In this document: positions 1 to 64,000 of the stretch, piece by piece
How positions within the stretch are numbered: the first letter of the stretch is position 1
How the letters are laid out: the number at the start of each line of letters is the position of its first letter
Assembly (NCBI GenBank): GCA_030710605.1
Contig: CP092879.1
Location: forward strand, 44,459,151-44,523,150
DNA: 64,000 bases
Source of the DNA: Cordylochernes scorpioides
Lineage: Eukaryota > Arthropoda > Arachnida > Pseudoscorpiones > Chernetidae
Direction: 5' to 3'
Notes under the pieces: model-generated
The model's input: the letters and a program-made list of their open reading frames with translations, nothing else
What the model was told of the DNA's origin: nothing
Database searches by the model: none
Position numbers and translations under genes: made by a program

Positions 1-365
1 GTTCCATACTAAACGAAAGGTTACGTTTGATGTAATAAAAGTTTAGTAAAGAGTCTTGGTTGCTAGTCGTGTTTTGTCAAATGTCGATTTAATAACCGAT
101 TAGTAAAGAAAAGAAGAAAATTTGAGTTTTTTAAACAGAAATAACCTAGAGAATACAATGGAAACTGAATAAAACAATAACCTTTTATGGTCACAATTAT
201 CATTATAATCAATAATAGATTCCCACAACGGTTTATATTGAAAAGAAATATTTAACGCTTTTTATTTGATTTTTATAGCGAGGTGCATTAAAAAAATATT
301 ATTTTTTCTGCTCAATACAAAAAGTGCATTGTTATTAAATAAACTATATACCAGTTATATATATG
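1..365. other. AT-rich intergenic, no feature seen
   Basis: I see no gene, known repeat end or RNA motif here. The sequence is AT-rich with only short stop-broken frames. Confidence 0.5.
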
Positions 366-1035
366 TGTGATAAGGTTCTATCGACTTATCTGTGATGAGG
401 TATCCTGTCGACTTAGTTGTGATAAGATCCTGTCGACTCTCTCTATAAGCTGTGGTAACCGAGGGTCAAACCTGTAGTAACTGAGAGGGACAGTCAGGGC
501 GTGGAGAGTTTTCCAGTACCTCTCTTCACCTTGGAGGACCTTTAACAGTTCTCACAAAGTACAGGCAGTCGTGGTCGAGGCAGAGTAGAAAGCCGGGGAA
601 TGTCCACACACACAAAACGAAGAGACACAGTTGTAGTAGGAAAGTTCCATGAACAGATAGGAGTCGAGCTAAGAGCAAGACGGAGTTAGAAGAATATTTC
701 TTACTGTTTTACATGGTGATGAGGTGATCCTGGCTAAGACCGACAAGGGCTCACACCGACGGTAAAGTGACTGTCTGAATATAGGGCTAAAACCGAGGTT
801 TTTTATATACCATTGCCGAGGAGGGGGGAGGAGACATCTGAGAATTTGGACTTTGAACGTCTGCTGCATCCTTTACCCTTTGACCTTGATGGCAACGACT
901 CGCCAAATTCTCTTTAGGGTTGATTTCTATTTCTCTCTCGATCTCTTGCTTAGCTCAGCTCTTAATCTATTACATAGTTTTATTTATTTATCCTCAGTTT
1001 GTACAAAGTACATTACATATGGTGATGCAATGACA
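366..1035 (-). repeat. possible degenerate solo LTR
   Basis: Read on the minus strand, the segment starts TGTCATTGCATC and ends in TATCACA, so it has TG...CA ends. Its final 80 bases hold three spaced copies of a motif close to GTCGACAGGATCTTATCACA, which is also the terminal motif of the better-defined LTRs at 1180-1849. A TATATAAA box lies near 805 on the minus strand. No target duplication or internal region was found, so this may be only a related repeat. The small frames inside are not convincing genes. Confidence 0.3.
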
Positions 1036-1179
1036 CATGTCAATCATGCGTATAATTATTTATAGATGTGTTTCTATATACAACATGGCAATCTTGTTAT
1101 AAGTATTATAAAATATAGGGTTGTTGGTCTAAATTACCATATATATATATATGATATGATATGATCCTGTCGACTCTTC

Positions 1180-1513
1180 TGTGATATGATCCGGTCGACT
1201 TTCAATGTGGCAATATAGTGATAATAATGTGGTGAGGAGAGAAATAATCACACGACGAGTTGGTAGAGGAATAACCCAGGCAGCCAGCGAGAGAGACGGG
1301 AGCGCGACCCGCACCGCCAGGCGGCCGGCCGTTTGAGTCGCACACCACCCCCCGACTGTCCAAAAAATAGACCTGAGGTTCCAAGAAAAGGCCCTGCGGT
1401 CGCCCTCTGGAATGTGGTCGTTGGTGTCCCAAATGACCGTACTTTAGCTGCGTTCTCTCTCTCGTTGACTGTAGGTTTACTTTATTATTCCTGGAAGAGC
1501 ATATATTATGACA
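1180..1513 (-). repeat. solo LTR, Ty3/gypsy type, copy 1
   Basis: This is one of two adjacent related copies. On the minus strand it begins TGTCATAATATATGC and ends TCATATCACA. It shares its start and GAAAGTCGAC end motif with the plus-strand LTR at 3944, which directly precedes a gag gene; that sets the orientation. An AATAATAAAG motif lies near its start. No pol sequence lies between this copy and the next, so both are solo LTRs or a collapsed pair. Confidence 0.65.
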
Positions 1514-1525
1514 TATATATATATA

Positions 1526-1849
1526 TGTGATATGATCCTGTCGACTTTCAGTGTGGCATTATGATAATAATGTGGGGAGAGAGAAATAAGGAAACAACAA
1601 GTTTGGAAGTTGGGACCCAGAAAACTGAGAGAGAGAGGTAGCGCGTGGGCTGTCACTGCCGAACGAACCGTCTTGTGTGGCCACCACCCCCCCGACTATC
1701 TAAAAATAGTCCGGCAGGTTTCCCAACAAAGCCCCCTCCGGCATGTGGTCAGTGGTTTAAAATGGCCGTAACTTAGCTTTCTATCGACGTCTCTCTCTCG
1801 TTGACTGTAGGTTTACTTTATTATTCCTGGAAGAGCATATATTATGACA
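1526..1849 (-). repeat. solo LTR, Ty3/gypsy type, copy 2
   Basis: About 324 bp, same family and orientation as the copy at 1180-1513, separated from it by 12 bases of (AT)n. It has the same TGTCATAAT start and TCATATCACA end on the minus strand. The middle of the two copies differs considerably, so the pair is not a recent tandem duplication. The right end runs into (AT)n and then the retrozyme array. Confidence 0.65.
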
Positions 1850-2063
1850 TATATATATATATTAAAAAAAGAAATAAAAAAATAAAAGATAAAAAGATCA
1901 GGTGTTGAAATCAATATAAAAAATGGCATATCCTGACCAGGAGCACATGTGCTTTACAGAGGGCAGAGCGCCATCTGGTGGAACAGAAATCAACTAAACA
2001 TTGATTTAGCCTGTTCCCTGATATTTGGCCAACCCAATTTCTTGATAAATCAAGAAAAGCCAT

Positions 2064-2104
2064 CCACGAACGCGTTTCGCGCTTTTTGGCGCTCGTCAGC
2101 GTGG
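2064..2104 (-). ncRNA. hammerhead ribozyme, type I (copy a)
   Basis: Minus strand, in order: stem I CCACG; core CUGACGA; stem II GCGC-CAAAAA-GCGC; GAA; stem III ACGCGU; U17; stem I CGUGG. All conserved hammerhead core bases are present. Cleavage is expected 3' of the U17 that precedes CGUGG. Stem III has only two pairs around GC but is self-complementary, so two molecules or a tandem dimer could form an extended stem III, as described for newt satellite and Penelope-type ribozymes. Confidence 0.88.
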
Positions 2105-2415
2105 AGTAGGCTGAACCATTGAGACCAAAAAAAGATTTTTTGATCCCAATGGCTTCCTGAAAAACCAAGAAATGGGTATTTAAGGCCAAACTTGCGTAAA
2201 TACGCTTAGCACATTAAAAAAAGAAATAAAAAAATAAAAGATAAAAAGATCAGGTGTTGAAATCAATATAAAAAATGGCATATCCTGACCAGGAGCACAT
2301 GTGCTTTACAGAGGGCAGAGCGCCATCTGGTGGAACAGAAATCAACTAAACATTGATTTAGCCTGTTCCCTGATATTTGGCCAACCCAATTTCTTGATAA
2401 ATCAAGAAAAGCCAT

Positions 2416-2456
2416 CCACGAACGCGTTTCGCGCTTTTTGGCGCACGTCAGCGTGG
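2416..2456 (-). ncRNA. hammerhead ribozyme, core-mutated (copy b)
   Basis: Same as the copy 352 bp upstream except that the core reads CUGACGU: the conserved A9 is U. All stems are kept. On known hammerhead rules this copy should be strongly impaired. Confidence 0.8.
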
Positions 2457-2680
2457 AGTAGGCTGAACCATTGAGACCAAAAAAAGATTTTTTGATCCCA
2501 ATGGCTTCCTGAAAAACCAAGAAATGGGTATTTAAGGCCAAACTTGCGTAAATACGCTTAGCACATTAAAAAAAGAAATAAAAAAATAAAAGATAAAAAG
2601 ATCAGGTGTTGAAATCAATATTTTTCAGGAAGCCATTGGGATCAAAAAATCTTTTTTTGGTCTCAATGGTTCAGCCTACT

Positions 2681-2721
2681 CCACGCTGACGAGCGCCAAA
2701 AAGCGCGAAACGCGTTCGTGG
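2681..2721 (+). ncRNA. hammerhead ribozyme, type I (copy c)
   Basis: Plus strand, identical to copy a: CCACG, CUGACGA, GCGC hairpin, GAAACGCGUU, CGUGG. First copy after the inverted junction. Confidence 0.88.
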
Positions 2722-3032
2722 ATGGCTTTTCTTGATTTATCAAGAAATTGGGTTGGCCAAATATCAGGGAACAGGCTAAATCAATGTTTAGTTGATTTCT
2801 GTTCCACCAGATGGCGCTCTGCCCTCTGTAAAGCACATGTGCTCCTGGTCAGGATATGCCATTTTTTATATTGATTTCAACACCTGATCTTTTTATCTTT
2901 TATTTTTTTATTTCTTTTTTTAATGTGCTAAGCGTATTTACGCAAGTTTGGCCTTAAATACCCATTTCTTGGTTTTTCAGGAAGCCATTGGGATCAAAAA
3001 ATCTTTTTTTGGTCTCAATGGTTCAGCCTACT

Positions 3033-3073
3033 CCACGCTGACGAGCGCCAAAAAGCGCGAAACGCGTTCGTGG
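3033..3073 (+). ncRNA. hammerhead ribozyme, type I (copy d)
   Basis: Plus strand, all core bases and stems intact, one unit (352 bp) downstream of copy c. Confidence 0.88.
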
Positions 3074-3383
3074 ATGGCTTTTCTTGATTTATCAAGAAAT
3101 TGGGTTGGCCAAATATCAGGGAACAGGCTAAATCAATGTTTAGTTGATTTCTGTTCCACCAGATGGCGCTCTGCCCTCTGTAAAGCACATGTGCTCCTGG
3201 TCAGGATATGCCATTTTTTATATTGATTTCAACACCTGATCTTTTTATCTTTTATTTTTTATTTCTTTTTTTAATGTGCTAAGCGTATTTACGCAAGTTT
3301 GGCCTTAAATACCCATTTCTTGGTTTTTCAGGAAGCCATTGGGATCAAAAAATCTTTTTTTGGTCTCAATGGTTCAGCCTACT

Positions 3384-3424
3384 TCACGCTGACGAGCGCC
3401 AAAAAGCGCGAAACGCGTTCGTGG
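3384..3424 (+). ncRNA. hammerhead ribozyme, type I (copy e)
   Basis: Plus strand, core intact. Stem I starts UCACG instead of CCACG, so one G-C pair becomes G-U and the stem is still formed. Confidence 0.85.
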
Positions 3425-3577
3425 ATGGCTTTTCTTGATTTATCAAGAAATTGGGTTGGCCAAATATCAGGGAACAGGCTAAATCAATGTTTAGTTGATT
3501 TCTGTTCCACCAGATGGCGCTCTGCCCTCTGTAAAGCACATGTGCTCCTGGTCAGGATATGCCATTTTTTATATATA

Positions 3578-3943
3578 TATATATATTATATAATCTAAAA
3601 TACAAATATTTTATTTTTTAAAAACATATATTTTATTTTTTCATTCATTGACTGTTCTGCTTTTTTGACCATATATTCAAAAAAATATCACTTTAATTAT
3701 TGTTGTTGTAAATATGTAAAGTGAACCCTACCTTTTCTAATGAAAATCACGAATATAGAATTCATTTTCTAAATTTTATATTACTGTGATATAAATAATT
3801 TTATGTATATTTTTACTTCAAGAGATTCAAAATAAAAATCTGCTTGAAAGGTAAATAATTATCTTCACTTTTTCACGACTGCACCTCTTTTCAACAATCA
3901 AAAACACAAAAAAATTCTAATCTATAACATATATATATATATA
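3578..3943. other. AT-rich spacer, no feature seen
   Basis: AT-rich spacer ending in an (AT)n run next to the LTR. No reading frame or repeat that I can assign. Confidence 0.5.
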
Positions 3944-4260
3944 TGTCATAATATATGCTCTTACAGGAATAATAAAGTAAATCTGCAGTCGACCAGAGAG
4001 AGAGAGAGACGTAGTCGATAGAAGACAACTAACTTCGACCATTTTGACCACATTCCAAAGGGGGGGAAAAGGGACCCGCCCGTCAACACCTGGACAGTAG
4101 TCGGGGGGTGACCACACAAGCAGTCGTTCAGCGGATAACCTCTCGCTCGCTCTCTCTCGGCTGGCTGCCTGGATTATTGCTCTACCAACTCGTCTTGTGA
4201 TTATTTCTCACCTCACCACATTATTACCACTATATTCCCACATTGAAAGTCGACAGGATA
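3944..4260 (+). repeat. 5' LTR of truncated Ty3/gypsy element
   Basis: Starts TGTCATAATATATGC like the minus-strand LTRs at 1180-1849 and ends near GAAAGTCGACAGGAT, about 40 bases before the gag start at 4299. The last ~10 bases of the LTR seen in the other copies are replaced, so the exact end and primer-binding site are unclear. No matching 3' LTR is found downstream. Confidence 0.65.
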
Positions 4261-4298
4261 AGACCTGACCGGGAAACAAATCCCTCATATACCAGAGT

Positions 4299-5162
4299 AT
4301 GAAGAAAACAAGAAGCAATACCACGATGATCGAACAAACCCACAACCAAGTTCCACAAGAACCAACGACCGACTCTACTGTAGCCGCTTCCCTTCGAACT
4401 CTCACCCTCTGTCTCGACCAACTTTTAAACCGTGAGTCTGAAGAAGCAATCACCTACGACGGAGATGAACCTGCCGCACACTTCTTCTCACAACTTGAGT
4501 CTCAGCCGAACTTCCACAACTTAGAGCCAGCACGCCAAGCTCGAAAGGCTCTATCATCACTCAGAGGCGAAACTCGCAAAATTGCACAAGACTTAGCTCT
4601 ACTCAATAAGACTTATGAAGAGGTCAAGGAGTCACTCTGCGCCGTCTATCCCCGACGCCCTAGCTTCACTCTTCAAGAGTTCTATGAACTTAAATGCACA
4701 TCGATGGCCGAGATCGAGACCTACTACGAAAACAAGGTCCGAATAGGATTGGCAATCAACCTCCCTAAGAGTGCCATCGTGCAAGCACTATCCAACGGTG
4801 TGCCACGTAACTATGGCAACCTTTTAAAGATGGCACAACCCTCGGGACCAGAAGAATGGTTGTGCTTAGCCCAACAGCTGACCTACGAAGGGGATAACAC
4901 CAGCACTAAAGCTGCCCAACAACGATCACCGCGCCAGAGCAGAGCACCTTCCACCACCGTGGACAAGACCCCACCATATCCTTGCCGTTACTGTGGCGGA
5001 CAACACTGGCACGCACAGTGTCAGCAGCGAGGGCCCTACCAGCGGACTTTTCGGACCTTTACACCTGCGGTCCACAGAGTCGAGCAACCCCAAAGATCGA
5101 CTGGGCCTGCAGGTGTCTACGAGACCGCAGCAACGACGAGCTCGGGAGAGCTGTTTCCATAA
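4299..5162 (+). CDS. gag: Gag of truncated Ty3/gypsy element
   Basis: A 287-residue open frame directly behind the LTR. The first ~200 residues are a helical Gag-like region (motifs near SLRGETRKIAQDLALL and EFYELKCTSMAEIETYYENK). A single CCHC-type knuckle, CRYCGGQHWHAQC, lies at about residues 227-239; spacing is C-x2-C-x3-H-x4-C, one short of the usual form. The pol frame lies one frame over and overlaps the 3' end, as expected for a frameshift-expressed Pol. The start at 4299 is the first Met after the LTR; a second Met is 10 codons in. Intact Gag beside a broken Pol suggests a dead copy. Confidence 0.7.
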   Translation: MKKTRSNTTMIEQTHNQVPQEPTTDSTVAASLRTLTLCLDQLLNRESEEAITYDGDEPAAHFFSQLESQPNFHNLEPARQARKALSSLRGETRKIAQDLALLNKTYEEVKESLCAVYPRRPSFTLQEFYELKCTSMAEIETYYENKVRIGLAINLPKSAIVQALSNGVPRNYGNLLKMAQPSGPEEWLCLAQQLTYEGDNTSTKAAQQRSPRQSRAPSTTVDKTPPYPCRYCGGQHWHAQCQQRGPYQRTFRTFTPAVHRVEQPQRSTGPAGVYETAATTSSGELFP

Positions 5163-7052
5163 TTAGTTTAAACCAATTTGAATATATTAAAAATGTTAAT
5201 AGTTTCATTTGTTCCACCCCTATTAACAATGATGTTATTATCCGTACTATATCTAGTCATGCCAAACCAATCGGATTAGTTACCTTACCAATACAATTTA
5301 ATAATTTTAATTTTAATGAAACATCTTATATTTTAAATTCACCCCTTGAACTTGGTATCCTATCTATTCATGTTATGCAATTCTTAAGATTAACAATAGA
5401 TTTTCATAATCAATTGATACTTCAAAATAGTGTTCCAGTACCTAAACATTTGTACCATTTTGTATGTGACCTTCCCACTTGTAAGCACGGCTCGCGAATA
5501 ATAACTTCTAACCCTAAACGACCCATAATTCACTCGGTTAACTTAGGCGTTGACGATTTTCAACCTCCACGTGAGCCTTACTTACAAACAACCCTTAGTA
5601 ATATTTATCAACCTTCCCCTGAATGCCCCTCTCACCCTTACAACCTTAATAGACTTCCTACCAGCCCATGCGCCTCTAGAGAATTAATGATTAAAGAATT
5701 TATCGAACAACGCCCAGAACTGACTATCCCTTATCAGCAATTATTGTATGCTTTTAAAGATATTTTCCCTATCAATAAATCCAATGTATTACCACTCAAC
5801 ATAACCCCTGTAAAACTCAAAATTATTTCCGATAAGGTTATTTCCCTCCGACCATACCGAACTCCCTATGCCTACCAGAAGGAAATTCAGGACCAGATAT
5901 CTCAACTTCTAAAACATGACATAATCACCCCCTTCTCTAGCCCATATTCCTCTCCTGTGACACTCGTTCGCAAACGCAATAACACCATGCGTCTCTGCAT
6001 TGACTTCCGTCGCGTGAACGAACTAGTACCCTCGGATTTGCATCCTTTGCCATTGATAGAAACGGTACTGGATAACCTGTCGAAAGCCAGAGTATTTAGC
6101 ACCGTTGACATAAGCAATGCATACCATCAAATCCCCATCGCGGAGGAGAGTCAACCACTACTCTCTTTTGTGACTCAACAAGGGCAATATAATTTCAAAC
6201 GCTTACCCTTTGGGTTCAAATCAGCACCCCAAATTTTCGAACGTGTGATTACCCAGTTGATCCACAAACACCACCTCTCTTTCATAGCCCATTATTATGA
6301 CGACTTCGTTATTTTTTCTGACTCCTCAGAACAACACCTTACGCACCTTCGACTTTTCTTTAAATTCTGTTTAGAGGAAAATCTCCAACTTAACCTTAAA
6401 AAATGTAATTTTTATCAAAATGAAATAGATTTTCTCGGCTACCACATCACCGCAGGGACTTACACACCTAATATCAAAAATACCGAAATCATCAACGCTA
6501 TTAGAACTCCTATCAACATTAAAACCCTACAATCATTTTTAGGAGCCGTCAACGTATATCATAAATTCATCCCAGAATATGCTAGACTTCGCCACCCCTT
6601 AAATCAATTACTAAAAAAGAACGCCAAATGGCTTTGGAGCCCGAATTGTCAACAAGCCTTTGATAAATTGAAGCAACACCTCGCAACACAACCTGTGTTA
6701 CATCTATTTCAAGAAGCGCTCCCATGCCAGGTCTATTGCGACGCTTCCACGCAGGGCATATCGCAGGTGTACTCAAACAAGTACATCCTGACGGTACAAT
6801 CTACCCTGTACAATATTACAGTCGCGCGTTGCGTTCCTATGAGCGTAATTACACTATATCTGAACTGGAGTGCTTAGCCATTGTAGAGTGCGTTGACAAA
6901 TTCCGAGTGTACCTCCTAGGTACAAAGTTTGTCATCTACTCGGATCATCACGCCTTACAATGGCTAAAGACCATAAAAGACCCCACCGGACGCCTCTTTC
7001 GTTGGAGCCTTCGACTCTCAGCTTACGACTATGATGGAAAACACCATAAATA
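5139..7052 (+). pseudogene. pol: Ty3/gypsy Pol, frameshifted and 3'-truncated
   Basis: Protease remnant at about 5139-5430 (RAVSIISLN, LGILSIHVMQFL), reverse transcriptase at about 5740-6560 with CIDFRRVN, LPFGFKSAP and the catalytic YYDD near 6294, then RNase H. The protease active-site stretch reads D-E-L-G in place of the usual D-[ST]-G, so one codon seems inserted. RNase H is cut by a frameshift near 6765: it starts CDASTQGI in one frame and continues in another (YSRALRSYERNY, YSDHHALQWL). The frame stops at 7052 just before the expected end of RNase H. No integrase, 3' LTR or polypurine tract follows. A dead fragment. Confidence 0.85.
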
Positions 7053-7079
7053 ATCTGTTATTAAAATATCTAAACAATT

Positions 7080-7627
7080 AATTAAAAATTTTGTTAAGGT
7101 CCTCAAAAAAGACATAAAATTGAGCACATTAATGAAATTTCAATCTTTTTTTGTAAAAAAATAATATAAATAACTTTAGTCTTATAAAAATACTAACCAC
7201 GTAAGTTAGAAATATCATATATAATCTGTATATAAAATAAAAAAGAAATAAATTAAAATTAGCCTAAAATTTTATCTAAAATATAAAATTGATCTCATCA
7301 AGTAAGGCTTCAACTTTTTTTGGTATAAAATATGAAAACTATAAAATAAAAGTATCTTACCATGTATAAAAGCTATTAAAATATATATAAAAAAGATTAA
7401 AACTAATTTTCCAAGAAGCGCAAAAGTGTAAACACTTTTGAAAAGCCTAAATATTTATCTGAAAAATAAAATTGATCTCATCAAGTAAGGCTTCAACTTT
7501 TTTTGGTATAAAATATGAAAACTATAAAATAAAAGTATCTTACCATGTATAAAAGTTATTAAAATATATAAAAAAAAGATTAAAACTAATTATCCAAGAA
7601 GCGCAAAAGTGTAAACACTTTTGAAAG
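7080..7627. repeat. tandem repeat, ~180 bp x 3
   Basis: Two close copies (about 7265-7448 and 7449-7627) share AAATTGATCTCATCAAG, a TTTTTTTGG tract and AAGCGCAAAAGTGTAAACAC; an older diverged copy lies at about 7080-7265. AT-rich, with no coding potential seen. Confidence 0.7.
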
Positions 7628-7842
7628 TGTAAACACTCTAACTCTGTTGAATTTTTTTGTATTTTATCGATAACAGCAAAGTTATGTATGTTAAAGTTAG
7701 GAAAAATATTTTGATGTTAAGCAAAACCTGCTCCATCTCGTTTTACATAAATGTTGAAAATTTGGTCGAAATTGTTGCATTGTAACGAAAGTTTTTAGTG
7801 ATGCCCACTTATGAAATTTCCATTTTATTAATATAGATATAT

Positions 7843-8140
7843 TGAAATTAGAGCAATCCCTATTTAATTCATTAGATAATAAAAAGGCATATATTCGGAT
7901 TTAATAAAATATTTATTTTGCCAATATCTGATTGTAATTTTTAAAATAATTTTTTCATGCACAAATTTCCCCCACCTACTTTGTATTTTAAATGATTTCA
8001 ACTGTGATATTATAACACTATGCGGCGCTGAGTTTGTGTATACAAATATGTAATGCCTCGATAAAGGTTGGCGTTCAGCCAGCCGAATTAGTGGTAAAAA
8101 ATAATTTTATTAAATTCAATATATGCCTTTTTATTATCTA

Positions 8141-8147
<7 letters not shown>
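7843..8147. repeat. foldback element
   Basis: The left arm contains AGATAATAAAAAGGCATATA and the right arm its reverse complement near 8115-8140. The same arm sequence recurs at 30053-30120 and 32262-32310, so this is a dispersed family. No transposase frame. Confidence 0.6.
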
Positions 8148-8171
<24 letters not shown>

Positions 8172-8285
8172 TTATAATTTCTTATATTTAAATATTATAT
8201 TATTCTATATATTTATACATATTGAATTATTGTTGATAATATTAAATATATATACACACACACATATTATAAACAACAAGTTCTA

Positions 8286-8530
8286 TCCTGACCGCTCACA
8301 AGAGCATTATTAGATGACAGAGCGCCATCTAGTGGAACAGAAATCAACTTAACGTTGATTTAACTCATTCCACGATATTTGGCCAACCCATTTTCTTAAT
8401 AAATCAAACCTTTTCTATTTTCCTTTCTATTTATATCTCTTTTTTTATAAATACGTATATTTGAAAAAAATTGAGGAACATTAGGAAAGAAACACTTACG
8501 TGTCAGGATGTGCCTTTTTTTGTTTTAAAA
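8286..8530 (-). repeat. retrozyme-family fragment lacking the ribozyme
   Basis: Shares TCCTGACC, AGAGCGCCATCTAGTGGAAC, ATATTTGGCCAACCCA and AATAAATCAA with the units at 1861-3577 but is interrupted just before the hammerhead. The far end (TGTCAGGATGTGCCTTTT) looks like the inverted start. A short derivative or deletion copy. Confidence 0.6.
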
Positions 8531-8554
8531 TATATAAGTATTTGTTTATATGTA

Positions 8555-8714
8555 CAGTTAAACTTGTCTATAGCGCCCCCTCTTGGGACTCACCAAAATA
8601 GGGTGCTAAAGAAAGGGGGTGCTATAGACAGGTCACTTTTAATGTAAATCGCATCGTACTACGTATTTAAAATCAGGCACTATTTAGAGGGGGCGCTATA
8701 GACAGGTTTAAATG
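8555..8714. mobile_element. MITE, pogo/Tc1-like, TA flanked (copy 1)
   Basis: Ends in inverted repeats CAGTTAAACTTGTCTATAGC / GCTATAGACAGGTTTAAATG, flanked by TA on both sides, about 160 bp, no coding. A better-kept copy lies at 19211-19387. TA flanks and CAGTT-type ends point to the Tc1/mariner/pogo superfamily. Confidence 0.75.
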
Positions 8715-8805
8715 TATATATATATTCTAAGTTTAATTATATATATGCTATTGGGATAAGATATTTAGTATTTATGAGATTTAATACTTTCAAATTAGAG
8801 AAATA

Positions 8806-11206
8806 TTGTATAAACTGTTTCAGATATATCCAAGTTTATCTTTTATTGAGTGCGGGTTATTGGCGGCTGGCAGCTGGCATTCCCTGCCCCTGGCAGATCC
8901 ACAGTTTGAACGTAGCCGGAAAATTTATATGATTCTGGGCGCTGATGTCTATGGACAATTATTACTTCCTGACATCAAAAGGCAAAGACAGGGCCAATTA
9001 TGCGCTCGGAATACAAGATTGGGATGGGTGATCTCCGGAAAATTGCCTCTTGTAGATCAGAGCAGTCCGCATCTGGTGTACCACACTAGTGTGTAGTATG
9101 AGGATAGCTTGGAGGACATCCTTAAACGGTTTTGGGAGGTAAAAGAAATCCCCATCAAACGGCAGAGTTCGGCAGAGGAAGGAGCAGCTATATCAGTCCG
9201 AGGTCAAACGAACCAGAACTGGAAGATATGTTGTCCCTCTACCGTTGGATCCAACAATAGCTGAATCAGACTTGTTTGGATTGTCCGTTGCTGTATGTTT
9301 TCGAAGACAATTGGCGATGGAACGACGACTGGACAGGGATGTGTATCTTAAAGGAGAATACTGCTCATTCATGAAAGATTATGAAGAATTGGGTCATATG
9401 ACACCATTGCCCGAAAAGGCGGCAAGAGATGTGGAGGGATGCTGCTTTCTACCGCACCATGCAGTGAGAGGTACGCAACCTGCTAAGAAGTTACGTGTGG
9501 TTTTTGATACCGCCACTAGGACTACAAACGGATTTTCATTGAATAACAGATTGTATGCGGGGCCCAAATTACAGAACGACCTCTCTTCAGTACTGTTAAG
9601 ATGGCGTCTGCCTGAAATCGTCATGGTCGCCGATATAGAAAAGATGTATAGACAGATCCTGGTGCGGCCTCAGGATGCCCTAAGACAGAGAATTTTATGG
9701 AGACAGAATGCGAGGGAGACAATGAGGCCCTATCAATTGAATACAGTGACATATGGAACCTCTCCTGCACCATTTCTGGCACTGAGAACATTAATACAGC
9801 TAGCAAAAGATGATGGACCTTTTATATCCAAAAGCAGCCGAGGCCATTCGTCGAGACACCTATGTGGATGATATCCTAACCGGAGCGGAGAACTCATTAG
9901 AGGCCATGGGCTTACAGCGGGAGTTAATTGACCTTCTAAGGGGAGGAGGTTTCGTACTGAGAAAATGGGCTTCGAAGACCTCGCACTCTTGAAACAGATA
10001 CCTGAAGGGGATCGCCTTAAGCAAATCGTCTTTGAAAAAACTGAAATAGTTAAGACGCTGGGGTTGGGATGGGACCCGAAAGAAGATTATTTTGTCTATG
10101 CCATATCAGATCTTAGTAACACCGAGGAATTTACTAAGCGCCAGATGCTTTCTTTTATTGCAAAACAAACGAATGCCATACATGTTGTCGATATAATCGT
10201 ATCACCCAAACCAGCTAATGGGTGATTTGCCAAAGGAAAGACTAACACCGGGGAAACCCTTTACGATATGCGGAGTGGATTATGCGGGTCCAGTGACTAT
10301 TCGGTTAGCCAGAGGTAGAGTTCGAAGGACAGAAAAGGGATATATCTGTCTGTTTTAGTGTCTCGTGACCCGAGCCATACACATGGAGTTGGTGACAGAC
10401 GCTTCCACTCCTACGTTTTTGGCGGCATTTAAGAGATTTGTCGCGCGAAGAGGACACTGCCATCAACTCTACAGTGATAGAGGAACGAATTTTGTGGGAG
10501 CTGCACGACAATTACGTTCATGTTTTTACATGGCAAAGGAACAACTAACCGATTTGGTTGCCGTGCTGGAAAATCAGGGAACAGAATGAAAGTTCAACCC
10601 TCCAGGAGCTCCCCATTACGGAGGTCTGTGGGAGGCCGGAGTCAAGGCGTTGAAGTATCACCTGAGGCGAATAATTGGCAACCAAGTATTGACCTATGAG
10701 GAATTCTGGACTCTCCTAGTTCAAATTGAATCTTGTCTCAATTCCAGACCTCTGTATTCAATGAGTGGCGATCCAAATGATCAAGAAGTATTGACTCCTG
10801 CTCATTTTTTAATGACTGAGTCATCTGCATGTGTACCAGAACAAAGTTTAGAGGAAGTAAAGAACCATCTCCTGACGAGATGGCAGCTGGTGCAAGAGGT
10901 ATTGCAACATCTGTGGAGAAGATGTTCGAAAGATTATTTGCACAACCTACAGCAACGCCATAAATGGAAGACAAGTTCTCCCAATATTAAGATCAATACC
11001 TTAGTACTAATTAAAGAAGACAGACTGTGCCTCCCGCTAAATGGTTGAAAGGCCGAATAATGAGAGGTTCATCCTGGGAAGGATGGCCTAGTACGGGTTG
11101 CTACGGTAAAGACGTCGCTGGGAGTGCTCCATAGACCCCTAGTCAAGCTGGTGATGCTGCCGGTGGCACCTTCAGAATTTGATGGAGTCCATCAACCGGG
11201 GGAGAA
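8806..11206 (+). pseudogene. pol: BEL/Pao retrotransposon Pol, decayed
   Basis: Recognisable Pao Pol pieces in shifting frames. Protease-like segment at 8806-9096 (GADVYGQLLLP, TRLGWVISGKLP). Reverse transcriptase at 9245-10000 (KLRVVFDTATRT, VADIEKMYRQILV, then YVDD at about 9860 after a frameshift near 9830). A short piece up to 10225 (LGLGWDP). Integrase core from about 10210 ([45 protein letters not shown]) and the C-terminal DUF5641-like region (LTPAHFLM, WRRCSKDYL). In-frame stops at 10357 and 10587, and the RNase H region is essentially deleted at about 10190-10210. No 5' LTR or Gag. GGGGGAGAA before 11207 looks like the polypurine tract. Confidence 0.88.
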
Positions 11207-11480
11207 TGTTGAGAATTAGATGTATATCTGCGAATATTTATTTTTTGTTAATCTTTTTGTGTTTGTAAAATACGTTATTCTTTTTTTTTTAATTCTTTTG
11301 ACCACGGGCCAAGATGTATAAATAGTTTTGTTGTTTTTAAATGAAGTTAGTGTGTGTCTTATAGTGTTGGTGTTGGCTTGATGGAATACACGGGGTGGGC
11401 AGCAGCAGAGTGGAACCTTATAAGGAACAAATACAGTCCTCAAGAAACTAAGGAGCTATCAGGCGGATATTTTGGTATCT
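11207..11480 (+). repeat. 3' LTR of the BEL/Pao element (end uncertain)
   Basis: Starts TGTTGAGAATTAG directly after the purine tract and contains a TATAAATAG box at about 11317. The 3' boundary cannot be fixed because no second copy is present. There is no gene inside. Confidence 0.5.
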
Positions 11481-11727
11481 ATTATAAGTCTTTGGGCTTT
11501 ATTTAGTTATACCGAAATGTATAATTATGGATGATTCGGAATTTTGTAAATGTCCTGTTGATTCTTGATGCCAGAATAATTAAGAGCAAATGTTTCTGTC
11601 TCTATATTCTTTAAACAAAATATATGCTCTCTAATTCGGGCTTCTATAAATCGAGAAGCTTCTCAGTTTCCTGACATTCGGTACGCTGATATCACATCAA
11701 ATTCACAATAACTCTTCTACTCGAATA

Positions 11728-12020
11728 CAACAACAAAAAGGCTTTTATTAGGGCCCATTGCACTGTATGGATTTGCCATAAAACAAGAAAATAATACAGT
11801 AATATTTTTCTCCCTTTCCGCATGTTCACGTGAACCTTTGTTTGAAAAGGGATTTATTTACACATCTGTTCTAAAACTTTCCCCACTACCTATTTTGAGT
11901 TTGAATCTATTTACAATTGATCTGTATGAAATATAGAGTTCTATTGATATATTTTTCTTTATTGAAATAGTTCTCAGCGTCTTCAGTGGGTTGCTAAATC
12001 TCCAGAAGGTGTTTAGACTT
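11728..12020 (-). repeat. LINE-like 3' end with (TTG)n tail
   Basis: The reverse strand shares CCATACAGTGCAATGGGCCC, an AATAAAAGCC motif and the TTGTTG tail with 37430-37740, and both extend about 300 bp through GCAACCCACTGAAGACGCTGA. The simple-repeat tail at the same place in both copies suggests the 3' end of a non-LTR element; no coding is left. Confidence 0.6.
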
Positions 12021-12070
12021 GAATACACACTTACACACATTTTTATTGATACAGACTCTGATAGCACCTA

Positions 12071-12740
12071 AAATTACACATTTGTGAAACCCCAATAAAA
12101 ATATACATAGCCTTTGCTTCCTTCCGTTCAGAATCGTCATAAGTCAGAAAAAGAAACGATAAAATCGAATCTCTTTAACCCGCATTAGCCTTTTCTTAAT
12201 ACAGATTCATCAAAAAGCCATTGATAAATCATTGTTATTGCTTATATGCCTAAAAACTAAGAAATATTAGCTTTAAAACAATACGTAGCCAAAATATGAT
12301 TTCTTATCATCATCTTGAAAAAAATCAGATAGAATCCGGAATCCAATTACGAATAAATAACCATAAAATGCAATAGTAAAATTAGGCAATTTATCCTATT
12401 CCCTGTAATACAACCTATGTAGGTGAAACTGGAAGAGACATGGAAAATTGATTCAATACGTCGAAGGCTTTATTAAACTGTGAATTGGAGTGTAAAAAAG
12501 TACGAAGCATTGTTTTTTATCTGCAAAAAAAGGAGGATATTAACCCATCTCAAATTAAGCAGTAATCGCATTTATGGAAATGAGCTGTCAAAACATGGTC
12601 CTAATAGCGGTATATTAGCTACAGCCTTGGTTCCCCTCAACCATCTTCTAATTTTCGAATTACACCCTTGACAGGCGTTGTTATTTTGGCAGACGTCTTT
12701 GTCTCCACGCCTAATTGTGCTGAGCAGGAGAATTGTATTG
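12071..12740. other. no supported feature
   Basis: No gene or repeat I can support. Short open frames here have no recognisable motif. Confidence 0.4.
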
Positions 12741-12751
12741 TCTTCGCGCAG

Positions 12752-12793
12752 CCAATTTCCCCCGAGGCCTTGGACATCTCCTCCTCATATAGG
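12752..12793 (+). promoter_or_regulatory. candidate promoter of the plus-strand DUF1397 paralog
   Basis: A CCAAT box (GCCAAT at 12751-12756) and a TATA-like CATATAGG at 12786-12793 lie 75 and 40 bases before the candidate start codon at 12827, in the one copy of the repeat array that has non-repeated DNA upstream. Weak sequence evidence; placement is the main argument. Confidence 0.3.
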
Positions 12794-12823
12794 ACTGTCC
12801 GCACCCACTCCCACACACCATCC

Positions 12824-14640
12824 GACATGTCCTCTTCCGTGAACTTCGTTCTGGCCATCTGCCTCCTTGGTAAGTCCCTCTCCCCATCGAAATCTTCTCT
12901 CTTCACATTGTCCTGTCTCTATCCCTCTATTTGGTTAGTACATTTCTCCTATACACTTTCCATGTGCACTTCTTCCTGTACATTGTACTAAACGTCTCCT
13001 TCTATCCATTATCCATATCCTCCGTCTATCCATCCTTCAGATTTTCCGACATGTTCTGATTCCTGAACCTCATTCTGGTCCTTTCCTGCTTTGGTAATTC
13101 CATCTTCCCATAACATCATCCGACATCTTCTGTCTTCACATCGTACAAGCTCAATCCCTCTCAGATTAGTCCATTTCCCCAATATTATATTCGTTCTATT
13201 CCCTGTACATTGTACCTAACGTTTATTTTGTCAGGTCTACCTATTCTCCAGATTATGTCCTTCTCCATCTTCCCATAACATCATCCAACATCTTCTCTCT
13301 TCACATTGTACTGTCTCTATCCCTCTCTTTGGTTAGTACACTTCTACTATACACCTTCCATTTGTCATTCCTCCTGTACATTGCACTAAACGTCTCATTT
13401 TTTGGTAAATCTATCAATCCTTCAGATTTTCCGATATGTCCGCATTCCTGAGCTTTATTCTGTTCCTTTCCTATCTTGGTAAGTCCATCTTCTAAGCACA
13501 TCATTCGACATCTTCTCTTATCACATTGTCCTGTCTCTATCCCTCTTTGGTTAGTCCATTTCTCCTTTCCATTTCCATTTGTCCGTCTTCCTGTACATTG
13601 CACTGATCGTCTTTTTCTTTAGTAGAACCCATCCTTATGATTATCCGACATGTCCGCATTCCTGAACTTCATTTTGATCCTTTCCTGCCTTGGTAATTGC
13701 AACTTCTCATCATACCATTCGACATCTTCTCTCTTCACAATGTCCTGGCTCTAGCCCTCTCTGATTAGTCCCCAATACATTATTCCATTTGTTCTATACC
13801 CAGTACATTGTACCGAACGTCTCCTTTTCTGGAAAGTCTATCCATCCTTCTGATTATTCGACATGTTCTCATCCCTGAACTTTATTCTGATCCTTTCCTG
13901 TCTTGGTAAGTCCATTTCCTTATCACATCATTCGACATCTTCTCTCATCACATTGTCCTGGCTCTATCCCTCTCTGATTAGTCCATTTCCCCAATACATT
14001 TTCTATTTGTTCTCTTCCCTGTACATTGTACTGAAGGTCTCCTTATTTGGTAAGTTTATCCATCCTTCTGCTTATTCGACATGTTCTCATTCCTGAACTT
14101 TATTCTGATCCTTTCCTGCTTTGGTATTTCGATCTTCCCATCACATCCTTTGACATCTTCTCTATTCTCATTGTCCTGTCTCAATCCTTCTTTGGTTAGT
14201 CTATTTCTGCTTTACACTTTCTATTTGTCAGTCTTCCTATACATTGTACCGAATGTCTCCTTTGTTAAGTCTACTCATCTTTTGATTATCCGATATGTCC
14301 TCATTCCTGAACTTCATTCTGATCCTTTCCTGCCTTAATAAGTCCATCTTTCCATCACATGATCCGACATCTACTTTCTTCCCATCGTACTGGCTCAATC
14401 CCTCTCTGATTAGTACATTTTCCTAATACATTATTCCATTTGTTATCTTCCAAGTACATTGTACTGAAGGTCTCCTTCTTTGGTAGGTCTACTCATCCTT
14501 TGATTATCCGATATTTCCTCTTCCATATACTTCATTCTGAACCTCTCTTGCCCTGGTAAGTCCATCTCGCTTACGCATTATCCGATCTGCCCTCATCCCT
14601 GTACTTTACTCCAGACGTCTTTCTTCTTAGTAAGTTCTAA
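12824..14640. repeat. higher-order minisatellite of signal-exon-like units
   Basis: A ~72-bp monomer arranged in a ~216-bp trimer, about nine cycles. The A monomer begins GACATG and reads ATG, hydrophobic codons (MSSFLNFILILSCL), then TTGGTAAGTCC. A-type starts lie at 12824, 13048, 13433, 13647, 13860, 14078, 14292, 14510 and 14584. B monomers (GACATCTTCTCTCTTCAC) and C monomers (CCTGTACATTGTACTGAAGG) are diverged versions that often keep GGTTAGTCC or GGTAAGTC. On the minus strand the A monomer also reads open (DLPRQERIRMKFRNEDMSD), so a former coding repeat on that strand is the competing reading. Stops and indels show decay. Confidence 0.75.
12827..12869 (+). CDS. candidate exon 1 (signal peptide) of plus-strand DUF1397 paralog
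   Basis: ATG, 14 mostly hydrophobic residues (MSSSVNFVLAICLL), then G followed by GTAAGT. Length (43 nt) and phase (ends after the first base of a Gly codon) match exon 1 of the complete minus-strand gene exactly (MISAACILLLLAAL plus G). It would splice in frame to exon 2 at 20706, which starts with the two bases needed. It heads a tandem array of similar units, and any other copy could be the used exon. The inference rests on size, phase and position, not on sequence identity alone. Confidence 0.4.
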
Positions 14641-15740
14641 CTGTGCCCTATTAATAAAGCTATTGGATTAGTAATTACAGAGACCTCATGCCTCCCTCCT
14701 AACAAGTTCATTCACCCTTCACACCATCTGGCATGTCTTTTCTCTGTCTTGGGAGGTCTCGTTCTCCTTCCTGGGTATATTCTCCTCTCCTGAACAACAT
14801 CAGAAATGTCCTCGTTCCTGCACTTTGCTCTGACCCTTTCCATCGTTGACACGCGTACCTTATCTTAGTATCCAAGTACCCTATCCTGAAAACGTACATG
14901 CTGACAGATTATCGAAAAAAAATCTGAAAATATTTTATGATCTTATATAATCATAGAAATTTATTAAGCATTAACTTAAGAAAAGTCCATGAGAAATTCG
15001 TTCGAAAGCTACATTTACAATTTTGGAAAAAAAAAAAAAAAACATTGTGAATTTTTTTTTATGATTTTAATTAATTTTCAATTTTACACCTTTGCCCTTC
15101 AATATTAAATCCTAATTATGGTAAACAAAGTTTGATTTATTATTATATTCAATTTATCTTTTTCAAATAAAACCTAACTCTCACAAGTACGGACATAGGA
15201 AAGTTAAAAATTTATATTTTTTAAGATTTGTCTTTTATTCTATTTTTGTTTTTTTTTTCCTCGATTAAGTCCCTAAAATTTCAATATGACAATGTCGTAA
15301 TTTCCATTATGAGTAATATCAACGATGAAAAACAATGGGAAGACACGTCATAACACTTGAATAAACATAAGTTATAAATTAACACTCAGCTTGCTGCAAG
15401 TTTCCCAGTAAAGGAGAAAGTGGCTATATTGACAGCTGTAAAGAAAGCTCCCCCGCTGAGAGTCTTGGCTATAAAGTCTACCAACGTGTGTGGAAAAATA
15501 CCCGCCAAGAACCTTGATTTCTAGTATCGTGCAAGAAGGTATCCGAAATAGAAATCATTAATTTGATTGCATATGAAGACGAAAGAGGTAAACATGCTTT
15601 CATCAATAAATATATTGACAATGTGAAATTTGTTTACGAATTTCTATAATAGCTATTTTGTGTGTTCACATAATCTCTCTAGGTTATATTCTCAAATATA
15701 TATTTAATAAATTTTGTTAATCATAAACCGCCGGTCTTAT
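14641..15740. other. AT-rich intron-like sequence
   Basis: No gene. 14700-14830 still holds two weak relatives of the A monomer (for example GAAATGTCCTCGTTCCTG). The rest is AT-rich with homopolymer runs. Confidence 0.4.
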
Positions 15741-15903
15741 TTTTTTGTCCTTGATGGAGACATGCAATGTTGTTCACACATGGTTCTCTTGTGTCTTCAG
15801 TAAAGGATACTGTGTATCAAATATCTTTCAGAGTTATTGTCTGAATCCTGATATGAATACAGAAATATAAATATTTCTTAAGTTTCGTTCATGAGTGTAT
15901 ATA
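15741..15903 (+). repeat. TIR element of the CACTCATGGACAAAAC family, partial
   Basis: Right two thirds of a ~200-bp element found about ten times in this window (TCTTCAGTAAAGG, ATCTTTCAGAGTTATTGTC, TTAAGTTTCGTTCATGAGTG). The left end is missing. Confidence 0.6.
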
Positions 15904-17044
15904 ACATCATTTTGAAGATATGCTAGGTAGATATACCTTAATATACTATGGATAATATTCTTATATGCATCTTGATATGATTAGGTTTTGGTATAGGTGA
16001 AGGTGTTTTACACTATCTTATAAAGCAAAGGTGTTTCTTCTGTCTTTTTTCTTTTCGAAAGATTGTTTGAATATCTTTATCTGTCGATAATTAATTTTAA
16101 AATTTGGGAATCTCTTCATATCAAACTTGTCATTCTTTTCTCGATTTAAAAATCTACATTATTCAATTCTTAAAATCAATGTCAACGTTTAAATTTGATA
16201 TTCTAAAAGCTACCGTTCTCTAACTACAAAATAGGTGAAAAAACAAAAACAATTAAAAAAAATATATGCGAACAGAAAAAATACTTTATATATATTTTTA
16301 TATTCTGTTCATGAACAAATAAAATTAAAAATAATTAATTATATACCTTTATTTTTTAGATAGAGTATATATATACGAAAAAAAAATTAAATATATATCA
16401 ATAAATCTATTTTCCATGTTCAAAATACAATAAAAACAAACTTTCAAAATTTCGGTTTCATTATTTTTAAGAGTTTTTACGATTTGATAAAAAATATATA
16501 TATATATATATATATAATTGCGGGGGGGCGGGGGGGGGGGTTGGGATCGTATTCGACTGAAACTTCTTTTGAATGGCTGTTTAAAAAACATGGAGAGATT
16601 GATGGTTTCTCCTGGAGGGGGTCTCTCTTCGGAGATTGGTCGTTCAGAGAGGTAATCATTGTTGATCATATGTGCTTATGAATTTCTTATACCGTATTTT
16701 ACTCTAATACGCGATCACCATCTCCTTAGCGGCGAAGTACGCGATCTAAGTATTCTTCGTAGATCGCGAAATGTGTGGTGTCGCTGAAAACCCGCTGGCG
16801 ATTCTCCATCAAACTCTGCAGTGCTGGCAGAGGCGCCAAATTCAGTGCATATATTGCATATTATTTCTTTTAAATAGTGCAGACTGTGAACTTTGAATGT
16901 ATTGACAAGATGTCAATAAAATTATTTTAATTGTAATTGTCTTAAAGTTACTAATAAATCTTTTATTTCTAAGTAAAATTGTGTGGTTTGAAGCATTCTA
17001 TGAACCTGCATATATAGAAGACCTTTATAAATAAAAAGCTAAAC
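15904..17044. other. AT-rich, with (AT)n / poly-G block
   Basis: No gene. An (AT)n run at 16495-16517 abuts an almost pure G tract (16521-16540, interrupted by one C). 16715-16775 contains an imperfect inverted ACGCGATCT / AGATCGCGA pair. Apparent open frames across these low-complexity runs are not genes. Confidence 0.5.
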
Positions 17045-17260
17045 GGTTTACGAGAGGATGAGTTTCTTGTTTTTTTTTTTAATATTCATCTCAAGCTTTC
17101 GGTTATCACAAACCCTTCTACAGTAGTATTTATTAAAATAGATCTCTTAATCATTAACTTCTATATTAAAGATTAATTTTTATCATATATACTCTTGTAG
17201 GAGGGTTTGTGATACCCGAAAGCCAAGAAGAATATACAATAAAGTAAGAAACTCAGCTTT
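17045..17260. repeat. inverted pair of hammerhead-like hairpins
   Basis: Minus strand near 17090-17130 reads CTGTAGA, AGGG-stem, GAAAGCTTGA; plus strand near 17196-17225 reads the diverged partner (TTGTAGG, AGGG-stem, GAAAGCC). Flanks are also inverted (GAGTTTCTTG ... AAGAAACTC). Same family as 26937-27098, 49597-49801 and 63741-63960. Confidence 0.55.
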
Positions 17261-17340
17261 GGAAGATTTTTTTGTTTATTATTTATATCCATTTTACAGA
17301 AGATTTTACTCTTTTCAGAATTAAAAACCTTTTCAAATAA

Positions 17341-18095
17341 AATTATTTTTATATCTCTCTTTACAGGGCCTTGAAAAATTCTAACTCTAATATCTAGAAG
17401 GTTAGGTGGAATTTCAAAAGTGTTTTCTATATTGGTAGAAATGAGCTTATAGTGAAACTAACTAGTATAGACTCACAATCATTATGGCAAGAACACTGCT
17501 ATTATGGAGAAAATGGAAGAAGAGAATTATTTTTATATTTCTCTTTACCGGGCCTTGAAAAATTCCAACAAACTAAAAGGTTAGGTAGACTGTCAAAATT
17601 ATTTTCTACATTTGTAGAAATGAGATTATAGTGAAACTAATATCAATATAGACTTACAATCATTATGGCCAGAAAAACTGCTATTATGAAGAAAATGGAA
17701 GAAGATAATTATATACAATTATTTTTATATTTCTCTTTACCGGGTCTTTAAAAATTCCAACATACTTGAAGGTTAGGTAGACTGTCAAATTTGTGGTCTA
17801 CATATGTAGAAATGAACTTATAGTAAAACTAAAATCAATATAGACTTACAATCATTATGGCCAGAAAGTGCTATTATGAATAAAATAGAAGAAGAGAATT
17901 ATATATAATTATTTTTTATATTTATCTTTATCGGGTATTGAAAAATTCCAACAAACTATAAGGTAAGGTAGACTGTCGAAATTGTTTTCTGCATTTGTAG
18001 AAATGAGCTTATAGTGAAATTAACTAGTATAGACTCATAATCATTATGGCCAGAAAACTGCTATTATGGAGAAAATAGAAGAAGATAATTATAGA
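17341..18095. repeat. tandem repeat, ~187 bp x 4
   Basis: Four diverged copies with AATTATTTTTATAT, CCGGGCCTTGAAAAATTCC, AAGGTTAGGTAGACTGTCAA, GAAATGAGCTTATAGTG and ACAATCATTATGGCCAGAA in the same order. Noncoding. Confidence 0.75.
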
Positions 18096-19210
18096 ATGAA
18101 GAGAATCACATTTAAAATACACATTGTTAATTTTCGAATTAAATTTTCAATAATTTTAACAATTTCACTCAATGAAATCATGTATAATGTTAAAAGGCTA
18201 TTTACAAATAAATAAAATTCCAAAAAACTTTAATGAAGCAACTAACCTCGACTTGTTATCAAGTCTAACGAAGCCTCAGGTGAAGTTTTCAAAATGGTTT
18301 GTAGACAAGAACCTTGGAGAAAAAGTCGATAACGGTTTGAGATTTGGTCAAACATCCAAGTCTCCTTGGACGGCCAAATCCCTTTCACCTCTGAAGGTCA
18401 ACCCTGCCAACTGATCCCCGGGGCGGTGTCATTGCATATGCAAATTGATTCTCTCGTAGTATTTGCATACGGTTTCATTGGGGTTTTAGAGCGTACTTGC
18501 TTTCTGGTTTCTGCTGATTTGATAATCACGTTTTTTTTTTTTTTTCCAAGGTGGATGCTCCCAAAGAATGAAGGACGATTGAATGGTCATTGGCGTGGCA
18601 TCTGGCCTTGGAAATTTGGAGAGATTCCACTCTTTTCCGATTATCTTTTTCTTTTGAAATTGTTTGTGTTCCTTGAAATCCCTCTAGAAATGTTTGGTAT
18701 TTATATAGTGATAATATGTTGTAACTATTAGTGATTTTCCATTCAGTTTCATCCTTGAATCTTTTTTTCTTTTTTTTTTTTTGCTAAAAAATAATCAGAT
18801 TGCATCAAACTAAGTCACCGATTATTGGTATTATTCTGTCAGAAAATGGTATTTTGATTCTAAATGAAATATGATTATATTTATGGAAATTAGGATTTTT
18901 TTCAGGATACTGGATGATACTTTTTTTGTAGGATTTTATAGGTGAAATATGGCAATAATTTAATCGTTTGAAAACTAGCATATTCAAATTTTTCTAACTT
19001 TCTCACTTCATGCATACATAATTTGGCTTTTTTTTTTGCTTTTCATAGATTCATTATTATGATTCCTCTCAAATATTCATGATGTGATATATTTACAGAA
19101 TATATAAATGATTCAAAATACAAATACGAAATTTCAACTTTTAACATTTTCATTCTGGGCGTTTTTGAAATACGGAAAAAAATTCGGTTAATATAATTAT
19201 CATACATATA
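18096..19210. other. no supported gene
   Basis: Open frames of 80 and 121 codons occur at 18172-18414 and 18366-18731, but neither has a motif I recognise and they overlap in different frames. ATTGCATATGCAAAT at about 18433 is an octamer-like palindrome. Long T runs at 18529 and 18763. Confidence 0.35.
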
Positions 19211-19387
19211 CAGTTAAACCTGTCTATAGCGCCACCTCTAAATAGTGCCTTCCTCTCTATAGTGCCCGATTTTAAACATTAAAATGTAAACATTTTACAT
19301 TAAAAGTGTCCTGTCTATAGCACCCCCTCTCTATAGCACCCTATTCTGGTGAGTCCCAAGAGGGAGCGCTATAGACAGGTTTAACTG
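19211..19387. mobile_element. MITE, pogo/Tc1-like, TA flanked (copy 2)
   Basis: Ends CAGTTAAACCTGTCTATAGC and its inverse, with TA on both sides. Contains extra internal CTATAG blocks. Same family as 8555-8714. No coding. Confidence 0.8.
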
Positions 19388-19478
19388 TATATATATATAT
19401 ATTAGAATGCAAATTAGTTTAATAGGCATATGCACAGGTTCAAAATGTTGGCAGGTTGGAATATAGAATATATATATA

Positions 19479-19684
19479 TTCATAGACAAAAACTTAAGGA
19501 TGTTGTACCTATTAGCATGTATATCGGGATTCTGACAGAATAACTCTGAATTTGTTCACACTTGGTTATCTAGCGTGTCTTCAATAAAGGTCATTGTGTA
19601 TCAAATATCTTTCAGAGTTATTGTCTGAATCCCGATATACATGCTAGTAGATACAAGTTACTTAGGTTTTCTCGATGGGTGTAT
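19479..19684 (+). repeat. TIR element of the CACTCATGGACAAAAC family
   Basis: Near-complete copy: ATAGACAAAAACTTAAGG at the left, internal CGTGTCTTCAATAAAGGTC and GAGTTATTGTCTGAATCCC, degraded right end. Confidence 0.65.
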
Positions 19685-20705
19685 ATGCCGCAAACTAACT
19701 TATTGTAAGTATTATTTTTTGACCAATATATGAATTAAGATATCATTGTCCCACAGTATATATATTATCTCTAGTTCAGGGAATTTGAGCAAAATTGGTA
19801 GCTTCATATGTGCCAATCAAGGTTTCAAGTCAAAGTTTTTCAATCTTTTTTATTGATTTTACTGAGAGTTTTGTATACTTTTGCTACTGAATTGGAGGGG
19901 AGAAGTCCGACCATACCTCTCTGCGGCCCCCCCTGGACCCTTGGAATATTCGACTAAATTCTCGTTCATTTCCAAGGTAACTAACGGCACCCATTTTTCA
20001 AAGAATAGCATTGGATACGAAAACAACAACAACTACTGAGTTCTACAGTTTTTCATAAAGGTTTTTAAAAAATGGTTAAAAAGAAGATGACTTTCTATAA
20101 GACACTCAGGTATGTCTCACTATAAAGACTTTGTATTGCTGATATTTATGTATTTATTGATATTTTTGCCATATAAAATTATCTTCAAAGGTCTACTGCG
20201 CTAAAGGGGCTCTCTCATTGTGATAGGAATGTCAGATACTATCCTCACAATATATGGAATTATAAGTTCAAAGACAAAACCTTTATCTCGGGGTATGGCG
20301 AGCCCCCTCGCAGGGTCTGCCGTTACGAAAATTCAAATTTCAACAAATTGAGTTTTGCTTATATTCTTTATTCAAGTAATATAATTCTCTTGTAGAAAGG
20401 CCTTCCTTATTCCCGAAGGCTATATATATATATATATTAAATATTCCCTTTATATCTCTCTTAAAACAAATTCATCCTTGGAGAGTTTGATTTTCACTCT
20501 GATTAGTATCATTTTTTTTGCTTTATTTTTCATCTTGGATTGCGAATCGATTCTAGATTTGACGAGATATTTTTTCAAAAATAATTTTATTTTTATACAT
20601 TGATCTGTTTAAGAATAGAATCTAGTTGAGGGTTTACTGAATGAAAAATATAACAGGTATTTCTCTGTTGTTTCCTCTAGTGAAGGTTAGTGTGGTGTGG
20701 GACAG
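19685..20705. other. no supported feature (intron 1 of paralog if the gene model holds)
   Basis: Nothing I can assign. 20390-20420 holds a weak relative of the hammerhead-like hairpin (TTGTAGAAAGGCC ... CCCGAAGGC). Confidence 0.35.
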
Positions 20706-20838
20706 GTCTCGGTGCTGTCCGGGCCGATGAAGACTGTTCCTTCGAACATCTGGACGAGCTCGGCAGCCACATCTTCCTGCTAGGTGTCGAGGACCGGCCC
20801 ATTCCCACCACTCCTGAGGCTGTCACGGAGTTCTGCAA
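20706..20838 (+). CDS. DUF1397 paralog, exon 2 (plus strand)
   Basis: Bounded by CAG before 20706 and GTACGT after 20838. The 133-nt exon starts with two bases of a split codon and ends after two, the same phases as exon 2 of the minus-strand gene. It encodes a Cys-containing segment (VRADEDCSFEHLDELGS ... EAVTEFC) that aligns with the minus-strand exon-2 segment (APDPCAPAVLDTC ... HDGLREFC). A stronger pyrimidine tract ends at 20680, but using it would put TGA in frame, which favours 20706. Together with exon 3 it shows a diverged tandem duplicate of the hemolymph-protein gene. Confidence 0.7.
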
Positions 20839-21083
20839 GTACGTTGGACAAACTGTTCTCACCTTGTTACAAATACGATACAAATACTTATGGATGAACA
20901 TTTTGACGGGAGGATATTTATTTATAAAAATAAGTTCGCCTCTCCCTTAAGAATGGACACCAAAAACCTAAATGTCATCCATTGACTGTTACCGCAAACT
21001 AGCGACCTCAGATCGGTAACAAAAACACAATACCAGCTTTTTCAAAAAGCATTCTAATACATTTTTTAACAAAATAAGATATT

Positions 21084-21223
21084 GTGCCTGCAACGTCCCA
21101 CAATCAATGTCCCATATACTAGATGACTGCCCGCTGTACAAATTCAATGGAGGAATCTCCAATCTCCATTCTGTCACCCCGGAAGCCCTGAACTGGCTGA
21201 AGGCCTTGCCTCTCAGACTTTAA
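21084..21223 (+). pseudogene. non-LTR retrotransposon (LINE) C-terminal remnant
   Basis: An open segment ending in TAA encodes the typical LINE tail: CACNVPQSMSHILDDCP, then GGISNLHSV and EALNWLKALPL. C-x-C ... H ... C followed by L/W-rich end is the usual C-terminus. Sits in the intron between exons 2 and 3 of the plus-strand paralog. Nothing upstream of ~21000 is recognisable, so it is a 5'-truncated relic. Confidence 0.75.
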
Positions 21224-21710
21224 TGACCGAGAAGTCCTCACTTCTCTTTTCTAGATTTGATTCATTTTGTCTCCTCTCTTATTGTAAAGACGTTGCTGTA
21301 TCACCTCATAAGCATAAATAAACAAAATAAGATGAAACCGATTAACACCATATTTTCAAACAAAATAAGTCCCACTGTTCTCAATCAAATGAATATAAGT
21401 TGGGACAGTTATCAAAGTGGGAGGTATTTATTTTTGGGTGCATTCTTTATGCAAAATGGTTCATCAAATTGGATCCTCAGGTAAGGTTTATACTGTATAG
21501 CAGGGAAGATTAAAAGCACACAAATCCATAATAGTTCTGGCAAACATCTTAACTATGCATGAAAACAATATTTAGTATCAATGGTTTTTGAAAAAAGATT
21601 GATAGAGAAAATAATAGAAAACTATTTATATTTGTTTATATTATCTATTATGATGTATATTTACATTATTTTAGTTTTAACAATCTTCACGTGAGTTTGA
21701 CTCTGTCTAG

Positions 21711-21850
21711 GAATTCGAACGAGGCTGTTGCTGAGATCCGGGAGTTCACCAAGAAGTGCCTGAAACCATTCCCCCAACAACTGGCCAACGTGATGCTCAA
21801 CAGCGCCTCCAAGGAAGTACAGAGCTGGTGCTCTGCCGACAGGATGCCTG
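21711..21850 (+). CDS. DUF1397 paralog, exon 3 (plus strand)
   Basis: Bounded by GTCTAG and GTGAGT. The exon is 140 nt, exactly the length of exon 3 of the minus-strand gene, with the same phases. Both share KCLKPFPQQLA / SCLKSLPQQLA, then SASKEVQSWCSADRM / SATKEVQSWCSDDRM. No in-frame stop. The next exon should follow but a run of N begins 24 bases after the donor. Confidence 0.8.
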
Positions 21851-21874
21851 GTGAGTTGAACATCTTAGATGATC

Positions 21875-21974
21875 NNNNNNNNNNNNNNNNNNNNNNNNNN
21901 NNNNNNNNNNNNNNNNNNNNNNNNNNNNNNNNNNNNNNNNNNNNNNNNNNNNNNNNNNNNNNNNNNNNNNNNNN
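21875..21974. other. assembly gap, 100 N
   Basis: Exactly 100 N, which usually marks a gap of unknown size. Exons 4-5 of the plus-strand paralog are not found on either side up to 23 kb, so they may be hidden here or lost. Confidence 0.95.
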
Positions 21975-22552
21975 AAGGACAGTATAAGTTTGTGTCATGT
22001 TTAAAAGATAAATTCATGCTATAATTCTTCCCTCTTTCTTATATATATAGATTGCATGTTATCGCCTTATGATATCATATCTTGTTATATTTGCAGTAGT
22101 TCCGAGAGAGCGAGATACTCGGATAGTAATGTGGAGAGAAATTATTTGTATAAAAAGTAGAAAAATTGAATGTAATCACATTGTTATCTCTCATGCACTC
22201 TAGAACAATGTAGGACACAAACTATTATCTAATTTAAATATCATCTTTTGAACACATAGATCTTTATTCTTCTTCATATTCTTACTATAGGATCTGATTT
22301 ACAAGATTCTATGTCCAAATAGAGCACCTCTCTTGTTTAAAAGTGCATCAAAACAATGCATTTTGCTCTTAATACAGTGCAGAACGCAAAGGTTGACGAT
22401 ATAAATGTGCCCCAACATCAGCTTTACCAAATACAAACAGAATAAAACCTCTATACCATGGGTTCTTCCTATGGTCCTCATTATATACTAGAAAGGTACT
22501 CTTTTTGATATTAATATATTTCTCTTGGAAAACAAGATGTGATATATACACT

Positions 22553-22690
22553 CATGGGGACAAAACTTAAGGAAGTTGTACCTTTCAGCATGTATATCTA
22601 GATTCAGACTGAAAGATATTTTTAATACACAGTGCCTCTTTTTTGAAGACACACGAGATAACCAATTGTGTAAAAATTGTTCCGTCTTTT
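22553..22690 (-). repeat. TIR element of the CACTCATGGACAAAAC family, truncated
   Basis: Left end ACTCATGGGGACAAAAC, then AGCATGTATATC and AGACACACGAGATAACC; the far end is missing. Confidence 0.6.
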
Positions 22691-22782
22691 TCCAAAACCA
22701 AAACAGACGCGATTCGTTGATATCAAAGATTTCCACCTTCATAAGTTTTCGTAAAAATAGAGACTGCCTGGCCGGCATTCGT

Positions 22783-22860
22783 AGTTCTTCAAATTAAAGA
22801 TACTTCGGCCAGTAAATATATATAAAAAAAATACTGGCCGAAGTATCTTTAATTTGAAGA
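22783..22860. repeat. palindromic element
   Basis: AATTAAAGATACTTCGGCC and its inverse around a short A/T loop. A longer version with 60+ bases in the loop lies at 35540-35685. Confidence 0.7.
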
Positions 22861-22966
22861 AATTCAAAAGTTTTGTTCATGAATGTAATTTCATGCGTAT
22901 TTTTGTCTGATGTTATTAGGGAAGTAAAGACAAGAGAGATCTCGAGTAAAGAAACAAAAAAGACTA

Positions 22967-22972
22967 TTTAAT
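22967..22972 (-). terminator. candidate poly(A) signal
   Basis: ATTAAA on the minus strand, about 50 nt after the stop codon of the DUF1397 gene. It is a common variant of AATAAA; no AATAAA was seen closer. Confidence 0.4.
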
Positions 22973-23020
22973 AGAATGAAGTAAGGAAGGAGGTATATAC
23001 ATATATGGGGTAGATGGTGA

Positions 23021-23258
23021 TTACAGAGATTTGATGATGTTGACCAGGGGCCCGAAGACCGTGACTGAAGTGGAGTTGTTGATGATAGGCACCTCAGGAA
23101 GCTCGTTGCACTTATCCGAGCCGGATTCGAACCCAGAGCAAGCCAAGTCCAGAGCCTCAGAGGCATATGCCTGGACTACCTCCTGCAGGAACTCCTGAGC
23201 ATCCTCACTACACTCGGCCAGTCCTTCGCGCAGGCAGTTGCGAAGACTGTCGAAGCGG
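23021..23258 (-). CDS. DUF1397 gene exon 5 (C-terminus)
   Basis: Starts after CTGTCCAG, completes the split Cys codon and runs 78 codons to TAA at 23023-23021. Encodes RFDSLRNCLREGLAEC ... LACSGFESGSDKC ... INNSTSVTVFGPLV. Its first ~14 bases with the acceptor are repeated three more times upstream in the intron. Confidence 0.88.
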
Positions 23259-26200
23259 CTGGACAGACACACAACATGGAAAATATTAACCTCAAGTACT
23301 CTCAACATTATTTTTTCTCAATTAAGCAAAGTAGAGACTGTCGAAGAGGTTGGACAGTCACACATCCGATTGGTCTCTCTCTTAACATGAAAAAATATTA
23401 GATTCAAGCCCTCTGAACATTATTTTTTTCAATTCAGACAAAATAGAGACTGTCGAAGCGGCTGGACAGATACACAACCGATTGGTCAACATGGAAAACA
23501 TTAAGCTCAGACTCTCTGAGCATTATTTTTCTTAATTCAGACAAAATAGATACTGTCGAAGCGAATGGACAGTCACACAACATGGAAACATAGAAAATAT
23601 TAAGATAAATACTTTTCAACATTCTTTCTTTCAATTCAGACAAAATACTTCAGTAATATGTGAAGTTTAATTAAAAACCAATAACGCGCCATATATAAAT
23701 AAGAAATGGAGGCATTAAAGCACGAATATTTCTTTTACACATAAAACAAAGGTCCACTGTTCTTATTGCGATGAAAAATAAATGCATAAAAGAAAAATAA
23801 TGTAAATGTTTTATGTTTAAAAGAAACATTCGTGCTTCAATGCTTTCCATTTCTTATATATGTAAAGTTTAAAACGATAATACTCGGTAATATACAAACT
23901 TCATACTTTACAAAGATTTCTGACTTCTCTGGCTTTCATCAGATGTTTGTAGAACAGAATTGTGAAGAAAGGCTTCAGATAATAACGAATGGAAAATATT
24001 CGAAAGAACTTTACTTCTCAAGAATTCTGAATATATTTCGATTATACGATGGCCTCTCTCTCTTCCTATTGGAAACTATTGGATCAAATTTTGTTCATTT
24101 TGTCTCCAAATCTCATCTTAAATAAAGTTTGTGAGAGTAAACTTATTGCCGTCATAATATAGTTCTTTTTATATTTCCAGAAGATACTAGTTTGAATGGT
24201 CATTTACATAATCACTCTCAATGGTAGCTTCTTTCCTGATTAAGATTGTAGACTGACTGATATATCAGAATATTTGGTATTTATTTATGAAGATGATGCT
24301 TTGCCATAAAGGTTTATTTGAGCTGCTCATGGCTTGCATTTCATTCATAATAACTACCTAACATTTTCTCTCTTTGTTCTTAATTATTTGTTTGATATAA
24401 CTCAACAAGGAGCTTGAATACTATTCAATTCAGCCTTGACAAGAGGAAAGAACGCCGTTAACTGGATCTAAATCAATAATCTAGCGAATTGTTTACTAAC
24501 ATCCCAACAAATACTTGAATGCTATTTAATACAATTTGACATGAGGCAAGAAAGCTGGTAATATGATCTACAACAAAAATCTAGCGAAATGTTCAATTAC
24601 ATCCCAACAAAGACTTGAATGCTATTTAATGCAACCTTGTAACACAAGAGGCGAGGAGCACCTTTGTCTGAAGATAGTAAGAAAGCTGTTGTTACACACA
24701 TTTATTTGGATTTGGTCTTATTACATCGTATTTAAGGCAGGAAAGCTGTTAATATGATCCACAACAAAATTATAGCGATTTGTGTGTTCAATTATAGACC
24801 AACAAAGACTTGAATGCTATTTAATGAAGCCTTGACAGGAGGCAAGAAAGCTGTTAATATATTCATCAACAAAATATAGCGATTTGTTCAAATATATCCC
24901 AATAAAGAATATTATTTAATACAGCCTTGACAAAGGATAGAAAGCCACTAATTCTATCCTCAACAAAAACTAATGATCTATTACATACTAACAAAGACTT
25001 GAATGTTATTTAATACAGATTTGACAAGAGACAAAAAAAGCTGTTAATTTGAACCCCAATAGAAATTTAATGATCTACTCAATTACCTCCCAACAAAGAT
25101 TAAGAGGCTGTGGGTGCCTAACAACCAATGAGGACAATATAGAATCCAAACAAAGAGATAGCACTCACCAGCAGGCATGAGGGATCATGTTATCCTCATC
25201 TCCACTGACTACCACACTGTCGAAGAACTTGACCACTTCGCTCATGCAGCTGTCCAGTTTGGGCTGGTTCTTGGCGATACAGGGCAGCATCTCCACGATT
25301 CCTGCACATGCACATTATCTCTATATTTGCCTCTACAAAAATACTAAGCGGAACACTGTGGGTTCGATTCCCATCCCTGGACACTTTTATTTTTCCGTTC
25401 ATCATTACTCTTCACAATTCATCCTTTCATACTTCATCCCTAAGGTTAGAAATAATTGTTATTTCTCCTTGTAATAAATTTAGATTTTTCGTTCAAAAGA
25501 AACACATGCGGGATAATTTTCAAATGTCGTACTACAATTATAAGCCGAATTATATTGTATTATAAAACTACTTTATTCCACATTTTACCGACTATTGACA
25601 TAAGATTTACAACGATACAAACATAAACGATCTTCACATTGTATTCTGGTAAAAAATAATAAAATTACCTTCCATGTACGGATCTTATGATTAACGAAAG
25701 TCGATTTTGATTTAATAGAGAAGTATAAAAATAAGGTTCTCTTTCATATATATATATGTTATATTTAGAAAAAAGATGATATATTATATTTAAGAATGAG
25801 AGATTTCTGTTGTATTTTGATTCTTATTTAGAATTATTATTTGTTGCTTGATTTTGGAATACATGAGTATTTTACGATATTTTCTGCAGTCGTGGGTATA
25901 AAAAAATAGTTTTGATCAGATATTTCTTTATTTGAGCAATGAATTATATATATATATATATATATATGAAAAACATAATTTTGTAAAAGTACCGCCTGGC
26001 TTAAGGCGAGTAGAACAAGGAAAACAAAAGATTATTCACATAATGTACAAAGATTTGAGCCGGCCATCGGGAAAGAACAACAACGAGTTTTTATATGCAA
26101 AGCGTAACCCCTGGCGGTCGATTTAACAGAATATTTAAATCTATGATATATAATTTTAAATAAAATAATATTTTTTATATACCATATATATATATGCGAA

Positions 26201-29200
26201 AATTGAAATAAAATCATTTTTTAAATATATCAAAACTTTTCTCATAAATGTTTTTTTTTATTAAATAACAGCAAACTTTCAGAGCTTTCTTTTTTTTTTT
26301 AACGAGTCAAAAATTAACTATCTAAAGTAATAATAAATAAATAAAAGTAGAAATATATGATCATAGACTCATGGACAAAACTTAAGGAAGTTGAAAGTCT
26401 TTAATATCGCCCTTCCTCTGTTTTTTTTTAAGAAGACAGGTGCAATTATGATCACACTTGGTTATCTTGTGTGTCTTCAATAAAGCTCATTGTGTATCAA
26501 ATATGTTTCCGAGTTATTGTCTGAATCCCTATATACAAACATGCTTAAAGGTACAACTTCTTAAGTTTTGCTCATGAGTTTATTTAGATTATTACCTTCA
26601 ATAAAAAGTAAGCATGTTATTTGGCTTCCATATCTCTACTCAGAAAATACTTAGTTCCTCAACATTAAATCACGGATATTTCAGTAGAAAATCTAGCATA
26701 AACGTGGATTTAGAAGAGAATGTAGTTCTTACCGTCCATGCGGTCATCGGAGCACCAGCTCTGGACTTCCTTAGTGGCACTGTTGATGACCATGGAGGCA
26801 AGCTGCTGAGGCAGAGACTTGAGACAGGACTTGATGTAGTTCTTGGAGCATTCATCAGCCTCCTGCTCCTTCCTACACACAGCATTATATACTGATACAA
26901 CGGACTACTGGATACCAGAATGGCTTAACATAATAATATAAGCTGTAGCAATGTGTTTCTTTATTCGTGCAAAGTGCAAGTTTTCGGATCTTATAATCCT
27001 TCCACATGTAGAGCTATGCCCGTGGAAGGATTATAGAGATACGAAAGCTTGCACTTCGAACGAATAAAGAAACACATTGCTACAGCTTATATTCTTATTT
27101 TGTGTACTTTATAGCAATTTTCTCTTCTAATAGAATTGTTTTACAAACTAGGATACAATAGTGATTGCCATTGCCATAGCCATTCCTTTAAAAATCATTT
27201 TTTATTTTTGACACTCACATCTTTAAAAAAGCTGATCTGGCAATTTATTTTCAACATATGCATTTTGAATGGAGTTGAAATCTGTGATTAATGGAATATT
27301 TTGAATTCGATTGACCCCATTCTTATTTGATATATATAAATAAAATGGCTGAGGTATAGGACTATAATATACGAACTCCATTTTGAATAAAAAACTTTGG
27401 GAGACCAACTAGTAGAGCTATAAAGGGTATCTTAAATAATGAATTTCTTTTAACCGAATTATCAAATTTACATCAGATTAAAATATTAAAATACGGGTAA
27501 TTTATTTTCTCTCGTATATTTAAGCGATATATTCAACCGCGCAAAGTATTTTCAAAATTAGAAACATTCATACCAATTTTCCATTGAGTTTTTTTATTCC
27601 TTGCACAAGAGGTACAAACCATGATAATAATGGAGTGTAGAAGTTGGCGATTGCTTTTACTGTAAGTGCACCAGATGTTTAGTCAGGTAGAAACAGAGTT
27701 TGACTTATGCATTTAGAATTGTGCCAGAGCCCCATTTTATTACTTGTACTCACTAGTGAATTTGGACTTTTTCAAGTAACGAGGGCCACTGGAGCAATTT
27801 TATATATATATATATATTTATTTATTTATTGCGTATGATATTGTTTTTTACAGCACAATACAACAATGTTGGCAAGTTTCTCTAGAGTGGAATGTCGAGG
27901 TGACGAATCCACTCCAGGGCATGTACAATGCGAGATACGGGATTTTTTTTAAGAGACAGACAATTTTGTTGACACTTGGTTATCTCGTGTATCTTTAATA
28001 AAGGTCACTGTGTAACAAATAACTTTCAGAGTTATTTTCTGAATCCCAATATACATTATAAAAGGAACAACCTCCTTAAGTTTTGTCCATGAGTGTAATT
28101 GGCTGTAACTTGAAACTACTGATGTGCTTCGAATTTTGCCGTATTTCAAGGCGTTCGAAAGAACAAGATTTTCTGGTATAGGTAACTATATTGATATTAT
28201 ATTCTAATCCAGTACTTTGTTACTTTTCTTATTTTTGTGGAAATTTTGTCGATCTTTTGCTATCACACACAAAATGAAATTGCTTTGTCTTCCATCATTT
28301 TCTATATATGACCTTTTGGTCGAGAGAGAGAGAGAGAGAGTACTGGAAAACTTTCCACGATAGATAGTTCCACGATACTGGCTTGTAAAGCTATATACGT
28401 CTTCTCTAAGGAAAGGTATGTCTGGCGACATTTATATTTATTTAAAATGACAGAAACTTCTACCGGATAAGTTTTTATATAAAAGTATTTGGACGAAAAT
28501 TATTTTAATTCTAAAGAAATATATACGCCTTTACTGTGTATTGGAGGTGGCCTTTCATTAGTAGTTGATTTTTGTCTATTCAAATAATTTATGCTATCAA
28601 GAAAATGATCAATTGCTTTTGAGATGGCCTTTTCTAAATCAGAGTGTATGTGTAGTGTAAGTGGGTGAATAATGTTTATGAAAATTCGAAACTATCATAG
28701 ACGCGTATGATTCTTTTAAAAAATTAAACAATATCTACTGCCCCCCTTACTGAAATGGAAAAATTAATATAATTCTATTGCAGTAAGGGCAGTAGATATT
28801 TTTTAATTAAAAAAAAAAAATCATAAGCTTCTATAATAGTTTCGAATTTTCATAACAGATGGCGCGCTAATGCATTATAAAATAATGTTTATGTTTGTGG
28901 AGTGTGTAGTATATGTGATTTTGTGTGGGAGTGGTATATAGCAATGTGTATGATATGTGTGGCGTGGTATGAATATGTGTTAGAAGGATGCATGTGTAGT
29001 GCTTGTGTGCGGTGTACATGTATGTGTTGTTAACATATTAATATATGCGCGCTTATACCCTGTTAGTATAGTCATACTAGCCACGCCTGTCGAAGAACCG
29101 AAAGGTTCGAAAGCTAGCTCAAGTATAAATAAAGAAGCTCCTTCGTAAAACTTGTGATTCGTTGTGCAATATGCTCCATGTATTTGAGAGTTACTCGCCT

Positions 29201-32200
29201 GCAGAATTCCCGGAGTCCATCGTGGTCCTCAGGGATCTTATTTTGCGGGTCTCCAATGAACATCATGTTCCTACCGCAGGTGTCCAGCACCGCAGGGGCG
29301 CAGGGGTCGGGGGCTCCCGCGGCTAGAGCACATCATTACACTCAGTTTAAGTGTCTACATCGATTGAAACAAGCTACAGTAGAACCTCCCTGTAAATAAC
29401 ACCTAATTGCAGGGCCAACCTCTCCTTTAGAGAAAGATATCCTTTTGCTGGAGAGTTGCTAATAATAAAAACGGTAATTTTGTAAATGAAAACTGTCTTT
29501 GTAGAGAGGTGTCCTTTAGCAGAATGTCCTTTCAAGGAGGTTTTCTACTGTATTTGTGTGAGAGATTTGCAGTCAAACCCATCACAAGGGACCATCCATA
29601 AAACATGATTTTTTTCTGAAGGAGCCTCGTTCATTATAGGGTTGGTTTATTATCTTTTGAAGTCTTCTTATTTAAAAAAGATTTCAGTTACCTGACAGTT
29701 CAACTAATGCGGTACTCAAGGGAAGTTTTATTGTATTTATTTTACTCTATTAATCATGGTATCTACTGGAGTGTAAATTTATAGAATAGACGGCCAAATG
29801 CTAAATCATTTCACAAACGGGAGTACTCTTGGTTTCTCTTAGAGGTAACCTTTTTCATTAGAACATGTCCTAGTTCAGCGCAAGTCTTTCTGATTTTAGA
29901 AAGTTGATGCCCTTATAAATAATCGCTCATCGTGCCGCCGCGTGCGCGCGCGCTCAAGAGTGTGGAACAAGTTCTTTTTCGAAGCTTACATGCACAACGG
30001 CTGCGCCTTCCATTCGACCACGACGGATACGGCATATATATATATATATATTTGAAAATAGAGCAATCCATATTTAAATCATTAGATAATAAAAAGGCAT
30101 ATATTGAATTGAATAAAATATTTCTTTGCCAATATTTGGGTTGGCTGAACGCCAACTTAATTATACCTGCAGCGGGACACCTGTGGTTAAAATGTAAGTA
30201 TAATTTCCAACTGCTGATATCAAATATATTCTATATAAAAGAAAGTCGAAGCCTTTCCATTGCTCTTGCTAGAATAAGCGCGTCGGTACCAAAACTGGCT
30301 AAAATCGTTTTGAATATAGAGCAATCCATATTTAAATCTTTAGTTCAATAAAATGGTATATATTGGAGTAAATAGAAGATTTATTTGCCATATTAGCCTT
30401 TTTATTATATATATATATATGTTATATTAGAATATTATTTTGTTTAAAAATTATATTTCATAGATTCAAATACTCTTTTAGGTCACGCTTCCCCTATAAA
30501 ACCTCATTGTTGTTGTTTCCCGATGGCCGGCTCAAACCATTTGTACATTATGTAAATAAGTTTTTCATTTTTTAGATTCTTACGCCTTAAGCCAGATATT
30601 AGTTTTATGAAATTATGTTTTCCATATTTCATAAGCTCAATTAAAGTATTTTTGGATACTATTTTTATTATTATACTTCTAAGATTTTAATCACGACTGC
30701 ATCATCATAGCATAATCCTCGAAATAATCAAAAATCATCAAAAATCTAATTATTTTTTATAACATATATATATATGAAAAATAATACAATTGTGATATTG
30801 TACTGGGATAAGGTAGATGGCGCAAGCCATCAGCAACTTTCAGTTGCACGATAAGGAGATGCCTTTATATATATATAATGGCAGAATATATATTTTAAAA
30901 AAGCTTTTCACCTTCCATCTGCGATAAATTACGTTTCCAAATAAGCTATTGCATTATCTTTTCGTCAGACATTCCAGGGTCATTAAGCAAAGATAAACCT
31001 GCTTGGCCCAGGTTTGTATTTATAGGTGTGGAGGTTACCGGACAAGGACGACAAATTGCTGGGAAGTTGACAACAACGACGCCTTCTCCTCTAATGATCG
31101 AAGTTTTTCCCCTATTCGTAGAAAACTTTCCTTTTTTTGGAAGTTGATTAGAGGTTTATTATGTTGGCGTGAATCCAAATATTGGTGAGGTTTTTGAAAG
31201 AATCTGATAGAAGAAGTAAAATAATTATTATGTGTTCCTGATAATATTAGTAACCGAAACGTTACACACTATTAAATTATTTAGATTAAGTCTTATTTTC
31301 TTGTATTTAAACATTTACGTTAAAAAATGGTATATATCATCAATTAATTATCATGATACTCCTGTAGAAGGACTGACAGGTCTGAAAGCTTGAAAATTAA
31401 AATTTGAACAAAAAACTTAACCCTGGAAGCTTTATTTATTTTATCAAATATTTTTTTGTTTAAATTTAACCCTGCACATCTAAGTAAACGACTTTTAAAG
31501 ATTCTGTTTGGCACATATAGCATTAGAGAGTCAGAAGATGGAGTATTTCAGCCAATATATTAGATTTTTGGAAATTTTAGAAATGATCTACTGAATATTC
31601 CTATTGGAAATACTATATACTGCATATATCAGAAACTACAAGATGTTAGCATAAGCAAGAAAGAACAGATGCCTCATCAAAATACTATAAACCAAATTTT
31701 AATTGTGTTCTTGAACAATAATAAAAAATAATGATTGCCGGCAAGGCAAGCCCTATCTTCAAGATAAATTTGAATTAGGTATGCCATGGGGTAAAAGAAA
31801 GGCATCATAACTTACTCAAGATATTGACTGAAGGACACAATAAAGACGCTAAATCAAGTAGATGCACTCATTACATCTAGACCAACTGAAAAGAGAAACC
31901 AAGGCAACATTTTAACACCATTTGAATATTGTGGCTATTGGTTGATCAACTTAGAGGAGCTTTATTGACGAGGTATGCCAGTCTTAGGACAGATCTACTT
32001 CAAATAAAAGTGGTTTAGAAAATAAATTATTAAAGAAATAAATTTTACAAACAAAATTTCATCAATGTACAATCTTCTCTCTATTTGAATTACAATTTTT
32101 ATATAATATGAGACCGATTCAAAAGGATGTCCTTAAAGCAGAAACCTTCACGCAAAAATGAGACAAATTAGTAATAAAATTAAGAAATTGTATTATAAAT

Positions 32201-33039
32201 ATAAACCTTGTGGCTGAATGAATTTAGAAATTTGATAATATTTACATAGTTTTATATTGAAAATAGAGCAATCCATATTTAATTCATTAGATAATAAAGA
32301 GGCATATATTGGATTTCAGTGGATAGAGAAATGTTAGACCAGTTGTACCAAGGTTTGTACATATACACACATTCTACTTTTTCCGATAATTCTTGGGTCT
32401 ATTCTGTCTTTTTATTATAATTAAAACATTTAGCTACAACAGCAAATGGTAAAGGAATAGACCAGATATATATCCTTGCACTCTAAATCTCGCAAATGTT
32501 CTTTTCTAAAGTTTCTATATGATTCAAGCAAACTCAAAGGGAATAGTAGATGAACTAGATGTAAGATATAGAGTTTATAGATAGATCATGGTCCTCTCTA
32601 AAAACTCTACCTATGTTTTTGAAATCGACTTAGTGGCAATTGACTAGACATTGGACTAGACCATGGTAGACCAAGCAGCAATAGACTGACCAAGAGCGAC
32701 CAATCTCTATATTCAAGATAATTTCTATCTAATATAACGTTAGGTTTCCATCAGCGTCTACAGAGAGATCGTCCTCTCGAGCTCCTATGTAAATTACTCC
32801 AGAGAAGCCATAGTAGCATCAAGCAGCAATAGACAACTCACCAAGAGCGACCAGCCAATCTCTATCTTCAAGATAATTTCTATCTAATATAACGTAAAGT
32901 TTACATCGACGTCTACAGAGAGATTGTCCTCTCGAGCTCCTATGTACATTATTCCAAGTCCAGAAGCCATGGTAGACCAAGCAGTAATAGACTCACCAAG
33001 AGCGGCCAGGAGCAGAAGGATGCAAGCTGCGGAGATCAT
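23021..33039 (-). CDS. DUF1397 / 27-kDa hemolymph glycoprotein-like gene (5 exons)
   Basis: Five exons on the minus strand join in frame to a 225-residue secreted protein: 33039-32997, 29322-29199, 26872-26733, 25301-25169 and 23258-23021. It starts with a signal peptide (MISAACILLLLAAL), likely cut near residue 17, followed by 14 cysteines in the mature chain. Key segments are DPCAPAVLDTC, ADECSKNYIKSC, EVQSWC, MLPCIAKNQPKLDSC, an adjacent Cys pair split by the last intron, RNCLREGLAEC, and two overlapping N-glycosylation sites near the end (NNST). Size, signal peptide and Cys pattern fit the arthropod DUF1397 family of abundant hemolymph proteins whose biochemical role is not established. 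Intron 2 uses a GC donor. Introns 1 and 4 hold extra copies of neighbouring splice sites. A diverged paralog faces it tail-to-tail. Confidence 0.85.
23245..23648. repeat. tandem repeat copying the exon-5 acceptor
   Basis: Four copies starting at 23245, 23336, 23448 and 23551 (spacing 91, 112, 103). Each includes, on the minus strand, the acceptor and first bases of exon 5 (TCCAG followed by CCGCTTCGACAGTC or a variant). Only the first copy is the real exon edge; the others lie in intron 4. Variant acceptors read CCAACCTC, CCAGCCGC and CCATTCGC, so one copy keeps a perfect AG. Confidence 0.85.
23690..23870. repeat. foldback element in intron 4
   Basis: TATATAAATAAGAAATGGA plus GCATTAAAGCACGAAT is inverted at 23825-23865, with about 100 bases between arms. 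No coding. Confidence 0.7.
24405..25110. repeat. tandem repeat in intron 4, ~90-130 bp x 6-7
   Basis: Repeated order: ACTTGAATGCTATTTAATAC, CCTTGACAAGAGGCAAGAAAG, GCTGTTAATATGATC, AAAATCTAGCGA, CATCCCAACAAAG. Copies vary in length and one contains an ~80-base insert near 24640. Noncoding. Confidence 0.75.
25169..25301 (-). CDS. DUF1397 gene exon 4
   Basis: 133 nt between ATGTGCAG and GTGAGT. Encodes IVEMLPCIAKNQPK to NMIPHAC plus the first two bases of the next Cys codon. Confidence 0.88.
25352..25382 (+). repeat. tRNA-like T-arm remnant
   Basis: GTGGG-TTCGATT-CCCAT folds as a T arm with the box-B sequence GGTTCGATTCC, followed by an acceptor-like CCCTGGA. No 5' half is seen. Probably a SINE or tRNA pseudogene fragment. 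Confidence 0.3.
25965..26120 (+). repeat. dispersed repeat, copy 1 (inverted at 30490-30630)
   Basis: CTGGCTTAAGGCG, ACATAATGTACAAA, TTGAGCCGGCCATCGGGAAA and AACAACAACGAG appear in the same order, inverted, at 30490-30630, with (AT)n runs next to both. No recognisable protein. Confidence 0.65.
26366..26580 (+). mobile_element. TIR element of the CACTCATGGACAAAAC family, near complete
   Basis: Left end GACTCATGGACAAAACTTAA, right end TTAAGTTTTGCTCATGAGT, internal TTGTGTGTCTTCAATAAAG and GAGTTATTGTCTGAATCCC. About 215 bp, no coding; likely a nonautonomous DNA transposon. Confidence 0.7.
26733..26872 (-). CDS. DUF1397 gene exon 3
   Basis: 140 nt between GTGTAG and GTAAGA. Encodes KEQEADECSKNYIKSC to EVQSWCSDDRMD. 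Same length and phases as the paralog exon at 21711-21850. Confidence 0.88.
26937..27098. repeat. inverted pair of hammerhead-like hairpins
   Basis: ~75-bp arms sharing AATATAAGCTGTAGCAATG, then TTATTCG and a hairpin (GTGGAAGGATTATA ... CGAAAGCTTGC). Lies between exons 2 and 3 of the DUF1397 gene. Confidence 0.65.
27945..28098 (+). repeat. TIR element of the CACTCATGGACAAAAC family, left-truncated
   Basis: Contains AGACAGACAATTTTGTTGAC, CTCGTGTATCTTTAATAAAG and the right end AAGTTTTGTCCATGAGTGTA. Confidence 0.65.
28675..28860. repeat. foldback element
   Basis: ATGAAAATTCGAAACTATCA and CAATATCTACTGCCC are inverted at 28780-28858 (GGGCAGTAGATATT, AGTTTCGAATTTTCAT). The same arms recur at 44225-44300 and in part at 45380-45420. 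Confidence 0.75.
29085..29125 (+). ncRNA. hammerhead-like hairpin (CUGUCGA variant)
   Basis: CCTGTCGA, a GAACC-GAAA-GGTTC hairpin, then GAAAGCTA, 75 bases downstream (minus sense) of exon 2. Fits the CUGUNGA family seen elsewhere in the window. Confidence 0.35.
29199..29322 (-). CDS. DUF1397 gene exon 2
   Basis: Starts after CTCTAG and ends TTCTGCAG followed by GCGAGT. Encodes AGAPDPCAPAVLDTCGRN to DHDGLREFC. 124 nt, phases 1/2. Ending at the nearby GT (9 bases later or so) would shift the frame of exon 3, so the GC donor is preferred. Confidence 0.82.
29377..29550. mobile_element. MITE, pogo-like, TA flanked (second family, copy 1)
   Basis: Ends CAGTAGAACCTCC and GGAGGTTTTCTACTG with TA on both sides, 174 bp. 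A second copy with the same internal sequence (GCCTAATTGCA-like, GAGAGTTGCTAA, AGAGAGGTGTCC) is at 52257-52415. Inserted 55 bases upstream of exon 2 in intron 1. Confidence 0.8.
30040..30160 (+). repeat. dispersed repeat shared with 7843-8147
   Basis: GAGCAATCCATATTTAAATC, AGATAATAAAAAGGCATATA and TTGCCAATAT are shared with 7843-7930. A further partial copy follows at about 30310-30390 and another at 32262-32310. Confidence 0.65.
30490..30630 (-). repeat. dispersed repeat, copy 2 (see 25965-26120)
   Basis: Inverted, diverged copy with TTTCCCGATGGCCGGCTCAA and CGCCTTAAGCCAG. Both copies lie inside introns of the DUF1397 gene. Confidence 0.65.
31365..31405 (+). ncRNA. hammerhead-like hairpin (CUGUAGA variant)
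   Basis: CTCCTGTAGA, AGGACTGACAGGTCT hairpin, GAAAGCTTGA. Near twin at 33480-33520, where the flanks GATACTCCTG and GCTTGAAAATT are also kept. Confidence 0.35.
31406..32620. other. intron 1, no supported feature
   Basis: No gene or element apart from a short dispersed-repeat piece at 32262-32310. AT-rich with scattered stops in all frames. Confidence 0.4.
32625..33005. repeat. tandem repeat copying the exon-1 donor
   Basis: Three ~153-bp copies. Each holds, on the minus strand, the end of exon 1 and the donor: CGCTCTTG followed by GTCAGT (copy at 32691), GTGAGT (copy at 32842) and the true GTGAGT at 32996. Between them lie shared AGATAATTTCTATCTAATAT and GTCCTCTCGAGCTCCTATG. The second copy is a perfect-looking donor 155 bases inside intron 1. 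Confidence 0.85.
32997..33039 (-). CDS. DUF1397 gene exon 1 (signal peptide)
   Basis: ATG at 33039-33037, 14 codons ending ...LAAL, then one base of a split codon before GTGAGT. Sits 30-40 bases downstream of a TATA-like box. The last part of the exon plus its donor is copied twice more in the intron. Confidence 0.85.
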
Positions 33040-33068
33040 GGTTGAGTGGCCAGTCAGGGTCCACTCCC

Positions 33069-33080
33069 GTATTTAAGGGA
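33069..33080 (-). promoter_or_regulatory. candidate TATA box of DUF1397 gene
   Basis: CCTTAAATACGG on the minus strand, about 30-40 bases before the start codon, with a TCA initiator-like site near 33043. CACGTG (about 33089-33094) and TGACGTC-like sequence (about 33113-33121) lie further upstream. A short 5' UTR is implied. Confidence 0.5.
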
Positions 33081-33479
33081 ACGCTGGTCACGTGTTGGCG
33101 GAGTTTCAAGGTGAGACGTCAGCTAGCGCTGTTCAAACACCTTCCGTTTATATAACTCCTCCTCTTCTCTGTCAAGAAATAAATAATTAGATTTTAATAT
33201 ATATGGAAGTGTGACACTTCACTTGTGCTTGCTTGTTTTTTTTTTTCTTTCAGATAGTCCTGTTGCAATTGTGGCTTCGACGCTCATGTCGAAATATTCA
33301 GAATTTGCCTTCTTGTGAAATTGTCAACGCGATATGTAAATAAAATTCTTTATAGAGAAATAAAATATTCGATTTTATATATAACCAACGTAAATATTCA
33401 CAAAATATGTAATAATACAATTATTTATCTTTAATAATATGTAAATAAAAATAGTATTTATCATCAATTTATTAAAGAG

Positions 33480-33520
33480 ATACTCCTGTTGAAGGACTGA
33501 TAAGTCCGAAAGCTTGAAAA
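33480..33520 (+). ncRNA. hammerhead-like hairpin (CUGUUGA variant)
   Basis: CTCCTGTTGA, AGGACTGATAAGTCC hairpin, GAAAGCTTGA. Stem II pairs GGACT/AGTCC fully; position 7 of the core differs from its twin at 31365. Confidence 0.35.
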
Positions 33521-33692
33521 TTAAGTTGAACAAGAAACTTAGCCCTGGAAGCTTTATTTATTTTATAACAATTATTTATATATAATCATTCACTTTAAAT
33601 TATCATGTGCAAAAATATTTCTACATTATGTTTCTTTTAATGTGTTTGTGATGAATTAAATATACGGAGGTAATAAAGGTTAACTACACTAA

Positions 33693-33895
33693 TAGACAAA
33701 ACTTAAGGAAGTTTCATATTTTGATTTTGCCGGTTTTCTGTTTCTTTTTTTTTTTAAGAAGGTAGAGGCAATTTTGTTCACAGTTGGTTATCTCGTGTGT
33801 CTTTAATAAAGATCACTGTATACTTTTCAGAGTTATTGTATGAATCCCGATATACGTGCGAAAATGTATAACTTCCTAAAGTCAATGTGTGTATA
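33693..33895 (+). mobile_element. TIR element of the CACTCATGGACAAAAC family
   Basis: ATAGACAAAACTTAAGGAAG at the left, CTCGTGTGTCTTTAATAAAG, ATTGTATGAATCCCGATATA, and a degraded right end. Confidence 0.6.
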
Positions 33896-35539
33896 TTAAT
33901 ATATACAAATTATCGTGCTAAATTAGTCTCAATGTGAGGTTTAAAAAAACCTGCTGTTGTTGCTTATTCCTCAAGTTGTTTAAACGATCTCCATTAGGTT
34001 CCATTGTCTCAGATTTTCTATTTGAGTTCTGAGGTTTTCCCAGAGATATCTTTTGGAGGATTCGATACAATTTAATAGAACTTCAGGACTGGCTGGTTGG
34101 GAATCGAATTTAGGGCATTTCGAAATTGTTTTGAATTTTTCCATTAAATTTGAGCATTCTAAGATGTCCTGTTCGTAATCTTGAAATCGCCGTTTGTTCT
34201 TCCCTACTGCGGACTGTGCACTTTTGCCTATAATTTTGACGGAAGGTCAATAAAACTATGTTAATTGTCAAATTGTCTTCTCTAGTAAGGGTGTGGAAAG
34301 AAGATTCGTTAGGAATAGGGGTGTACCAGAGGTGGATTTCCAACAAAAATAAAAACAACAACAACAAAAAAAAAACCTTAATAGGAAATAAATATTTATT
34401 TCACACAAAATCTTGCACAAATAGGGTTGTAGTCTTGTAATCGAGGATAAATTTGTAAATATTTTTCATATCTCAAATAAGAATTCTTCTATTAAACTGA
34501 AATATTGACTAAATTTCACACAAATTATAGTGTTTTACCTATCACACAATACATTTCCTTTAGCAAATAATTTTGTTAGTTTTAGAGGGTTAATTAGATT
34601 CAAAATATGTATTCATATTCAGTTATTGTATTATGAAAATATTTACCCATTTGGATATTTTAAATATATGAAGAAATTTGCTTCCTCTCAATAGTTTGGT
34701 CTCGAGATAGAAAGTCTTGGATGTGAAGTTGCAAAATAAATTTTTACACATAAAAAACAACCTTTTTTAAGTAACTGGAAACAACTGATTTACTGAAACA
34801 CAGGAATGAAAAACTAACTTTTTTTTATTACGGTGGATATAACAGGCCCATTCGACAACGCATGATTGCCAGCAATCATAAAAAAAAAAAAAACTCGATT
34901 TAGATAACGTTCCCATCAATTTGATAAAAATTATATAATCATATTGATGCAATGAAAGAAGGGCAAACTTCTTTTCATATGAAGATACTAATGTTACAAA
35001 AAAAAAACGACAAAAGGATGCCTTCGAGGCAGTCTTTTATACCCAATATTATGGAATATATTGTTAAATGACTTACTGAAGAGTTTCGAACATCCACAAA
35101 CACGGAATTATTTTGCTATGCATATGACGTTTCTATCATTTGCTGGAACAAGTTTGTCGAGGTTCTCAAAATATTAAGCGAATGTATTTTATGCTATATA
35201 TATTCTATGCTATGTGATTCAATGGTGTAACAGAAATAGATTATCAATAAGACCAGATAACACTAATTAGAACTTTTTCTATACAAGAAAAACTCACTCT
35301 TTAAGTGATTACTGATAGAATCTAGACGTCCTTTTAGTAAACGACTTGTCTGAGATGTAAATACGGAAAATAATTGTTAATAATCTGTTCAATTCATATT
35401 AATTATATCTTTATGTATTATTATCCTTATAATTCTTGTTTATATGCTGTTGATTAAATGTCCATAAAATGTTTGAATTGTCGAAAATTGTCTCTCCATT
35501 ATTTATATATTTAATATAGAATCGTAAAGATAGATATTG
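33896..35539. other. no supported feature
   Basis: AT-rich. Open frames of up to 85 codons have no motif I recognise. A stretch near 34080-34260 is less AT-rich, without a readable protein. Confidence 0.4.
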
Positions 35540-35685
35540 CCTGGCCGGCATTCATAGTTCTTGAAATTAAAGATACTTCGGTTTGTTTCTTTGCTCCTGA
35601 CGAGGACGAAAGAATTTTGTCAAAACGTCGAGGTAATAAAAATATTTACTGGCCGAAGTATCTTTAATTTCAAGAAATAATTTAG
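35540..35685. repeat. palindromic element with ribozyme-like loop
   Basis: Arms CTTGAAATTAAAGATACTTCGG and inverse; the loop contains CTGACGAGGACGAAAG, which has both hammerhead core strands but no room for a closed stem II. Related palindrome at 22783-22860 lacks the loop. Confidence 0.6.
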
Positions 35686-36519
35686 AATATTATTGACATA
35701 TTGTCTATTGACTTGCTCTATAAATAGTATGGGCCTCACAGTACAATTTGATGATTGAAAATATATAATTTTATGAAAATAATCGTTCAGTGATTTGGTT
35801 GGCCATAGGATATATTATTGTAGTATATGACCCGGCTTTCCTCCGATTTTTCCCTGAGTGAATTTTGGCCAACGAATGTTTCAATAAATATTATTTATTA
35901 TTATTGTATCTTATTATCACTCCAAAGTGAAACAATTTGAAAATTAAAAAAATAATAGAAAAAGTTATAATATCAGTGAAAATTGTACTTGAATTGAAAT
36001 CTCATGGCTACTAATTAGAGTAAGAGTAATATAATTATAATAACCAATATTCACCTGTAAAATATTCACTAGCGGAGAAGCAGGGCGAAGCTGGTTTATT
36101 CAGAGAGTTAGTTATATTCGTATATATTAATTATTAGAATTCATAGCTCTAAAATATGAAAAATGGTTTATTCATATTTTTAGTCTTTGAATAGCTCATA
36201 TGTCAATAAATATATTCTAATACCTACATATGCAATTTTTTTCAATGGTTTATTCAGTCGTTTTGGTGAAGAAAAGTAACAGACAAAATTTATCTTGACA
36301 AGAATAGATTCAGTATTTAGAAGTGGATGTTTTCCCGGAAAATATTGCTTTAACAAATGTTCGTTAGGTAAACTTTCCCCTGGGTAAAAATCAAGTGAGG
36401 CCGAACACATTTGTTGAAAATTATTATTTCCTCAATTTAGGTGTTTATATGAAGCTTAAAAAAAAATATATATATATATATTATCATAACTTTCATCAGT
36501 CTTGTACAGGGCGTGTTAA
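35686..36519. other. no supported feature
   Basis: AT-rich, no gene or repeat recognised. Confidence 0.4.
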
Positions 36520-36755
36520 TGTTATTGTTGTTGTTGTCATGTCCAATGAAGAGCCTCAGATGTCTCTATGCATCTCTATCACAGTAATGTCCTCTATCTT
36601 GGATGTGTAAAGCTGCTGCTCTGAGTCCATGTCAATTCTCTGAGGCCATGAGAATATGTGGGTAGGTGTTAGTTCCACATCAAGACAATTGTTACATGTC
36701 CTGTGGGTTCTTGTGCCATCTGGATGTATTGTCATTCCTTTATAATTTTTCATTC
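36520..36755 (-). pseudogene. LINE C-terminal remnant, copy 1
   Basis: Minus-strand frame with IHPDGTRTHRTCNNC ... VELTPTHIFSW, i.e. a C-x2-C ... H knuckle as in LINE C-termini, ending near MHRDI. A related copy lies at 40005-40265; the two complement each other (the second reads ...ELTLPYIFSYPA). A (TTG)n run sits directly after it. Confidence 0.5.
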
Positions 36756-37429
36756 TGAATCTTGTTCATTAATTCCCTGATATCAATGATCATTTTTAGA
36801 ATGAAAAATAATATACTAACTTTTAAATAATTTTCATATATTTTTCAAAACAAGATTCAATTGCAATGATGTACTTGTAAAAATTTCTTTCGATAATTGT
36901 CAGAAGAAGCTATGAAAAATATCCCCCCATTACGTATAAATCAAAGCGTCCTGTACAAATTTTTCTTTATATACTCTCTCATACAATTCAAATAATAATA
37001 TAATATTAACATTAATTTGATCTAGGGATTATTACAAAAGAGGGGGTTGGGAGATAATTCTACAGAATAAAAGAAAGATGAGAGGAAATTGAGCCATTGA
37101 ATTATAATAAGTTACAACTACAATTGTGACGTATATGAGCAGCTATTATAACATACAAAAACTTCCGTTTTTTTACACCGCCATCAATCTTCTTTGTCAT
37201 AACGAAAATTGCAACTGAATCAACTTTAAAAATCTTTCACAATCCTTTTCAAAGAGGAAATATAAATTATACGTTCGTGAAATCGATAAAGCTTCTTTCT
37301 TAAAAGATTAAACTATCATATTTTGTGTGAAGGATTATAAAGAATTATAGATTTTGAAGAAATTGATAAAGAAATTGGAAGACGTTATTTTGAAAATTTA
37401 TATTAGAATGATAATCCTTCCGAAAAAAA
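36756..37429. other. no supported feature
   Basis: AT-rich, nothing recognised. Confidence 0.4.
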
Positions 37430-37740
37430 CTTTTAAAAACACCTTCTGGTGATTTAGCAACCCACTGAAGACGCTGAAAACTATTTCAGAAAAGAAAAAT
37501 ATAGCAATAGAACTCTATAATTTCTACAGATTAATTGTAAATAGATTCATACACAAAAGAGGTAGCGAGGAAAGTTTAAGAACAGATGTGTAAATAAATC
37601 CCTTTTCAAACAAAGGCTCACGTGCACATGGGGAAAGGTAGAAAAAAATACTGTATTATTTTGTTATTGTATGGCGAATCCATACAGGGCAATGGGCCCT
37701 AATTAAAGCCTTTTTGTTGTTGTTCTTGTTGAAAATCCTT
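37430..37740 (+). repeat. LINE-like 3' end with (TTG)n tail
   Basis: Sense copy of the repeat at 11728-12020: GCAACCCACTGAAGACGCTG, AACAGATGTGTAAATAAATC, CCATACAGGGCAATGGGCCC, TTAAAGCC, then TTGTTGTTG. Confidence 0.6.
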
Positions 37741-37753
37741 CCGAATATATAAC

Positions 37754-38500
37754 ACTAGACGAATGGCCCGGGCAACGCCCGGGTTTTACCCGAGTGCGAA
37801 TATATTTTAAAAACGTTGTCTTGGGTGGTCGCTATAGACGGGGTGGTCTGTATAGACAGGTGTATGTATCACACAGCCGATAACAGGGTTGTCTAGAGTG
37901 GCCGCTATAGACAGGGTGGTCTGTGTAGACAGGTGTATGTATCACACAGCCGATAACAGGGTTGTCTAGAGTGGCCGCTATAGACAGGGTGGTCTGTATA
38001 GACAGGTGTATGTATCACACAGCCGATAACAGGGTTGTCTAGAGTGGCCGCTATAGACAGGGTGGTCTGTATAGACAGGTGTATGTATCACACAGCCGAT
38101 AACAGGGATGTCTAGAGTGGCCGCTATAGACAGGGTGGTCTGTATAGACAGGTGTATGTAACACACTGCTGATAACAGGGTTGCCTAAGGTGACCGCTAT
38201 AGACAGGGTGGTCTGTATAGACAGGTGAATAACACACTAATGATAACAGGGTTGCCTAAGGTGACCGCTATAGACAGGGTGGTCTGTATAGACAGGTGGA
38301 TGTATCACACAGCTGATAACAGGGTTGTCTAGAGTGGCCGCTATAGACAGGTGTATGTATCACACAGCTGATAACAGGGTTGTCTAGAGGGGGGTAGGGA
38401 GGTCACGTGTTCGCCGGCGGCAGCCAATGGGCGCGCATTCTATCCGTGAACGGTGACGGTGAGCTTCATAATAAGGCAATTATATAAGTAGATCAAATGA
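37754..38500 (-). mobile_element. Helitron-like nonautonomous element
   Basis: On the minus strand the end reads AACCCGGGCGTTGCCCGGGCC, a CCCGGGC-GTT-GCCCGGG hairpin, then about 10 bases and CTAG followed by T. A hairpin shortly before CTRR at an A/T target is the Helitron 3' signature. The body is a 73-bp minisatellite (37820-38395), as known for DINE/Helentron-type elements. The other boundary is not clear; 38500 is a guess near a GC-rich block and TTATATAAGTAGAT. A hairpin relative is at 54302-54330. Confidence 0.5.
37820..38395. repeat. minisatellite, 73 bp x ~8
   Basis: Unit contains GTATGTATCACACAGCCG, ATAACAGGGTTGTCTAGAG, TGGCCGCTATAGACAGGG and TGGTCTGTATAGACAGG. Copies at 37868, 37941, 38014 and 38087 are exactly 73 bases apart; later copies have small deletions. 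CTATAGACAGG is also the terminal motif of the MITEs at 8555 and 19211. Confidence 0.9.
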
Positions 38501-40004
38501 AGGCCACTGCGAATTAAGTATCTCAGTTTGTAGAATTTTCAATTTTGAACATATATCTTCAAAGCTACATTAGTACACGCTAATAAAATCTGATATATGA
38601 AAAAGGGCCATTACTGACCGCTCAAATGAGAATTTTTAAATGGCAAACCGCGCATTCTACCGGAATAAATATGAACTTTTCTGAAAATTTTAAACATTTT
38701 TAATTTTAGCGCTATTTTTTAAAAATATAAATAATTGAAATTTTTTCTACAGCCTTTATTCAGCGATGATAAAAGAATGAAAGAGGTAGGGTATGGCTCA
38801 TCAATGGTGAATTGTCCTAACGGTTTCGTCTATTTTATTATTTGCCATTCGTTATTTTATTTATTCTAGGTTAATAATGATATTAACTTTTCTGTTTTTG
38901 AATAATGTTCTATCGCTTCTGTCTTTATTTACATACTCCTAGTTATTATGTCGATATTGTATAATATTGTCTCATTTTTATAATAAGTCAAATATAGACA
39001 AAATATCAATTATTTTACTCTAACAGAATAGTGTATACATTTTTTTCTGTAAATCTTGAAATACTCTCACTTTTGCGTTTTGTATTGTTGTCCAGCATGG
39101 GGCGCTGTAGGATAGCATTTTTTAACGACACATTTTAAAGTAATTTTCTACTGATTGGTTAACCGAAAAATATATAAGGATAGAATTGTTTAACTTTCAT
39201 AAAGCGTTAGAGAACAAGGTAATCTCTAAGAACTAAAATTACAGAACAATTTCCTTCCATAGTTAATTTTTATAGTTATGTTGAATACTTTGATTTACTT
39301 TTCATTTTCGCTCCTTTCCTTTGTTTTTTTTTTCTTTTTCTCCATGAAAATGATGTATGGCGAATCATTACAGGACGGAAATGTCGTAATAAAGCTGTTG
39401 TTGTTGTTTGGGTAACCGAAAATTTCTGATAACTGGCGCCATCTTTAGGAATAAATAATAAATAATTGTTGTTAACTTTTTAATTCTATAATATCAGTTA
39501 ACTAATCTGTCTTAATAAATCAAGATAAGCCACAACGTGTTACAAGTCTAACAGCCCGAAAGTGCAAGTCATCAGCATCTTTCAATTGGACCATCAGGAA
39601 ATATATTTTTTCAAACTTACTGTGGCCAGTACTTTTCCTCTTTTATTCTATTTTTCAGAAAGTATAAGTTCAGCAACAAGGGAATAAAAGAATAAACTTT
39701 ATCTATAGGATTAAAAACCTTTAAAGGAAGAATTACAAAGTATCTTTCTTAAAAACTTCATTTGATGAACAACCAGCTATCTGAACGACTAATTTTTAAA
39801 AAATGTGTGTGATTTGTCTGATCTAATTCAACCGCATGATCACCTATATTCAGGAGAGATCAGTTTAATGTTTTGGTCGGTTTCTTATATAGGATGTGAG
39901 AAACAATATACATTTAATTGATTAATGAAAGACTATACTACTATAATTGTTTAATCTTGTCATTGTTGATATCACTTCTTTGTTTGTTTACTTTTATTTT
40001 TTAT
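38501..40004. other. no gene; LINE-type tail at 39350-39420
   Basis: GTATGGCGAATCATTACAGG ... AATAAAGC plus TTGTTGTTG at 39356-39410 is another LINE-like 3' end. 38790-38830 resembles the arm of the 44-45 kb inverted repeat. Nothing else recognised. Confidence 0.5.
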
Positions 40005-40265
40005 TTAATCCAAGTATACGTTCTTGTTATTGTCGTGTCTAAAGAACAGATGTCTCCATATATCTCTATCACAGCAGTCGCAATGTTCTCCATCTTGGTT
40101 GTGTAAAAGCTGCTGTTCTGGGTATATGTCAATTTTCTGCAAGGCTGCGACCATTGCTGGATATGAGAATATGTAGGGAAGTGTAAGTTCCACACCAGGA
40201 TATTTGTTACATGTCCTGTAGGTTCTTGTGTCATCTGGATGTATTATCATTCCTTTTTAGTGTTT
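40005..40265 (-). pseudogene. LINE C-terminal remnant, copy 2
   Basis: Aligns by eye over ~240 bases with 36520-36755. Minus-strand reading: IHPDDTRTYRTCNK ... VELTLPYIFSYPAMVAALQKID ... EQQL. Frames shift between copies, so both are dead. Confidence 0.5.
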
Positions 40266-41041
40266 CATTCTGTGTCTTGTTATTGCATGAGTTTATTTTC
40301 CATATTGGACCTTACCTTGTCTTTTGTTTAATTATCTTGTATTTTTCAAAGCATCAGCATCAAATACTGACATTAACATTAATTATATCAAATATTTGTC
40401 TTTTCAAAATTTACAGTACGAATCATTATGGCGTCAACAATTCTTTTGATCTCTATATTTCGACACACACAATATTGGAGTGCAATAAAACTTCTCCTGC
40501 TCATAAAACAATTAATCTTTTTTTATGATCAAGGAATTTTCATCTTCATGTAAAAGTGTTCATATACTTTCGCGGTTTGAAGAGGTAATAACAAGAATGT
40601 ATTTGATAGAATTATGTCCACAGTTTTTAAAAATAAAATTATAATGTCAGTTAGAAGTATGTTTTAATAGAAAAATGAAAAACCAAATAAAAATTAATAA
40701 TCACACCAACCTCACCATATTTTTACAAATAATTAAATTTCGTTTCAACAAAGCTTGTCATAGTAGAAGTGTCTTGATGAAAACAGGCTCGCAGCTTTTC
40801 GACCTATCGAAAAATCAAAGAATTTTTAGATCTGTATGATTATTTCATTAATTTTTACCTTACAATTAATAAAGAACACACATCAAAGAAATTCTTAAAT
40901 ACTTTGATTTTAGGAGAAATGTATCTTCTGATCGTGCAACTAAAAGTTGATTATTGTTTGCACCATATAAAAAAATACCCATTCTCTTTTTTCAGAAACA
41001 ACAAAGACCAGCTTTTTTTTGTCATTGAGGTACAGCTTGCA
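40266..41041. other. no supported feature
   Basis: AT-rich. A 105-codon frame at 40211-40528 has no recognisable motif. Confidence 0.4.
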
Positions 41042-41081
41042 TCACGCTAATGACGGTCAACAGCCTGAAACGCGTACGTGG
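41042..41081 (+). ncRNA. degenerate hammerhead ribozyme
   Basis: UCACG, CUAAUGA, CGGU-CAACA-GCCU, GAAACGCGUA, CGUGG. Stem II keeps pairing with different bases from the main family, stem I keeps a G-U pair and H17 is A, but core G5 is A. Probably inactive. Confidence 0.6.
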
Positions 41082-41275
41082 TTAGCTTATCTTGATTAAT
41101 CAAGAAATGGTATTTGGCCAATTCTGGAATAATTAAAAATCAATGATTAGTTGATATCTATTCTGAAATATGGCGCAAGCCATCAGAAACTTTTATTTGC
41201 AAATTCAGGAGATGCCTTCACATTCTAATTTATCAAACTGATCCCAGTACAATTACACTTTTGTATCATTTATTT
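41042..41275 (+). repeat. diverged retrozyme-family copy
   Basis: Same order as in the 352-bp units: ribozyme remnant, TCTTGATTAATCAAGAAAT, ATTTGGCCAA, ATCAATG-ATTAGTTGAT, then a GGCGCAAGCCATC hairpin and GGAGATGCCTTC. A shorter relative is at 30790-30865. Confidence 0.65.
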
Positions 41276-41472
41276 TCATAATTTATTATCAGTGTATTAA
41301 ATAAACGAAAAATCAGTCAAAATAAAAAAACAAAAAACTAAGTCTGCTTTTAAGGAGCGCTAATATTCTACCTTTTTTTAGGAAAAATATAAGGAAATAG
41401 CTAAATTCTTATTTTGCATATCTATCTATTTAGCCTAGCAATATTTTAATAAATTAACAAGCTCCACATTTA

Positions 41473-41660
41473 TATTGACACATGGAAAATTAGGAAAGAC
41501 AAACTTCAGGATAACACAGAAATGTATTTAAAGCAAGTACAAACTATGAATGATAAAACAAAAGATATATATAAGCAACGAGGAAAGTTTACAGAGTAGC
41601 AAAAAATATAAATATTAAAATTATATTCTGTTAATAAAATAATAAATACTTTGCTACAAC
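41473..41660 (-). repeat. diverged solo LTR of the TRIM family
   Basis: ACACATGGAAAATTAGG, AAACTATGAAT, CTGTTAATAAAATAATAAAT and a CTACA end match the LTRs at 42604 and 43125 with many changes. Confidence 0.6.
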
Positions 41661-42603
41661 ATATTGAAAACAAAACAAATATAAAGCAAGTTTACTTAGG
41701 GTATATTACAGGATCCAAAATACGCTTCGTGAAATAGAAACAATCAAGTAATACACGAGAGTTGAAACATGAAAAGGTTTTGAAATATTACTTCAAACAT
41801 CCTGACCACTGTTGAGAAATACTAATAAATATGGCAGGGGGTAGAAATCTCATTATTATGATACATTTATTGTCTGCCAACAATTTCATCTTCTTACATC
41901 CTTTTTTTGACACACTGACCTTCAACCTATCCTCATCTACCCCCCATATAAACACCAATTCCTTTCCCGTACTTTTCCTGTTCTCTATTTATCAATTCTA
42001 GATCTATTTTTCCATCATTATATCCACCCAATGGAAAACTACAATAATTGCTCCAATCTATATTAAACGTAATGGATTAGAGCGCCATCTATATATAAAT
42101 AATGACACTATTTAGCGCACTTTTTTCTTTTTCAAATGAAACAATCTCCCATTGTCTTTTCAAGGATAGAAAATTTGTATTTATCCATCGCAATAGAAAT
42201 AGTAAGAAATTGTTTTATTCGAAAAATAATTTCGCTAAACGGTTTTCTTGTGAACAAAAATACACTCATTACAAAAATCACAATAATTGTACTTTTAAGC
42301 ATTAATATCGGGATTCATACATGAACTCTGAACGATAATGATATACTGTGACTTATAGAATATATTATTTCTTTATTAAAAGCCTATTACTAAGTTGAAA
42401 GCAATAAGAATGCATGTCATATTCTAGAAGGTCTATAAAGGATAAGTCAGGTTTTTTCAAGTTGTCCTGAAAGCAGTGAGATGATCATTAGCAACTCCAA
42501 GGCTGAAGTTAATGGAAGACGTGGGTTCTTCGCATTGATTATTCCATCAAACTTTCTCACGGATTCTTATATGTTACCTTTCGAAAATACATTCTAGTAA
42601 TAT

Positions 42604-43340
42604 TGCCACGTGGAAAATTAGGGAAGACAAAAACTTCAGCAGGAAACAAAATTTATTTCAGGGAAGGACAAACTATGAATTGTAAACAAAAGATAAGCCA
42701 CGAGGGAAATTCACAGAGTCGCAAGATATAAACATAAAAATGACCACTCTGTTAATAAAAAATAATAAAATTAATAAATACTATGTTACATAGCTTCTTC
42801 CCTATGGGAGCTGTGACCCACAGCTAGCAATTATTGTAGATACTGACGTGGATTTGACGTGCTTCTGCCAAGGATTCCATCGAAGTCTTGGAACTTTGTC
42901 CCTAGTACCTTTGCGTCCATTTTCTTGCGGCGTGAAGAGCGGCTTTGTCGTCGTATCGTCGTCTATAGGGAGATCTTCATCTTGGAAGGAAGTCTTGGCT
43001 TCGACACGGCGGTGGAATCCTGGAGTCAGTCTCTAAAAATGTGGATCACAGCACCCATGGCTTCAAATTCTTCTGGGCGATCTTCAGTTTGTCTTCCCTA
43101 ACTTACACAGCATCTCCACCAAAATGCCACGTGGAAATTTAGGGAAGACAAAAACTTCAGGAGGAAACAAAATTTATTTCAGGGAAGGACAAACTATGAA
43201 TTGTAAACAAAAGATAAGCCACGAGGGAAATTTACAGAGTCGCAAGATATAAACATAAAAATGACCACTCTGTTAATAAAAAATAATAAAATTAAGAAAT
43301 ACTATGTTACATAAATAAAATTTATAAATACTATGTTACA
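42604..43340 (-). mobile_element. TRIM-like miniature LTR retrotransposon
   Basis: Two 187-bp direct repeats (42604-42790 and 43125-43311) with TG...CA ends differ at only about four positions and flank 334 bp without a Gag or Pol frame. On the minus strand the right repeat is followed by TTTTGGTGGAGATGCTG, which looks like a primer-binding site, and purine-rich GGGAAGAAG precedes the left repeat, like a polypurine tract. The right LTR end seems duplicated up to 43340; ATAT before 42604 and after 43340 may be the target duplication. Autonomous partner unknown. Confidence 0.75.
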
Positions 43341-43913
43341 ATATTATACACATTCTTCAACATTTTAACCATATTTGTATTCCAACCCTTTGTACATATT
43401 TCAATTGTGTTGTTATTTTCTCTCTTTTCAACTAACTAACTTGCATACTAATTCTTATACATATTTCAAATGATCTTTCTTCTCTTTCGATGTTTAATTT
43501 AACTTTAAAGTGCAAATATCCCTAGGGAGACATAGCACTAGAGTCGAAATAAATAAAAATAAAATACATATTTTTCTTTACTTGTTAGATTATTAGAGAT
43601 CATTAGGTTTTGATAAGAGAAACTATGATCGAATTGTAAATTTGATTATATAAATAATAATGATGAATGATTTCTACATAGCTCTATGTGGAATTCTGTA
43701 GTTTTAGACAAGTCCAATCCTATCAGTGGGTGAAATAACAAATAGGGTTCTGACATCTTATAATGGTAAAGTTAAACTACTTCTCTATACATATTATACA
43801 TACTTTTAAACGCTATTTTCTTATTTCTACAAACCTTAAGTTCATTTGAATAGAAATTGATAAAAGGAAGGCATGTCTCCATTGGTGAAAACTCCCAGGT
43901 AAACTCTCTCAAT
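43341..43913. other. no supported feature
   Basis: AT-rich. 43870-43910 weakly resembles the inverted-repeat arm at 44310-44360. Confidence 0.4.
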
Positions 43914-44118
43914 CAGGGGTCGGCAAACTGCGGCTCGCCAGCCACATGCGGCTCTTTGGATGTGTAGCTGCGGCTCTTTATATAGTTCCATAGGCAAATA
44001 TCATTTATGCGAGTACTATTTATTGTTGGCAAGAAAAAATATTGTGGCTCTTTAAAATCTTGAAATTTTATAAATTGTAATTTTTGACTCTTCCGATTCA
44101 AAAGTTTGTCGACCGCTG
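43914..44118. mobile_element. hAT-type nonautonomous element
   Basis: Starts CAGGGGTCGGCAAACT and ends with the imperfect inverse (AGTTTGTCGACCGCTG), typical hAT ends; internal GCGGCTCTTT repeats. About 205 bp, no transposase. An exact 8-bp target duplication is not visible. Confidence 0.65.
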
Positions 44119-44219
44119 GTCTAGAGAGCTCTATAACAATAAGAAATCATAAAAAAACGCAAACTTTTATTGATATCTTAAATACGTTTTCGAGCAAGTT
44201 CTTCTTCAGATAACTAAAA

Positions 44220-44455
44220 ACGTATATGAAAATTCGAAACTATTATAGACGCGTATGATTATTAAAAATAAAACAATTTCTACTGCCCTTTACTGCAAAG
44301 GGAAAATTAGGGAGGGCCTGGCTCATCAGTGGTGAACTCTCTCAGCGGTTTCTCAAGTTTAATATACCATCCCGCTGTTATATTGTATTTTTCGATCTTC
44401 ATTTTATAGTGACACTGATGCTAGACCCTTGAAATGGGTATTTTAGATGAACTAT
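44220..44455. repeat. left arm of a ~1.2-kb inverted repeat
   Basis: GGCCTGGCTCATCAGTGGTG, AACTCTCTCAGCGGTTTC, CGATCTTCATTTTATAGTG and GATGCTAGACCCTTG are inverted at 45220-45430. Confidence 0.7.
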
Positions 44456-44934
44456 GAACATAAACCTCTAGGAAATCAGAATTACATACGATTATAAATA
44501 TATAGACAAACGTATAGAATGGAGAGATCGAATAGCATTAAAAAAGAGAAATTTATATGACATGTTTAAAGGACATAACGATTTCATATATTTGAATGAG
44601 GTAGAATAATTAACTATAAAAAGATTTAACGAACAAAGTGGATAAAAAAATTATCAAATATATGAGGGGAAAAATTGTGGTGGAATTCATGGAAACAACT
44701 TTAGGAAGTGGAAAGCTTTATTAAAAATTTAATTTATTAATCAACCAGGCGCGATATTGAAATATTTGCGCCTAATACAGAGGAAATAAAAAAAAAGCAA
44801 ACAAATTAGAACTTATAATTAAATATTTACAGATTTACATGCATTATTCTACAGAGTTCATAAAATTTATATAGGCAAAGTGGCTGAGGTGAAAGAGTTA
44901 GATCATCTAAATCAGTTAGAGCGTTTGATATCGC

Positions 44935-45095
44935 CTGTCGTCTATTTTTTTTTTTTTTTTGAAGGAGACAGAATCAATTTTGCTAACACTTGGTTATCAC
45001 GTATTTCTTCAATAAAGGTTACTTTGTATCAAATATCTTTCAAAATTATTGTCTGAATCGCGATATACATGCTAAAAGGTACAATTTCCTTTGAA
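44935..45095 (+). repeat. TIR element of the CACTCATGGACAAAAC family, in the IR spacer
   Basis: ATATCGCCTGTCG, T run, GAAGGAGACAGAATCAATTT, ATTTCTTCAATAAAGG, ATTGTCTGAATCGCGATATA. Confidence 0.6.
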
Positions 45096-45219
45096 AATGA
45101 AAATAAATCAGTTTTTTTTAACAAAAAATATGATACAAATCAATACGTTGAGAAGGGCAGATCTAATTAGTATGGAAGAAAATGTATAATTAAAACAAAA
45201 TTCAACCTTAAATTTAATG

Positions 45220-45430
45220 AATTTGAACCCATTCCAAGAGTCTAGCATCAGTATCACTATAAAATGAAGATCGAAAAATGCAATATAACAGCGTTATGAT
45301 AGATTAAACTTGCGAAACCGTTGGGAGAGTTCACCACTGATGAGCCAGGCCTTCCCATTAATTTTACCATTGCAGTAAGGACAGTAGAAAATGTTTTATC
45401 TTTAAAAGAATTATACGCTTCTATATAATT
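45220..45430. repeat. right arm of a ~1.2-kb inverted repeat
   Basis: Inverse of 44220-44455, ending in GCAGTAAGGACAGTAGA. A third relative is at 52560-52680. Confidence 0.7.
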
Positions 45431-46398
45431 ATATAGATAGAAAGATAAAAACATCAAATTCTCCTTGCCTGCTGATGCACTCTAAAAGCTAGAAAGCGGA
45501 TACGAATTTGCACAAAAATATACAAAATAATCAATGTGTGCGCTATAAATTTTACATCTACAGTAGAGCAAATTTATATTTAAAGATTAAGTGTGTAATC
45601 AAACGGGTGTCTATGGCATACCTGTAAATGCAAAAGTGGAACTGCTTTCCACATATATAGACATGTGGTTCACTTGCAGTTAAAGCAGTCGCTAACTACC
45701 CACCATGATTATCATGGCGTGTAAAACATGTACTAGGAATTAAAAAAGTATCCTTCATAGATATTTTCATTTTTTACTTTTCTATTCAATGGTTATCACT
45801 CTTTGTTTTGATCCTTTTTTTAAAATCATTTTTCGGTTATATTCTTTGATTTGATATTTTAAAAAGCATTTAGAGAGGCTTTGTTGAAATGGAGTATTGT
45901 ATTTTATAATTTATCAACTAATAAAACATTATTGAATACACGCGAATATAACTTGCATAAAATTCTTTTCCAATTCAGGAAAATCCACTCGTTGTGAGAT
46001 TGATAAAAAATATCTTTCCATTTCCTTATAGACTGTCAATAGAGAGAAACAAACATCATAATTAAGTTATTCAAAGTGCTGATATCATTATTTAAGTAAA
46101 AAAAACATGGGTGAATATCTATAATTTAGAATTCAATAATAATATATTCAACTATTTTTATAGTTGAGTTGTTATTTTTCTCTTAATACGTAGTTATGGC
46201 TTTCACTTTGGCTTTTTGTCTCCATACTGACGTGAAGAGAAACTCGCAGATAAATAATTATTTATATAATTATATTTTTATGAATAAAATACGTGAAATC
46301 CATTTTAGTTAATATTTTTAGGATTCTTTGACAAGTTTTAAAGCCCTAAATATATTGAACCAAAATGGATTTTAACGCATTTTTTATTTATAAAATAC
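45431..46398. other. no supported feature
   Basis: AT-rich. A hairpin GAACTGCTTTCCACAT ... ATGTGGTTCACTTGCAG lies at 45640-45680. Confidence 0.4.
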
Positions 46399-46590
46399 AT
46401 TCATGGACAAAATTTAAGAAAGTTGAAATTATTTGTTGGTTGTCTGTTTTTTTAAGGAGACAGTCAATTTTGTTCACACTTGGTTATCTCGTGTATCTTC
46501 AATAAAGGTAACTGTATAAAATATATTTCAGGTTTGTTGTTTGAATCCCGATATACATGCTAAAAGGTACAACTTCTTAAGTTTTGCCAA
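46399..46590 (+). mobile_element. TIR element of the CACTCATGGACAAAAC family
   Basis: ATTCATGGACAAAATTTAAG at the left; CTCGTGTATCTTCAATAAAG; TGAATCCCGATATACATGC; ACTTCTTAAGTTTTGCCA at the right. Confidence 0.65.
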
Positions 46591-47082
46591 AGTTTTCTCT
46601 ATGTGTGGATAAATAATCTTTTACCCGTGATTCTCTTTTCACATTAGTTTGAAGAGAGATGGCCCAAATGAAGGCAATAACTGGACGTACTAATAAAAAG
46701 TAACATTCCAATTATAAAAATATTCAGATATATTATAAAGGAATTATAAAATTCAGATATGATCTCTTGTTTTTGCTTAATTAATGAAATTAGCAATTTG
46801 AATAGCCTAATTATGATGTTTACCTGTCATTTCTGATAGTCCATAAGGAAATTGGAAGATATTTTTTTGCAATCCCACAACGAACGAATTTACCAGAATT
46901 AGATAAGAAAATGACACGTTATCTTGACGTTTCAAGGTTAAAATAATCTAAAGAATGAATGATATAATTAAACTAACACAGGTTTCTCTGTTTCATAATA
47001 ATATAATAAAGAATATAAAAATATATTGTAAACAACAGAATAGATGAAATATTTGAAGGAAAATCTTGTCGAACTTCGTACA
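46591..47082. other. no supported feature
   Basis: AT-rich, nothing recognised. Confidence 0.4.
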
Positions 47083-47605
47083 CTCATAGACAAAACTTAG
47101 AGAATTTTTATACTATCATGTCGCCAGTTGTCTGTTTTTTTTTAAAGGAGACAGAGACAATTTTTTTATACTTGATTATTTCGCGTGTCTTCAATAGAGG
47201 TCACTGTGTATCAAATATCTTTCAAAGTATTTTTCTTTCTTATCCCCACTCAATCATATTAGGGTATCAAGCCTGTACAGTTGACATCCATAATGACTGA
47301 TTGAAGTAGAAGGTGTCTGCCTTTGTAATTAAGACAGGGAGCACTACGCAGTAGCAGGTGGACTTAGCACCATGTGCAGACGCTCCTAACATGGAGTACA
47401 GACGCTGCTCATCCTGTATGCCTAGTTTAGGGGCCTTTACATGGTACTATCAGCCAGGCCAGCTGAGGCCAGTTTTTTTAGCGAACTTGTTACTGCTCCC
47501 CTTTCTCCTTTTTCATCCTGGCTTAGAACCGGCAAAGACGGAGTTATATTCCAGTTATTGTATGAATCACGATATACATTTCCTGAAGTTTTGTCCATGC
47601 GTGTA
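47083..47605 (+). mobile_element. TIR element of the CACTCATGGACAAAAC family, interrupted
   Basis: ACTCATAGACAAAACTTAG at the left; the element breaks in the GTATCAAATATCTTTCAAAGT segment at about 47227 and resumes at about 47550 with AGTTATTGTATGAATCACG, ending TTTTGTCCATGCGTG. Confidence 0.65.
47227..47550 (-). mobile_element. unidentified ~320-bp insertion
   Basis: GC-richer DNA splitting the TIR element. Its plus-strand left edge is ATTTTTCTTTCTTATCCCC, so on the minus strand it would end in an A-rich tail, as a retroposon does. Minus-strand start is near ATAACTCCGTCTTTGCC. No protein or tRNA start recognised. Could be a SINE or a LINE 3' end. Confidence 0.45.
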
Positions 47606-48642
47606 TGAGAAAACTTTTCTAAATAGTAAAATGCTTTAGTCAAATCCATCCTCACCAGTAAGTGCATGTAGCCGAAAATATGGTCAATCACGTTATAAAC
47701 ACGAAATCAAATTGATTTCTACATGTCTAGACATGGGGTGCAGCTTATACTAGAATCAGTAACAAACAATTAAATCATATAATTATATTATGAATTCCCC
47801 ACGGCTTCATACGCATGCATACAAAGTCGTCTAACATATACTTTACACAAACACATACACACGTACACACAAACGATATAAGTCAAAATACATATCTGAT
47901 TATCTGTAGTAATTTTTTCGATTTCTTTTTCGCAAATATATTTTATTTATATATTTCTGAAATTTTCAACTAAAAATTTCCTTCAGTTGTTAATGCAATT
48001 TGAAATACAGGCAGAGGATGTCTATATTTTAAAAATAACGATTTATCTTGCCTTACGTGAGTGAACTAAACTGTTATTTCCCCTTAATCAAAAATTGAAT
48101 TTTTGAAACTAAATAGGTCAAACATATGCTTTTAATATGGAATAATTCCAAAGGAAGCTAAAAGTTTCTTTTTGACCTTTCGAAAATAACTTCCTTTGAA
48201 TTCCAATTATTAAAAACGATGAAGTAAAGATAATGCTATCTGCATATTTTTTGACGTAAATTTATGATTATGGCAGTAGTATGACTTGAAGGTAAGTTTG
48301 TTTTGAAATTAAGAAGAGTACTTAATAGTGAAAAATTAATTGATATATATATCAATCTCAAAATATGTTTCTCATTTTGATAATTAATGCCAAATGGGAA
48401 AGCAGGAGACTGGTATACAAGGTGTGATTCAACCAGGATAGGACATCAAGCTATACTTCTCATTCTACGGTAGAAATTTTAGAGCAGAGACATAATTGAC
48501 ACAGGAATTTCTGGCATACAATTTTCACTTATACTTGTTAAGTCTCCGGATCAGACATTCCTGGATTTCTTTTTTTTTTTTTAATTACAGCTTGTTGAAA
48601 CAGAATCAAAGAAATACAAGATATTTATATAGATTTATTTAA
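47606..48642. other. no supported feature
   Basis: AT-rich with short simple repeats (for example CACA runs at 47850). No gene. Confidence 0.4.
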
Positions 48643-48789
48643 AATAAAGAAGGCATCTCCTGACCACAAGCACATGTGCTTTTTAGATGGCAGAGCGCCA
48701 TCTAGTGGAGTAAAATAAACTAAACGTTTATTTAGCTTACTCCGAGATATTTGGCCATCCCAATTTCTTGATAAATCAAGAAAAGCCAT

Positions 48790-48829
48790 CCACGAACGCG
48801 TTTCGCGCTGTTGGCGCTCGTCAGCGTGG
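48790..48829 (-). ncRNA. hammerhead ribozyme, type I (copy f)
   Basis: CCACG, CUGACGA, GCGC-CAACA-GCGC, GAAACGCGUU, CGUGG: all core bases and stems present, one base shorter in loop II than the 2-3.4 kb copies. Confidence 0.88.
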
Positions 48830-49049
48830 AGAAGGCTGTAACCACCTGTAAGCACATGTGCTTGTGGTCAGGAGATGCCTTCTTTATTTTAAATATCAAC
48901 ACCTGACCCACTTATCTTTTATTTTTTTCTATTGTTTTTTCATGTGTTAAGCGTCTTTAGGGAATTTTGCCTTAAATACCCATTTCTTGATTTCTCGGGA
49001 AGCCATTGGGTCCAAAAAATCTTTTTGGTCGCAATGGTTACAGCCTTCT

Positions 49050-49089
49050 CCACGCTGACGAGCGCCAACAGCGCGAAACGCGTTCGTGG
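49050..49089 (+). ncRNA. hammerhead ribozyme, type I (copy g)
   Basis: Identical to copy f, opposite strand. Conserved although flanking sequence differs from the 2-3.4 kb units. Confidence 0.88.
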
Positions 49090-49344
49090 ATGGCTTTTCT
49101 TGATTTATCAAGAAATTGGGTTGGCCAAATATCTCGGAGTAAGCTAAATAAACGTTTAGTTTATTTTTACTCCATTAGATGGCGCTCTGCCATCTAAAAA
49201 GCACATGTGCTTGTGGTCAGGAGATGCCTTCTTTATTTTAAATATCAACACCTGACCCACTTATCTTTTATTTTTTTTTCTATTGTTTTTTCATAGATTT
49301 ATTGTGAATTAAATTATTGTAAATAGCAGAGAATTAGTAATTAC

Positions 49345-49537
49345 TAAGGAAGATGTACCTTTTAGCATGTATATCATGATTCAGACAATAACTATGAAAG
49401 ATATTACAGTGACCTTTATTGTAAACGCACGAGTTTTTCAAGTATGAATAAAATTGCCTCTCTGTCTCCTTCAAAAAAAAAATATATATAGGACCGGCGA
49501 CATTAGTTTCCACTTCCTGTAGTTATGTCCATGCGTG
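49345..49537 (-). mobile_element. TIR element of the CACTCATGGACAAAAC family, reverse
   Basis: GTACCTTTTAGCATGTATAT, GATTCAGACAATAACT, TGACCTTTATTG; then a T-poor edge with GTTATGTCCATGCGTGTA. Confidence 0.6.
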
Positions 49538-49596
49538 TAAAATTTCCTACATTTAGATGAGATAAGAAATGAATGGGTATTCAAATCGAAGGTAAA

Positions 49597-49801
49597 TTGA
49601 GTAAAAATACCAGGCCTCCAGGGAAAATTATCTTTTCACAAACCGTTTCAATCTCCAGCTTTCGGGCACACACGCCCTTCTACAAAAAAAAAAAAAAAAA
49701 AACATGTTTTCTCCTGTAGAAGGGCGTTCGAGCCCGAAAGCTAGAGATTGTAACGGTTTTAGAAAATACACTTTTCCCTGGAGGCCTGGTATTTTTACTC
49801 A
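49597..49801. repeat. long palindrome of two hammerhead-like units
   Basis: Arms of ~90 bases from TGAGTAAAAATACCAGGCC to its inverse, around an A run at 49684-49702. Each arm holds (TG)TAGA, AGGGCG...GCCC, GAAAGCT. In the right arm TCTC before the core can pair with GAGA after it as stem I. Confidence 0.7.
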
Positions 49802-50753
49802 ATATTGATACAAGGGATTATTTTATTGAATCGAAGATAAATTTTAAAAATCCTTTATCACTTTGAATAACACGACTTCCATATACAGTAGGTTAATACT
49901 GCCTCTATAACCAAAGATCCTATCTGAACTCAAGAATTTATTCTTTAACAACATATTGTCAACTTATTCTTTCCATTCCTACTGAGTGTCTATCTGCATT
50001 GTTTTTTTCTCTCAACGTCATGTAACTGGTTATGTAAGTTGTTTCTCGACTCTTGTTACCCAATTGACAAAAATAAAAACTGAAGCAGTTCGGAAAACAG
50101 ATTGAGCTCTACTGGAACTTATCGAATTTACATAAAAAGAAAGACAATAGAGGACTCCGCCATTATTTCAGTTTTTGCAATCCTTTCCTCTATTATGGCA
50201 GTAGGGAAAGTTTTTAGGGGTTATTTCCTCCCGTTTATAACTCATTATTCTCTGCTATTATTGATTTCATACTGTGACGGCTTGGCTGATATCCAGTAAC
50301 ACAGGTATGTCTTCCTGGCTGAAACCAAGATAAGAAACTTCGTCACAACCTTGAAGGTATGACATTGAAAATAAGGTAACATTGTGGGAGAATGATATTC
50401 ATATACCAATATAGAAAAACTATATTTCTAAACATTCAGTAAAACAATGTATTTCGACTTTTACCCTAGTACAGATGGTATTTGACAAATACAACCGATA
50501 TTTATTTATTTCAACACACAAAACGCGATATCCCGGCTAATGATAATTGCGTCGATTTACATTTTTGAACAGAAACAGTTAAAACAAATTATACTAGAAA
50601 AACAATTAATTGGAGAAAAAAATTATATCAGGAACCTGAACCTTTCATGTTAGAAAGGTAATCATGAATATATTCACAAAAATAGTTAAATCTGTTACAA
50701 TTCTCTTTGGTATTTACAAATTGATATAGATCTACAACATTATTCACTGTCTG
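49802..50753. other. no supported feature
   Basis: AT-rich; the 65-codon frame at 50102-50299 is not convincing. Confidence 0.4.
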
Positions 50754-50966
50754 TTATATAGCGATAAAGAAGAGCGAGCATTCCAGCAGTAGATGTCTCG
50801 AGTCCTGGATTACCTTGCCACAGTGACAGCTAGCGTCCTCAACCGCTGCAATTGTTGATAAAAATCCCTTAAAATGTCCGTGGTGTTCGATATATAATAC
50901 GTAACCTCTCTTGTAAGAAGTTGCGAAATCCAAACCATTACTGTAGTAATGAAAGCCATAACACAA
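50754..50966 (-). pseudogene. LINE C-terminal remnant
   Basis: Minus-strand frame reading HHGHFKGFLSTIAAVEDASC then HCGKVIQDSRHLLLECSLF. C-x-C ... H-x4-C after a GH-F-FL motif is typical of LINE (R1/Jockey-like) C-termini. Truncated upstream. Confidence 0.65.
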
Positions 50967-52256
50967 AACCAGGGTATACAGGTTAGCCTCCTGTTTGAAT
51001 TTTTTATACTTTTAAATAATATAAACCTAATTTTTCTAAGGTAAATTCATTATTCTAGAGTCAATTATATTCATATTGATAATATAAAATATAGAAAACG
51101 ATTAATGTTTATGTAGTTTGTTGTTGTTTCTCTCGCATGTAATATAATTATAAATCATTTGGCTACTTGAGAGATTGTGTTTAACCATAACTAAAATACA
51201 ACGGCAAGTTAACATTACAGTACTGATGTTATGTACATTCTTTGTGTCATCCTGTTTAGAAGTAATAATCAAAATTATTGTTTCAATGCATATTTGAAGG
51301 AAGAGATGCCCCTGTAGTTACATAAAATCGAAAATGTTACGAAAACCTCTCCTAAATGTATATTTATATGAATAATTCTATCCTTTATGGATGAAACAGA
51401 ATCTATGGAAAAATAATATTCAATAGATCTCTTAGTGAGAGGCATTGTAAATGGGCAGCAGTAGCTATCAGTACAAGCAAATATTTGAAAATAAAAGACA
51501 TTTAAAAAATTTAAACAGAAATTTTGAGTCTAGCTGAATCAGTCAAAATCGTCAGATTAATGGAGGCTTGTAGATTCTAGGGATAATTGTTTGAACTATA
51601 TAAAAACTGTCTTAATCTATAATCACTAGCGTTAGAATTGATGCCTTATTGTTGCTACTACATCAGCTTTGTCGCCGACCAGAGTCAGTTAGCTTGCTGA
51701 ATTGGTCAATAGATGGCGTTTAGTTTTAGTGTCTATTTTGACAACCTTTATTTTTATAAATCGATAAATTCACGACAAAATTTCATTTAGAAAATGGAAT
51801 TAGTACTATATTTACACTCAAGTCATTTTTTGTAAAAATAGTTTCTTCATTGAATTAGTGAAATTCAGGCTTATAAATATAATTTTTTAAATATAATTAT
51901 GTCATTCTTCAACTTGCTTCTGTCTAATAATTTTTAAATCAAATATTATATTGTATCTTTATTTCAAAATAAGATTCAATAAAACATAATAATGTCGTAT
52001 TAAAGGTTATTATGATGAAACACAAAGTTCAATTCAATTCTTTTATCTCTAAATTAGATATTTATCAAATGGTCAATTGGTATTCCACGCATACAGTGTA
52101 TAGACACGCATTATAGACATGCAGAAATAAAATATTTCATGGTTGTCTGAGAGAATGGAGATAAAGTCAATAAATAAATATGAGTTTCAAATTTGAATTT
52201 CATCCTGAATTTTCTCAAAATAATAATAATTTATGATTTTGATTTATTAATTAATA
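50967..52256. other. no supported feature
   Basis: AT-rich. Nothing recognised on either strand. Confidence 0.4.
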
Positions 52257-52415
52257 CAGTAGAACCTCCTTGTAAATGATGCCTAATTGCAAAGCCAAAG
52301 TGTCGTTTAGGGAGAGGTTTCCTCTTACCGGAGAGTTGCTAAATTGTAAAATGGTAATTTTTCAAATGAAAACTATCCTTTGTAGAGAGGTGTCCGTTAA
52401 AGGGAGGTTCTACTG
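52257..52415. mobile_element. MITE, pogo-like, TA flanked (second family, copy 2)
   Basis: CAGTAGAACCTCC ... GGGAGGTTCTACTG, TA on both sides, 159 bp. Ends are better preserved than in the copy at 29377. Confidence 0.8.
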
Positions 52416-52559
52416 TAATAATAATAATTAATATTGATAATATGATGCATTAGCGTGTCATCTGTTATAAGAAATTCAAATTATTTTTGAAACGTGTGAT
52501 TCTTTTTAAAATAAATATATATTTTTTTACAGTGGTATGGTAGAATCATACAGAGGTAT

Positions 52560-52680
52560 GATAGCTTAATCTGGCGAAACCGCTGGAAAGAATTAACACT
52601 GATTAGTCAGGCCCTCTCATTTATTTATCATCGCAGTAAGGGTAGTAGGAAATTTATTTTATTTAAAAAAGAAACATGCA
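52560..52680 (+). repeat. third copy of the 44-45 kb inverted-repeat arm
   Basis: GGCGAAACCGCTGG, ATTAGTCAGGCCCTCTCAT and CGCAGTAAGGGTAGTAG align with 45300-45400. Confidence 0.6.
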
Positions 52681-52745
52681 TTCCAGATTTCCTTCGAAGC
52701 ACATCATCCTCTTATACCAATAAGATACATCACAGGCCGCCTTAC

Positions 52746-52881
52746 AGTTGAGGGAATGGTTCGCACGCACTACTTAGAGGAATCCATTCTTCACCTCGAA
52801 TTATTTTATTAGCCTCTTCACCTACTTTAGGTCCATGGAGCTGCAGCCATTTGTAGTGTCTAGAGGAAGTTGGTTCAGTGC
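52746..52881 (-). CDS. candidate orphan exon, unidentified
   Basis: Minus strand: pyrimidine tract ending TTTTTCAG, 136 open bases (phase 2/2), then GTAAGG. Would encode 44 residues with RHYKWLQLHGPKVGEEANK and GEEWIPLSSACEPF. The region is less AT-rich than its flanks, and upstream (to 53040) the same strand reads partly open (ILRRLDDTDGGRGQSRA) with one stop. I do not recognise the protein; it could be an exon, a decayed retrogene or chance. Confidence 0.3.
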
Positions 52882-53620
52882 CTGAAAAACAGAGGGAGTT
52901 ACTCGTTGGTACAGGTATACATTTTCTTCAATATTGGCTACCCATCAGGGGATAAATAGCTCGGCTTTGTCCCCGTCCTCCATCAGTGTCATCGAGTCTT
53001 CTCAGTATCGCTATCTCTTATCTGTGATAGGGCGGTGAATTTCCAAGAAAAGCTCCAAGTCTTGCTACCACCAATAAGGTCCCTTAGTCTTGATTCTCAT
53101 CTTGTGAGTATACTGAGTTTTCAATGACCATTTCTGTATCAAATGGTGGAGCTACAAACTGCTCTGTTTCAGAAAGGTCATGCTTTACTGTTTTACGTCT
53201 TAGAGATTGTTACTGTCCAAAGGATATAAACTCGCCAGTCACGCACTAATGGGAAGGGTGATTCTCTGCCAGGAATATTTTATGTTGATTTCTTCATTCA
53301 TTGGGTCCTCTTTCGCTACTGAACGGCTGCTTAGACTGATCGTGTTCGACGCTATTGAAGCGATACTAAATGGAGTTAATTATAAATCACAACCTATTAA
53401 CTTTATTTATCTGACAAATTAATCTAATTCCAATTTTGGCGAAGACATAGTTCATAATGGTTCTCAGGGCATTTGTCTCTAACTTAATGGTCGTGTTTAC
53501 TTCCATTTAGCGGTACCCAGGCCATGTCCTTGTCCATGTTGACATGTTGGCGCTGGATCCTTCTTATAATATATACAGTCATCAGCGTCATGCACAATTC
53601 TTTCTTAATTCTGTCACCGT

Positions 53621-53691
53621 TTGCTTTTGGTTCAGTGGTAGAATGCTCGCCTGCCACGCCGTCGCCCCGGGTTCGATTCCCGGCCGATGCA
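53621..53691 (+). pseudogene. tRNA-Gly(GCC)-like copy 1, disrupted
   Basis: From GGTTCAGTGGTAGAATGC to GGTTCGATTCCCGGCCGATG this matches a tRNA-Gly with GCC anticodon and ends in a T run. The 5' acceptor strand is replaced by unrelated bases and the anticodon stem is mispaired (GCCGT instead of GCGGG). Not a functional tRNA gene. Confidence 0.7.
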
Positions 53692-53719
53692 TTTTTTTTT
53701 TTTTTCAATTTTTAAAACT

Positions 53720-54301
53720 TATTTATATTATTAAAATATATGTGCTTTTCCTGTCTATGTACAGATTTATGGTCTATGTACACAAGTATACAAGTATGTA
53801 TACAAGTTATTTGCAAATTGCGTGGCAAATTTGCCCTTTCGCTCGCAAGCTGCGCCTCTAGCGGTGAAGATGGGAGGTAATATCAGCTGACCTAATGCAC
53901 ATGTAAAACGTGTTTTAACAGGACATAGAGAAAAATCTGGAAAATATATTTTTCTAATTTTTAGTCAAGAAAAATAAATTGACAGGTTCTGGGAAAAAAA
54001 GTAGTTGTTTTTTATTCCGAAAATGATGATGACAATATTATCATATTTGATTATCAGATACAAAATTATATCCGGAAAAATTCCAAAAAGCAGAGACCAC
54101 GGGTGAAGCCAGTTCATTTTCAGTATGCAGGAACAAAATTCTAACAGAAAAACATTCATTCGAGCAGAAGACACAAAGCCAGATCATCTCTTTATAAAAA
54201 TATCGCTTCTCAGACACAAAGTTTGGAGCGGGACGTTTCACAAGAATGACATCCACGGCGCCAATTTATAATTGTAACGAATAGTATTTGAATAAAAGCA
54301 T
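53720..54301. other. no supported gene
   Basis: 53820-53880 is a GC-richer patch without a readable protein. Rest AT-rich. Confidence 0.4.
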
Positions 54302-54330
54302 TTAATCGGGTAAAACCCGGGCATTGCCCT
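54302..54330 (+). repeat. Helitron-type hairpin end, truncated
   Basis: CGGGTAAAACCCGGGC then ATTGCCC matches the minus-strand end at 37754-37795 but stops before the CTAG. Confidence 0.4.
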
Positions 54331-54401
54331 TTCTTAATAAATTTTGTCACCGTTTGCTTTTGTGAATGGAATAAATACCCAAATATGGTCATTTCTCATA
54401 A

Positions 54402-54472
54402 TCATGTGTGGTTCAGTGGTAGAATGCTCGCCTGCCACGCGGGCGGCCCGGGTTCGATTCCCGGCCGATGCA
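54402..54472 (+). pseudogene. tRNA-Gly(GCC)-like copy 2, 5' acceptor lost
   Basis: D arm, anticodon arm (CTCGC-CTGCCAC-GCGGG), T arm and 3' acceptor (CCGATGCA) of tRNA-Gly(GCC) are intact and a T run follows, but the 5' acceptor reads TCATGTG instead of the complementary GCATCGG. Shares upstream TTGTCACCGTTTGCTTTT and ~25 downstream bases with copy 1, so the pair comes from a larger duplication or a SINE-like unit. Confidence 0.7.
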
Positions 54473-54506
54473 TTTTTTTTTTACAATTTTAAAAACTCAT
54501 TTATAT

Positions 54507-54757
54507 TGTGGCGAAGAAATATTTTATTATTTAATTTAATATTATTCAATGAAAATATATTCAACAGATTATAAAAATATATATTACTCAGTATTTGTGA
54601 AATCATCTTTTAAATATTTCTTTGCTTGCTTGCTTTAGATTCTATTGCTGTAAATAGTTTTGGCTGACTTGTTAATAATTGTCGACTCGTCATTGTGACG
54701 TCATCAATAAATACTTTTATATCTTAGGATATTTCAAGGCTTGATTTCTACGCTACA
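54507..54757 (+). repeat. 5' LTR of Ty3/gypsy element 1
   Basis: Starts TGTGGCGAAG and ends CGCTACA (short inverted ends), 251 bp, 77 bases before gag. Inserted in the downstream flank of tRNA-Gly copy 2. The following ACTGTTGAAGAAGCTGG is where a primer-binding site would lie. No 3' LTR in the window. Confidence 0.6.
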
Positions 54758-54834
54758 ACTGTTGAAGAAGCTGGATCGATACCCATTCAGAAAAAAAGCG
54801 TAAAATTGATTCGGTTGAGCAAGAAGAAACAACC

Positions 54835-56013
54835 ATGAACATCAAAAAAGAAGCAACAAATCAGGTAGGTTCATTTTTTATACAACATTTACCTAGAAAC
54901 CCCACAATGTTCTCTGGTGAGGGTTCTGAAGATCCCCATAACTGGTTGAAAAAGTACGAACGTGTGGCGAAGCATAACCAATGGGATGAAACACTTTGTC
55001 TTGCCAACGTTTACTTTTATTTGACCGGCACTGCTCTCAAATGGTTTGAGAACAATGAGGAGAGCATCCTGACATGGAAGGAGTTCATGTCCCAGTTAAA
55101 ATCAGTTTTCGGAAAAAACGAAAACTTGAGGTTACGAGCAGAGAAACCCTTAAAAACTCGCGCACAATTAAAAGGTGAAAGCACCGAATTTCATATTCAA
55201 GAAGTCCTGCGCCTTTGCAAAGAGGTAGACCCTCATATGAATGAGGAAGATAAAATATCCCATTTGATGAAAGGGATAGCAGAGGAGCTCTACCAGGCAC
55301 TTTTCCCAAGAGATGCACATACCACCGAACAATTCGTCACCGAGTGTCGCCGCATTGAAGCGCTACATTGTAAGCGAGTAACCCCAACCAGGTACGAGCG
55401 ACTACCAAATGTGGCGTCTCTCATTGATCATGATGACAGGGCAGATCTGTCATCTATGATTAGGCAAATGGTTCGCGAGGAGGTACAGCGAGCATTAGCC
55501 TCTCCTCGAGAAGAACCAGAAATTTCTGCAATTGAACATATGGTGCAGCAAGAAATTGAAAAAACCATTGCGCCAATTTCTAGAAGTTTCCCTCAAAATA
55601 GAGCGCCAAGGCCATTACCAAGCCCTAGGTACGAGTTCCAACCCAGAAATTTCCAACCTAGACCGCAGCAGCCGAAACAAGTAAACGGAAGACGCGATAC
55701 CAACGAATGGCGAACCACGGAAGGTAAGCCAATCTGTTTCCACTGCGGACGCCCTGGCCACGTCGTGCGCTACTGCCGTGACAGGAGGAGAGAATATGAA
55801 GGAGAACAAACTTGGAATTACAAACAGAGAGATAGGCTAGAGCCTAGAACATTCTATAATTCTCGGAGCAGCCAAGAGCCCAACGACGACCTGCCAAGAG
55901 AAAATAGACGCCGCTACCGAAGCCCCTCTCCTTACACTGGCCGAAAAGGACAATATTCGTCTCCTGATAGAAGACCCAGCCAGTCGCCTCGCCGTTCCCG
56001 TCAGGAAAACTAG
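54835..56013 (+). CDS. gag: Gag of Ty3/gypsy element 1
   Basis: 392 residues. A Ty3-type Gag domain (PHNWLKKYERVAKHNQWDET, TGTALKWFENNEE, LKSVFGK, LMKGIAEELYQALF) occupies residues ~25-190. A CCHC knuckle CFHCGRPGHVVRYC (C-x2-C-x4-H-x4-C) lies near residues 302-315, and the tail is rich in Arg and Ser. Met at 54835 follows the LTR and a 77-base leader. Gag assembles the particle and binds the RNA. The frame is intact, although pol downstream is not. Confidence 0.85.
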   Translation: MNIKKEATNQVGSFFIQHLPRNPTMFSGEGSEDPHNWLKKYERVAKHNQWDETLCLANVYFYLTGTALKWFENNEESILTWKEFMSQLKSVFGKNENLRLRAEKPLKTRAQLKGESTEFHIQEVLRLCKEVDPHMNEEDKISHLMKGIAEELYQALFPRDAHTTEQFVTECRRIEALHCKRVTPTRYERLPNVASLIDHDDRADLSSMIRQMVREEVQRALASPREEPEISAIEHMVQQEIEKTIAPISRSFPQNRAPRPLPSPRYEFQPRNFQPRPQQPKQVNGRRDTNEWRTTEGKPICFHCGRPGHVVRYCRDRRREYEGEQTWNYKQRDRLEPRTFYNSRSSQEPNDDLPRENRRRYRSPSPYTGRKGQYSSPDRRPSQSPRRSRQEN

Positions 56014-56069
56014 AAGATGCGTCCTATTTTGGAGGTAAGGCCGCAAAATTTATAAATTCCTACTTAGAA

Positions 56070-59000
56070 TTAAAAATTAGAATTAAAAGAAAATTACATA
56101 GACATTAAAATAGAAGGAAAAATAACGCGTGCCCTCGTCGACTCAGGAGCCTCATATTCTGTCATTTCTGAGAGGTTCAGACTCAAACTAAGAAAAATAA
56201 TGTTTGCCGAAACTGACGTCACATTACGAGTAGCCAACGGTAAAATTGTAAGACCAAAAGGACGCTGCACACTGAAACTGGACTTGAATGGACTACAGGA
56301 AAGCTTTGAATTTGTCGTTATGGAAGACTGTAGTCACGAAGTTATTCTTGGTTGGGACTTTTTGAAGTTATCTAGGGCGATAATTGATTCAGCTGACGAC
56401 ACACTCTTCTTAGAAAAATGTCTTTTTGAGGATACCCCTAAGAACAGCTCACCTCTCTACTCAGAATTTGAATATAGAATCGAACCCGCCTCTATTCAGT
56501 TAATAGAAGTAGCAAGTCGTGACATTCCTAATGACGCAATTGTGGTGGCAGAATGTCGAAAAGAGCTATTGCTGGAAAGAGAACTAACGGCTCCCTCCTC
56601 TGTCATTTCACTTACCAATAACCGAGGTAAATTTTGGGTGGTGAATTGGAGTCCATATCCGAAACTAATCCCACAGGGGTTGCATGTAGCCGATAGTGCT
56701 GTCATCGAAGATAGTCAATTATGTACTCTAGCTGATTGTAACCAAGTTGAAACAGAGGCGGAACATTCTGAAGACCCAAAAATCTCGGAATTTTTTATAG
56801 ATGATTCACTTGATAAATCTCAAAAAGAAAAATTAAGAAATTTGTTGAAAAACTATACGGATATTTTCGAATTTAGTAAAAGAAAACAATTCAAAGACGT
56901 CAATGTTAAACACAGAATTAACACTGGAGACCACCTACCGACCAAACAAAGACCTTACCGAGTTGCACCAAGAGAACGCCAAATTATTCAGGATGAGAGA
57001 GGTAAACAAGATGGAAAAACTTGACATCATTCAGCCCTCTGAAAGTCCGTGGGCCTCACCTGTCGTATTGATAAGAAAAAATGATGGAAGCTGGATATTC
57101 TGCGTCGATTACCGCCGCCTTAAGAAAATAACAAAAAAGGATGTCTACCTTCTCCCAAGGATCGACGACACTTTAGACTGCTTACGGGGAGCTAGATTTT
57201 ATTCTTCCATGGACCTCCAATCAGGGTACTGGCAAATCGACGTAGAAGAATCGGACCGTGAGAAGACAGCATTTATAACTCCAGATGGACTGTACAAGTT
57301 CAAAGTAATGCCATTTGGGTTATGTAATGCTTCAGCTACCTTCGAACGAATGATAGATAATCTTCTGAAGGATCTTAAGTGGGCCATTTGCTTGTGTTAC
57401 CTCGACGACATAATCGTTTTTTCAGATGGCTTTGAAGAACATCTAAGACGCCTTCAACTTGTATTAAATTGCCTTAAGAAAGCCGGATTATGTCTCAATT
57501 CCAAGAAATGCAAGTTTGGTGCAAAAACTATCACGGTTCTTGGACATGAGGTGAGTGAAAATGGAATTCGTCCCGACCAAGAAAAGATTCGAGCAGTCCG
57601 CGACTTCGCTACGCCAAGGTCATTGAAGGAAGTTAGAAGTTTTCTTGGCCTTTCATCCTACTACCGCCGCTTCATACCCAATTATGCCCACGTAGCCCAA
57701 CCCTTGAATGACCTTTTGAAGAAAGACTCAGCATTTAATTGGAACCAGGAAGAGCAAAATGCATTTGAAGCTCTCAAGTCAGCGTTAATTTCCGAACCCG
57801 CTCTTGGACATTTTGATTACTCATCCCCAACCGAAATACACACTGACGCAAGCAACTACGGAATAGGAGCAGTATTAGTGCAGATACAAAAGGGAAAGGA
57901 AAGAGCCATTGCTTATGCATCCAGAACTTCAAATAGGGCAGAAAAAAATTATTCAACCACAGAAAGGGAATGCCTTGCCATCATTTGGGCTATCAATAAA
58001 TTCCGACCATATGTCTTTGGACAGCCGTTCACTATTGTTACAGACCACCACTCTTTGTGCTGGCTGACCAACCTCAAAGACCCATGTGGGAGGTTAGCAA
58101 GATGGGCACTTCGGCTGCAAGAGTTTGACGTCACTGTCGTGTATAAGAGCGGAAGGAAACATCAGGACGCAGACTGCTTATCAAGAAGTCCATTAGAATA
58201 CAGTGAAGATATGGAGGAAGATATTCCAAGCATAGTGACTTTGCAGAACTTTAGCGAAGAGCAGATGAATGATCAAGCTCTTAGAAAAATCGCTGACCAA
58301 TTACAAAGTACTCCTAATAATTCCTTTGTAAAAATCGATAACACGCTCTACAGAAAAAATTATGATCCAATGGGGAAACCATGGCTTTTGGTGGTTCCAC
58401 GCCATTTAAGGAAGGAATTACTGAAAAATTTCCATGATTCACCCACGGCTGGTCACCTCGGATTTACTAAAACCTATGACAGAATAAGAAAAAAGTATTA
58501 CTGGCCCGGAATGTATAGAACGGTTAGAAGGTATGTGGCACACTGTTCAGATTGTCAGAGGCGTAAACATCAGCCCCAACTCCCCTCAGGGCACTTACAG
58601 CCAATACCTGTTCCTGAAGTTGCCTTTGAAAAGGTAGGAATGGATCTCCTGGGGAGATTTCCAACATCAGAAGGTGGCAACCGTTGGATTATTGTATGTA
58701 CGGACTACCTAACGAAATATGCGATAACTAAAGCTCTACCCACAAGTGAATCCATGGAAGTTGCCAAATTCTTCATTGAAGATGTCATCTTAAAGCACGG
58801 CGCGCCGAGGGAATTAATCACGGATAGAGGAAGGAACTTCACATCTTCAATGATAAGTGATCTGAACAACCAGTGCAGAATAACCCATCGGAAGACGACC
58901 GCCTATCACCCCCAGACAAACGGACTCACGGAGAGGTTGAATAAGACCATAGCAGACATGCTGTCCATGTATGTAGATGTCAACCAGAAAGATTGGGACA

Positions 59001-59283
59001 GGATTCTTCCATTCGTTACATTTGCATACAACACAGCAAAACAAGAGTCTACTGGGTTCACCCCATTTTTCCTTGTACACGGGCGTGAAGCCGAGACTCC
59101 ACTTGACGTGTTATTCCCCAAGTTATTGCCAGAAGACGACGATTTCATCCAAACTCTAGGGTCAAGAGCCGAAGAAGCACGAAAACTGGCACGTATCCAC
59201 TCCATGAGATCTCAAGATAGCAATAAACATCTCTATGACGCCCATCACAGAAATATAATTTATCAGCCTGAAGATCTTGTATG
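56070..59283 (+). pseudogene. pol: Pol of Ty3/gypsy element 1, frameshifted and split
   Basis: Protease with ALVDSGASYSVIS near 56130 and VILGWDFLK; reverse transcriptase with FCVDYRRL, MPFGLCNASATF and catalytic YLDD near 57400; RNase H with HTDASNYGIGAV, STTERECLAI, TDHHSL; integrase with an HHCC finger (HDSPTAGH ... CSDC), GMDLLG, TDRGRNF and GLTERLNKTI (DDE). Two breaks: stop codons between Gag and protease, and an apparent 4-base insertion near 56995-57000 that moves protease/RT-start and the rest into different frames. The integrase C-terminus is cut at 59283 by element 2. Only a few residues seem to continue after 63704. Confidence 0.88.
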
Positions 59284-59467
59284 TGTTGTATATAGTTATA
59301 ATCTGTGCTACAAAAGATCTGGCAACCAGTATGTAAACAACGCCGCATAATAAATATATAATTGTTCTAGCACGGCGGTATATTAATTGTCTATATACAT
59401 AAAGGCTGTAACTATATTAAATATATATAAAGCTAAAGGTAAATGAACCCGTATAAAAGATACAACA
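59284..59467 (+). repeat. 5' LTR of element 2
   Basis: 184 bp, TGTTGTATATAG to AGATACAACA. By eye identical to the 3' copy. Contains AATAAA near 59349 and TATATAAAG near 59426. Confidence 0.95.
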
Positions 59468-59485
59468 TGGTGGCAGCGGTGGGAT
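59468..59485 (+). other. putative primer-binding site
   Basis: TGGTGGCAGCGGTGGGAT directly after the 5' LTR; TGG is the complement of a tRNA CCA end. The tRNA was not identified. Confidence 0.5.
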
Positions 59486-59537
59486 GTTGAAAGATAAGTA
59501 AAATTCCAAATATCAATTAAGCCTAACACGTTGAAAA

Positions 59538-62500
59538 ATGGCCTCGAGTACCGGAAATAGTTTGCAGCCATTTGTGCCGGGAACAAACCCATCAGAAGCA
59601 TGGGGTAAATGGAAAAAGAGATTCCAAATGTTTTACATAGCCACAGAAATAGATAAAAAATCTATTCCAAGACAAAGGGCTATTCTACTCTATAATATTG
59701 GTGAGTTAGCCCTAGATATATACTCTACATTTAAAATACAAGAAACTGATGCCTCTCCGACTGTTCCGGATATACTTGAACTGTTTGATGGACACTTTAA
59801 ACCATATAAAAACACAACCTATAAGAGGTACCAGTTTTTTACAACGGAACAAGGGGAGAATCAGAATTTTGATGACTATGTAACTGAATTGAAAAATAAA
59901 AGCATGGACTGCGAATTTGGAGAGCTTGCAGATTCCTTGGTCAGAGATAGAATTATAATTGGAATTAAAGACAAAGCTTTAAAAGAAAGGATGCTACAAG
60001 ATCCTGATCTTTCTTTAGCTAAAGCCATAGACTTGGGAAGAGCTACTGAAACTTCTAGACAACAAGTAAAAAATATAACTAGAGAAGATGTTGATTTACA
60101 TTCTATAAAATATAAAAAGCAATATAAAAAGAATTTCAAATATCCAGTTGGTAGAAAACCTAATGTATCTGAGGAACATCCTAATGCAAAGGTTTGCCAA
60201 AATTGTGGTTCCAGACATCCATATGGTAAATGTTTTGCATATGGTAAAATATGCAATTCATGTAAAAAACCAAACCATTTTGCTAAAATGTGTAGGAACA
60301 GAGTGCATATGTTGGAGGAAAGAGCGGAAGAGGAAGAAGAAATGTGTCTTCAATACCTATCCCTAGATAGCATTACTGGTCTAGAGTGGACTAAAATAAT
60401 CTTGGTGGAGAATAATTCAGTTAATTTTAAATTAGACACAGGAGCACAGGTGAACATCCTGCCATTGGATACCATTAAAAATTGGCAAAATAAACCCTGC
60501 ATATATCCAACTGGGATTGCGGTTTATTCATATACAGGAGAAAAAGTACCAATAAGGGGCAAATGCAAGGCTTCATGTACCTCTGGGAAAAAATCTGAAA
60601 TCCTTGAATTTCTAGTCGTGGATTTGCCAGCTCCACCAATTTTGGGATTGGCAGCGTGTAAAAAATTAGAGCTGATATTAAAAGTAGAGTCGTTGGAACA
60701 GGACCATACTGGGACAAAGATGGATGCTTCACCTACAAAGATAATAGAGTCCTACAGAGATGTCTTTGATGAGATCGGAACACTCCCTGGAGAGCATTCT
60801 GTGATCCTGAGAGAAAATGCACATCCAAGAATTCAGTTAGCTCGCCGAATTCCGTTTGCACTGAAAAAACCAGTTGAGATGGAGCTAAAATCGATGGAGG
60901 AACAAAAGATCATCTCAAAGGTAGACCAACCAGCAGAGTGGGCACACCCGATGGTAATCATTAAGAAACCAAATGGAAAGGTTCGTATCTGTATGGACCC
61001 TAGAGAGCTAAATCCATGGATTAAAATGGAATATCGTCAACTTCCTGCCCCTGAAGGCATCATTGCTGATATCACAAAATCACCCATCTATACAGTACTT
61101 GATGCTAAGTCAGCCTTTTGGCAAATCAAGTTAGACGAAAAGTCATCTAGCCTTTTAACAATGGCTACACCTTATGGGTATTACAGATTCCATCGGTTAC
61201 CTTTTGGTATTTGCAGCGCTCCAGAAGTTTTCTATAAAAAAATGCAAAGTATGTTTACAGGAATTGAAGGAGTAAAAGTATACATGGATGATATAATAAT
61301 ATACGGAAACTCCCTCACGGAGCACAATAGTAGACTGATTACGGTTTTGGAAATTGCTAGAAAAAATAATTTAAAGTTTGAATTCAATAAAATGCAACTG
61401 GCCCAAGAAAAAGTTAAGTTCATTGGACATGAGATATCCAAGAATGGCATCTCTGCAGATCCATCTAAATTAGAAGCAATACAAAAAATAAAAAGACCAA
61501 TGGACAAGACATCTCTTCAAAGATTTTTGGGAACTGTGAACTATCTAGCTAAATTCATGCATAATCTGGCAGATAAAACTGTCTTGTTAAGACAACTCCT
61601 AAAAAAGAATACCCTGTGGACATGGAATGAGGCTATAGAAAAAGAATTCATTGAGCTGAAAAATTTGGTATCAAATCCTCCAGTTCTTGGCCTCTTTGAC
61701 CCCCATCGGAAGGTAACACTTTCAGTGGACGCTAGTCAACATGGGCTTGGGGCTGTCTTGATGCAAGAGGGAAGACCCATCGCTTTTGCATCCGCATCCT
61801 TGAATAACACTCAGAAAAAATATGCCCAGATTGAAAAGGAGCTCTTAGCTCTCTGGTATGGATGCCAAAGATTTAACTATCATTTGTATGGAAGAAAGTT
61901 CACAGCCCAGACGGATCATAAACCCTTGTTGGCTATACTAAAAAAGCCACTAGAGGAATTATCTCCAAGACTTGAAAGACTGGTCTTGAAATTGATGCGA
62001 TATGATTTTAATTTAGAATATGTACCAGGAAAATTGATTCACACCGCAGACACTCTATCTAGAGATTCAATTTCAGAGGAAACCATCGACACCTCAGATC
62101 TGGATCTCCAGAACACCATTATGACTCTAAATCTGAAGGTGACCACTAAAAGATACCAGGAAATTCTCAGAGATATGGAGTCAGATGAAGAAATGATAAA
62201 ATTAAGGGATCATATACTGAATGGGTGGCCTATTCATAAGAAAAGTGTGGACTATGCTGTTAAGCCCTACTGGCATTGTAAAGAAGAACTATATATATGG
62301 AAAGACCTGATTTGTAGAGGACAAAGACTTGTCATCCCTAAAGTCCAAAGGGAAAGCATCTTGCAAACACTACACATGTCTCATCAAGGGATCTCTGCTT
62401 GTAAAAACAGAGCACATGAAGCTATTTATTGGCCTGGACTGGATAGAGAAATAGAAGAGATGGTTTATAAGTGTAGAATTTGTCAAGAATCACAACCTTC

Positions 62501-63506
62501 GCAAAGGAAAGAACCACTTATACCTCACGAAATAGCAGACTACCCTTGGCAAAAAGTAGCTATTGATTTCTTCTATCTAGACCAATCTGTATTCATAATA
62601 ATAGTAGACTACTACAGCAGCTTTCCTGAAGTCATCAAGGTAGCATCAACTTCAGCAAAAGAGATTCTACCAGTTTTGAAATCTACCTTCGCAAGACATG
62701 GGATTCCAGAGATCATCATCACTGATAATGGACCACCATTTACATCACAAGACTTTACTAATTTTACAAATGAATGGGACATAGAACATAAAACCTCTAG
62801 CCCAGGATACCCAAAATCAAACGGATTAGTGGAGAGGATGGTGCAAACAGTAAAGCAGCAACTTAAGAAATGCCGTCAAGACAACACTGATCCTTATATG
62901 TGTTTAATAGCCCTGAGAACAACTCCGTCAAATAATCTACCGTCCCCAGCTCAGATGCTAATGGGAAGAAACTTGAGAACCTTGATCCCAATGAAAACCA
63001 CAAAGCTAAAACCTGCTTTCATTAGCACGGAAAACATTCTACAGCAGAAGAGGGAAAATCAATATAAGATGAAAAAATATTATGACCGAAATGCCAAAAT
63101 ACTTCCTAAAATGAGTCCTGGTGAACAGGTAAATGCCAAAACTAGCAATGCCTGGAGACCAGCTACCATCATTGGAGAAGCCAACCAGCCTCGATCATAC
63201 ATCATTCAGAACAACGAGGGCCGAATATTAAAACGGAACAGAGTTCACCTACGGCCCAGAAGTTATCCTGTTGGACAGAGAAGGAGCAGCCAGTCATCGC
63301 CCCAATTGGATCCAGCCCCCTCGACATCATCGGAGTCCAGTGGTCAAAGGGAACCAGGAGAATTTCCCCGCCTGAACCTCAGTCCTGAAGAGTTGGCCCT
63401 ATCCACTTCAACTCCCATAGGAAACTACAATGAAGGAGGCACTGCCTACACCACTAGAAGTGGACGTGTGGTAAAGCCTCCAAAGAGATTCGACCCCGGA
63501 CTTTAA
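59538..63506 (+). CDS. gag-pol: Gag-Pol polyprotein of element 2 (1322 aa)
   Basis: One uninterrupted frame carries all functions. Gag, residues ~1-210; two zinc knuckles at ~218-252 (CQNCGSRHPYGKC and CNSCKKPNHFAKMC); protease DTGAQVNIL at ~298; reverse transcriptase ~415-640 with MDPRELN, LPFGICSAPE and YMDD at ~581; RNase H from SVDASQHGLGAV at ~727 to TDHKPL; integrase HHCC finger ~941-982 (HMSHQG, CRICQ), then AIDFFYLD, TDNGPPF at ~1061 and GLVERM at ~1095 (DDE); a C-terminal WRPATIIG ... NRVHLRP region. Gag fused to Pol in one frame with no Env fits Mag / K02A2.6-like Ty3 elements. The Met at 59538 lies 70 bases after the 5' LTR. Looks autonomous. Confidence 0.95.
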   Translation: MASSTGNSLQPFVPGTNPSEAWGKWKKRFQMFYIATEIDKKSIPRQRAILLYNIGELALDIYSTFKIQETDASPTVPDILELFDGHFKPYKNTTYKRYQFFTTEQGENQNFDDYVTELKNKSMDCEFGELADSLVRDRIIIGIKDKALKERMLQDPDLSLAKAIDLGRATETSRQQVKNITREDVDLHSIKYKKQYKKNFKYPVGRKPNVSEEHPNAKVCQNCGSRHPYGKCFAYGKICNSCKKPNHFAKMCRNRVHMLEERAEEEEEMCLQYLSLDSITGLEWTKIILVENNSVNFKLDTGAQVNILPLDTIKNWQNKPCIYPTGIAVYSYTGEKVPIRGKCKASCTSGKKSEILEFLVVDLPAPPILGLAACKKLELILKVESLEQDHTGTKMDASPTKIIESYRDVFDEIGTLPGEHSVILRENAHPRIQLARRIPFALKKPVEMELKSMEEQKIISKVDQPAEWAHPMVIIKKPNGKVRICMDPRELNPWIKMEYRQLPAPEGIIADITKSPIYTVLDAKSAFWQIKLDEKSSSLLTMATPYGYYRFHRLPFGICSAPEVFYKKMQSMFTGIEGVKVYMDDIIIYGNSLTEHNSRLITVLEIARKNNLKFEFNKMQLAQEKVKFIGHEISKNGISADPSKLEAIQKIKRPMDKTSLQRFLGTVNYLAKFMHNLADKTVLLRQLLKKNTLWTWNEAIEKEFIELKNLVSNPPVLGLFDPHRKVTLSVDASQHGLGAVLMQEGRPIAFASASLNNTQKKYAQIEKELLALWYGCQRFNYHLYGRKFTAQTDHKPLLAILKKPLEELSPRLERLVLKLMRYDFNLEYVPGKLIHTADTLSRDSISEETIDTSDLDLQNTIMTLNLKVTTKRYQEILRDMESDEEMIKLRDHILNGWPIHKKSVDYAVKPYWHCKEELYIWKDLICRGQRLVIPKVQRESILQTLHMSHQGISACKNRAHEAIYWPGLDREIEEMVYKCRICQESQPSQRKEPLIPHEIADYPWQKVAIDFFYLDQSVFIIIVDYYSSFPEVIKVASTSAKEILPVLKSTFARHGIPEIIITDNGPPFTSQDFTNFTNEWDIEHKTSSPGYPKSNGLVERMVQTVKQQLKKCRQDNTDPYMCLIALRTTPSNNLPSPAQMLMGRNLRTLIPMKTTKLKPAFISTENILQQKRENQYKMKKYYDRNAKILPKMSPGEQVNAKTSNAWRPATIIGEANQPRSYIIQNNEGRILKRNRVHLRPRSYPVGQRRSSQSSPQLDPAPSTSSESSGQREPGEFPRLNLSPEELALSTSTPIGNYNEGGTAYTTRSGRVVKPPKRFDPGL

Positions 63507-63508
63507 TT

Positions 63509-63520
63509 AAAAGGGGAACA
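63509..63520 (+). other. polypurine tract of element 2
   Basis: AAAAGGGGAACA ends exactly at the 3' LTR; it would prime second-strand synthesis. Confidence 0.75.
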
Positions 63521-63704
63521 TGTTGTATATAGTTATAATCTGTGCTACAAAAGATCTGGCAACCAGTATGTAAACAACGCCGCATAATAAATATATAATT
63601 GTTCTAGCACGGCGGTATATTAATTGTCTATATACATAAAGGCTGTAACTATATTAAATATATATAAAGCTAAAGGTAAATGAACCCGTATAAAAGATAC
63701 AACA
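63521..63704 (+). repeat. 3' LTR of element 2
   Basis: 184 bp, no difference seen from the 5' LTR. Followed by the GTATG target copy. Confidence 0.95.
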
Positions 63705-63740
63705 GTATGGATCTTTATTATAATAACGAATAGATTCAAA

Positions 63741-63960
63741 AAGGATAAGTTTCTTTATTTGAAAAATAAATTCGAGCTTTCGGGCGCAAGCTGCCCTTCT
63801 ACAGGAATAATGGATACAATTTCAAGTAGTCATGTATGTACAGATATATATTCTTTATTTGAAAAATAAATTCGAGCTTTCGGGCGCAAGCTGCCCTTCT
63901 ACAGGAATAATGGATACAATTTCAAGTAGTCATGTATGTACAGATATATATATTTTCTTT
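63741..63960 (-). repeat. tandem ~104-bp duplication with hammerhead-like hairpins
   Basis: Two direct copies. On the minus strand each has ATTCCTGTAGA, an AGGGC...GCCC hairpin, then GAAAGCTCGAAT; ATTC before the core can pair with GAAT after it (stem I). Confidence 0.7.
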
Positions 63961-64000
63961 AAATGGTTTCTCGCTTTGGTCTTGTATAGCGTGAGTGGAT

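Follow-up and report, generated by a model that had tools for sequence, protein, structure and literature searches.

Metazoan non-LTR retrozymes, as described in the available text of PMC7229834, are tandem repeats of units a few hundred base pairs long, each with a type I hammerhead ribozyme; they are low in GC, lack a long coding frame and occur as many dispersed copies. Penelope-like elements (PLEs) are proposed in that text as a strong candidate partner of metazoan retrozymes. In rotifers, PLE copies form head-to-head repeats, with an optional 31-bp tail on one of them and target duplications of 8-10 bp (PMC3846280, text available in part). The available text on a lizard PLE (PMC11167929) describes a purified protein that cleaves and extends both target strands, and reverse transcription that begins at two adjacent internal RNA sites bounding the tail; the start sites are alike on both strands, ribozyme mutants inserted normally, and RNA ends at the ribozyme cut are given there as not found.

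The locus described here, element A, lies in a 64,000-nucleotide stretch of Cordylochernes scorpioides DNA (the window). It is like the described metazoan retrozymes in all of the features listed above and differs from them in that its array is inverted head-to-head with two fixed 3' ends. The main text of PMC7229834, searched by term, has no mention of an inverted, head-to-head or opposite arrangement. In open-licence papers we found no report joining hammerhead ribozymes and pseudoscorpions, and none of head-to-head retrozyme arrays, the available parts of PMC11722881 and PMC7761336 included. We propose, with a probability of roughly 0.8, that a single insertion produced the array, in which a non-autonomous retrozyme of the metazoan type was carried by PLE machinery and both target strands were primed at two sites on the RNA.

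Element A and its relatives in the window

Sequence and repeat searches resolve element A (1861-3574) into two head-to-head arms of a 352-bp unit, which we number with base 2621 as u1. The left arm (1861-2621, minus strand) is 761 nt long, or 2.16 units, and extends from a central 5' end at u248 to an outer 3' end at u304 (site 2); the right arm (2621-3574, plus strand) is 954 nt long, or 2.71 units, and extends from a central 5' end at u1 to an outer 3' end at u251 (site 1). The repeat period is 352 in the left arm and 351 in the right. Unit copies inside the array are 99.6-100% identical in a blastn search with the unit, and the two arms together depart from the circular unit by two substitutions and one 1-nt deletion. 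The five unit copies in two opposing arms reported by the initial annotation are confirmed over 1861-3574 by sequence, repeat search and blastn, as is its placing of the arm junction at 2621 with an overlap of one base. Copies of a (TA)n target tract adjoin the element at 1848-1862 and 3567-3587. The flanks also hold old inverted repeats, seen in the repeat search. Rfam matches to MIR5048 and MIR393 at the junction were rejected as palindrome by-products, not microRNA.

Five type I hammerheads are distributed over both arms, and four keep every core base, as first annotated. The two on the minus strand are at 2049-2115 (intact core, predicted cut 2069/2068) and at 2401-2467, the exception, in which A9 is replaced by U (CUGACGU) and which is probably inactive. 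The three on the plus strand, all with an intact core, are at 2670-2736 (predicted cut 2716/2717, that is u96/u97), 3022-3088 (predicted cut 3068/3069) and 3373-3439 (predicted cut 3419/3420), the last with a stem I pair changed from C-G to U-G. The best-scoring Rfam family for all five is Hammerhead_HH9 (RF02275), with 38.0, 34.8, 38.0, 38.0 and 36.1 bits in order of position and E values of 4.8e-6 to 5.3e-5 over the whole window. In this model search, which had been suggested as a check, all five copies are matched at low E, but their scores lie below the Rfam gathering score of 52, so that a gathering-threshold scan lists none of them. Loop II (CAAAAA) is identical to that of HH9 and the outer helix is similar. 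HH9 is an isolated amniote motif; the hammerheads of element A differ from it in their scores below the gathering threshold and in their location in tandem mobile units.

As read from the sequence, stem III of these hammerheads consists of one A-U pair, and the loop it closes, CGCG, is palindromic; this matches the weak stem III of the amphibian repeats in the available text of PMC7229834. Two hammerhead copies co-fold into a paired hammerhead at -43.1 kcal/mol, against 2 x -18.4 kcal/mol for the separate copies. A circular fold of the unit (-112.3) has greater stability than those of 100 dinucleotide shuffles (mean -75.2, z -7.0). A pattern of the core plus CGTGG has six matches in the window, four in element A and two in the copy described next, against none in 100 dinucleotide shuffles; in viral contigs it has no match.

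That copy, element B (48636-49294), is a second head-to-head ribozyme pair which the initial annotation had not listed. It was recovered by the whole-window model scan (HH9, 28.0 bits and E 0.0079 for each hammerhead), and its identity of about 85% to element A in blastn makes it a member of a second subfamily. Its left arm (48636-48844, minus strand) has its 3' end at site 1 and an intact-core hammerhead at 48775-48840; its right arm (48846-49294, plus strand) comprises about 1.3 units, with the 3' end at site 2 and an intact-core hammerhead at 49039-49104. The left end was fixed by hand at u250 from the alignment, blastn having over-extended it to u299. An 11-bp direct repeat, ATAGATTTATT, adjoins both outer ends (48629-48639, where a few bases overlap with the arm as microhomology, and 49293-49303, both on the plus strand). 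Among random AT-rich pairs, 84 of 4,000 have a common word of 11 bp anywhere in 50-bp zones, a count that does not require the word to adjoin the ends.

Two older copies complete the set. Copy C (8268-8407, minus strand) is shortened, covers u112 to about u250, ends near site 1 and has no hammerhead; copy D (40973-41300, plus strand) is a decayed single unit of about 70% identity whose core is mutated, as judged by eye, and which retains the palindromic ACGCGT. A comparison of the four divergent copies A, B, C and D gives a weak covariation signal: 11 of 51 consensus pairs are changed on both sides and 12 are disrupted in one copy or more, in a count made without a shuffle control. A search inside the 64-kb window for empty sites of A and B gave no clean empty paralogue. 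The window also encodes a gag protein (54766-56013) that shares 96% identity with a protein of Cordylochernes scorpioides.

By sequence criteria, element A is a metazoan non-LTR retrozyme. Its unit of 352 bp (about 349 bp in the B subfamily) falls within the range of about 150-450 bp of such elements, and its GC content of 39.2% is below the bound of about 45-50%. There is no frame of at least 110 aa overlapping 1861-3577, and the reverse transcriptase and GIY-YIG endonuclease frame that would mark an autonomous PLE is absent from the unit. By eye, no LTR, primer binding site or polypurine tract was noticed. Target duplications longer than the 4 bp expected of retrozymes, when these have any, are present, although ambiguous at (TA)n targets. 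These features, the dispersed copies and the low-E model match uphold the initial description of the locus as retrozyme-like with type I hammerheads.

Arms, ends and target duplications across the genome

The genome was searched with a 652-base stretch of element A; the best 40 of 593 first-look candidates were scored, which gave 107 matches. We fetched 38 loci and mapped their arms with a five-fold unit. The 38 A-type loci counted below include element A and leave out L022, whose flanks are 98.7-99.3% alike to those of A, about 104 kb upstream of it, and which is therefore a duplicate. A and L022 are the sole pair of elements alike on both flanks; between L023 and L036, one flank is 90% alike. 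A corresponding B-type search, in which the best 40 of 1,961 first-look candidates were scored, gave 92 matches, and eight loci were examined (L057 being element B). Since the loci are the best-scoring 40 of 593 and 40 of 1,961, neither sample is random.

Two arms are present in 31 of these 38 best-scoring A-type loci, and in all 31 the minus arm is on the left and the plus arm on the right, that is, head-to-head. The other seven (L021, L024, L026, L034, L037, L042 and L043) have a single arm, which in L024 and L037 reaches the edge of the fetched stretch. The longest arms comprise about six units; the left arm of L011 measures 2,172 nt. The initial annotation had regarded the inverted junction of element A as unusual, on the ground that rolling-type copying should give direct repeats. 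This does not hold for the family, of which head-to-head inversion is the usual structure, and inversion is what priming on both target strands would be expected to produce.

The outer 3' ends recur at two positions 53 nt apart, u251 and u304. Each element has, as a rule, one of each: this is so, within 7 nt, in 25 of the 29 two-arm A-type elements with both ends read, the exceptions being L036, with site 1 twice (251/251), and L029, L040 and L046, each with one end off-site. When only elements with both ends at a site are considered, B included, the rule holds in 26 of 27 (one-sided P 2e-7 against one half). The left ends of L012 and L015 lie outside the fetched stretch, so these two loci contribute to the total of 31 and to the list of junctions, but the end counts exclude them. 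Ends and junctions for all statistics were compiled by hand from the arm mapping, and extra fragments were set aside, by reading, as separate insertions in L011, L013, L015, L016, L017, L021, L023, L025, L028, L030, L034, L036, L044 and L045. One of those set aside in L021, a 72% copy, stands on the plus strand to the left of the minus arm. In the B subfamily, seven of the eight loci have two arms (L061 is single-armed), and all seven are head-to-head and have one end of each kind; the B-type query ended at site 2, so that the site 2 end was pre-selected and the other end was not.

Insertions with target duplications of at least 10 bp are common and lie in AT-rich DNA. A common flank word of at least 10 bp was found in 27 of 31 rows (L022 and B included), and one of 5-7 bp in L011, L027, L040 and L046. 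Many of these words are (TA)n tracts, whose length carries little information; among mismatched flanks 49% reach 8 bp, against the 27 of 31 observed. Duplications of at least 10 bp that contain a C or G, such as ATACCTATTATAT, AATAAGTACAAAT and AGATAGATATAT, occur in 10 of 30 elements; among 870 mismatched pairs of flanks the figure is 27.

Penelope-like elements of the same genome

A search for GIY-YIG endonuclease sequences yielded 17,015 first-look candidates, of which 150 were scored; these gave 146 matches, and the longest stop-free frame reached 828 aa. Eleven pairs in the order minus then plus, 1.4-4 kb apart, were noted by reading of the scored matches. The anatomy given here is that of L055, the sole PLE read end to end: a head-to-head autonomous element whose arms are 100% complementary over 2,407 nt, with frames of 776 and 663 aa and, past the frame in both arms, a minimal hammerhead. 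Its left arm ends in CTATTTTTTATATAAAT, and the right arm has 33 nt more, beginning ATGAATGCC, so that a tail is present on one arm only. The element has an 11-bp duplication, ATTCAGGTAAT, which adjoins both ends. The same word also occurs once per unit in the satellite that hosts L055, and a Twister-P1 match of 49.0 bits, below its gathering score of 67.2, was seen in the left flank. A second locus, L050, likewise has one tailed and one tail-less arm; no duplication of at least 9 bp was found in its flanks.

The retrozyme resembles the PLEs with pseudo-LTRs described in the available text of PMC3846280 and PMC11167929 in its head-to-head arms, its tail on one end and its hammerheads. A single arm bears the tail, at its 3' end, in 25 of 29 A-type and 7 of 7 B-type elements. 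Its target duplications agree with the PLE signature as well (about 8-11 bp or slightly longer), and its AT-rich targets are like those preferred by the lizard PLE, as far as the available text of PMC11167929 describes them. It differs in that it encodes neither reverse transcriptase nor endonuclease, that its hammerhead is the full type I and not the minimal form, and that its tail is 53 nt long, as compared with 31-33 in PLEs (PMC3846280, available part, and L055).

As to the identity of a partner, ATTTTTTATAT stands both at the tail-less end of L055 and at u251 (site 1) of element A. Element B differs there, and the retrozyme tail (53 nt) has no evident sequence in common with that of L055 (33 nt), so the match names no partner PLE. 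A comparison of the unit with ten PLE-type loci gave, among the matches listed, only short AT-rich ones, from which no partner emerges.

Template, insertion mechanism and alternatives

In 13 loci (A and L009-L020), 19 variants relative to the family consensus are common to both arms and two are arm-specific, which indicates that both arms of these young loci were copied from one RNA or from one identical source. When all 31 rows are counted, with L022 among them, arm-specific variants (89) outnumber common ones (73). They are found mostly in older loci (19 in L036, 17 in L041 and 10 each in L027, L029 and L040), so the same-template argument rests on the young loci. The excess in the older ones is such as later mutation would give, and L036 may represent two insertions.

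In A and B every arm runs across the predicted cut, so the RNA that was copied was ligated or circular, or else uncut at that point. Of the 64 junction ends, six fall no more than 2 nt from the predicted cut at u97, where 0.9 would be expected (P 3e-4), and among the 352 possible centres this count is the highest at that width. With the limit set at 3 nt the maximum moves to u98, with seven ends (u97 has six), and at 5 nt u96-u100 tie at eight. The six ends start with TTCGTGG (three), TTCGGGG, TCGTGG and TGGATGG, and the fetched B-type loci add one more, that of L058, 2 nt from the cut. This clustering suggests that in some templates the 5' end had been made by a hammerhead, which would point indirectly to cleavage in the animal. 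The full core is kept in 161 of 171 ribozyme copies of the fetched loci, L022 and B included. In counts that omit B, L022 and copies below 94% identity, core cells are changed less often than others (5 of 1,595 against 138 of 18,705, one-sided P 0.027), and unchanged columns show no real difference (7 of 11 in the core, 76 of 129 elsewhere); there is thus weak evidence that the core columns may be slightly more conserved than their neighbours.

The sequences themselves show the geometry, the two fixed 3' ends with their one-of-each rule, the target duplications, the variants common to both arms of young loci and the like signature in a PLE of this genome. From these we propose the following route for the insertion, in which the PLE enzyme, the circular template and the ribozyme activity are what we infer. 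The repeat units would be transcribed into a multi-unit RNA, which the type I hammerheads, probably paired through their palindromic stem III, would cut into 352-nt monomers, some of them then ligated into circles. A PLE reverse transcriptase/GIY-YIG endonuclease would make staggered breaks, about 11-15 bp apart, in an AT-rich target, and both broken strands would prime on one RNA, one at u251 and the other at u304. Each cDNA would pass a ligated or uncut ribozyme junction, in element A over more than two units. Finally, the 5' ends of the cDNAs would be joined at varied unit positions, mostly through a few bases of microhomology or filler, to give the head-to-head array. A more specific form of this route is tentative, and we hold it to be somewhat short of an even chance: a PLE dimer might load both broken strands at the two sites 53 nt apart on one ribozyme-made RNA circle, around which both reverse transcriptases would then travel, at some loci several times over, until the hammerhead re-cuts or the cDNAs join. 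If true, such rolling-circle dual-primed integration would be an insertion mode distinct from the target-primed copying of linear RNA.

Twin priming by LINE-type machinery on a linear transcript also yields head-to-head junctions with microhomology; the first strand is primed at the RNA 3' end and the second at a random internal site, which leaves a 5' inversion. The arm junctions observed here are of a compatible kind. They are spread over the whole unit, and of the 32, approximate in that their overlaps are taken from blastn edges, 21 overlap (20 by 1-11 nt and L027 by 37), two abut and nine contain 1-15 filler bases. Twin priming should, however, give one fixed and one random outer end, whereas both are fixed here; the ends displayed have no poly(A) tail, the arms span several units, and the inversion is present in all 31 two-arm loci examined. 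We consider this explanation improbable.

The two sites might also be alternative 3' ends of the transcript, generated by RNA polymerase III termination at T-runs and copied by any reverse transcriptase. Both u251 and u304 do directly follow T-rich stretches or T-runs in the unit. Arms of up to about six units would nevertheless imply transcription through many such runs, and termination alone does not predict one of each site per element, so that little probability attaches to this origin of the ends either.

Self-priming on an antisense RNA template, in which one cDNA folds back and so forms the second arm, has been proposed for the head-to-head rotifer PLE copies with junction palindromes (PMC3846280, available part). 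A fold-back should leave the two arms with near-equal 5' starts, but these are within 30 nt of each other in only 5 of 32 elements, against 5.5 expected by chance, and being no closer than chance they count against it. The different outer sites of the two arms would also be left unexplained, which makes self-priming very unlikely.

Head-to-head palindromes can likewise arise at the DNA level, where template switching, fold-back synthesis or recombination would convert a direct tandem array, and the old inverted repeats flanking element A are in keeping with such events. It is hard to see how they would give identical outer ends in many loci with unrelated flanks and differing junctions, or target duplications that enclose the whole inverted structure, such as the 11 bp at element B, and we give this origin hardly any credence. 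Palindromic reads are artefacts of some libraries, and A and L022 may be an assembly duplication, but 31 loci with distinct junction positions in the unit, unequal arm lengths, unequal ends and differing flanks make a false palindrome scarcely believable.

Insertion of the retrozyme by PLE machinery with priming on both target strands thus remains our preferred reading. PLE-like ends on a non-coding RNA parasite with predicted self-cutting ribozymes suggest whose enzymes such animal parasites borrow, and the occurrence of insertions with a PLE signature in a genome where PLE endonuclease frames abound makes the question of the partner directly testable. The many natural insertions can be used for mapping priming sites, the form of the template and the use of the ribozyme. 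The one-of-each rule also constrains the insertion of PLEs themselves, including the origin of their optional tail.

Surroundings and duplicate of element A

Element A, the head-to-head array of 352-bp hammerhead units at 1861-3574, is accompanied by three repeats of ~340 bp, two of them on its left in direct orientation to each other (1189-1533 and 1535-1862) and the third, on its right (3924-4259), inverted relative to these. The three share ~70-74% identity in a comparison within the window and are adjoined by a frameshifted gypsy gag-pol at 4269-7053; they are probably nested LTR material. The locus L022 (G000:C17:44357024-44358724), ~104 kb upstream, is a duplicate of element A with the same flanks, reflecting duplication either of a genomic segment or within the assembly.

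Repeats near element B and elsewhere in the window

Directly to the right of element B, the second head-to-head retrozyme (48636-49294), lies a stretch (49343-49500) with at least eight relatives elsewhere in the window at ~70-77% identity (blastn, within the window), and thus represents an abundant repeat. It is followed by a fold-back at 49596-49803, with 97-nt arms that are 87% complementary and a 14-nt spacer; a 100-bp tandem at 63751-63951 contains a CTTTCGGGC...GCCCTTCTAC stretch resembling one in this fold-back. A pair of adjacent Ty3/gypsy-type elements, both containing long open frames, occupies 54766-59350 and 59535-63506, the gag of the first showing 96% identity to a C. scorpioides protein. 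The tRNA matches at 53623-53691 (30.9 bits) and 54402-54472 (46.4 bits) are possibly tRNA-derived SINEs. Tandem arrays of 218-bp, 192-bp and 73-bp units are located at 13264-14568, 17340-18093 and 37815-38351, respectively.

Long single arms and PLE-type loci

Arm mapping of the A-type retrozyme loci revealed very long single arms in two of them, at 1666-3837 of L011 and 1048-4101 of L037. With roughly six or more units each, these arms are the most extreme cases of multi-unit copying. The L037 arm is older (92-95% identity) and runs to the edge of the fetched stretch.

Among the Penelope-like element (PLE)-type loci, the minimal hammerheads of L048, L050, L051 and the head-to-head PLE L055 all possess CTGACGA and share a C at position 7 with the retrozyme ribozyme; those of L048, L051 and L055 carry GAAACGTCGAG or GAAACGTTGAG, and that of L050 carries GAAACCTTGAG. 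L056 is a large palindrome with a 465-aa frame featuring a GIY-YIG-like motif close to its N-terminus, and might represent a PLE whose domains are permuted.
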